Below, in pieces: positions 1 through 33,012 of a stretch of DNA of 33,012 nt (position 1 is the first letter of the stretch; every line of letters starts with the position of its first letter). A program made the translations under genes and the position numbers. This DNA comes from a virus. The stretch covers positions 1 to 33,012 of IMG/VR virus record IMGVR_UViG_3300042463_000702; one strand, 5' to 3'. The notes under the pieces are model-generated. The model was not told where the DNA came from. It made no database searches and worked only from the letters and a program-made list of their open reading frames with translations.

Positions 1-74
1 TATATGAGTCCATGTCGCTGAACTTGTTCTTGGAGATATTTACAATATTCCGTACAGCGACATGGACTCATATA
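1..74. repeat. Perfect 20-bp inverted repeat at the window edge
   Basis: Bases 1-20 are the exact reverse complement of bases 55-74, with a 34-base loop (21-54). The match starts at the very first base of the window and stops at base 20. The right arm lies inside well-conserved connector coding sequence, so the left arm looks like a copied-back version of it. The simplest reading is a fold-back artefact at a contig end. A real hairpin terminus or inversion junction is less likely. It matters because the in-frame stop at 5-7 that appears to limit the first gene lies in the suspect arm. Confidence 0.7.
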
Positions 75-1183
75 CGGCGGTAACTACTGACGGTTTGTCG
101 CCTCAGTCGCGTCTCCGCCTCCGTGGACGCCCTATCACAAAGATCCACACCATTAGAAATCGCTCTGGAGTTGTGGTAGACCCAAGCAGCTACTACCTCG
201 TAGACCACTCTACTATTCAAGCAGTGGCGGGCGCAAGATGGACTCCCTGTGACATCGAAATTACATATAGCTATGGCACTGAACCACCAACGCTTGGTAA
301 GCTCGCAGCACGCACGCTTGCATTTGAGTTCTGCAAATTGTGGAATAACGATGACGATTGTCAGCTTCCACAGCGCATTACTTCTGTTTCTCGCCAAGGT
401 GTTTCGTACACAATCTTAGACAGTCAAGAGTTTATTGATGATCTTCGCACAGGTTTGTACGTAGTAGACATGTTCCTCAAGTCTGTCAACCCAGACAAGG
501 CTCGAGCAAAGGCTCGTGTGTTTACGCCTGACGTTCCTCGCGCTCGCAGATACACTGTCAAGCCGCTTAAATTGGCGGCTAGCGACATGGACCTTGACAT
601 TACGCCTAATGGAACTGGCGTTGTTGACGTTGCGCTTGAAGATATCAATGCTGCGTTCTTGGTACAAGAACTTGGCTGGAGTCCATATATTACAGTTCGC
701 AATTACTCGGAAAATACGTCAGTTACACTTGACAATGTTGTTGAAACCGCCGACCCAACGCCAGCGGCAATTACTTTAACGCACAAGTCCTTAACTAATA
801 ACGTTGCTTTAATGACTACAGCAACTACTCACGGTCTTGTGGCTGGAGCGTCTATTGTCGTTGTAGGTGTTGATGCCACATTTAATGGCACATACACTGT
901 AACAAATGCGCCAACACCAACTACATTTATGTATGAAAAAACTGCAGCTAACGTTGCCTCTGCCGTAACAACAGGCACAGTGACTGCTGCTACTGATGAT
1001 CGTATGACAATTACTGTTAGCTACGAAGACGTGCTCAAGACCATCGGAAAAATTGACCCTGGTACATATGATCTTTATGCGCAAAGAACGTCTGGCGCGA
1101 CCGTAGAAACGGTATATATTGCATCAGGTAACGTTCGAGTTGCTCTGGCGTCATCCGTCATCAACGCTTATACATTAGGTTAG
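62..1183 (+). CDS. Head-tail connector with C-terminal Ig-like structural modules (5' end probably missing)
   Basis: Structural protein expected at the portal-tail interface. Residues about 1-160 match the actinophage connector layout: a 'YYLVDH' strand, 'PCDIEITYSYGTEPP', 'GKLAARTLAFEF', 'LPQRITSVSRQGVSYTILD' and 'TGLYVVDMFLKSVNP'. I know this series from head-tail adaptor proteins. Residues about 165-373 are an added beta-rich region containing a 66-residue module (bases 785-982) that recurs in two tail proteins of this window. ATG 62 is the first usable start. However, sensible reading frame continues upstream through about base 23 (LVLGDIYNIPYSD), and family members have a longer N-terminus, so the true start is probably lost in the fold-back at 1-20. 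Connectors do not usually carry such a C-terminal extension. Confidence 0.75.
   Translation: MDSYTAVTTDGLSPQSRLRLRGRPITKIHTIRNRSGVVVDPSSYYLVDHSTIQAVAGARWTPCDIEITYSYGTEPPTLGKLAARTLAFEFCKLWNNDDDCQLPQRITSVSRQGVSYTILDSQEFIDDLRTGLYVVDMFLKSVNPDKARAKARVFTPDVPRARRYTVKPLKLAASDMDLDITPNGTGVVDVALEDINAAFLVQELGWSPYITVRNYSENTSVTLDNVVETADPTPAAITLTHKSLTNNVALMTTATTHGLVAGASIVVVGVDATFNGTYTVTNAPTPTTFMYEKTAANVASAVTTGTVTAATDDRMTITVSYEDVLKTIGKIDPGTYDLYAQRTSGATVETVYIASGNVRVALASSVINAYTLG
785..982 (+). repeat. Shared 66-residue structural module, copy 1 (connector)
   Basis: Encodes 'SLTNNVALM', then 'VGVDATFNGTYTVTNAP', then 'YEKTAANVASAV'. The same pattern of a leading LTxNVA strand, a VDxxFNGxYxVT core and a (Y)xxTAxNV end recurs in the Dit and in the Gp37-like protein. 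I read it as a small beta-sandwich carried as a cassette. Confidence 0.75.
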
Positions 1184-1187
1184 TTTT

Positions 1188-1691
1188 ATGCCAATTGTTG
1201 ATATTTCAAACGTCTCTGAAGACATTACAAACGTACTTGACTTTCTTGACAATGTTCTTCAGCGTATCGTTGATACGTTTGAAGCCAACCATGTGCCTAT
1301 CCCGTCTAGACAGTATTGGACAGTTGGTCAAACAGCAATTGACTGTGAGCAACTTGTAGTTACTCTAGTGCAAATCTATCTTGGCCCTCCAGGTGATCAA
1401 GCGTCTTCTCCTCAGCGTTGTAACATGCCAAGAACTGCAGTAATGACAGTTACTATTTCTAGAGCAATCCCAACCGTTGGGCAAAATGGCAGACCGCCAA
1501 CTGCAGACAAGATCAATGAAGCAGCAAGAGTATCTGCAATTGACGCGTACGTTTTAATGCAAGCGTTAAACGCTCTTGACGTTTGGGACGATGGCGGGTT
1601 TGGCGTTGGCGTTATTGCGACGGCAGACATCCCAGAACCTGAAGGTGGATTTCAGTCAGTTAATCTTCAACTAACGATGGCGATCCCCTGA
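1188..1691 (+). CDS. Tail terminator / neck protein
   Basis: 167 residues. The protein should cap the tail tube and join it to the head-tail connector. The run 'RQYWTVGQTAIDCEQLVVTL' followed by 'QIYLGPPGDQASSPQRCNMP' is the hallmark of the actinophage family found directly after the connector gene. 'PEGGFQSVNLQLTMAIP' closes the protein as expected, and the length is normal. The gene begins 4 bases after the connector stop, and its own stop overlaps the next start (TGATG), so the two are translationally coupled. Confidence 0.75.
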   Translation: MPIVDISNVSEDITNVLDFLDNVLQRIVDTFEANHVPIPSRQYWTVGQTAIDCEQLVVTLVQIYLGPPGDQASSPQRCNMPRTAVMTVTISRAIPTVGQNGRPPTADKINEAARVSAIDAYVLMQALNALDVWDDGGFGVGVIATADIPEPEGGFQSVNLQLTMAIP

Positions 1692-2104
1692 TGGCTAGTG
1701 GTATGCAAGCTAGAGTGTCAAAAATTGACGTTGACATAAACTACGCTAAGCTTAGAAGAATGCTAAATGCCCCTACTGGTGAAGTTGGCAGACTGATGCG
1801 CGGAAGAGCTGAAAAAGCAAGAGTGCACGCAAGAGCTCAAGTTGGCAAAAGGACAGGCGCGCTGGCAATGTCTATTTATATTGACCAATCTGCCCAGGCT
1901 GCTGGGCAAAAGCTTACGATTGGTTCTAATTTGCGCTACGCGGCTTTTGTGCATGAAGGCACCAGACCTCACATGATTACTCCACGAGGCGGAGAAATTC
2001 TTAGATTTACGCAAAAAGGTAGAGTGGTGTATTCTCGAGCAGTAATGCATCCTGGGACAAAGCCAAATAGGTTCCTAACAGACTCTGCCTACTTGTTATT
2101 ATAG
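1691..2104 (+). CDS. HK97 gp10-like tail completion protein
   Basis: 137 residues. This is a putative minor tail or neck component of the HK97-gp10 type. Diagnostic pieces are 'KRTGALAMSIYI', 'GSNLRYAAFVHEGTRPHMI' and the Gly-rich 'PRGGEILRF', which follow the usual order: a helical basic N-terminus, then a 'Y.xxVxxGTxP' loop, then a closing strand. It starts at the overlapping TGATG and is followed by a 59-base gap with no gene. In related phages the major tail protein would come next, but it does not here. Confidence 0.75.
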   Translation: MASGMQARVSKIDVDINYAKLRRMLNAPTGEVGRLMRGRAEKARVHARAQVGKRTGALAMSIYIDQSAQAAGQKLTIGSNLRYAAFVHEGTRPHMITPRGGEILRFTQKGRVVYSRAVMHPGTKPNRFLTDSAYLLL

Positions 2105-2163
2105 AAACGACGCACATTGCGTCAACGTGACATCACGACCAATACACAGTATGGAGAAATAAG

Positions 2164-2517
2164 ATGGCAAGATTTAAGGACTTTGGAGCCGGTGCAAGTA
2201 ACAGCACGCCGGCTGAAAAAATTACCTTTAAGCTTCATGACGAAGAATTTGAATGTATCCCAGAAATCCCAGGTAAGACAATTCTTGACTTGGTATCTAA
2301 GTCAAGTGGAGACGACCCAGGCGAATCCGCAGGCGTTGTAACTGGCTTTTTCAAGACTGTTCTTACGCCAGAAAGTAACGAGCGTTTTGACGTTCTTGCT
2401 GCTGACCCAGTACGAATTGTTACAATGGAAACATTGAGCAACATCATCGAGTGGTTGGTCGAGCAGTACACTGACCGCCCTACGGAGCGGCCAGAAGCTT
2501 CCTCGATTGGGGAATAG
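2164..2517 (+). CDS. Tail assembly chaperone, upstream part (gpG-like)
   Basis: 117 residues. It resembles the first half of the G/GT chaperone pair, which holds the tape measure protein during tail assembly. It has a short beta-rich head ('KITFKLHDEEFECIPEIPGK'), then a helical part ending in 'IVTMETLSNIIEWLVEQYTD', then a disordered Glu/Pro/Ser tail. Size and position just before the tape measure gene fit the family. The stop TAG at 2515-2517 lies inside a stretch where the -1 frame is already open (from 2475), which sets up a fused product. Function rests mainly on context and architecture. Confidence 0.7.
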   Translation: MARFKDFGAGASNSTPAEKITFKLHDEEFECIPEIPGKTILDLVSKSSGDDPGESAGVVTGFFKTVLTPESNERFDVLAADPVRIVTMETLSNIIEWLVEQYTDRPTERPEASSIGE

Positions 2518-2897
2518 ACCTCTGGCCGTATGTTAACGGCAAAGCAATAGCATCAGGGCTAGATTTGTCTGCGCTTGGAGCGGCAGATTTAGTAGACGTT
2601 CTTCATTACTATTTTGAAGAAGACGCCAATGTTTCTTCTGGCGAGCAGGCAGAAGCACGCGATGCTATGCGCACAACAATTTACCGTGACTTGTATGGAA
2701 AAACGTACAGGTACGGCTCAAGCAAGTCTCAAACTACCGACTTTAGTGATCTTGACGATCCAATGGGCGGCGATATGCCAATGCCTATGGACCCTATGCA
2801 AAAGACATTCTCGTCTAAGCCATTTGTACCAGCCACTGATTTTGAAGAAGGCGCGTATAAACCCTTCGGCAACGTGCTTGACGCTCCACTAGGCTAG
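2475..2897 (+). CDS. Tail assembly chaperone, frameshift extension (gpT-like)
   Basis: This frame is open from 2475, right after a TGA at 2472-2474. It overlaps the end of the upstream chaperone and reads 'RSFLDWGIDLWPYVNGKAIA', then 'LVDVLHYYFEED'. That sequence looks like real protein well upstream of the first possible start (TTG 2565), and the frame holds no ATG or GTG between 2475 and 2565. Expression by -1 frameshifting from the gpG-like gene is therefore the best reading, giving a fused protein of about 240-245 residues. There is no canonical X-XXY-YYZ heptamer. The overlap contains C-CGC-CCT (2475-2481), where the Pro anticodon could re-pair, and a GGGGAA run (2509-2514) before the stop. 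The C-terminus is Met/Pro/Asp-rich and likely flexible. Confidence 0.65.
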   Translation, partial: PPYGAARSFLDWGIDLWPYVNGKAIASGLDLSALGAADLVDVLHYYFEEDANVSSGEQAEARDAMRTTIYRDLYGKTYRYGSSKSQTTDFSDLDDPMGGDMPMPMDPMQKTFSSKPFVPATDFEEGAYKPFGNVLDAPLG

Positions 2898-2907
2898 TCA
2901 AATACGG

Positions 2908-2913
2908 TATAAA
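2908..2913 (+). promoter_or_regulatory. Weak -10-like TATAAA upstream of the tape measure gene
   Basis: TATAAA in the 55-base gap between the chaperone and tape measure genes, 45 bases before the start. There is no good -35 at standard distance and no TG extension. It may be chance AT-richness. Confidence 0.25.
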
Positions 2914-2933
2914 ATTAAGACTGACGCAGAATG

Positions 2934-2942
2934 AAGGAGGTG
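2934..2942 (+). promoter_or_regulatory. Very strong Shine-Dalgarno site for the tape measure gene
   Basis: AAGGAGGTG is close to a full anti-16S match and lies 10 bases before ATG 2953. It is the best ribosome site I see in the window and it fixes the tape measure start. It fits the need for high expression of a long structural gene whose upstream neighbour depends on frameshifting. Confidence 0.8.
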
Positions 2943-2952
2943 AAGTAGTACA

Positions 2953-5900
2953 ATGTTTACAGGCACAGTAGGCCGCATTCGTATGGATGTGGATATTTCC
3001 ACAGCTGGCGCGATGGCAAAAATTGCGATTCTTAAGAAGTCTATTGAAAAAATGGACAATGGTCGCGGCCCTATTGGTGATTTATTCAAGTTTGACACTA
3101 AGTCATTTAAGCAACTTGCAAAAGAGTCTGATGGAGTCTACAATAGCATCAACTCGCTTGTCACAAAGAGCTACTTCTTACAGGCTGCGATTTCTGGGTT
3201 AGTTCCTGTTGTTGCCCAGTTAGCTGGTGGTCTTTTTGCTCTAGGCTCGCAGGCAGCTGCTGCAGGCCCTGCACTAATTGTGCTGCCTGGCATTCTAAGT
3301 GCGTTAATGCAGGCGGGTATTACAGCTAAACTTGCGCTTGGTGGCGTAGGTAAAGCTATGGGAGAGCTAGGCAAAGCAAAAACTGGTGCCGTTGATCAAA
3401 TGCCAGCAAAGCTTGAAGCGTTCCGCGGCGCGCAAGAACGAGTTAGACGTGCGCAAGAAGCGCTAAATAGAGCGTATAGAGAAGCAGCCGAACGAATTCA
3501 ACAACTTGGTTTCGACACTGAAGACGCCGCTATTGGCCAAGAAAAAGCTGCGCTTGCTCTTCAAGACGCAAGAGAAACGCTTGCTCGAGTTCAAGATCTT
3601 CCGCCAAACTCTAGAGCGCGCAAAGAGGCAGAGCTTGCGTTTAAGGAGGCAGACCTTAACTACAGAAGAGCAATTGACACAAGTAGTGATCTTGCGGAAG
3701 AGCAAAAGCGCGTCACTAAAGACGGAACTCTTAACGCTGAGCAGCAGGTCGAACAGTCAGACGAAGTGCTTAATGCTATTTATGAGCAAAAAAGAGCTGT
3801 TGAGGCTTTAGCAAAAGCACAGGCAGATCTTAAAAAAGGTAATAGTGGCGGCGGCGCGCTTACAGAATTTAATAAACTTTCTAAAGCAGCGCAAGAATTT
3901 GCAAAGTATCTTGTAACTCTTAAACCAGAAATTAAAAAACTCAAGGACGCAGCAGGCGAAGAACTTTTTGGCCCACTTGAAGCTTCTATTCAAAATATTG
4001 TTGACAAATTATTTCCAAGACTGGTGCCGATTCTTCAAGAAACTGGCAGAGCGCTTGGCCAGACTGCGCTTGACTTTTCAAAGACTGTTACGGAAGCTAA
4101 AAACCTTGCTTCGTTTGAAAAAATTGGTAAAACAAACGTCTACGTTACAGAGCGATTTGGAAAAGTTCTAGGAAACCTGTACACAGTTGTTGTGCAAGTG
4201 CTTGATGCAGCAGGGCCGCTTATCAAGCGATTTACTGACTGGGTTGTTGTTCTCACCAAGGGTTGGGGCGAATCATCGAAGGCAGCAAATGAAACTGGAA
4301 AACTTGGCAGAGTCTTTGAGTACGCCGGCGACGTAGCATCGCAGCTTGGCGATATCATTGGCGATCTTATGGGTGCGCTAATGAACATGGGTCGCGCAGC
4401 ATCTGGCCCTGGTAGTGGCGGCGAAATGATTTTTGACGCCATGGAAAAGTCAGCTAAAAAGTTTAGAGACTTTACAAAAAGAGTATCTGAAGACGGCACA
4501 TTAGAAGATTACTTTAAGCAATCAGCAACTGGCTTTTTGCAGGTTTTTGGCATTCTTGGCAAGATCATCAAGATTGTTCTTAAGTCTGCTACACAACCAG
4601 GAACAAAGGAGTTCTTAGATAGCATTTCTAGAGCCGTAGATCACTTAGGCACAGCGTTTGAGCATCTTGCTGGAAGTGCACCAGCTTTTGGCAGATTCAT
4701 TGAAGGATTTGCTCGAATGATGAAGGCGTTCACTGAGTCTGGCAGCATTATTGCGTTTTTTAGTATTTTAACTGCAGCTGTAAATATAACGGCTGCAATC
4801 TTTGAAAATGAATTTGTAGCATCGGTCTTTAAAACACTCGCTGTAATGCACGGTGCAAAACTTGCGTTTATTGCAATTAAAAGCGTGCTGGTGCTTTTAG
4901 GCAAGTACATACTTGGAATGCTCAGGACAGCTCTTAGACCGTTTATCTTTATATTTACAAAGTTAACTGGTGTGCTAGGCGTAACAATTGGGCCTGCGTT
5001 GTTAATAACTGCGGCCATTGCCGCGCTTGTAGTCGTTCTCATCGGTGCGTATAAAAAGAGCGAAAAGTTTAGAAAATCATTAGCTGATCTCGTAAAAGTG
5101 ACATTTGAAGCTCTTAAAAAAGCTGCTGCAGAGATTAAAGAAGCTTTTAACGCTGCTTTTGGCGGAATGTCTAAGAGCGGTTTTAGCTTTGGCAAAATGT
5201 TTAAGGGCATTGGAGACTTCTTAGCTAAGTACATCGTGCCTATCTTTAAGTTTTTGCTACCGTTTGCAATTAGCATAGTGAAGTACGCTATTATTGGTGT
5301 AATAAAAATAGTCGCAGGGTTAGTGCGCATATTTATTGGCGTATTTAAGATGATTAAAGCAATCATCAAAGTCTTTACTGGAGACTGGGGTGAAGCATGG
5401 GCGCTATTAAAAGATGGCGTAGGCGACATCTTCAAAGGCATTTGGGAAGTAATTAAAGGATTTTTTGTCAGCGCTCCTGGGATGTTACGCGAACTTGCGT
5501 CTGGAGCTTTTGGCTCGGTTGGCGTTACCATCTACAACGCGATTGCTTGGCCATTCAAAGCGCTAGGCAAAATTATTGGTTTTACCTGGAACAAAATTAT
5601 TAAGCCAGTCTTTGAAGCAATTGGCACAGTTATTTCTTTTGTGTGGAACAATGTTCTTAAGCCAGTTTTTGGTTTGATTGCGAAAGCATTTGGCGCAATC
5701 GCCGGGCCTGCTGCTGCTGGTATTGGAAAAGTCTTTAGTCTTATCGGCAGCTCACTTGGCAAAATCGGCGGCGCAGGTCTCAAGGGTCTTTCTGTTGCAT
5801 TTACTGCAATTGCTGGTGCGGCTGGGGTTTTGTGGAAAGTTCTTAAGCCAGTGCTTGGCGTCTTGCTTAAAATTACCAAAATTATTGGCATTGTGCTTTA

Positions 5901-7815
5901 CGTTGCTGCGCTTGTCACATTCACTGCTATTGGTCTTCTCATTGCAGGCATTTGGAGAACTCTTAAAAGAGTTGGTGTTGCCATTTGGCAAAACCTTATT
6001 TACCCATTTTCAAAAGTAGCACTGCCTGTTGTTACTAATGTGTTTAAAGTTATTTCCACCGTTATTCGCAAAACTTTTGGTATTCTCAAGATCGCTGTCA
6101 AGGTGTTTATTGGCGTATTTTACTACTCATTTAAGGGAATTTCTTGGCTTATAAAGAAGATATTTAGCGTTGAAATGCTCAATATCATTAAAAAAGTTTT
6201 CAACGTTATTATCAACATTGTTACGGGCGCGTTTGACATCTTTAAAAATGTTTTCAAGGTTTTTGGCGCAGTATTTAAGACTGTATTTGACGTACTAGTT
6301 GTCGTATTTAAGACTGTATTTAGCGTGGTACAAAAAGTCTTTAGTGTTGTATGGAACGTGATACTAAATGCTGTACCTATACTACTAAGAGTAGCTACAA
6401 CAGTATTTAACGGACTTCTTACTGTGTTTTCTGCTATTTGGACTGGTATTAAGACTGTTTTTGAGAATATTTGGCCCGTTATCTGGGGTGCTATTTCATG
6501 GGCATGGAACAATGTTATCAAGCCAGTGTTTGGTCTAATCGGTGCAGCCTTTGCATTTATGTGGAATGGCATTAAGACTGTTTTTGAGAATGTTTGGCCA
6601 CTGATTTGGGGCGGAATCCAGTGGGCCTGGAACAACGTAATCAAGCCAGTGTTTGGATTGATAAAGACTATTTTCTCGGCAGTATGGAACGGTATCAAAG
6701 CCGTATTTGACACAGTGTGGCCACTAATCTGGGGTGCTATTAGCTGGGCATGGAATAACGTCATTAAGCCAGTGTTTGGTTTAATAGGCACTGTCTTCAA
6801 GTTTATGTGGAGAGGTATCAAAGCCGTATTTGACACAGTGTGGCCTTTGATCTGGGGTGCTATTTCATGGGCATGGAACAATGTTATCAAGCCAGTATTT
6901 GGTTTGATAGGCACGGTATTCTCTGCAATATGGGCTGGCATCAAAGCTGCGTTTGATTTAGTGTGGCCACTAATCTGGGGTGCTATTAGCTGGGCATGGA
7001 ATAACGTCATTAAGCCAGTGTTTAAAACACTTGGTGCTGTATTCTCTACAATATGGAACGGTATTAAGACCGCGTTTGATCTTGTTTGGCCTGTTATTTG
7101 GGGAGCAATTAGCTGGGCTTGGGACAATGTAATTAAGCCAACCTTTGACAAGATTGGCGAAGTCTTTGGAACAGTCTGGGACGGCGTTAAGACAGCGTTC
7201 CACAGGGTGTGGGACGGCATCAAGTTGATGTTTACAAACTTCCCAGAATTCCTTAAGCAGGTTTGGAATAAAGCTCTTGATTTTGTTGATGGGTTCCTTG
7301 ACAAGATTATCGGCGGTTTTAAGCAAATTCCAAACTTAATTGGTAAAGTATTTAGTGGCATTATTGGCATATTCAAAAGCGGTGTCAACTTAATCATTAA
7401 AGGATTCAATAAGACGCTTGGCGGAAAAAGCTTTACTCTCCCAGGCTTCCTTGGCGGTGGCACGTTTGGCTTTGGCAAAATTGATTTAATTGGTGGAGAA
7501 GACACGACTTCATTTGAAGACGTTGTAACTGGTGGCTATCGTAAAATTCCAAAGCTTGCCCTCGGCGGCACAGTTATGCCACGCGCTGGCGGTACTCTTG
7601 TAAACGTCGCAGAAGCAGGGCGCGCAGAAAGAATTGAACCTCTTGATAGTGATGGCCTTTCAAAGCGAGACAGAGCAATGATCACACTGCTTGCCGGCGG
7701 TAGCACTGGTGGAATTACCATTAATGTTCATCCTTCGCCTGGAATGAATGAAGTTGAGTTGGCAGCACTTGTCAATCGTCAACTTGCGTTTGAGCTTAGG
7801 AAGGGCGCAGCATAG
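2953..7815 (+). CDS. Tape measure protein
   Basis: 1620 residues, by far the largest gene, directly after the chaperone pair. The protein sets tail length and is threaded through the tail tube. The N-terminal ~350 residues are Ala/Lys/Glu/Gln-rich helices likely to form coiled coils. Several long hydrophobic stretches follow (around residues 75-130, 600-700 and 790-830), then many aromatic amphipathic segments. Between about residues 1163 and 1409 lies a 41-residue repeat with a 'WAWNNVIKPVF' core. The C-terminus has the usual 'GGTLVNVAEAGRAERIEPLD' style ending. I see no lysozyme or peptidase domain. At the accepted ~1.5 angstroms per residue the tail would be roughly 240 nm, which is an inference. 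The start is fixed by the strong SD at 2934. Confidence 0.92.
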   Translation: MFTGTVGRIRMDVDISTAGAMAKIAILKKSIEKMDNGRGPIGDLFKFDTKSFKQLAKESDGVYNSINSLVTKSYFLQAAISGLVPVVAQLAGGLFALGSQAAAAGPALIVLPGILSALMQAGITAKLALGGVGKAMGELGKAKTGAVDQMPAKLEAFRGAQERVRRAQEALNRAYREAAERIQQLGFDTEDAAIGQEKAALALQDARETLARVQDLPPNSRARKEAELAFKEADLNYRRAIDTSSDLAEEQKRVTKDGTLNAEQQVEQSDEVLNAIYEQKRAVEALAKAQADLKKGNSGGGALTEFNKLSKAAQEFAKYLVTLKPEIKKLKDAAGEELFGPLEASIQNIVDKLFPRLVPILQETGRALGQTALDFSKTVTEAKNLASFEKIGKTNVYVTERFGKVLGNLYTVVVQVLDAAGPLIKRFTDWVVVLTKGWGESSKAANETGKLGRVFEYAGDVASQLGDIIGDLMGALMNMGRAASGPGSGGEMIFDAMEKSAKKFRDFTKRVSEDGTLEDYFKQSATGFLQVFGILGKIIKIVLKSATQPGTKEFLDSISRAVDHLGTAFEHLAGSAPAFGRFIEGFARMMKAFTESGSIIAFFSILTAAVNITAAIFENEFVASVFKTLAVMHGAKLAFIAIKSVLVLLGKYILGMLRTALRPFIFIFTKLTGVLGVTIGPALLITAAIAALVVVLIGAYKKSEKFRKSLADLVKVTFEALKKAAAEIKEAFNAAFGGMSKSGFSFGKMFKGIGDFLAKYIVPIFKFLLPFAISIVKYAIIGVIKIVAGLVRIFIGVFKMIKAIIKVFTGDWGEAWALLKDGVGDIFKGIWEVIKGFFVSAPGMLRELASGAFGSVGVTIYNAIAWPFKALGKIIGFTWNKIIKPVFEAIGTVISFVWNNVLKPVFGLIAKAFGAIAGPAAAGIGKVFSLIGSSLGKIGGAGLKGLSVAFTAIAGAAGVLWKVLKPVLGVLLKITKIIGIVLYVAALVTFTAIGLLIAGIWRTLKRVGVAIWQNLIYPFSKVALPVVTNVFKVISTVIRKTFGILKIAVKVFIGVFYYSFKGISWLIKKIFSVEMLNIIKKVFNVIINIVTGAFDIFKNVFKVFGAVFKTVFDVLVVVFKTVFSVVQKVFSVVWNVILNAVPILLRVATTVFNGLLTVFSAIWTGIKTVFENIWPVIWGAISWAWNNVIKPVFGLIGAAFAFMWNGIKTVFENVWPLIWGGIQWAWNNVIKPVFGLIKTIFSAVWNGIKAVFDTVWPLIWGAISWAWNNVIKPVFGLIGTVFKFMWRGIKAVFDTVWPLIWGAISWAWNNVIKPVFGLIGTVFSAIWAGIKAAFDLVWPLIWGAISWAWNNVIKPVFKTLGAVFSTIWNGIKTAFDLVWPVIWGAISWAWDNVIKPTFDKIGEVFGTVWDGVKTAFHRVWDGIKLMFTNFPEFLKQVWNKALDFVDGFLDKIIGGFKQIPNLIGKVFSGIIGIFKSGVNLIIKGFNKTLGGKSFTLPGFLGGGTFGFGKIDLIGGEDTTSFEDVVTGGYRKIPKLALGGTVMPRAGGTLVNVAEAGRAERIEPLDSDGLSKRDRAMITLLAGGSTGGITINVHPSPGMNEVELAALVNRQLAFELRKGAA
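6439..7179 (+). repeat. Six tandem 123-bp (41-residue) repeats inside the tape measure gene
   Basis: The 'WxGIK' Trp codon recurs at 6439, 6562, 6685, 6808, 6931, 7054 and 7177, always exactly 123 bases apart. Each unit encodes a 'W.GIK..F...WP.IWG.I.WAW.NVIKP.F' pattern. Units 3 and 5 share almost identical DNA (6721-6777 and 6967-7023), and units 1 and 4 share another version, so copies have been exchanged or duplicated recently. Degenerate relatives occur earlier, around 5541-5700 ('WNKIIKPVF', 'WNNVLKPVF'). Confidence 0.95.
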
Positions 7816-7856
7816 GTTATGATTAGTATTTATAAGAATCTGAAACGGAGATTTCG

Positions 7857-10100
7857 GTGGCATATTTAATTGACGGTACGACATCGCTACCGGTAAATGG
7901 TGACTCAGGTTGGGGCACTACACTAAACGCGGCGATCAATGCTATTGACTCGCGGTTTACCTGGACAGCTGGGCAAGCTGTAGCGAACCGAGCTAACGCG
8001 GCTAACCTTTCAGGCACAGCTCTTGCGTCAAACGTGATTGCGTCTAACTTGACGTCTCTTGGCACTCTGTCTTCTTTGACAGTTGGTGGCAACGTCACAG
8101 TTGTTGGCAACCTCACTGTCACAGGCGAAACGCTGACAATCAACACTACAACATTGAATGTTTCGGACAACATCATTGTTCTAAACAACGATGTCACTGG
8201 GTCTCCAACTGAAAATGCTGGCATTGAGATTGAGCGTGGCACTTCCACAAACGTGCTTATCCGCTGGAATGAAACCTCAGATACTTGGGAGTTCACTACC
8301 GACGGCAGCACATACAAGACTTTCAACGCCGCCGCAGATATCTCTGGCACAACACTTGCATCAAACGTTGTTACCTCGAGTTTGACTAGTGTCGGTACAA
8401 TCGGGACGGGCGTATGGAACGGTTCTGTTGTTGCGGGTCAGTACGGTGGCACAGGAGTGGCAAACACCGGCAAGACAATTACTCTTGGTGGAAACGTTAC
8501 AACCTCTGGTGCGTTCAACTTAACGTTTACGCTAGGTGCAACAACAGCTCTTGTTCTACCGAGCTCTGGCACACTTGCTACACTTGCTGGGTCTGAGTCG
8601 CTGACAAACAAGAAGCTTGGCAGTCTTACATCCAACGGTATTGTTACAACATCTAGCGGTGACGGTACTCTTAGCGTTACTGCAACTACAGGTTCTGGCA
8701 ACGTCGTGCTGGCAACAAGCCCTGCTGTTTCGACAAGCATTACGACCGCAAGTGCAACATTTGCATTGCTAAATACTGGCGCGACAACAGTCAACTTTGC
8801 TGGTGCTGCAACATCAATTAGCATCGGCGCGCTGACTGGCACAACAACTGTTAATAATAGTCTTACAGTCACAGGCGACTTGGTAGTTAACGGCACAACA
8901 ACCACCTTGAACGCAACAACACTGACTGTTGACGACAAGAACATCGAGCTTGGTTCGGTAGCTACTCCTTCAGATATTACCGCAGACGGCGGTGGTATTA
9001 CATTGCGCGGAGCAACTGATAAGACACTCAACTGGGTGAGTTCAACAACAGCGTGGACATCATCCGAAGACTTTAACTTGCTGACAGGCAAGGTCTATGA
9101 AATCAACGGCGTGACTGTGCTTAGCTCAACAGGGCTTGGTTCTGGTGTAACTGGGTCTTCATTGACTAGCGTCGGGACAATTGGTTCTGGTACATGGCAG
9201 GGTAACGCTGTTGGGCTTGCGTACGGCGGCACAGGTAAAACAACTGCGCCAGGCGCAATGGCAAACTTGATTGGCTATACTGCAACTGCCACGGCAGGGA
9301 CAACAACAACTCTTACAAATGCTAGTTCGTATTACCAACAGTTCACAGGATCTACTACTCAATCTGTGCAGCTCCCAGTTACAAGCACTTTACAGACAGG
9401 CTGGTCATTCCATATTGTTAACAACAGCACCGGAGTTGTAACTGTACAGTCATCTGGCTTAAACACTGTCATTGAAGTACCAGCCGGGTCAACAGCAATG
9501 GTAACGTGCGTCGGCACAACATTAACAACAGCTGCTGACTGGGAATCCGGTCTTACAGACTTTTCAACGTACACTGGCTCTGGAAGCGTAGTACTTGCAA
9601 CGTCGCCAACACTGGCAACACCAACAGTTACTACAAGTATTGCAACTGGCAGTTCAACATTTGCATTGGTAAACACGACTGCAACAACAGTTAACTTTGC
9701 AGGTGCTGCTACAACATTGAGTGTTGGCGCTTCCACTGGAACTACAACAATCAATAACGGACTCACCGTTAGCGGTACAACAGTTCTTGGCCCAACGTCT
9801 ATTACTCAGCAGTCCAGCGACTATACTCTTCTTGTTGGCGATCAAGGCACTGTTATTGAAATGACAAATAGCACTGATGCAACAGTAACAGTTCCGCCAA
9901 ACACGACAGCATTGCCGATTGGCACGCAGATTACCGTGGTAAGAAACGGTGCTGGTAAAGTTTTGTTTGCAGCAGGCGCAGGGGTAGTAATTCGCTCTGA
10001 TAGCTCGAAGTTGTACTTGTCTACTCAGTACTCTGCTGGCACGCTTATCAAACGCGCTGCTGCTGAGTGGTACTTGATTGGTAACCTTTCAGCGTCATGA
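7857..10100 (+). CDS. Repetitive tail fibre protein
   Basis: 747 residues, rich in Thr, Ser, Val, Gly and Asn with almost no Cys or Trp-rich core, as in beta-helical or trimeric fibres. It is built of repeats. The block 'GSGNVVLATSP' to 'TGTTT.NN.LTV' occurs twice, the 'SLTSVGTIG' plus 'W.G..V...YGGTG' unit occurs twice, and 'LTV.GETLTINTTTLNV' has a related copy 'LVVNGTTTTLNATTLTV'. Such units are typical of phage fibres from aquatic phages. The N-terminal 'LIDGTTSLPVNGDSGWGTTLNAAI' probably anchors it to the baseplate. The start is GTG 7857, the only start after an in-frame TAA at 7833, with a GGAG site at 7847. Its stop overlaps the next start. The role is probably host recognition. Confidence 0.75.
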   Translation: MAYLIDGTTSLPVNGDSGWGTTLNAAINAIDSRFTWTAGQAVANRANAANLSGTALASNVIASNLTSLGTLSSLTVGGNVTVVGNLTVTGETLTINTTTLNVSDNIIVLNNDVTGSPTENAGIEIERGTSTNVLIRWNETSDTWEFTTDGSTYKTFNAAADISGTTLASNVVTSSLTSVGTIGTGVWNGSVVAGQYGGTGVANTGKTITLGGNVTTSGAFNLTFTLGATTALVLPSSGTLATLAGSESLTNKKLGSLTSNGIVTTSSGDGTLSVTATTGSGNVVLATSPAVSTSITTASATFALLNTGATTVNFAGAATSISIGALTGTTTVNNSLTVTGDLVVNGTTTTLNATTLTVDDKNIELGSVATPSDITADGGGITLRGATDKTLNWVSSTTAWTSSEDFNLLTGKVYEINGVTVLSSTGLGSGVTGSSLTSVGTIGSGTWQGNAVGLAYGGTGKTTAPGAMANLIGYTATATAGTTTTLTNASSYYQQFTGSTTQSVQLPVTSTLQTGWSFHIVNNSTGVVTVQSSGLNTVIEVPAGSTAMVTCVGTTLTTAADWESGLTDFSTYTGSGSVVLATSPTLATPTVTTSIATGSSTFALVNTTATTVNFAGAATTLSVGASTGTTTINNGLTVSGTTVLGPTSITQQSSDYTLLVGDQGTVIEMTNSTDATVTVPPNTTALPIGTQITVVRNGAGKVLFAAGAGVVIRSDSSKLYLSTQYSAGTLIKRAAAEWYLIGNLSAS

Positions 10101-12022
10101 CCCGTAATCTTGTTGGTGTTGCGTCTAGTAGTGGCGGCGGTCCTGGCACGCCAGGCTTTGTCACAAACTTACAAGTACAGTTAGCTTTTATTGACCCTAA
10201 CTATGTCGTTCAGGCAACGTGGAGCGCGCCTGTCTCAAACGGTGGCAGCGCACTTACTGACTACGTTGTGCAATACTCCAGCGATGACGGATCTAACTGG
10301 ACCACATTTGCCGATGGCACGAGTACTAGCGCATCCGCCACAATCACAGGGTTGGCTGGCAATCAAACTTACGTTTTTCGTGTTGCCGCAGTTAATGCTA
10401 TTGGAGCTGGGCCTTACTGCCCTAAGTCCTCTTCAGTTACTATCTCAGGCGTTGCTCCAGGGGCGCCAACTGGAGTATCGGGTACTCGAGGGAATACGCA
10501 AGTTGACCTCACTTGGACCGCTCCTGGTGACACTGGTGGCCTTTTACTGACCGACTATGCGATTCAGTATTCGTCAAATAGCGGTGGCTCGTGGACTACA
10601 TTTTCAGACGGAACTTCAACTAATACCTACGCAACTGTCACTGGTCTCACCAATGGCACAAGTTACATCTTTAGGGTAGCAGCGGTCAATAGCATCGGTC
10701 AAGGCAACTACTCGACAGCATCATCTGCTGTAATTCCAGCAACTACTCCGTCGGCGCCAACCTCTCTTTCTTCAACCGCTGGCGACCAGCAACTGACAAT
10801 CGCATTCACTGCTGGCTCAAATGGTGGCGATGCAATTACGAACTATAAGTACGCACTATCTACTAATGGCGGATCATCGTACGGCGCATGGACTGCGTTT
10901 AGCCCGACTGATACGACAACCCCTGTAACAATTACTGGTCTCACAAACGGTACTGCATATCACGTTAAGTTGCGTGCTGTTAACACAGTCGGTGATGGCG
11001 CTGAGTCTGCTGCAGTTTCAACTAACACAACTCCTCGCGGCTTGCCAATTTCCGTCACAAGAACTGTTGACAGATTTAATCAAAACCGTGCAACGTTCAA
11101 TGCAACCTGGACTGCTAACGGTGCCACAATTACTGCAACGTCTTTTGAGTACGACACAAATTCAAACTTTTCTACCGCTCTTACAGCTACAGGAACTGGC
11201 ACTACAGATGCGTACGCCAATGTCACTGGGCTAAACCCAAACACACTGTACTATGTAAGAGCTAAAGCTACAAACGCAGCAGGTACACAGACAAGTACAG
11301 CAGTTACTTTTTCAACTTGGGGTTTTATTGAAACAGTTCTTACGCAGTCTAACGGTAACAGAACGCTTCAAACAATTACTCCTCGTGGCGGTTCGCGTGT
11401 CAACCCTGTCATTGCAGAAGTAGTTGTCTTTGGCGGCGGCGGAGATGCTGGGCTATATGGCGCCGCTGGCGGTGGCGGTGGGTACAAAAGTAGCTCTGAA
11501 ATAGAAGTAACTGATGGCAGCGGGTATGTTTCATGGACAATTGGCGCTGCAGGTAACGACGGAGCTGGCGGAACAACTACGATATCTGGTCTGTCGGGTG
11601 GCAGCTTTTCAGCTACTGGTGGAGGCAAAGGTAGTGACAATCACCCAGTTGGCGCCAGTTCATCTGGCAGCAGTGGCAGTGGGACAAATACTGCGCAAGG
11701 CGCAGGCGCAACATCGTATACTGTATTAGATAAAACTGAGTCCTGGGGGTACGGCGGCGGTGGCGGCGCAGGCGGCGCAGGCGGCAATGGAAGCTCTTCT
11801 ATAGGTGAAACAGCTACTGCTACTGGCGGCGCTGGCGGAGTTGGAGTTGTTGTTTTTACAGTAGAAGGTGGCGCAGGTGGTGGCGGCGCTGCGGCTCCTT
11901 ATGGCACAATTAGTGGCGCCGGTGCTACTGGCACGTACAGTACATACGGTAGAGGCGCTCGAGGCGACAGCGGGCTTGCCGCTACTGCTGGCGTTGTAAG
12001 ATTTAAGATCTATGGAGTGTAA
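10097..12022 (+). CDS. Fibronectin type III / glycine-rich tail adhesin
   Basis: 641 residues. Three clear Fn3 domains lie at about 18-115, 118-212 and 216-312, each with a 'LTDYVVQYSS' or similar strand, a '.TITGL..GT.Y.FRVAAVN..G.G' hallmark and a 'P.AP' linker. A more divergent fourth lies at about 314-405. Fn3-1 and Fn3-2 are close duplicates. Residues 420-641 are very Gly-rich with a 'VVVFGGGGDAG' style start, like the glycine-rich receptor-binding domains of phage fibres and adhesins. It starts at an ATGA overlap with the fibre gene, so the two are co-translated. It is likely displayed on the virion and binds carbohydrate or a receptor. Confidence 0.75.
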   Translation: MTRNLVGVASSSGGGPGTPGFVTNLQVQLAFIDPNYVVQATWSAPVSNGGSALTDYVVQYSSDDGSNWTTFADGTSTSASATITGLAGNQTYVFRVAAVNAIGAGPYCPKSSSVTISGVAPGAPTGVSGTRGNTQVDLTWTAPGDTGGLLLTDYAIQYSSNSGGSWTTFSDGTSTNTYATVTGLTNGTSYIFRVAAVNSIGQGNYSTASSAVIPATTPSAPTSLSSTAGDQQLTIAFTAGSNGGDAITNYKYALSTNGGSSYGAWTAFSPTDTTTPVTITGLTNGTAYHVKLRAVNTVGDGAESAAVSTNTTPRGLPISVTRTVDRFNQNRATFNATWTANGATITATSFEYDTNSNFSTALTATGTGTTDAYANVTGLNPNTLYYVRAKATNAAGTQTSTAVTFSTWGFIETVLTQSNGNRTLQTITPRGGSRVNPVIAEVVVFGGGGDAGLYGAAGGGGGYKSSSEIEVTDGSGYVSWTIGAAGNDGAGGTTTISGLSGGSFSATGGGKGSDNHPVGASSSGSSGSGTNTAQGAGATSYTVLDKTESWGYGGGGGAGGAGGNGSSSIGETATATGGAGGVGVVVFTVEGGAGGGGAAAPYGTISGAGATGTYSTYGRGARGDSGLAATAGVVRFKIYGV

Positions 12023-12025
12023 ATA

Positions 12026-13150
12026 ATGGAAGTGCAGATTTTTGATCTTGAGCTAATAAAACTAAAAGAACCTAGCACGGGCTACTACATGCTTCAAGTT
12101 GCCGGCAAGCATTCAGATTTTGTTGAACTGACTATGAATACAGTAAATGGCGAAGTGCCATTTGAAGACTTTTCAGCATTTCGAATGAACGATGGCAAAG
12201 TTCTTATTGCTATTCATTTAATGAACAAAGTATTTGCAGACTACAGTTTGACAGCGACAGATACTTTGGGAAACACTGAGATTATAAACACTCAAACATA
12301 TGAAAGACTGTACCAATACTACAATCTGCCAGCGAGTGAAAATAAAGGATTTTTTATTTTCGAGAACTCTGTGCCCGTGCCACCAGACGGGTACGGTTGG
12401 AGATGCGACAATAATAGATTTGGTCCACAGTTTTTTATGAAAAACGATGTAGAGTATGATCCATTGTTTGCAGACCTGAGCGAAATTATTGTGTATGAGC
12501 CAGTACTCTCAGTTAGTGGAGTTGGCCACATCATCTACGTTAATGGGACACGCGACGCAGAGCTTGAAGATTTTCATCTCGAAGAGTACGAGCTCCCTAG
12601 AGCAACAAGAACTCTGCACGAGCTGTTTAAGCTTATCACCGAGTGGGCTGACACTTCATTAAGCCCATGGAATAATGAAGAGACTATTGCGCTAAAGGCG
12701 CAAGAATTTCTGCAAAAAATGAACTTTTCATCAGAGTTTATTGCTGACGTTAGGCAGAATCAAATTGATATGCAGGTAGTGAAATACCTTAAAGGCGACG
12801 TTAACGCTCGAGCACGCTCAAGCGCGCCTGTGCCTCTGTCTTTAGTTGCAGGTGAAGAGCTCAAAAAGAAAGTAAGTCATCTAAGTCTTTCAAATATTCT
12901 TGCTCTTTTTGACAATACAGTTGATGATATTGACAGTGTTATTGCATTTGAAGAAAAAGCGGTGTCAAGAAGGCAAAACGCACTAATCAATGAGCTTGAG
13001 CTTTCTTTGGAAAAGTTCACTACAGCAGACATCAATACAGTTGTTCAAGCAATGCAAGACAAGACAAAGGCCAAAATACGTCCGTCGATTTTGATTTATA
13101 TCACTACGCTTGCTGTCCGCAGAGAGATCCTAGACAATGCCATTAACTAA
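12026..13150 (+). CDS. Unrecognised protein between fibre and Dit genes
   Basis: 374 residues with no family I recognise. The N-terminal ~200 residues look beta-rich ('LIKLKEPSTGYYMLQVAG', 'VPVPPDGYGWRCDNN'). The C-terminal ~180 residues are helical and charged, with Glu/Lys patterns. It has no signal peptide or membrane segment. Its Thr/Gly-poor composition contrasts with the fibre genes before it. It starts 3 bases after the adhesin stop and overlaps the Dit gene by 14 bases, so it belongs to the tail operon. A virion component, a fibre chaperone or an assembly factor are all possible, and the mostly helical C-terminus would suit a chaperone. That is inference from position. Confidence 0.6.
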   Translation: MEVQIFDLELIKLKEPSTGYYMLQVAGKHSDFVELTMNTVNGEVPFEDFSAFRMNDGKVLIAIHLMNKVFADYSLTATDTLGNTEIINTQTYERLYQYYNLPASENKGFFIFENSVPVPPDGYGWRCDNNRFGPQFFMKNDVEYDPLFADLSEIIVYEPVLSVSGVGHIIYVNGTRDAELEDFHLEEYELPRATRTLHELFKLITEWADTSLSPWNNEETIALKAQEFLQKMNFSSEFIADVRQNQIDMQVVKYLKGDVNARARSSAPVPLSLVAGEELKKKVSHLSLSNILALFDNTVDDIDSVIAFEEKAVSRRQNALINELELSLEKFTTADINTVVQAMQDKTKAKIRPSILIYITTLAVRREILDNAIN

Positions 13151-14729
13151 TACACTTGATGAAAGATACTTAGTCTACGGAGAGAACGGCTACGGCGCGT
13201 ACCTTTACCCAGACGAAAACTCACAGGATAACGAAAATGCGATTACTCGTCGCGCGCTAACTCCTGTACCGCAGCCGCACATTACGGGTATGAAGCTCAA
13301 AGCGGATGTTTCACTTGGCGATCTTGTCTTAAATACTATTGACAGTAATGGTGTTGTTTGGGTGTGCACTGACATTGAAGGCTGGTGGGGTCACCCAGAT
13401 CCTGATATTCCTGATGTTACTCGTGGTTGGCGCGACGGCTCATACGATGCTCGTGGTCGCTGGCAGGCTCGACAGCTTACGTTAAATGGTTCATTGTTGC
13501 CGCATGACCCATCGTTGTTGCCTGCTGCTAGAGACACTCTTATTCGTGCAACTAACTTGGTCTACACAGGCGCATGGCTAAAGACACAAGAAAACCCGAC
13601 AAGAGCATCGTATGTTCGACTAAGCGGTAGGCCAAACATTGCTACTGTTAACGCTCGAGGACGTACTGACTTTTCAATTGGTCTTCGCGCTGCGGACCCT
13701 ATTAAGTATTCATGGAATGAATCTGACCCAGATGGCTATGATCTTGCAACAACTGCTGCAAAAAAGCTTGGCACAGTAAATGTAATTAGCTACCCGACAT
13801 TTGATCAACGCATAGCTGCCGGGTTGCCTGGAGATCTTTACCCTAACGGTGCGCCAATTCCTTTAGTAAAAGGAAACATTACTCTCACAAACAGACCGTT
13901 AGTTGCAAATTACGGTGTTGTAAGCACGCTGCTTGTGTACCGCTATAATGATGGATCTAATGAAGTTCTTATTCCGTTGATTGTTGGTGGCGCTATTGTT
14001 TCATCAGCAACTGCAATTTCTACCTACACTTCTACTGGGCAGCATCTTGGCAAGTTTGCGAGTGGAAACTGGCAAGAAGCTGACACATACGCCGCTAATC
14101 TTCAGACTGTTCAAGATGACTGGTTAGAAGAAGTTAACTATACGTATGACGGTCAAACTGGCTCCGTTGTTGTAAACAACGTTGGTAACGTAAATGTATC
14201 TATGTTCTTGGAAGTTACAGGCCCTATTGTTGGCGATGCGACTATTGTTAATGAGACTACTGGCGAAGTATTGGCGATTATTAGCTCGCTTCGCAGCGCA
14301 GAAGCTAGAACAGTCACTACAAAGATTTTGACAAGTAATGTTGCAACATTGACATTTTCGTCTAATCACACGATTGTTGTTGGCGACTTCGTAACAATTT
14401 CTGGTGTAGATTCAATTTTTAACGGCGAGTATGAAGTTACAAATGTTCCAGCTTCTAATCAAATTAGTTACCTTGTGACTGCAACAAATGTCCCGTCAAC
14501 AGCCGCCACAGGCTCAGCTGTTCGAGCCGCTGACGTTCTTGAGATTGATACCTATGAGCGAGAAGTTGCGTACAACGGTTTGGTAGTTGGCTCAAGAGTA
14601 AAAATTGACACTCTCACAGACTGGCTAGTTCTTGCTGACGGTGAGAATACGATTGTGTTTACAGATGAAGGTAATACACAGTCGACAGCGTCTCTTAAAG
14701 TGTACTACAGATCCGGGTGGATCGGTTAG
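13137..14729 (+). CDS. Distal tail protein (Dit-like)
   Basis: 530 residues. It should form the ring joining the tail tube to the baseplate. Residues about 40-205 carry the actinophage Dit signature: 'VWVCTDIEGWWGHPDPD', 'GWRDGSYDARGRWQARQLTL', 'RDTLIRATNL' and 'DFSIGLRAADPIKYSW'. The C-terminal half is an extension with two cassettes shared with the next gene, one at about residues 222-335 and one at about 396-462. Ordinary family members are roughly 280-320 residues long, so the extension is notable. It overlaps the upstream gene by 14 bases. Confidence 0.82.
   Translation: MPLTNTLDERYLVYGENGYGAYLYPDENSQDNENAITRRALTPVPQPHITGMKLKADVSLGDLVLNTIDSNGVVWVCTDIEGWWGHPDPDIPDVTRGWRDGSYDARGRWQARQLTLNGSLLPHDPSLLPAARDTLIRATNLVYTGAWLKTQENPTRASYVRLSGRPNIATVNARGRTDFSIGLRAADPIKYSWNESDPDGYDLATTAAKKLGTVNVISYPTFDQRIAAGLPGDLYPNGAPIPLVKGNITLTNRPLVANYGVVSTLLVYRYNDGSNEVLIPLIVGGAIVSSATAISTYTSTGQHLGKFASGNWQEADTYAANLQTVQDDWLEEVNYTYDGQTGSVVVNNVGNVNVSMFLEVTGPIVGDATIVNETTGEVLAIISSLRSAEARTVTTKILTSNVATLTFSSNHTIVVGDFVTISGVDSIFNGEYEVTNVPASNQISYLVTATNVPSTAATGSAVRAADVLEIDTYEREVAYNGLVVGSRVKIDTLTDWLVLADGENTIVFTDEGNTQSTASLKVYYRSGWIG
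13800..14141 (+). repeat. Shared ~115-residue module, copy A (Dit)
   Basis: Encodes 'AAGLPGDLYPNG', 'GNITLTNRPLV', 'YNDGSNEVLIPLIVGG' and 'STGQHLGKFASGNW'. All four blocks recur in the same order in the Gp37-like protein at 16075-16419. The copies are clearly homologous at protein level but diverged in DNA. Confidence 0.85.
14322..14522 (+). repeat. Shared 66-residue structural module, copy 2 (Dit)
   Basis: Encodes 'LTSNVATLTF', 'ISGVDSIFNGEYEVTNVP' and 'VTATNVPSTAATG', matching the modules at 785-982 and 15475-15675 block for block. Confidence 0.8.
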
Positions 14730-14735
14730 TATAAA
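14730..14735 (+). promoter_or_regulatory. Weak -10-like TATAAA before the Gp37-like gene
   Basis: TATAAA immediately after the Dit stop, 34 bases before ATG 14764, followed by AACGAC (14744-14749) and a GGAG ribosome site. The spacing is like the better promoter candidates, but there is no TG extension and no clear -35. Confidence 0.3.
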
Positions 14736-14763
14736 TGTATCGTAACGACGTGGAGATTTCAAG

Positions 14764-17244
14764 ATGCCAGTATTTGACCCGCTTGTAGCAGAGTATCGCT
14801 ATTTTGTCGCGGACTTTTTAACAAACGAAGTAATTGCAGAACTGCCAATTAAAGGTGTAAGCTATGAGCGCGCTCTCAAAGGCGCAGGTAGTTTTAGCGG
14901 CAGTATCCCAGTAATCACTAAAACAAACGCGTATAACCTGTATGAAAATACTATGCCTGGTAAGACCGCGCTGTACGTTGTTCGTAATGACGAGTGCGTT
15001 TGGGGCGGGCTAATCTGGAGTCGCTCATACTCTGTGCAAAACAGAGAGCTTAGCATTAGTGCATCCGAGTTTACAAGCTACTTCCATCACAGATACATTT
15101 GGAAAACATACACGAATGACTATACGGCTAGTTTAACTGCTGCAAATAACGTATGTGCTGTGACTATTGCAAATGGTTCGTTTGATTTTGCTGTAGGTAT
15201 GCCAGTGCGATTGGTTTTTTCAGGTGAGAGTAGCTTTGACTATACTTCGTATGGGACAATTATTGCTCTTGGTGAGAATCCTACTAAACAATTTACTGTG
15301 TCAGTCCCTGGTATTCCTAATGGTTCATACACCGGAGTTACAGCGTGTATTCGTGTAGACACGTTTGACTATGTTCGCCAGTTGTTAGACGAAATGCTAA
15401 TTGACTTTACAAATATTGACTTCCCTAACGATGAGATTCAGCCTGGTGTTCAATATGCAGAAAATGTCACGAATAAGTCTTTAACAAATAATGTTGCTAC
15501 ACTAACGATTGGCTCTGGGCATGTTCTTACTCCAGGGCAAACTATTGACGTTGTAACTGTTGATTCTACTTTTAACGGAACTTACGAAGTTACGGCAGTC
15601 ACTGACACAACAGTGTCATATACAAAGACTGCGTCTAACGTTGCACCCACTGCCGTCGCTGGAGCGTCTATTGGCATCACGCAGCGGTGGACATCTATTG
15701 ACTCTTTTACTCAGACTCCGCCTGTTGGTACAGGCTTTCTTCAAACTTCTGGCCCAGTGCCATTTACCGCAGGCCAAACTGTAAACATATCTGGCGTTGA
15801 CGATCCGGCGTGGGAAAGTCCGTCATATAACGGCAGCCATGTTATTACTAGAGTATACACTGATGGTCCTCTTGCTCTTATAGGATTTCCGAACCCTGGC
15901 GAGCATGGTTTTGTCATCAACATACCAGCAACTACTCCAGAAGATATTGCTACAGTGTCTGGCACAGCGTCTCAAACGCCACTTGTTGTGTACGGCACAT
16001 ACGGTTCGTACCCAGCAAACTCAGACTTTGGCCTTGAGTTTGCAACAAGTAGTTTTGTGCCTGTCTACCCGACATCGTCTGAAATTACTGCAGCAGGGTT
16101 ACCGTCTAATCTTTATCCAGTGTCTGGGCCATTACCTGCTGTCGCCGGAAACATTACACTTACTGCACGCCCGATTGTGCCGAACTCGGAAGGTTCAGTA
16201 GACACACTGCTCAGCATTGTATTTAATGACGGCTCAAATGAAGTTGTAGCGCCGCGTATTGTTGGCGGCGAAGTGATTTCTGAAGCACGAGCAAAAACGT
16301 ATTACTTGTCTACTGACCAGCACCTTGGTAAGTTTGCAAGTGGCAGCAGTGCGAATGCACTAGCTTACGCGCAAAACATTGACACTATTCAATCTGCATG
16401 GCTTAATCTAATCACATACGAAAAGTCAGAAAGTCAGTACGGTGGCGTAAACGTAAGTACCTTTAATAAGATTTTACGAGGGTTTGAGCTTAAGTCTGTT
16501 GGAGAAGAGCTTGACTCGTACTCAGACGTTCTTAACGGATTTGAGTATCGCGTTGACTGCGCGTACGATACAGCAACTGCGTCTTTCTCAAGAACATTTG
16601 TGATGATCCCAGTTAACTTCCCAGATCCACCTCCGCCAGGAGAAGCATCACCAATTACTCGATACGGCGCACAGAATCTTGTATTCGAGTATCCTGGAAA
16701 TATTTCAGAAGTGACATTAGATGAGTCAGCTGAAGACGCCGCAACTCGTTTTTTTGTGACAGGTAATCAAGGAGAGCTTGGCGCTGACGCAAGCCAACCA
16801 TACTCAGCTGCGGCTGCAACAGATTTTCTTCTTGAAGGTTGGCCGCTGCTTGACCAGGCTGAAGCATTGGGTACCGGAGACATAGCAAGAGTTTCGCCAA
16901 CAAGTACAGTGAATCCTGACAGTCTCTATGACGAAGATGTTTTGTATTCATACGCAAAACGGTATCTTGCTGAGTTCTTGCCGCCTGTATCTGATCTCAA
17001 GATTGTAGTTAATGGTTCACTGCAACCACAGATTGGCACATACAGCCCTGGCGATTGGTGCGCAGTGATTATCAATGACGACTTCGTAAATCTTCGTCTT
17101 GCGAGCAACCTTGAGCCAAGACCAGATCTTTTAGTTCGTAAGATTGAATCTATTAAAGTTACAGTTCCAGACAACCCTTCGTTCCCAGAACAAGTTGACT
17201 TAACCCTAATTACCGAGTGGGAGGTAGACAAGCGTGGCGAGTAA
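14764..17244 (+). CDS. Baseplate / tail-associated protein, ReqiPepy6 Gp37-like
   Basis: 826 residues. The N-terminus ('YRYFVADFLTNEVIAELPIKG', 'SYERALKGAGSFSGSIPV', 'GKTALYVVRNDECVWGGLIW', 'LSISASEFTSYFHHRYIW') is the hallmark of the actinophage minor tail family labelled Siphovirus ReqiPepy6 Gp37-like, which forms the baseplate hub. The family's C-terminus is also present ('LKIVVNGSLQPQIGTYSPGDWCAV', 'VRKIESIKVTVPD'). Between them sits a large insertion (about residues 120-560) with a 66-residue module, at least two looser relatives of it, and the ~115-residue module shared with the Dit. The insertion makes it much longer than usual. The protein stops inside the next gene's start (GTGGCGAGTAA). 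Confidence 0.8.
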   Translation: MPVFDPLVAEYRYFVADFLTNEVIAELPIKGVSYERALKGAGSFSGSIPVITKTNAYNLYENTMPGKTALYVVRNDECVWGGLIWSRSYSVQNRELSISASEFTSYFHHRYIWKTYTNDYTASLTAANNVCAVTIANGSFDFAVGMPVRLVFSGESSFDYTSYGTIIALGENPTKQFTVSVPGIPNGSYTGVTACIRVDTFDYVRQLLDEMLIDFTNIDFPNDEIQPGVQYAENVTNKSLTNNVATLTIGSGHVLTPGQTIDVVTVDSTFNGTYEVTAVTDTTVSYTKTASNVAPTAVAGASIGITQRWTSIDSFTQTPPVGTGFLQTSGPVPFTAGQTVNISGVDDPAWESPSYNGSHVITRVYTDGPLALIGFPNPGEHGFVINIPATTPEDIATVSGTASQTPLVVYGTYGSYPANSDFGLEFATSSFVPVYPTSSEITAAGLPSNLYPVSGPLPAVAGNITLTARPIVPNSEGSVDTLLSIVFNDGSNEVVAPRIVGGEVISEARAKTYYLSTDQHLGKFASGSSANALAYAQNIDTIQSAWLNLITYEKSESQYGGVNVSTFNKILRGFELKSVGEELDSYSDVLNGFEYRVDCAYDTATASFSRTFVMIPVNFPDPPPPGEASPITRYGAQNLVFEYPGNISEVTLDESAEDAATRFFVTGNQGELGADASQPYSAAAATDFLLEGWPLLDQAEALGTGDIARVSPTSTVNPDSLYDEDVLYSYAKRYLAEFLPPVSDLKIVVNGSLQPQIGTYSPGDWCAVIINDDFVNLRLASNLEPRPDLLVRKIESIKVTVPDNPSFPEQVDLTLITEWEVDKRGE
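15475..15675 (+). repeat. Shared 66-residue structural module, copy 3 (Gp37-like protein)
   Basis: Encodes 'SLTNNVATLTIGSGH', 'VTVDSTFNGTYEVTAV' and 'SYTKTASNVAPTAVAG'. It is nearest in wording to the connector copy ('SLTNNVA', 'FNGTYTVT', 'KTAANVA'). Confidence 0.85.
16075..16419 (+). repeat. Shared ~115-residue module, copy B (Gp37-like protein)
   Basis: Encodes 'AAGLPSNLYPVSG', 'GNITLTARPIV', 'FNDGSNEVVAPRIVGG' and 'STDQHLGKFASGSS', parallel to the Dit copy at 13800-14141. Confidence 0.85.
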
Positions 17245-18319
17245 TCTAAGAAGAAGTAAGCGCACAGTTGGTAAAAGAATTGTGGACATTGACCGTCGTG
17301 TATCTAGACTGCAGCGCACCCCACCAGCACGAAGAATCGGGCGAGGCGTAATTGCAGCGTCAAACATTGCGCAAAATGCTGTAAGCTATCCGCAGATAGC
17401 TCCTGGAGTCATTACTGATATTTCAGGTGCGCAAGCTACCGCAGATGGAAAAAACACTATTTTTTATACTCCTAGTGTGCCAACCTCTACCAGAATCGAC
17501 GACATTTGGTTTGACACAGATGATGACCATAAGCTGTATCGTGCAAAGTCGGTAGGTGCAAATGCAATTGGCGTAGGTAAGTGGGAGCTGGCTGTAGTTA
17601 ACGCCAGCAACTTAACAGTTGGCGAGCTTGATGCTAACCGGGTACTTGTCTCAAACCTTGACGCCGGCAAAATTACTGTTGGAACTCTTAGCGGCCGTCG
17701 AGTTACTTGCACCGAAACGTTTGTAAGCGAGCTAGGCATTACAAGAACAAGCGTCGCAGAGCTGCTAGCAAACGGCTCAATAAGTTCAAACTATACGTAC
17801 GTTGACGGTGTCAATTCTTTAAACTACTATACCAATATCGTTCTTAATAAATTGACAGATCAAGGATCTATAACTTGTGAAGGAACTGCCACCACAAATA
17901 ATCCAGCAGAAGTAATGCAGACAAAAATACTGCCCGGGTACGTTTCAGTGGTGCAGCTATGGAACACCGTAGGCCGTACAATGACCCCCACTGGCGAGGG
18001 GCCTATATCGGACGCTAGACTTAAAGAGAATGTAGTTAATCTATCTGAGTCAGTAGACTTTACTGAAATTATTAACAATTTACGCCCAGTAGAGTTTAAC
18101 TTTATCAAAGACAAAAATAAAGAAGTGCAACATGGCTTTATAGCACAAGAGGTGTTTGATGTCTACCCAAGAGCCGCTATGCAAGGTGGTGAAGATCCGC
18201 AAGAAAAACCGTGGAGTGTATATTCATCGAATCTAATACCTGTTTTGGTTGGTGCACTGCAACAGGCTTTTGCTAAAATTAATGATCTTGAGACTCGTCT
18301 AGCGGCGCTTGAAAATTGA
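17234..18319 (+). CDS. Minor tail protein with C-terminal S74 intramolecular chaperone
   Basis: 361 residues. The N-terminus is basic, then comes a linker with the tail-protein phrase 'RIDDIWFDTDDDHKLYRAK', then a repetitive beta part ('NLTVGELDANRVLVSNLDAGKI'). Residues 259-361 form a peptidase S74 / intramolecular chaperone domain: 'ISDARLKENVVNL', 'LRPVEFNFI', 'HGFIAQEVFDVYP', and a C-terminal coiled coil ('LQQAFAKINDLETRLAALE'). In this family the domain trimerises the fibre and then cuts itself off in front of the Ser of SDxRLK, so the expected cleavage is I258|S259. The start is GTG 17234, overlapping the previous stop. It is the last gene of the tail block. Confidence 0.85.
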   Translation: MASNLRRSKRTVGKRIVDIDRRVSRLQRTPPARRIGRGVIAASNIAQNAVSYPQIAPGVITDISGAQATADGKNTIFYTPSVPTSTRIDDIWFDTDDDHKLYRAKSVGANAIGVGKWELAVVNASNLTVGELDANRVLVSNLDAGKITVGTLSGRRVTCTETFVSELGITRTSVAELLANGSISSNYTYVDGVNSLNYYTNIVLNKLTDQGSITCEGTATTNNPAEVMQTKILPGYVSVVQLWNTVGRTMTPTGEGPISDARLKENVVNLSESVDFTEIINNLRPVEFNFIKDKNKEVQHGFIAQEVFDVYPRAAMQGGEDPQEKPWSVYSSNLIPVLVGALQQAFAKINDLETRLAALEN

Positions 18320-18331
18320 CAGTTCTAAGGT

Positions 18332-18349
18332 AACCATTGAAAAACCATT
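18332..18349 (+). promoter_or_regulatory. Tandem AACCATT repeat, possible operator
   Basis: AACCATT at 18332-18338 and again at 18343-18349, 11 bases apart (one helical turn), just upstream of the extended -10 at 18353. This arrangement suits cooperative binding of a regulator, but two 7-mers can occur by chance. Confidence 0.3.
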
Positions 18350-18352
18350 CCG

Positions 18353-18361
18353 TGATACTAT
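18353..18361 (+). promoter_or_regulatory. Extended -10 promoter candidate at the tail/metabolism boundary
   Basis: TGATACTAT in the 78-base gap between the last tail gene and the first gene of the second block, 42 bases from TACTAT to ATG 18398. A TTGAAA lies at 18337 but only 13 bases away, so the TG extension is the main support. Confidence 0.45.
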
Positions 18362-18397
18362 TTATTAAAGCACAGATTTCGCAGAAATGACAGAAAC

Positions 18398-18868
18398 ATG
18401 ATTGAAGTAAAAGACGGCTCGAGAATTCTCAAGTTCAACGGCAAGCTGCTTGGCAAGTCCTCTTCCTGGCGCCGCGGCTCAAATCGTTGGATTGAATTTG
18501 AACTCTACAAGACAGACAACGGTTCATACGTTTTGTCTCGTGTAGGTGTATCAGTTATTTACCACGGCGGCGCGTGTCACCTGGTTAAGAGATATGGCTT
18601 ACAGGAAGTAAGCACTGATGACTTACGAGACGACGTAGTGCCTTGCGACGAGTGCCGTCCGTCTCTTGAGGCTGGGATGGTTTTCCCAGAAAAGTATCGC
18701 TACTGGGCGCAAGTAAGCGAAGACCCGAACGCTGTGCTTGAAGCTCTCTACAAGTATGACAACGGCGGCGCTCGCTATTTGACACACGTTGCTCAAAGAC
18801 TTCTCGAAGAATCATCTGAAACTGACAAAGGCATCGAGTCAGTTTACAGAATTGAAATGATCCCCTGA
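18398..18868 (+). CDS. Conserved phage protein with possible zinc site, function unknown
   Basis: 156 residues. I recall similar proteins in actinophages, without a function. The N-terminal half is beta-rich ('RWIEFELYKTDNGSYVLSRVG'). In the middle is a possible metal site, with H56, C60-H61 and then C83-x2-C86 in 'VPCDECRPS'. The C-terminus is helical ('YLTHVAQRLLEESSE'). It is the first gene after the tail block and has its own promoter candidate, so it may be expressed apart from the tail genes. The clear next start is 32 bases downstream. Confidence 0.7.
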   Translation: MIEVKDGSRILKFNGKLLGKSSSWRRGSNRWIEFELYKTDNGSYVLSRVGVSVIYHGGACHLVKRYGLQEVSTDDLRDDVVPCDECRPSLEAGMVFPEKYRYWAQVSEDPNAVLEALYKYDNGGARYLTHVAQRLLEESSETDKGIESVYRIEMIP

Positions 18869-18874
18869 TATAAT
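18866..18874 (+). promoter_or_regulatory. Extended -10 promoter with consensus TATAAT
   Basis: TGATATAAT is a perfect extended -10. It overlaps the TGA stop of the previous gene, and ATG 18901 follows 32 bases after the start of TATAAT. AACGAC (18895-18900) directly precedes the start codon, so no classic Shine-Dalgarno is obvious. It would drive the nucleotide metabolism operon. Confidence 0.55.
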
Positions 18875-18900
18875 TAATCTCTAACAGAAAGACGAACGAC

Positions 18901-19884
18901 ATGTTTATCGCTATTGAAGGCTCCGACGGTGCTGGTAAAAGCTCATTGATTGAGGCGATCAAGACTGAGCTGTCTACTCAGCAGCCAGATCTCCAGATTA
19001 CTGATCATCACAAGAGCAGACCGCCCGAGGAAACTCGCGAGTGTCTTCTTTACGAATACGCAACAAGTCTCGAAAACACAGATCTTTATACGTCAACGCA
19101 CATAGCAGACCGCTGGCATTGGGGCGAAAGAACCTATGCACCTATCAAGCGTCCTCACACTAATACCGACGGCTATGGCCTTCTCGGTAAGGCAGGCTGG
19201 CGCTGGGTAGAACTGTTTATGCAGTCACGCGGAATGGCTCAGTTTTTGTTATTCCAAAAGCTCGATGTAATCCGTGAGCGCGTCACAGAACGTGGCGATG
19301 ACTACATTGATTCGTCAGAACTTGAGGCAATTTACAATGCGTATGTAGAAACATCTCAGGTTGCTATTCTGGCTGAGACAATTATGCCTGGCAACACCGG
19401 TCTTGATAGTCTTCCGCAATTTGCGCGCCATATTATTGATGTAGCACGCGTGGCAGCCAAACGTGCCGAGTTCCTTCGGGCGTATCCGAACTACATTGGC
19501 TCAGCACGACCGCAGCTCTTGATTGTAGGCGATGACAGAAGCGGTCACAATGAGTTCGCCAGCGCAACTAACCTGCCATTTGTGCCTACGGCCGAAAGTG
19601 ATGCCGAGTTTCTTCTGAACTCTCTACCTGAAAATCTTTGGAAGCACGTCGGAATTGTCAGTACGAATGGTACTAGTGCAGATGAGCTATCAAATCTGCA
19701 TAAGCAACTTGGCCGCCCAATGATTGCAGCTCTTGGCATTAAGGCAGAACGTCTCATTCTAAAAACTACAATCTACGTAAACGATTACGTCGGAATTCGC
19801 GACCCGCAGTACGTGTGGAGCGACGCGCGTAATGAATATGGTTTACAGCTTCAGGAAATCAGCAAGAGAAAGAATACCAAATGA
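18901..19884 (+). CDS. Thymidylate/deoxynucleotide kinase fused to a UDG-like C-terminal domain
   Basis: 327 residues. Residues 1-195 are a P-loop nucleoside monophosphate kinase of the thymidylate kinase type. The Walker A is 'EGSDGAGKSSL' (K13), 'DRWHWGERTY' (70-79) is the DR substrate motif, and 'RVTERGDDYID' is lid-like. It should phosphorylate a dNMP to dNDP. Residues about 200-320 are an extra domain: 'PQLLIVGDDRSGHNE', 'GIVSTNGT', 'LGRPMIAALGIKAERLI' and 'DPQYVWSD'. This order resembles the uracil-DNA-glycosylase superfamily fold (a GxxPG-like loop early, a HPS-like loop late), but the key residues are changed, so a glycosylase activity is only a guess. The gene overlaps the TS-fold gene by 4 bases. 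Confidence 0.75.
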   Translation: MFIAIEGSDGAGKSSLIEAIKTELSTQQPDLQITDHHKSRPPEETRECLLYEYATSLENTDLYTSTHIADRWHWGERTYAPIKRPHTNTDGYGLLGKAGWRWVELFMQSRGMAQFLLFQKLDVIRERVTERGDDYIDSSELEAIYNAYVETSQVAILAETIMPGNTGLDSLPQFARHIIDVARVAAKRAEFLRAYPNYIGSARPQLLIVGDDRSGHNEFASATNLPFVPTAESDAEFLLNSLPENLWKHVGIVSTNGTSADELSNLHKQLGRPMIAALGIKAERLILKTTIYVNDYVGIRDPQYVWSDARNEYGLQLQEISKRKNTK

Positions 19885-20738
19885 GTGCATCTGCAATCGA
19901 AATCGAGAATGGTGTCAACGGGTACGTAGACCTTGTTCAGTATGTTCTAAATAATGGCGAAGAGGCTGCTCCTCGCGGCATGAAGACACGCGAAATTGAA
20001 GATGCGGTTATTCATATTGAAGATGTGTATCACACGCTGCCTTTAAAGGTTGGTCGTGGCACTGTCCCTGGCATCGGCGCAGTTGAAGCTTGCCAGCTTC
20101 TGTCTGGTACAAGTTTCCCTAAGACTGTTATTGCTGTCGGCCCTCAGTTTAAGAACTACACAGAAGACAATGGCGTATTCCATGGCGCGTACGGGTTGCG
20201 CACAAATGGCCAATATGACGCAGTCATTGACAAGCTCAAAAATGACTCCGACTCACGGCAGGCCGTTGTAACAATTTGGAATCCAGAGTACGACAATCAG
20301 CCAAGCAAGCGCGACTACCCTTGCACTGTTCTTCATCAGTTCCGTATTCGCAACAACAAGCTCAACATGAGTGTCTACATGCGGTCAAACGATGTGTGGC
20401 TTGGCGCAGCATACGACTTCTTTCAGTTTACTCAAGTACAGATTGCATTGGCATCAGTTCTTGGCATCGAGCCTGGTAAGTACGCCCACCACGCTGGTTC
20501 ACTTCATATCTACGAGCAACATTATGAAGCAGCTGAGAAGCTCACAAAGACCAATGAACTTGTCGACATCCCAAGCATTACCGGTGCAACATGGCTTGAT
20601 GTTAAGGCGTCTGCAATGGCAGCTATCAACGCCGTCGATAACGGTACGATTCTTCCACGACTCAATGACGCAGAGGCATGGCACGCCAATGCTATGATTA
20701 CTGCGATTGAGAAGAACAAAAACAAGAAGGTAGACTAA
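19881..20738 (+). CDS. Thymidylate-synthase-fold enzyme, candidate dCMP hydroxymethylase
   Basis: 285 residues. The TS catalytic set is visible: R126 ('DSRQAVV'), the nucleophile C148 ('DYPCTVLHQF'), R168-S169 and D171 ('YMRSNDVWLG'), H209 and Y211 ('SLHIYEQHYE'), and E69. Where thymidylate synthase has Asn in 'PFNIASY' (E. coli N177), this protein has D179 in 'AAYDFFQF'. In T4 dCMP hydroxymethylase and CMP hydroxymethylases of the MilA type this residue is Asp and selects cytosine over uracil. The substrate is therefore more likely dCMP than dUMP, although some phage proteins labelled thymidylate synthase also have Asp. It lies between the kinase and dCMP deaminase genes. Confidence 0.78.
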   Translation: MSASAIEIENGVNGYVDLVQYVLNNGEEAAPRGMKTREIEDAVIHIEDVYHTLPLKVGRGTVPGIGAVEACQLLSGTSFPKTVIAVGPQFKNYTEDNGVFHGAYGLRTNGQYDAVIDKLKNDSDSRQAVVTIWNPEYDNQPSKRDYPCTVLHQFRIRNNKLNMSVYMRSNDVWLGAAYDFFQFTQVQIALASVLGIEPGKYAHHAGSLHIYEQHYEAAEKLTKTNELVDIPSITGATWLDVKASAMAAINAVDNGTILPRLNDAEAWHANAMITAIEKNKNKKVD

Positions 20739-20926
20739 TGAGTGATTTTGACTTTGAAGAATCATCACCGCTGAAGGCAGCTTCTGTTGCAATGCACGAA
20801 TTGTACTCAACACTCAAGGATGCTGGTTTTTCACGACGCGACTCGTTAGAATTAGTTGCAAAGATCCTTACAGGCAGCATCTCAGATGCAATTGCAAACC
20901 AACAACAACAAGAAGACGATGAATGA
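20738..20926 (+). CDS. Small acidic hypothetical protein
   Basis: 62 residues with no recognised family. It has an acidic N-terminus, one probable amphipathic helix pair ('AASVAMHELYSTLKDAGFSRR', 'LELVAKILTGSISDAI') and a Gln/Asp/Glu tail. It starts on the TAATG overlap with the TS-fold gene and ends in an overlap with the deaminase gene, so it is a co-translated member of the nucleotide operon. Confidence 0.65.
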   Translation: MSDFDFEESSPLKAASVAMHELYSTLKDAGFSRRDSLELVAKILTGSISDAIANQQQQEDDE

Positions 20927-21408
20927 CAGATACCAGACCATCTTGGGCTGAAACGTGGCTAGCTGTAGCCGAAACAATTGCTAGAAGATCGCGATGCTCA
21001 CGGGCACAGATGGGCGCAGTAATTGTCTCTAAAGACAATCATGTTGTAGCAACTGGCTACAATGGCCCAGCTGCTGATTGGCCAGAGCAAGGCGAGTGCA
21101 TGAATTGGTGCGAGCGAGCCCAAGGCAAAACAGCTCTTGATAATCTCTATGACGGCTGCCCAGCAATTCATGCTGAAGCAAATGCACTTTTATACGTTGA
21201 TAGATCGCGCAGTCTTGGCGGAACTATTTACATTGTCAGTGCACCGTGTATGCAGTGCGCCAAGCTAATCTCAAACTCAGGCATCGCTCATGTAGTCTGC
21301 AGATTAAAGAAAGCTGACATGCACCGAGACCCATACGGTGTGATAGAATACCTAATCCGATGCGGTATCGAAGTGACAACAATTAAGGACAAAGATGTCG
21401 ACAACTGA
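20923..21408 (+). CDS. Deoxycytidylate (dCMP) deaminase
   Basis: 161 residues. The zinc-dependent deaminase motifs are complete: 'CPAIHAEANAL' (H83, E85) and 'SAPCMQCAK' (C109, C112). 'GAVIVSKDNHVVATGYNGPAA' is the usual dCMP deaminase start. It converts dCMP to dUMP, feeding thymidylate synthesis, and in phages is often regulated by dCTP/dTTP. An insert between 'GYNGP' and 'HAE' with C59 and C63 could hold an extra zinc, as in the T4 enzyme. It overlaps the polymerase gene by 14 bases. Confidence 0.9.
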   Translation: MTDTRPSWAETWLAVAETIARRSRCSRAQMGAVIVSKDNHVVATGYNGPAADWPEQGECMNWCERAQGKTALDNLYDGCPAIHAEANALLYVDRSRSLGGTIYIVSAPCMQCAKLISNSGIAHVVCRLKKADMHRDPYGVIEYLIRCGIEVTTIKDKDVDN

Positions 21409-23218
21409 TTTATCAAGTGTTCAACTACATTTAGTTGATAACGCTCAAAAAGCAACTGAGTTTCTTGCATGGCTAAGCGAACGCCGTCCGCATAACGCTC
21501 TTGCAGTAGACACTGAAACTGGTGAGCTCTCAGGCAACCCACGTACAGACGCTTTTTCTCCGTGGCATGGGCGCCTTCGTCTTGTGCAGGTTGGTGATGG
21601 CCAGCAGGGTTGGTCAATCCCATGGGACGAATGGAAAGGTGTCTTCTACGAAGGCATGGACAAGTTTGACGGCCCAATCATTTGTCATAACATTGCGTTT
21701 GAAGCCCGCTGGTTTGCTGTTCAATCTCGATGGGAATTGCCATGGCATCGCGCACACGACACAATGATTATGGCGCACATTATTGATCCGCTTGGTTCCG
21801 GCGCGTTAAAGCGTCTTGCTGCGTTGAATATTGACAGCCGCGCTGTTGCATTGCAAGACACACTTGATACTGAACTTGCTAAGAATGGTTGGACATGGGG
21901 AACTGTTCCTGTGAACTTTCAGCCGTATTGGTCATACGGCGCGCTTGACTGCGTGTTAACCACTCGCTTGTGGGAAATGTTCTACAAGAAGTGCGGACCC
22001 GATGGCCCATACAATCGCCCATACGAACTCGAGATGGCAACACGCAGGATCGTTACTCGCATGGAACTAAATGGCGCACGAGTAGATCTTGACTACTCGA
22101 GGAGAAAGTTTGACGAGCTATCCGCGTACACAGAATCTGTAAAAGTCTGGGCAAGACAGAAGTATGGCGGAACTTCAATTACAAGTAATCAACAACTTGT
22201 GCGTTTGTTTGAAAGTCTTGGTGCGGAGATTACAGACTTCACTCCTTCTGGTCAAAAGTCATGCACAAAAGATCAGCTCAAAAAACTTCTTCTTGCTGAG
22301 AATAAGGAAGTTGCAAACCTTGCCGATACTGTTCTCAAGCAGCGCAAGGCGGACAAGCTTGCCAACACGTACTTCTCTAACTTCTTGACTGAGTCTATTG
22401 ACGGTGTTGTTCATCCGTCAGTTCGTACACTCGGTGCGCGAACATCTCGTATGTCTATTACAAACCCAGCACTTCAAACATTGCCTAAGGGTGATGATGT
22501 TGTGCGTCGCGCTTTCATTCCCAAGGATGAGAATCATGTCATTGTAACAAGTGACCTTGACCAGGTTGAGTTCCGCATGTTCGCAAGCTTGTCACAAGAT
22601 GAAAACCTTGTCAACATGTTTAACCTTGCTGACTCGACAGGGTCTGACCCATTCACTGAGATTGGTCGTGAAGTTTACAATGACCCGTCAATGTCAAAGT
22701 CTGACAAACGCCGTGGTCTTATCAAGAGTATGATTTACGGTCGCCTCTACGGTGCTGGAGTGGCTAAGCAGGCGCTTACCGCTGGTGTTCATGAGGTACA
22801 AATGAAACAGACATCGGACGCATTCGATGGTCGTTTCCCTGGAATGTCACACTTCCAACGCCAAATTGAAGACATTGGTATGCGCCGATTCAAAGGCGAA
22901 GGTCAGGGCTACGTCTACACATGGACTGGTCGTCGCATTCCTTGCGATGATAACCGAGTATACACGCTGGTGAATTACCTAATTCAAGGTGGAGCAGCTG
23001 AGGTGTTCAAGAGCAACCTTGTAAAGCTTGATCAAGCAGATTTGACAGAGTTACTCATCGTGCCAGTGCATGACGAAATTGTTCTTAACGCGCCGCGTAA
23101 AGATGCTGAAGAAATCATGCGTACTGTCAAGGAATGTATGACAACAACCGAAGGCTGGGCAGTTCCGCTTACCTCTGGAGTCGATGGTCCAATGGAGACC
23201 TGGGGAGATAAGTACTAA
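21395..23218 (+). CDS. polA: DNA polymerase I (family A) with 3'-5' exonuclease
   Basis: 607 residues, a short phage form without the 5'-3' nuclease domain. Exonuclease residues are D39/E41 ('AVDTETGE'), D122 ('HDTMIMAH') and the YxxxD of 'YGALD' (Y181, D185). Polymerase motif A is 'SDLDQVEFRMFA' (D387). Motif B is 'RRGLIKSMIYGRLYGAG' with R440, K444, Y448 and Y452. Motif C is 'VPVHDEIV' (D560-E561). Position 448 equals E. coli F762 and is Tyr, as in T7 polymerase. A Tyr or Phe there has been associated with virulent lifestyles in viral surveys. It is the main replicative polymerase of this phage. Confidence 0.93.
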   Translation: MSTTDLSSVQLHLVDNAQKATEFLAWLSERRPHNALAVDTETGELSGNPRTDAFSPWHGRLRLVQVGDGQQGWSIPWDEWKGVFYEGMDKFDGPIICHNIAFEARWFAVQSRWELPWHRAHDTMIMAHIIDPLGSGALKRLAALNIDSRAVALQDTLDTELAKNGWTWGTVPVNFQPYWSYGALDCVLTTRLWEMFYKKCGPDGPYNRPYELEMATRRIVTRMELNGARVDLDYSRRKFDELSAYTESVKVWARQKYGGTSITSNQQLVRLFESLGAEITDFTPSGQKSCTKDQLKKLLLAENKEVANLADTVLKQRKADKLANTYFSNFLTESIDGVVHPSVRTLGARTSRMSITNPALQTLPKGDDVVRRAFIPKDENHVIVTSDLDQVEFRMFASLSQDENLVNMFNLADSTGSDPFTEIGREVYNDPSMSKSDKRRGLIKSMIYGRLYGAGVAKQALTAGVHEVQMKQTSDAFDGRFPGMSHFQRQIEDIGMRRFKGEGQGYVYTWTGRRIPCDDNRVYTLVNYLIQGGAAEVFKSNLVKLDQADLTELLIVPVHDEIVLNAPRKDAEEIMRTVKECMTTTEGWAVPLTSGVDGPMETWGDKY

Positions 23219-23691
23219 TGAAGCGCATTATTCTTGCAGTTGATCCTGGCAAAGCCACTGGTATTTCGTGCTTTGGCTGGGACAGTAAGGCTGGCGAAGA
23301 GCCTCACATGATTATGGCGGGAGAGTATCAGCCCAATGAGTTTGCTGCTCCTATTCGTCAAATTATTGCAAGTGCTCAAGAAGAGCAAGTGCATATTGAG
23401 ATTGTTTGCGAACGCTTTACAATTAACGCACAAACAGTTCGTAACACGCAGGCACCGTACTCTCTTGAACAGATTGGCGTTCTCAAGCAAATTATGCGTG
23501 ACTACGGCATTGATGAAAACCTTTTAAAGTTTCAAAGCCCTGCTGATGCTAAGCGCATGTTCCCTAATGAAGGAATTAAGAAGCTTGGGTACTGGCATAA
23601 AGGTGGAGAAGGCCACGCTATTGATGCAATCCGCCATGGATTACTGCACCTAGCAAAAAATGGCTGGACACCTTTAAGGTTGCTACAATAA
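23218..23691 (+). CDS. RuvC-like Holliday junction resolvase
   Basis: 157 residues with an RNase H-like fold. 'LAVDPGKATGISCF' (D9) is the first acidic strand, 'IEIVCERF' (E65) the second and 'GGEGHAIDAIRHGL' (D136) the last. These three acidic residues form the usual metal site. It starts at a TAATG overlap with the polymerase gene. Its likely role is cutting branched recombination or replication intermediates before packaging. It is the last gene before a strong hairpin and a new promoter. Confidence 0.8.
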   Translation: MKRIILAVDPGKATGISCFGWDSKAGEEPHMIMAGEYQPNEFAAPIRQIIASAQEEQVHIEIVCERFTINAQTVRNTQAPYSLEQIGVLKQIMRDYGIDENLLKFQSPADAKRMFPNEGIKKLGYWHKGGEGHAIDAIRHGLLHLAKNGWTPLRLLQ

Positions 23692-23703
23692 AACTTCTAA
23701 AAG

Positions 23704-23748
23704 ATACTAAGAAAAAACTTCTGCAGTTGTAGTTTTTCTGCTTAGTAT
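23704..23748 (+). terminator. A/T-rich hairpin after the resolvase gene, probable terminator or operator
   Basis: ATACTAAG (23704-23711) pairs with CTTAGTAT (23741-23748), and AAAAACT (23713-23719) pairs with AGTTTTT (23731-23737). The internal loop is 1 base against 3 and the hairpin loop is 11 bases. The stem is long (15 pairs) but poor in G/C, and no U tract follows. It may end transcription weakly, protect RNA or bind a protein. It sits between two operons. Confidence 0.5.
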
Positions 23749-23749
23749 A

Positions 23750-23758
23750 TGGTATAGT
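23750..23758 (+). promoter_or_regulatory. Extended -10 promoter before the helicase gene
   Basis: TGGTATAGT begins 2 bases after the hairpin ends. TATAGT to ATG 23789 is 36 bases. The -10 lies in a small palindrome, GGTAT-AGTG-ATACC (23751-23764). AACGAC (23771-23776) and an AGAGG ribosome site follow. Confidence 0.5.
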
Positions 23759-23788
23759 GATACCCAACGGAACGACAAAGAGGTAAGA

Positions 23789-25588
23789 ATGCCGGTAAAC
23801 GTAGAGCTCAACGAGACAGGTGAGCACATCCGTATTGAAACGGAATGGCGTTATAAAGAACTGTGTAAGAGCATCCCTGGCGCGTCGTGGAATGCTAAGG
23901 ATCAAGTTTGGCGTTTGCCGCTGAGCTGGGCGTCATGCTTGGCACTTCGTGCAGTGTTTAAGGCAGAACTCAACATTGGGCCACGACTTACCGAGTGGGC
24001 GTCAAACGAATTAGCATCGCGTGTTGCGCCAGCAAATGCCTTGCGAGATCTTGACGAGTACGTAGATGAAACTAACGAAGATCTTTTTCCACATCAGCGC
24101 GCTGGCGTTGCCTTCTTGTCTACTGCCCGTCGCGCTTTACTTGCTGATGAGCCTGGCCTTGGTAAGACCGCCCAAACAATTCGCACTCTTAGAACCATGT
24201 CTAGAACAGAGCAAGTCTTCCCTGCGTTAATTGCCTGCCCTAACACTCTTAAGAAAAACTGGAAGCGCGAGTTTGGCATGTGGTGGCCCGAGGCACGCGT
24301 TCAAGTTATTGGCGGTTCCGCTGGTCAGCGCCGCAAACAGTTTGATACTGAAGCTGACGTTTATGTCATCAACTGGGAATCCTTGCGCTCACACTCGAAG
24401 CTTGCATCCTATGGTTCTATCGCGTTGGCACGTTGTACAGACTGCGGTGGCCACGATGAAAGTGTCACTCAGAACCGCTGTGAAGTTCACAAACGGGAAC
24501 TGAATGAAATTGATTTCAAGGCCGTTGTGGCGGACGAGATTCACCGCTCAAAGGATCCTAAGTCTAAACAAACCCGGGCATTGTGGGCAGCAACTGGAGA
24601 TGCAGACATCCGTTTTGCTCTTACAGGTACGCCAATTGCTAACAACGTTCTTGACCTATGGTCAATCTTGCACTGGCTGTCTCCAGATGAATGGCCAAGC
24701 AAGACACGATGGATTGACCGCATGATCGACACGATGCTGAATGCATTTGGCGGCATGATGGTTATTGGCGTTAAGCCTCACATGAATGATGAGTTCTACG
24801 CAACAATCAATCCTCGTATGCGCCGTATGCTCAAGGCTCGAGTACTTCCGTGGTTGCCACCAGTACTTAAGGAACGCCGCGATGTCGAGATGTCAACCAA
24901 GCAAAAGAAAGCCTACAAGCAAATGCTTGAGGTAATGATTGCTGAACTCGAGGACGGCACAGCTGTTGTTGCACCTAGCGCACTTACACAGACCACTCGC
25001 CTTCTTCAGTTTGCCAGTTCGTACGCTGAAATCGACATCGACGAGATTACTGGCGAAATGCGCACAGTATTGACTGAGCCTTCGTGTAAAGTTGATGCAC
25101 TCATGGATGACATTAAGAGCGGCGACTTTGGTGATGACTCTGTTGCTGTCTGTGCAGTATCGCGACAGCTCATTGAGTTGTTGAGTAAGGCGCTGACAGA
25201 TGCAAAGATTCCTCACGGTCTTATCACTGGCGCGCAGAATGAAGATGAGCGTCAGAAAGCCGTTGACGACTTTCAATCAGGCAAGATTAAGTGGATCTTG
25301 TTTACAGCCCAGGCAGGCGGTGTGGGCATCACATTGACAGCAGCTCGCCGCATGGTGATGCTTCAGCGTCCTTGGTCATTAGTTGACTACAAGCAAGCAC
25401 TTGACCGTGTGCACCGTATTGGCAGTGAAATCCATGACTCAATTGTGATTATGGATTATGTCACCGAGGGCACTATTGAAGAACGAGTTATCCAAGTACT
25501 TGACAGCAAGGCTGACAACTTTGAAAACATCGTAAGAGACAAACATCAACTGTTGCGTATGCTTCAGGAAAGTAAAGAAACACTGTGA
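23789..25588 (+). CDS. SNF2-family DNA helicase / translocase with HARP-like N-terminus
   Basis: 599 residues. Residues 1-65 ('WRYKELCKSIPGASWNAKDQ', 'VWRLP') resemble the HARP annealing-helicase element. The motor has Walker A 'DEPGLGKT' (121-128), the DEIH box (249-252), 'ALTGTPI' (277-283), and the helicase C half with 'SLVDYKQALDRVHRIGS'. A Cys/His insert with C216, C219, C231 and H234 looks like a zinc knuckle. The protein should translocate on DNA and remodel forks or anneal strands, and is not expected to act as a nuclease. The start is ATG 23789, and its stop overlaps the next gene (GTGA). Confidence 0.88.
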   Translation: MPVNVELNETGEHIRIETEWRYKELCKSIPGASWNAKDQVWRLPLSWASCLALRAVFKAELNIGPRLTEWASNELASRVAPANALRDLDEYVDETNEDLFPHQRAGVAFLSTARRALLADEPGLGKTAQTIRTLRTMSRTEQVFPALIACPNTLKKNWKREFGMWWPEARVQVIGGSAGQRRKQFDTEADVYVINWESLRSHSKLASYGSIALARCTDCGGHDESVTQNRCEVHKRELNEIDFKAVVADEIHRSKDPKSKQTRALWAATGDADIRFALTGTPIANNVLDLWSILHWLSPDEWPSKTRWIDRMIDTMLNAFGGMMVIGVKPHMNDEFYATINPRMRRMLKARVLPWLPPVLKERRDVEMSTKQKKAYKQMLEVMIAELEDGTAVVAPSALTQTTRLLQFASSYAEIDIDEITGEMRTVLTEPSCKVDALMDDIKSGDFGDDSVAVCAVSRQLIELLSKALTDAKIPHGLITGAQNEDERQKAVDDFQSGKIKWILFTAQAGGVGITLTAARRMVMLQRPWSLVDYKQALDRVHRIGSEIHDSIVIMDYVTEGTIEERVIQVLDSKADNFENIVRDKHQLLRMLQESKETL

Positions 25589-26544
25589 CCGACATTACTC
25601 CAGTAGAGATCTCACCGCGAGGTCCAATACGAATCTCTAACTCAGAGATTCAGACATTCAAAGACTGCCGACGCAAGTGGTGGCTTAGCTACTACCGTAG
25701 ACTACAGCCAGCAACCCAAAGCTTTACAGGCGCACTTGCGCTTGGTTCTCGAGTGCACGAAGCATTGGACATGTACTACTCTAAGAACATCCCACTTCTC
25801 GATGCTCATGCACAGTTAGTAGAAACCGACAAGCAGCTTCTCCGTGAAAGCTTCCGTGACACCATGGATCTTGAAAGTGAAGCAGAGCTTGGGCGCATCA
25901 TGCTCGAGGGTTATCTTGAGTGGGTTGAAGAAAATGGCATTGATGCCGAGCTTGAAATGATCTCGACTGAAGAAATTATTTCCATGCCGATGTTTGATGG
26001 TGCCGTAGAACTTCAAGGTAAACTCGACATGCGTGTTCGCCGCAAGGGTGACGGTGTGCGTATGTTCCGTGACTTCAAAACAGTCGGTGGTTCATTCACA
26101 GAGTTTGCAAGTCTTGCTCACATGAACGAGCAGATCCTTACTTATATGATTCTTGAAGCCGCGCAGAACAAAGAAGGTGAACGCTCGGAAGGTGGCATCT
26201 TTACGATGCTTAGAAAAGTAAAGCGTACAGCAAATGCTAAGCCACCTTTCTATGAGCAGATGGAAGTTCGCCATAACACGTTTGCACTGCGGGCTTTTTG
26301 GAATCGTCTGCATGGCGCAGTATCTGACATGATGAGTACTCGCAAGGCGCTTGATGAAGGCGCAGACGTAAACTTCGTTGCATATCCACGACCCAGCAGA
26401 GACTGTAAGTGGAAGTGCCAATTCTTCGCTGTTTGCCCATTGTTTGACGACGGCAGCGCCGCCGAACAAGCAATCAGCGAACTTTATGTGGTGGATGATC
26501 CATACGCATATTACAAAACAACAGAGATGAAAGGAAATGAATGA
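25585..26544 (+). CDS. RecB/Cas4-like PD-(D/E)XK nuclease with Fe-S cluster
   Basis: 319 residues. The nuclease residues are H58 ('GSRVHEAL'), D148 ('QGKLDMRV'), D163-x-K165 ('RDFKTVG') and Q183/Y187 ('NEQILTYMIL'). Four cysteines are placed as in AddB/Cas4 iron-sulfur nucleases: C28 ('FKDCRRKWW') near the start, and C274, C278 and C284 ('RDCKWKCQFFAVCP') near the end. It should be a 5'-3' or single-strand exonuclease. It is next to a Sak4-like ATPase and an SSB-like gene, so it probably supplies single strands for recombination. No Cas1, Cas2 or arrays are present, so a CRISPR role is not supported. The start is GTG 25585. Confidence 0.85.
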   Translation: MTDITPVEISPRGPIRISNSEIQTFKDCRRKWWLSYYRRLQPATQSFTGALALGSRVHEALDMYYSKNIPLLDAHAQLVETDKQLLRESFRDTMDLESEAELGRIMLEGYLEWVEENGIDAELEMISTEEIISMPMFDGAVELQGKLDMRVRRKGDGVRMFRDFKTVGGSFTEFASLAHMNEQILTYMILEAAQNKEGERSEGGIFTMLRKVKRTANAKPPFYEQMEVRHNTFALRAFWNRLHGAVSDMMSTRKALDEGADVNFVAYPRPSRDCKWKCQFFAVCPLFDDGSAAEQAISELYVVDDPYAYYKTTEMKGNE

Positions 26545-26545
26545 C

Positions 26546-27334
26546 ATGTCAGAAGTACAGCGTTCACTAACTATCATGGTCTATGGCGAGTCAAAGGTTG
26601 GTAAATCAACCTTCGCCGTCACAGCACCATATCCACGTCTCATGCTCGACGTTGAAGGCGGACACCGTTTCTTGCCTATCAACGTTAAGTATTGGGATCC
26701 ACTTCGCGAGGAGCCGCCAGCAGCTGACGGAACTTGGGACACATGCGTTGTCAACGTCACAGACTACGACACCGTACTCAAGGCGTATCAGTGGTTGCAA
26801 CTTGGTAGACACCAATTCAAGTCATTGATTATTGACTCGGTGTCTGAGCTCCAGGTTAAATGCGTCGACAACATCGCGGGTAAGAACCAGATGCAAATGC
26901 AACAGTGGGGCGAGCTTCTTCGTCACATGGGCGCACTGCTTCGTGATCTTCGCGACTTAACGATGCACGCAACAAATCCTCTTGAGGCTGTAGTTCTTAC
27001 CGCAATGGCTCGTCAAAGCCAAGACGGCCGCTACCGCCCGTATCTTCAAGGTCAGCTTGCCATTCAAGCTCCATACTTCTACGACATCTTGGGCGCAATC
27101 AGCGTTGAAGAGTTCCCAAATCCAGACCCGACACAGCCGCCATTCAAAGCGCGTCGTATGTACGTTGAGCGTACAGCACAGTACGAAGCCGGTGAACGTG
27201 TTCAAGGTCGCCTTGGAAAAATCGTAGAACAACAAGATCTCGGTGTCGAGCGCATGCTTGATATCGTGTTTGGCCCAAAGCCAGAAGCAAAAACCAAAAC
27301 AACAAAAACAGAAGGACATGGTGAACAATCATGA
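26546..27334 (+). CDS. Sak4-like RecA-fold ATPase / annealing protein
   Basis: 262 residues from ATG 26546. ATG 26537, giving 265 residues, is also in frame but lies only 2 bases after AAGG, which is too close. Walker A is 'YGESKVGKST' and Walker B 'SLIIDSVSE'. Phage single-strand annealing/ATPase proteins of the Sak4 / AAA_24 type share this layout, with the 'QWGELLRHMGALLRDLRDL' helix and 'VEEFPNPDPTQPPFKARRMYVE' style end. The Lys/Thr-rich C-terminal tail is disordered. It would load on ssDNA coated by the next protein and promote recombination. Its stop overlaps the next ATG (ATGA). Confidence 0.8.
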   Translation: MSEVQRSLTIMVYGESKVGKSTFAVTAPYPRLMLDVEGGHRFLPINVKYWDPLREEPPAADGTWDTCVVNVTDYDTVLKAYQWLQLGRHQFKSLIIDSVSELQVKCVDNIAGKNQMQMQQWGELLRHMGALLRDLRDLTMHATNPLEAVVLTAMARQSQDGRYRPYLQGQLAIQAPYFYDILGAISVEEFPNPDPTQPPFKARRMYVERTAQYEAGERVQGRLGKIVEQQDLGVERMLDIVFGPKPEAKTKTTKTEGHGEQS

Positions 27335-27909
27335 GCACACTTAACTGGGGAGACCTTGTCAAGGAAGCCGGCGATGTCGGCAGTTACGATCCACTGCCGG
27401 ACGGCGACTACGACCTTACAGTCGTAGAAGCTACCGCAAAGGTATCGCAGTCAGGCAAAACAATGTTTGCTGTAAAGGCACAGGTTCAGACCGGTGCTCA
27501 CGCAAAGCGTCTTGTGTGGGACAACCTTGTTGTTTCAACTGACAACCCAACAGCACTCGGAATCTTCTTCCGCAAGATGAACGCACTTGGTCTTGGCCGC
27601 GAGTTTTTTGCAACAAGCCCAAGCAACGCTCAGATTGAGCAAGCACTTAAGGGTCGCTCGTTCCGTGCACAAATCGGTTCACGTACCTGGCAGGGTCAGA
27701 AGAAAAACGAAATCAAGGCGTACTACAGCGTTGTTGGTGCAACTGCCGCTCCTGCAGCTCCTGTTGCAGCAGCCGCGCCTGCACCTGCACCTGCACCAGC
27801 GCCTGCAGCCGCACCAGCGCCTGCAGCCGCACCAGTTGCAGAAGCACCAGCCGTAGCACCAGTTGCAGAAGCACCAGCTGCTGCAGCACCTCCAGCAGCG
27901 CCTTTCTGA
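27331..27909 (+). CDS. Single-stranded DNA-binding-like protein with Ala/Pro tail ending in PF
   Basis: 192 residues. Residues 1-132 look like the OB-fold phage ssDNA-binding/DUF669 type ('YDPLPDGDYDLTVVEATAKV', 'KTMFAVKAQV', 'RSFRAQIGSRTWQGQ'). Residues 133-192 are almost only Ala and Pro with a few Val/Glu and finish in 'PPAAPF'. Bacterial SSBs carry a disordered linker and end in Pro-Phe, which binds partner proteins. Here the acidic residues before PF are missing. The tail is encoded by a GC-rich, repetitive stretch (27739-27905). It probably protects ssDNA and recruits the nuclease or Sak4 protein encoded just upstream. Confidence 0.75.
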   Translation: MSTLNWGDLVKEAGDVGSYDPLPDGDYDLTVVEATAKVSQSGKTMFAVKAQVQTGAHAKRLVWDNLVVSTDNPTALGIFFRKMNALGLGREFFATSPSNAQIEQALKGRSFRAQIGSRTWQGQKKNEIKAYYSVVGATAAPAAPVAAAAPAPAPAPAPAAAPAPAAAPVAEAPAVAPVAEAPAAAAPPAAPF

Positions 27910-27927
27910 TAAAGTAAAAAAGGCATC

Positions 27928-27993
27928 GTCTTGTGTGCCAGAGCTGTATCTTTTAGGGTATAGTTCTGGCACACTGGCACATCTACACAAGAC
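27928..27993 (+). promoter_or_regulatory. Nested inverted repeats around a promoter, upstream of the glycosyltransferase gene
   Basis: GTCTTGTGT (27928-27936) pairs with ACACAAGAC (27985-27993), and TGTGCCAGA (27934-27942) pairs with TCTGGCACA (27965-27973). A direct repeat TGGCACA (27967, 27975) offers a competing pairing. The -10 lies at the end of the inner loop. The outer right arm runs into the ribosome site CAGG before ATG 28001. Confidence 0.6.
27959..27964 (+). promoter_or_regulatory. -10-like TATAGT before the glycosyltransferase gene
   Basis: GGGTATAGT, 42 bases from TATAGT to ATG 28001. It has no TG extension. Its position inside the inverted repeats is the main argument. Confidence 0.4.
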
Positions 27994-28000
27994 AGGTTTT

Positions 28001-29203
28001 ATGCGAATCTTAATGACAGGTTTCACTGCGCTTCAGATTAACACTGAAAGACGCACAATTCAAAAGATCGACGTACCCGCTTCAATTGTAAAGGCACTTG
28101 AAGAATGCGGGCACGAAGTTGACTGGAGACGAGTTACTCCAGGCGAAGATTTATCTATGTACGACGTTGCATGGGTAAACCTCGCACCACTAAACTCACT
28201 CAACGGGCGCCAAGGTGCAATGGGAGCACTGTATGTGCTAGGCTCTGGTGTCCCAGCCGTTGGGTTTTTTGACGACTGGCAATTTAGTTCTGTGTTTAAC
28301 GGCTGCCGTGCTTTAAAGAATCACCCAGAACTTCTTTATAAGTATCTTCTTACTGGGCAGCGCGGCGATGAAGGCGCAACATACTTTAGTTACGCAGACG
28401 CTGAAGCTGCAGTTGAGCGTATTCGTTTGACTGACCCAGAAGGTGCTGCAAAGTGCGGCATCGGAAGATACTTTTTCAACGACACTGATGAAAACATCAA
28501 ACAATACGAAGGCCAGCTCGTTGCAGCAGCTACCTCAGTGCTCGAAGAACGCTGGGCGCAGGGAATGATTCCAGCGTGCCCAATGTACTCGTTTGGAGAT
28601 CGTTCGCTTGTTCGTAAGCGTATGCCAGCAGTTATGTCTGGCATTGAGGCACTTGACCCAAGCTCAACCATTTACGACATTCTTGCTACATCTGAACCTA
28701 AGGATGCAAGTCTTAAGGAACGCAAGTGGGTGCTTGGCGCTTTAATGCCACATGATACTTGGCTTGAAAAGAAAAAGCCTGAGTGGCCAGTTGAAATTAT
28801 TGGTAGTCGCAAGCTGATTAAAAAGTTTGGCGGACAGCGTCTTGACAGTGAAGCAGACGTTCTTTCGTTCTACAATGACTACTGGGGTATTCTTTCGCCT
28901 CCGTACCCTCACGCGGGCTCTGGATGGTGGAGGAGCCGGTTTATGTATGCTGCTAGGGTTGGCTCAATTCTTGTAACTGATAAAGGCGAAGGAAACCCAC
29001 TCGGCAAGCCATATAAGCTTACGATTAAAGAAGTAGAAGCTATGAGCGATATCGAACTTGCTGAAGCCGCAAAGGCGCAAGGAGATGCTTTACGCCCTTA
29101 CATGCCAGACTACAGTTCTTTTGTTGAACACTGCAATCGCATTGTTCATCGAGCTCTCGCTGAAGACAAGGGTTTGAAGTTTAACCCAGACGGCACAAGG
29201 TAG
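28001..29203 (+). CDS. Glycosyltransferase-like protein 1 (GT-B type), possible DNA glycosyltransferase
   Basis: 400 residues from ATG 28001. The frame stays open upstream, but that part overlaps the SSB gene and the promoter, so it is not used. 'MRILMTGFTALQI', 'ALEECGHEVDWRRV' and 'YDVAWVNLAP' are the first Rossmann half of a GT-B enzyme. 'FFDDWQFSSVFNG' lies in the middle. 'WVLGALMPHD', 'WPVEIIGSRK', 'YWGILSPPYPHAGSGWWRSR' and 'ARVGSILVTD' form the second half, where GT-B enzymes bind the sugar nucleotide. I recall relatives in actinophages annotated only as glycosyltransferases. Its place within DNA metabolism genes favours DNA as acceptor over a surface structure. Its stop overlaps the paralogue's GTG. 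Confidence 0.68.
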   Translation: MRILMTGFTALQINTERRTIQKIDVPASIVKALEECGHEVDWRRVTPGEDLSMYDVAWVNLAPLNSLNGRQGAMGALYVLGSGVPAVGFFDDWQFSSVFNGCRALKNHPELLYKYLLTGQRGDEGATYFSYADAEAAVERIRLTDPEGAAKCGIGRYFFNDTDENIKQYEGQLVAAATSVLEERWAQGMIPACPMYSFGDRSLVRKRMPAVMSGIEALDPSSTIYDILATSEPKDASLKERKWVLGALMPHDTWLEKKKPEWPVEIIGSRKLIKKFGGQRLDSEADVLSFYNDYWGILSPPYPHAGSGWWRSRFMYAARVGSILVTDKGEGNPLGKPYKLTIKEVEAMSDIELAEAAKAQGDALRPYMPDYSSFVEHCNRIVHRALAEDKGLKFNPDGTR

Positions 29204-30216
29204 TGGCTACTGTACTTCTGACGGGTATGACATCTCCGCAATCATCGCGGCGACTTAATTCAAAGTCACTATCATTTGCTGGTGCACTTTCTTCTATTCT
29301 TGAAGAACATGGCCACAGTGTTGATTGGTTGTCACCGTCAGTTTTGCTTACTAAAAAAGATCTTGCTAGCTACGATGCCATAGTTCTTGGCGTTGCACCA
29401 GCATTGAGCATTACGTCTAACAAAGCGTATGGCGTACTAAGCATGATTGATTTGCTCAAGGATGATGACAGACTTGTCTTATTCATTGACGCACCGGATC
29501 CGTCAAGAATCACTGCCAATCTTCGCGCTGTAGAAAAAGAAAGCGGTAAACTGTTTACTGCGTTTAACTCAATGCGCAAACAGTACGAGCATGTCATTCT
29601 TAATGAAAAAGCAAAGATATCAGTTCTAGGCGGAATTAGTTTTCTTGCGAATAGCGAATGGCCAACTACTTTGTACCCATCTATGCCGTGGATTACAAAT
29701 GAAACAGTCTCTGCTAAACTGCCTGCCGGCGCAGCTAATTCATTAGTTGGCGTATGCGTGGACTCTTACTATGTAGCTGACGGCATACCAAGAATTTCAC
29801 GTGACAAAGTACGACGCTGGTCAGTAGACACAGACGCTACTAAGTGGGCTACGTCTACACTTTCTTCTTTAAGTCTTCCATACGAAGGAATGAAAAGTAA
29901 AAGAAGTGCTGACGATAATGATGTGTTTGATCTCATATCAAAATCTATTGGCTCACTTCTCAGTCCTTCAAAGGACGGGCTGGTCTGGTGGAGTCATCGC
30001 TGGGTTCAATCATTGAATGCGGCTACACCAATCGCCAGTGAATGGCGTGTAACTTCTAAGGTGGGGTCCGCATGGTCACACCTTGCGGCTGGCATTGAAG
30101 AAATGTCATACATTGACATGTATGAATTGGCAGTGTCTCAAAAAGAAGAATTCATCGCGTCGATACCTTCGCGGGATACAGTAAAAGAAAAATTAGAAAC
30201 AACGTTAGGAATATAA
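29203..30216 (+). CDS. Glycosyltransferase-like protein 2, paralogue of the previous gene
   Basis: 337 residues, starting with GTG inside the previous stop (TAGTG). It shares the layout of its neighbour: 'VLLTGMTSPQSS', 'ILEEHGHSVDWLS', 'YDAIVLGVAPALSI', 'LFIDAPDP', and a C-terminal 'DGLVWWSHRWVQSLNAATPI' that lines up with 'GSGWWRSRFMYAARVGSILV' next door. Both also end with a 'MSxxxxxELAxxQ' segment. It is shorter and more diverged, so it could be a second transferase with a different sugar or acceptor, or a regulatory partner. I cannot name the sugar donor. Confidence 0.62.
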   Translation: MATVLLTGMTSPQSSRRLNSKSLSFAGALSSILEEHGHSVDWLSPSVLLTKKDLASYDAIVLGVAPALSITSNKAYGVLSMIDLLKDDDRLVLFIDAPDPSRITANLRAVEKESGKLFTAFNSMRKQYEHVILNEKAKISVLGGISFLANSEWPTTLYPSMPWITNETVSAKLPAGAANSLVGVCVDSYYVADGIPRISRDKVRRWSVDTDATKWATSTLSSLSLPYEGMKSKRSADDNDVFDLISKSIGSLLSPSKDGLVWWSHRWVQSLNAATPIASEWRVTSKVGSAWSHLAAGIEEMSYIDMYELAVSQKEEFIASIPSRDTVKEKLETTLGI

Positions 30217-30218
30217 AG

Positions 30219-30686
30219 ATGACAGTTCTATTTAACAAGTGGCTTCAAAAGACAATGCAACTTCAGAAAGATGTTTACAACGCAGACTACAGCAAGTTTC
30301 ATGGCAACGAGCCAGAAGATCTCAATACATTAATTGAGTACATTCGCTGGAACATGCTTGCGATTGACGATGAACTTGCTGAGGTTCGTCAAGCTATTTC
30401 ATGGAAGCCTTGGCAACACGATGAACCATACGCAGACCGCAAGGAAATTGTTAAGGAATGCGTAGATGTACTGCATTTTGTTGCAAACATTCTTTGTGCC
30501 GCTGGCGCAACTGACGCAGAGCTTGATGAAGAGTATCTCAAGAAAATGCAGAAGAATGCTGATCGTCAAAAGAACGGCTACCGAGTTCTTGATGAAGGTA
30601 TGAAGTGTTCAATGTGCTCGCGCGCGCTTGATGATTACGATGTTACTTCTTGTGGTGTCGCGGCTTGCCCGTCTAAGAGGCCGTAA
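30219..30686 (+). CDS. MazG / dimeric dUTPase-like nucleotide pyrophosphatase with Cys-rich tail
   Basis: 155 residues. An all-alpha NTP pyrophosphatase signature is present: E52-x2-E55 ('DDELAEVRQAISWKPWQ') and, 24 residues later, E80-x2-D83 ('KECVDVLHFVANIL'), plus 'YLKKMQKNADRQKNGY'. Dimeric dUTPases belong to this superfamily, and the T4 dCTPase/dUTPase is described as related. It should cut dUTP or dCTP to the monophosphate. The last 26 residues have C130, C133, C145 and C150 ('CSMCSRALDD', 'CGVAAC'), a possible zinc ribbon not usual in the family. It starts 2 bases after the transferase gene. Confidence 0.72.
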   Translation: MTVLFNKWLQKTMQLQKDVYNADYSKFHGNEPEDLNTLIEYIRWNMLAIDDELAEVRQAISWKPWQHDEPYADRKEIVKECVDVLHFVANILCAAGATDAELDEEYLKKMQKNADRQKNGYRVLDEGMKCSMCSRALDDYDVTSCGVAACPSKRP

Positions 30687-30916
30687 TGGCAGAGTGGATT
30701 GCAGCACATGCAACTAACACAAATGTTGGCGATGTAGTACGAGTTAAAGATGACGCGTTTTCTACTAAACTTGGAGAAGCTCACAATGGCAGAATCTGCG
30801 AAGTACTTGAGATTAGAGGCGGAGACTTTGTTGTCACTTCAATTGATGACAGAGATCCCACGCTCAAGCGCACGTATTACTCGCCGAACATTTTAGAGAA
30901 AAGAGTAGAAGAATGA
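30686..30916 (+). CDS. Small hypothetical protein, SH3-like beta barrel likely
   Basis: 76 residues, mostly beta ('VGDVVRVKDDAFST', 'NGRICEVLEIRGGDFVVTSI'), with a pattern like small KOW/SH3-type barrels. No named family is recognised. It starts on a TAATG overlap with the pyrophosphatase gene and overlaps the next gene by 4 bases. Confidence 0.6.
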   Translation: MAEWIAAHATNTNVGDVVRVKDDAFSTKLGEAHNGRICEVLEIRGGDFVVTSIDDRDPTLKRTYYSPNILEKRVEE

Positions 30917-31128
30917 GAATTGCAGTACAAATGAAAGTTTCTGGTTTCACACTTAGTGAGATTAAAGAAGAGGCTCTTAATGAGTGGAGAAAGTTTACTA
31001 ATGATAGCTCTGCAGAAATGCCACTTGCTTGCGAAATCGACATAACACCGATCCCAACAGCGGCAGATAAAACTCAATACGAGGCTGTAGTTTTTGTCAG
31101 AACAAAGATTGATGAAAATGGCAACTGA
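30913..31128 (+). CDS. Small hypothetical protein
   Basis: 71 residues, alpha/beta in outlook ('MRIAVQMKVSGFTLSEIKEE', 'YEAVVFVRTKID'). It may be a one-domain ferredoxin-like fold with two strands on each side of a helix. It has no known family. The end overlaps the start of the next gene by 11 bases. Confidence 0.6.
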   Translation: MRIAVQMKVSGFTLSEIKEEALNEWRKFTNDSSAEMPLACEIDITPIPTAADKTQYEAVVFVRTKIDENGN

Positions 31129-31432
31129 AAAGAAAACAAAAAACGGTCGTCAAATCTGTCTTGAAGAAGCTGGGCGTATTGTTGACGGTGATCGTGACGC
31201 ACAATACGGTGGGCCTGAAGATAACTTCTTACGTATTGCAAAAATCTGGTCAGTGATTCTTGGCATTGAAATCAATGAAGAAGACGTTGCAATGATGATG
31301 GTCGGCGTTAAGGTTGCTCGCTACGCAAATAAGTCAGGATTTCAACCTGATACCTGGATTGATGTGTCTGGCTATGGCGCGTGCGGGTATGAAGTTGGCC
31401 GCAAATTGGCAGCTTCTTCGCAGCAAGCATGA
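31118..31432 (+). CDS. DUF6378-type phage protein
   Basis: 104 residues from ATG 31118. A longer reading from 31094 uses a weak TTG and overlaps further, so I prefer the ATG. The pattern 'LEEAGRIVDGDRDAQYGGPE', 'NFLRIAKIWSVILG', 'EDVAMMMVGVKVARYAN' and 'DTWIDVSGYGACG' is that of the DUF6378 family, common in phages and without known function. Its helical layout recalls small nucleotide-handling or regulatory proteins. The stop TGA is part of the next promoter's TG motif. Confidence 0.75.
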   Translation: MATEKKTKNGRQICLEEAGRIVDGDRDAQYGGPEDNFLRIAKIWSVILGIEINEEDVAMMMVGVKVARYANKSGFQPDTWIDVSGYGACGYEVGRKLAASSQQA

Positions 31433-31438
31433 TACGAT
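31430..31438 (+). promoter_or_regulatory. Extended -10 promoter before the methyltransferase gene
   Basis: TGATACGAT overlaps the previous TGA stop, with 41 bases from TACGAT to ATG 31474. The ribosome site is AGGTAGG (about 31459-31465). Confidence 0.4.
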
Positions 31439-31473
31439 AAACATCTGCAATACTGATTAGGTAGGTAAAAGCA

Positions 31474-32739
31474 ATGTCTGATTTGACATTTATTGACTGT
31501 AATGGACTCGCAGGTTTCATGAGCTACGGCTTTGTGAAGTCTGGTATGGAGATGACCCTCCGCACAGGTACTTTGAACTTTGGCAACCCAGTTGCTGAAC
31601 TCAATAGAAAACACCTTGGTGACAACTGGTCATCGTTCTTCTCAAATAGTGAAGAAGAATGGCCAGTAATGAACGCTGACATTGTTATGGGTTGCCCACC
31701 GTGCTCCGGTTGGTCGGTGTGGTCTGGCCCTGCCAACCGTGGACCTGAAGCTGCTGCACATGAGCATACGCGTGCGTTTATGCGATACGCTGCTAAGGTA
31801 AAGCCAAAAATGATTATCTTCGAATGCGTACAGCAAGCGTATACGCAAGGCCGTGAAAGTATGGTCAAGTACCGAGACATGGTTGAAGAACTTTCTGGTA
31901 AGAAGTACGACCTGTATCACGTCAAGATGAACAACCTCCAGGTTGGCGGATTCTCATATCGTGCTCGTTATTTCTGGACTGCCGTTGAGCAGGGAATGCC
32001 ATTTGGCGCAGTTGCCACGACTCCTGAGAAGATGCCCACAATGATGGACGTCATTGGCGACCTCGAAAATTGTGAGATCATGTGGGAGTCGCAGTCGTAC
32101 AGCGGCGAAGGTACAGACTTTGTTAAAGATCTTCGCAATCAAAGCGGTACGGTAAACGGCCATATGGCAAAGAACAATATGAACTCCACACGCATTAAAG
32201 ACATTTTTGACATTGTAGGCAACGATGGTTGGAAGCCGATGATGCCGCTTAACAAAGCACTGCGAAGTGCTGTTGACAAGAACAGTGGAAACTTCCCACA
32301 GACATGGATTGGTCTTTCTGAAAAGATTATTGAGAATGATTTTTACATGGGTTTCTCAATGCCAAGCCGCTGGGACGGGAACTCATGGGCGCATGTTCTC
32401 ACAGGTAGCGCTCTTGATCACGTAATTCACCCTACGCAACCAAGAACCATTACTCACCGAGAAGCCGCAAGAATTCAAGGTTTGCCTGACGACTGGGAAT
32501 TTGTAGAAGCAAAAGGATACTCAGCGTTGTCATCGACTTGGGGCAAGGCAGTTGCTGCACAAGCTGCTAAGTGGATTGGTGATGCTGCTGTTACTGCGCT
32601 GAAAGGCGAACCCAGTGGGCCATCTGGTGAACTTATCGGCGACCGCGAATACTTGATTGATACCGACAAGGGATTCAGCCGTAGCTACGTTGCTAAGGGC
32701 TGGTACCCAAACAAAGCAACCAAGGCTGACCGCGAGTAG
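31474..32739 (+). CDS. C5-cytosine DNA methyltransferase-like protein
   Basis: 421 residues. The motif order is that of C5-cytosine methyltransferases: motif I 'FIDCNGLAGFMSYGF'; motif IV 'MGCPPCSGWSVWSG' with nucleophile C77; motif VI 'IFECVQQ', where the usual ENV is ECV with E117 kept; motif VIII 'GGFSYRARYFW' with R163/R165; and IX-X near the end ('HPTQPRTITHREAARIQGLP', 'WGKAVAAQAAKWIG'). The middle part (about 190-320) should be the target recognition domain. It may methylate phage DNA against host restriction. Because the phage may carry modified cytosine, a non-methyl substrate or another role is possible. It has its own promoter candidate. Confidence 0.82.
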   Translation: MSDLTFIDCNGLAGFMSYGFVKSGMEMTLRTGTLNFGNPVAELNRKHLGDNWSSFFSNSEEEWPVMNADIVMGCPPCSGWSVWSGPANRGPEAAAHEHTRAFMRYAAKVKPKMIIFECVQQAYTQGRESMVKYRDMVEELSGKKYDLYHVKMNNLQVGGFSYRARYFWTAVEQGMPFGAVATTPEKMPTMMDVIGDLENCEIMWESQSYSGEGTDFVKDLRNQSGTVNGHMAKNNMNSTRIKDIFDIVGNDGWKPMMPLNKALRSAVDKNSGNFPQTWIGLSEKIIENDFYMGFSMPSRWDGNSWAHVLTGSALDHVIHPTQPRTITHREAARIQGLPDDWEFVEAKGYSALSSTWGKAVAAQAAKWIGDAAVTALKGEPSGPSGELIGDREYLIDTDKGFSRSYVAKGWYPNKATKADRE

Positions 32740-32753
32740 TCTCGATTACGAAA

Positions 32754-32808
32754 ATTGCATAGTCTGTTGTTATAATCAAAACAACGACACAAGGACAGAC
32801 TATGCAAT
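32754..32808 (+). promoter_or_regulatory. 14-bp perfect inverted repeat enclosing a promoter and covering a start codon
   Basis: ATTGCATAGTCTGT (32754-32767) is the exact reverse complement of ACAGACTATGCAAT (32795-32808). The loop (32768-32794) opens with the extended -10 and ends with the AAGG ribosome site. ATG 32802 lies in the right arm. RNA made from this promoter would lack the left arm and stay open, while read-through RNA could lock the start codon in a stem. Confidence 0.75.
32768..32776 (+). promoter_or_regulatory. Extended -10 promoter with consensus TATAAT
   Basis: TGTTATAAT, a perfect extended -10, with 31 bases from TATAAT to ATG 32802. AACGAC (32783-32788) sits at the expected start of transcription. 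Confidence 0.55.
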
Positions 32809-33012
32809 CATTTCTTACTAGCACTGAGTCATTCGAACTCACTGCGTCTCATCTAGACAACAAGCGTCTTCACAAGCAGACCTTAGAAGCCTGGCAGTGC
32901 CTTCTCACAATGTGTGAGCTAGACCCTGACGGCAATGATCGTAAACCCAAGGGCTGGGCTAGTCATCCTGTTGTCAAAATGTGGAGAGGCCATGAGACAT
33001 TACTTGTTTCAT
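32802..33012 (+). CDS. Pyrimidine-dimer glycosylase-like protein, 5' part
   Basis: The frame is open from ATG 32802 to the window end (70 codons, truncated by the edge). 'MQSFLTSTESFELTASHLDN' is followed by 'KRLHKQTLEAWQCLL' and 'GWASHPVVKMWRGHETLL'. The 'LDxKRLxKQxxEAxQ' and 'W.xHP.VxMWRGxE' pair is known from the pyrimidine dimer DNA glycosylase (Pyr_excise, T4 endonuclease V-like) and MSMEG_6728-type proteins. A DNA repair or base-excision role is likely. Start choice is supported by AAGG at 32791. The C-terminal part is not visible. Confidence 0.65.
   Translation, partial: MQSFLTSTESFELTASHLDNKRLHKQTLEAWQCLLTMCELDPDGNDRKPKGWASHPVVKMWRGHETLLVS

Follow-up and report, generated by a model that had tools for sequence, protein, structure and literature searches.

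Aromatic units in phage tape measure proteins, and their duplication and loss, were described by Belcaid 2011 (PMC3271669). That work analyses, as duplication or loss, a 44-residue block that is present in four copies in two Bacillus prophages and in three copies in a third; a pattern of 11-11-18 is also described in it. In Mahony 2016 (PMC5099701), aromatic repeats at 11 and 18 residues are reported for the tape measure proteins of TP901-1 and p2, a 40-residue repeat of the p2 protein is read as 11-11-18, and it is suggested that repeats ease the duplication and deletion of ruler parts. The principle that units are gained and lost in tape measures has been in print since 2011, and the array described below is a well-supported further example of it.

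The array is located in a virus record of 33,012 bases, the whole of which was analysed and is referred to as the window. Like the 11-residue W/F-marked units of the Belcaid type, it consists of tandem units marked by aromatic residues, and whole units distinguish relatives from each other. In contrast to the Bacillus prophages, the unit comprises 41 residues with a W spacing of 11-11-19, and most members of the family lack it. Compared with TP901-1 and p2, other phages and other sequences are involved, and the unit is one of 41 residues with the spacing 11-11-19. The tape measure proteins of Gordonia Sourvirus-type phages and of Tsukamurella phage TPA2 also contain tandem repeats, which are partly recognized by the hidden Markov model (HMM) of the unit, but their period is 46 residues versus 41 in the window; four isolates are equal in tape measure length whereas three others differ. 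In the open-licence papers searched, no description of the 41-residue unit was found.

The nearest named relative of the window phage, and the best match in the phage collection, is the predicted Actinomycetia phage DSL-LC01 (OQ999401), which was assembled from a lake metagenome and has a predicted actinobacterial host (PMC10611076). Its tape measure protein is 43% identical to that of the window, the N- and C-terminal parts are conserved and the gene order is similar. However, the DSL-LC01 protein (1037 residues) has no 41-residue unit by HMM and displays a weak 40-residue self-similarity, with 26% identity.

The tape measure gene and its repeat array

On the basis of PHROG matches, gene order and the alignment with DSL-LC01, the product of the gene at 2953-7815 is a tape measure protein. 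PHROG 4197 was the best match in the family search and PHROG 6090 matched as well (E=4.2e-76); a Pfam search gave no family above the cut-off. Head-tail adaptor and Neck1-type genes, recognized by PHROG, lie 5' of the gene, and a virion structural protein gene followed by minor tail genes lies 3' of it. This position, after connector-type genes and before minor tail genes, fits a tape measure. Two open reading frames between the neck-type genes and the tape measure gene (2164-2517 and 2614-2892) had no PHROG match; at their place DSL-LC01 has annotated chaperones. The features of the gene are as follows.

2953..7815, plus strand: gene of the tail length tape measure protein, 1620 residues (PHROG 4197, E=9.3e-94; many other tape measure PHROGs; alignment with the DSL-LC01 "tape measure protein")
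5575..5700, plus strand: two overlapping half-units (model positions 19-41), 19 residues apart, upstream of the array (unit HMM, 18.7 and 24.3 bits)
6439..7176, plus strand: tandem array of six 41-residue (123-bp) units (TRF, self-comparison and unit HMM, the last with six full domains at a spacing of 41)
7177..7212, plus strand: weak partial seventh unit, first 12 residues (unit HMM, 7.6 bits)

The six units follow each other in frame, without an indel between them and at an exact period of 123 bp. For period 123 the TRF score was 492, and two scores, 657 and 620, were obtained for period 246. DNA self-identity was 66-72% at offsets of 123, 246, 369, 492 and 615; among the remaining offsets between 20 and 619 it reached 40.3% at most. 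This signal is far beyond chance. Six 41-residue units at a perfect period had already been recognized in a preliminary description of this DNA, which placed the end at 7179, three bases too far, and spoke of an exact 123-bp repeat. The period is exact, but the copies are not: pairwise identity ranges from 65 to 81% for DNA and from 63 to 90% for protein, and the longest exact repeat inside the array measures 64 bp. With so little exact identity, the collapse of six diverged units during assembly is unlikely; since an exactly duplicated extra unit could have been collapsed, six is the minimum unit number.

Each unit has invariant W at positions 1, 12, 16, 21 and 23, F at positions 8, 31 and 38 and P at positions 13 and 29. 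The W spacing of 11-11-19 along W1-W12-W23-W42 is near, yet not equal to, the published 11-11-18. Hydrophobicity along the array is most strongly periodic at 3.73 residues, which equals 41/11 and would correspond to a single hydrophobic stripe and eleven turns of helix in each unit. Each 41-residue unit is probably an amphipathic, continuous helical segment. An AlphaFold2 model consisted almost entirely of helix, with long helices, but its mean pLDDT of 40 is the reason why it is not counted as support.

The collections searched yielded no further copy of the array of this phage. A near-DNA search of the phage collection with positions 1-20000 gave no match. Near-identical phages were also looked for in viral contigs by two DNA-pattern scans, which may have left out records very near the window; one returned only the contig L003 and the other nothing. 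L003 matches the window protein at 100% and stops at residue 260, before the array. A scan of genome contigs by three-sequence alignment, resting on two peptide patterns, yielded 411 stretches and, by tblastn, no relative.

Mosaic units and unit numbers

Which units are closest to each other depends on the part of the unit compared. Over the whole unit the closest pair in DNA is 3-4 (81%), followed by 3-5 (78%), 1-4 (75%) and 1-3 (74%), and codons 1-14 are most alike in pairs 3-4 (88%) and 1-2 (86%). The likeness of unit 1 to unit 4 and of unit 3 to unit 5, which the preliminary description had noted, applies to codons 15-33 only, where these pairs are 95% and 91% identical. The tracts shared by the units are listed here, with the values of the synonymous-codon control uncorrected for 15 pairs.

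6481..6527, plus strand: 47-bp tract in unit 1, exactly matched by 6850-6896 in unit 4 (permutation P=0.0005; synonymous-codon control P=0.0034)
6850..6896, plus strand: 47-bp tract in unit 4, the exact counterpart of 6481-6527 in unit 1 (same values)
6714..6777, plus strand: 64-bp tract starting in unit 3, identical to 6960-7023 in unit 5 (permutation P=0.0005; synonymous-codon control P=0.0118)
6960..7023, plus strand: 64-bp tract in unit 5, the exact counterpart of 6714-6777 in unit 3 (same values)
6691..6722, plus strand: 32-bp tract common to units 3 and 4, with the second copy at 6814-6845 (not significant alone, P=0.067)

Among 2000 permutations of codon order, none reached the 47-bp tract of units 1 and 4 or the 64-bp tract of units 3 and 5 (P=0.0005 for either tract); the remaining 13 pairs did not drop under 0.05, with the exception of 1-2 (P=0.033). 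With 42 informative sites, P was 0.0005 in a PHI-type test at windows of 3, 5, 8 and 12 sites, and a single history of the units was rejected. Together with the shared tracts, this result supports the exchange of segments between units.

Relatives were collected by a scan with a three-sequence alignment, of which the best 80 of 84 were kept, corresponding to 78 distinct loci. Complete tape measures, defined by a match to both ends of the window protein, numbered 59, with the window included and near-identical contigs counted singly; cut genes and the contigs L001 and L018, which repeat the window and L002, do not belong to this set. By HMM, 46 of the 59 (from the best 80 of 84) had no unit, one had a single unit and 12 had at least two, the numbers found being 0, 1, 2, 3, 6, 7, 16 and 18; since the model derives from the units of the window, these counts may omit units of relatives that have diverged strongly. 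The proposal that unit number varies among relatives is borne out by this range of 0 to 18, and constancy does not hold for the family. Protein length correlated only moderately with unit number (Spearman 0.42, n=45 after 14 near-identical loci had been dropped, P=0.004). A second scan, with the arrays themselves as the query and the best 80 of 199 kept, added L113-L117 with three or four units each.

A tree of 63 units, which rests on 123 columns and leaves many forks open, grouped five of the six window array units (94/85), four of them at 98/96, and 15 of the 18 units of L023 (99/91). Six of the seven units of L002 joined one L031 unit on a weakly supported branch (83/80), and the units of L113 and L116 paired by position. 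The nearest unit was found in the same phage for 40 of the 63 units by DNA and for 35 by protein, such that grouping by phage is incomplete. Judged from these sequences, the arrays look homogenized within some lineages and position-stable in others.

A similarity search of the phage collection with the array matched 1146 records, 13 of which were fetched. The tape measure gene is constant in length in Wooper, AnarQue, CloverMinnie and MakoManhole (5865 bp, with 46-residue repeats) and in the Arthrobacter phages BrayBeast, Sarge and Shoya (3390 bp). It differs among the Gordonia phages LittleMunchkin, BiggityBass and AnClar (5484, 5241 and 5487 bp, respectively), and those of Oscar and Scarlett are 3 bp apart; TPA2 stands alone among the 13. 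Two further pairs were noted among the contigs: L132 and L133, with proteins of 1555 and 1612 residues that are 96% identical and have another repeat spacing, and L015 and L134, in which one gene is cut.

Closer relationships were found in six groups of near-identical contigs that span the 41-residue array. Unit number was constant in four of them (L026-28, L031/32, L113/114 and L116/117) and varied in two (L019/L020/L021 and L022/L023). Together with the uniform gene lengths in the two sets of isolates and the modest correlation between protein length and unit number, this constancy argues against frequent change. L020 and L021 have four mismatches in about 11.2 kb, and exactly 123 bp, one unit, is absent from L021; in L020 two copies agree exactly over 144 bp, and the third member of this near-identical trio, L019, holds the same two copies. 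The 16,080 bases compared between L022 and L023 agree throughout, except that L022 lacks exactly 246 bp, with 125 bp of exact homology at the breakpoint. A more distant comparison is provided by L113 and L116, the proteins of which are 64% identical and align with a single clean gap of 41 residues within the array. Different repeats upstream hold another gap, 40 residues long. The units flanking the array gap are orthologous by position (76% and 82% DNA identity). The second unit of L116 is 75% identical to L113 unit 2 and 67% to unit 3 and looks like a fusion in which the first part of unit 2 is followed by the last part of unit 3.

Competing explanations

The tracts shared by the window units sit where the unit is most conserved as protein and might reflect selection on codon choice or protein sequence instead of exchange between units. 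The conserved middle of the unit also makes the codon-order permutation lenient. In a stricter control, confined to same-residue codons with Trp and Met excluded, significance weakened to the moderate values of P=0.0034 (1-4) and P=0.0118 (3-5), before correction for 15 pairs, and the other 13 pairs gave P>=0.05; the case for selection gained slightly from this outcome. Arguing against selection, the tracts match at synonymous positions too, where two synonymous versions alternate (units 1 and 4 versus units 3 and 5), and the incompatibility of sites clusters along the unit, as measured by the PHI-type test. Selection in place of exchange is very unlikely in our estimation, and segment exchange between the window units is supported by the sequences, mainly through the PHI-type test and additionally through the synonymous-codon control. 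The recombination between units that the preliminary description had called recent is upheld as exchange; "recent" applies in a relative sense only. The differences in unit number between close relatives, in turn, could be artefacts of short-read assembly in which near-identical units were collapsed or dropped. The array does break assemblies: three contigs identical to the L022/L023 phage over 8.0-8.2 kb (L111, L112 and L084) begin or end within it. The two-unit difference between the otherwise mismatch-free L022 and L023, which we suspect to be two assemblies of one sample, may therefore be an assembly effect and is given little weight; if it is real, loss is favoured, since the adjacent 246-bp copies in L023 differ at a minimum of 12 positions wherever they are placed. 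The single unit of L021 is possibly a collapse of the 144-bp exact tandem copy. However, this copy is present in two contigs, L019 and L020, and assembly is far more prone to collapse a true tandem copy than to create a false one. By sequence, the exact copy in these two contigs points to a recent duplication or conversion. In the L113 and L116 genes the longest exact direct repeat is 16 bp, which makes assembly collapse unlikely there. Neither can collapse alone yield arrays of 2, 3, 6, 7, 16 and 18 mostly diverged units, and the window units, with at most 64 bp in common exactly, also speak against it. We consider assembly artefacts an unlikely source of the differences. Misassembly, against which the preliminary description had cautioned, does not account for the family, as the one-unit gap between L113 and L116 indicates, and whole-unit gain or loss among relatives is confirmed at the level of sequence comparison.

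A different explanation concerns the function of the array, which might serve mainly as a membrane-active segment for DNA ejection, with any effect on tail length being secondary; that the units, described as rich in W, I and V, could help ejection through a membrane had been suggested before. The 246 array residues include 30 W and 20 F, and the Wimley-White octanol sum reaches -7.9 over 19 residues in the array, about equal to the -7.8 and -8.5 of the hydrophobic parts upstream. Mahony 2016 (PMC5099701) reports the belief that tape measures provide a channel through which DNA enters. However, 46 of the 59 complete family members, from the best 80 of 84, have no unit by HMM, and the array is accordingly not generally needed for ejection. 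The Kyte-Doolittle maximum is 1.63 in the array versus 2.74 upstream, 13 of the 14 membrane-like windows of the window protein lie outside the array, and each unit, instead of being uniformly hydrophobic, shows a helical stripe and contains two prolines. A mainly membrane-active array is highly improbable; a general role in the membrane or in ejection is not supported, and a contribution of the array to ejection is weakly supported.

Predicted ruler length and proposed unit turnover

Very probably, the array forms a higher-order repeat within the ruler segment of the tape measure protein of a long-tailed phage, with units that have been duplicated, lost and partly overwritten by recombination between tandem copies. 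In TP901-1, deletions shortened the tail by 0.145 nm per residue removed, and replacement of a repeat by alanines had no impact, according to Mahony 2016 (PMC5099701); aromatic residues may hence matter little. If the TP901-1 value applies, one unit would correspond to about 5.9 nm (41 x 0.145 nm) of ruler and consequently to a longer tail, in agreement with the tail steps of about 6 nm that had been predicted for this array.

Homologous recombination or single-strand annealing between tandem copies would add, drop and partly overwrite units. With a period divisible by three and a self-similar unit, an in-register unequal exchange at any point would keep both the reading frame and the helix register, and each added unit would lengthen the ruler by about 5.9 nm, resulting in a longer tail. 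The window contains three adjacent genes whose exonuclease-like, Sak4-like and SSB-like products (25585-27909) could drive unit exchange.

25585..26544, plus strand: exonuclease-like gene, possible part of a phage recombination set (PHROG 1218, E=2.5e-40)
26537..27334, plus strand: gene of a Sak4-like single-strand annealing protein (PHROG 124, E=1.3e-33)
27331..27909, plus strand: gene resembling those of single-strand DNA binding proteins (best match PHROG 2300, of function not known, 3.2e-26; PHROG 378, SSB, 4.6e-11)

A far-reaching extension, to which we assign only a slight chance of being correct, is that the Sak4-like protein, the exonuclease and the SSB-like protein of the phage keep the array in constant turnover and that the tails within one phage population thereby vary in length by steps of one unit. 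The in-register design of 41 residues would then be a built-in device for length variation and not a by-product of repeats. The rise of a tail-tube ring is about 4 nm, and if such a device existed, two units (82 residues, about 12 nm) would match approximately three rings.

The phage family is known mostly from metagenome contigs, and within it the units of the ruler can be compared from 0 to 18 copies. Natural pairs that are one unit apart could be used to test how closely tail length tracks the ruler and whether it may take any value or is confined to whole tail rings.

Contig ends and an antisense frame at the array

In three relatives of the virus (L111, L112 and L084), all identical to the near-identical pair L022 and L023, one end of the contig, either its start or its finish, lies within the repeat array of the tape measure gene, which is a sign that arrays of such repeats break assemblies. 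Opposite the virus's own array, and spanning it in full, lies an open frame of 460 amino acids (window 6123-7505, minus strand), which the composition of the repeats probably produces as a side effect.

Tape measures of other types

The tape measures of L132 and L133, two relatives whose contigs are 96% identical, are of a different type; they comprise 1555 and 1612 residues, respectively, a difference of 57 residues that is no multiple of 41. In the Gordonia Sourvirus-type tape measures (L096-L099 and L102-L104), the tandem repeats are 46 residues long.

Nucleotide-synthesis, methyltransferase-like and probable recombination genes

18901-21408, block of nucleotide-synthesis genes: a thymidylate kinase-like gene and those for thymidylate synthase and dCMP deaminase
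25585-27909, mutually adjoining exonuclease-like, Sak4-like annealing and SSB-like (single-strand DNA binding protein) genes
31474-32739, DNA methyltransferase-like gene, close to the end of the record

The nucleotide-synthesis block is followed by the DNA polymerase gene, and the Actinomycetia phage DSL-LC01 has the same layout, with the block ahead of the polymerase. The 3' end of the SSB-like gene contains G+C-rich short tandem repeats of 18 and 15 bp (27769-27890). Together, the exonuclease-like, Sak4-like and SSB-like genes likely constitute a phage recombination set.
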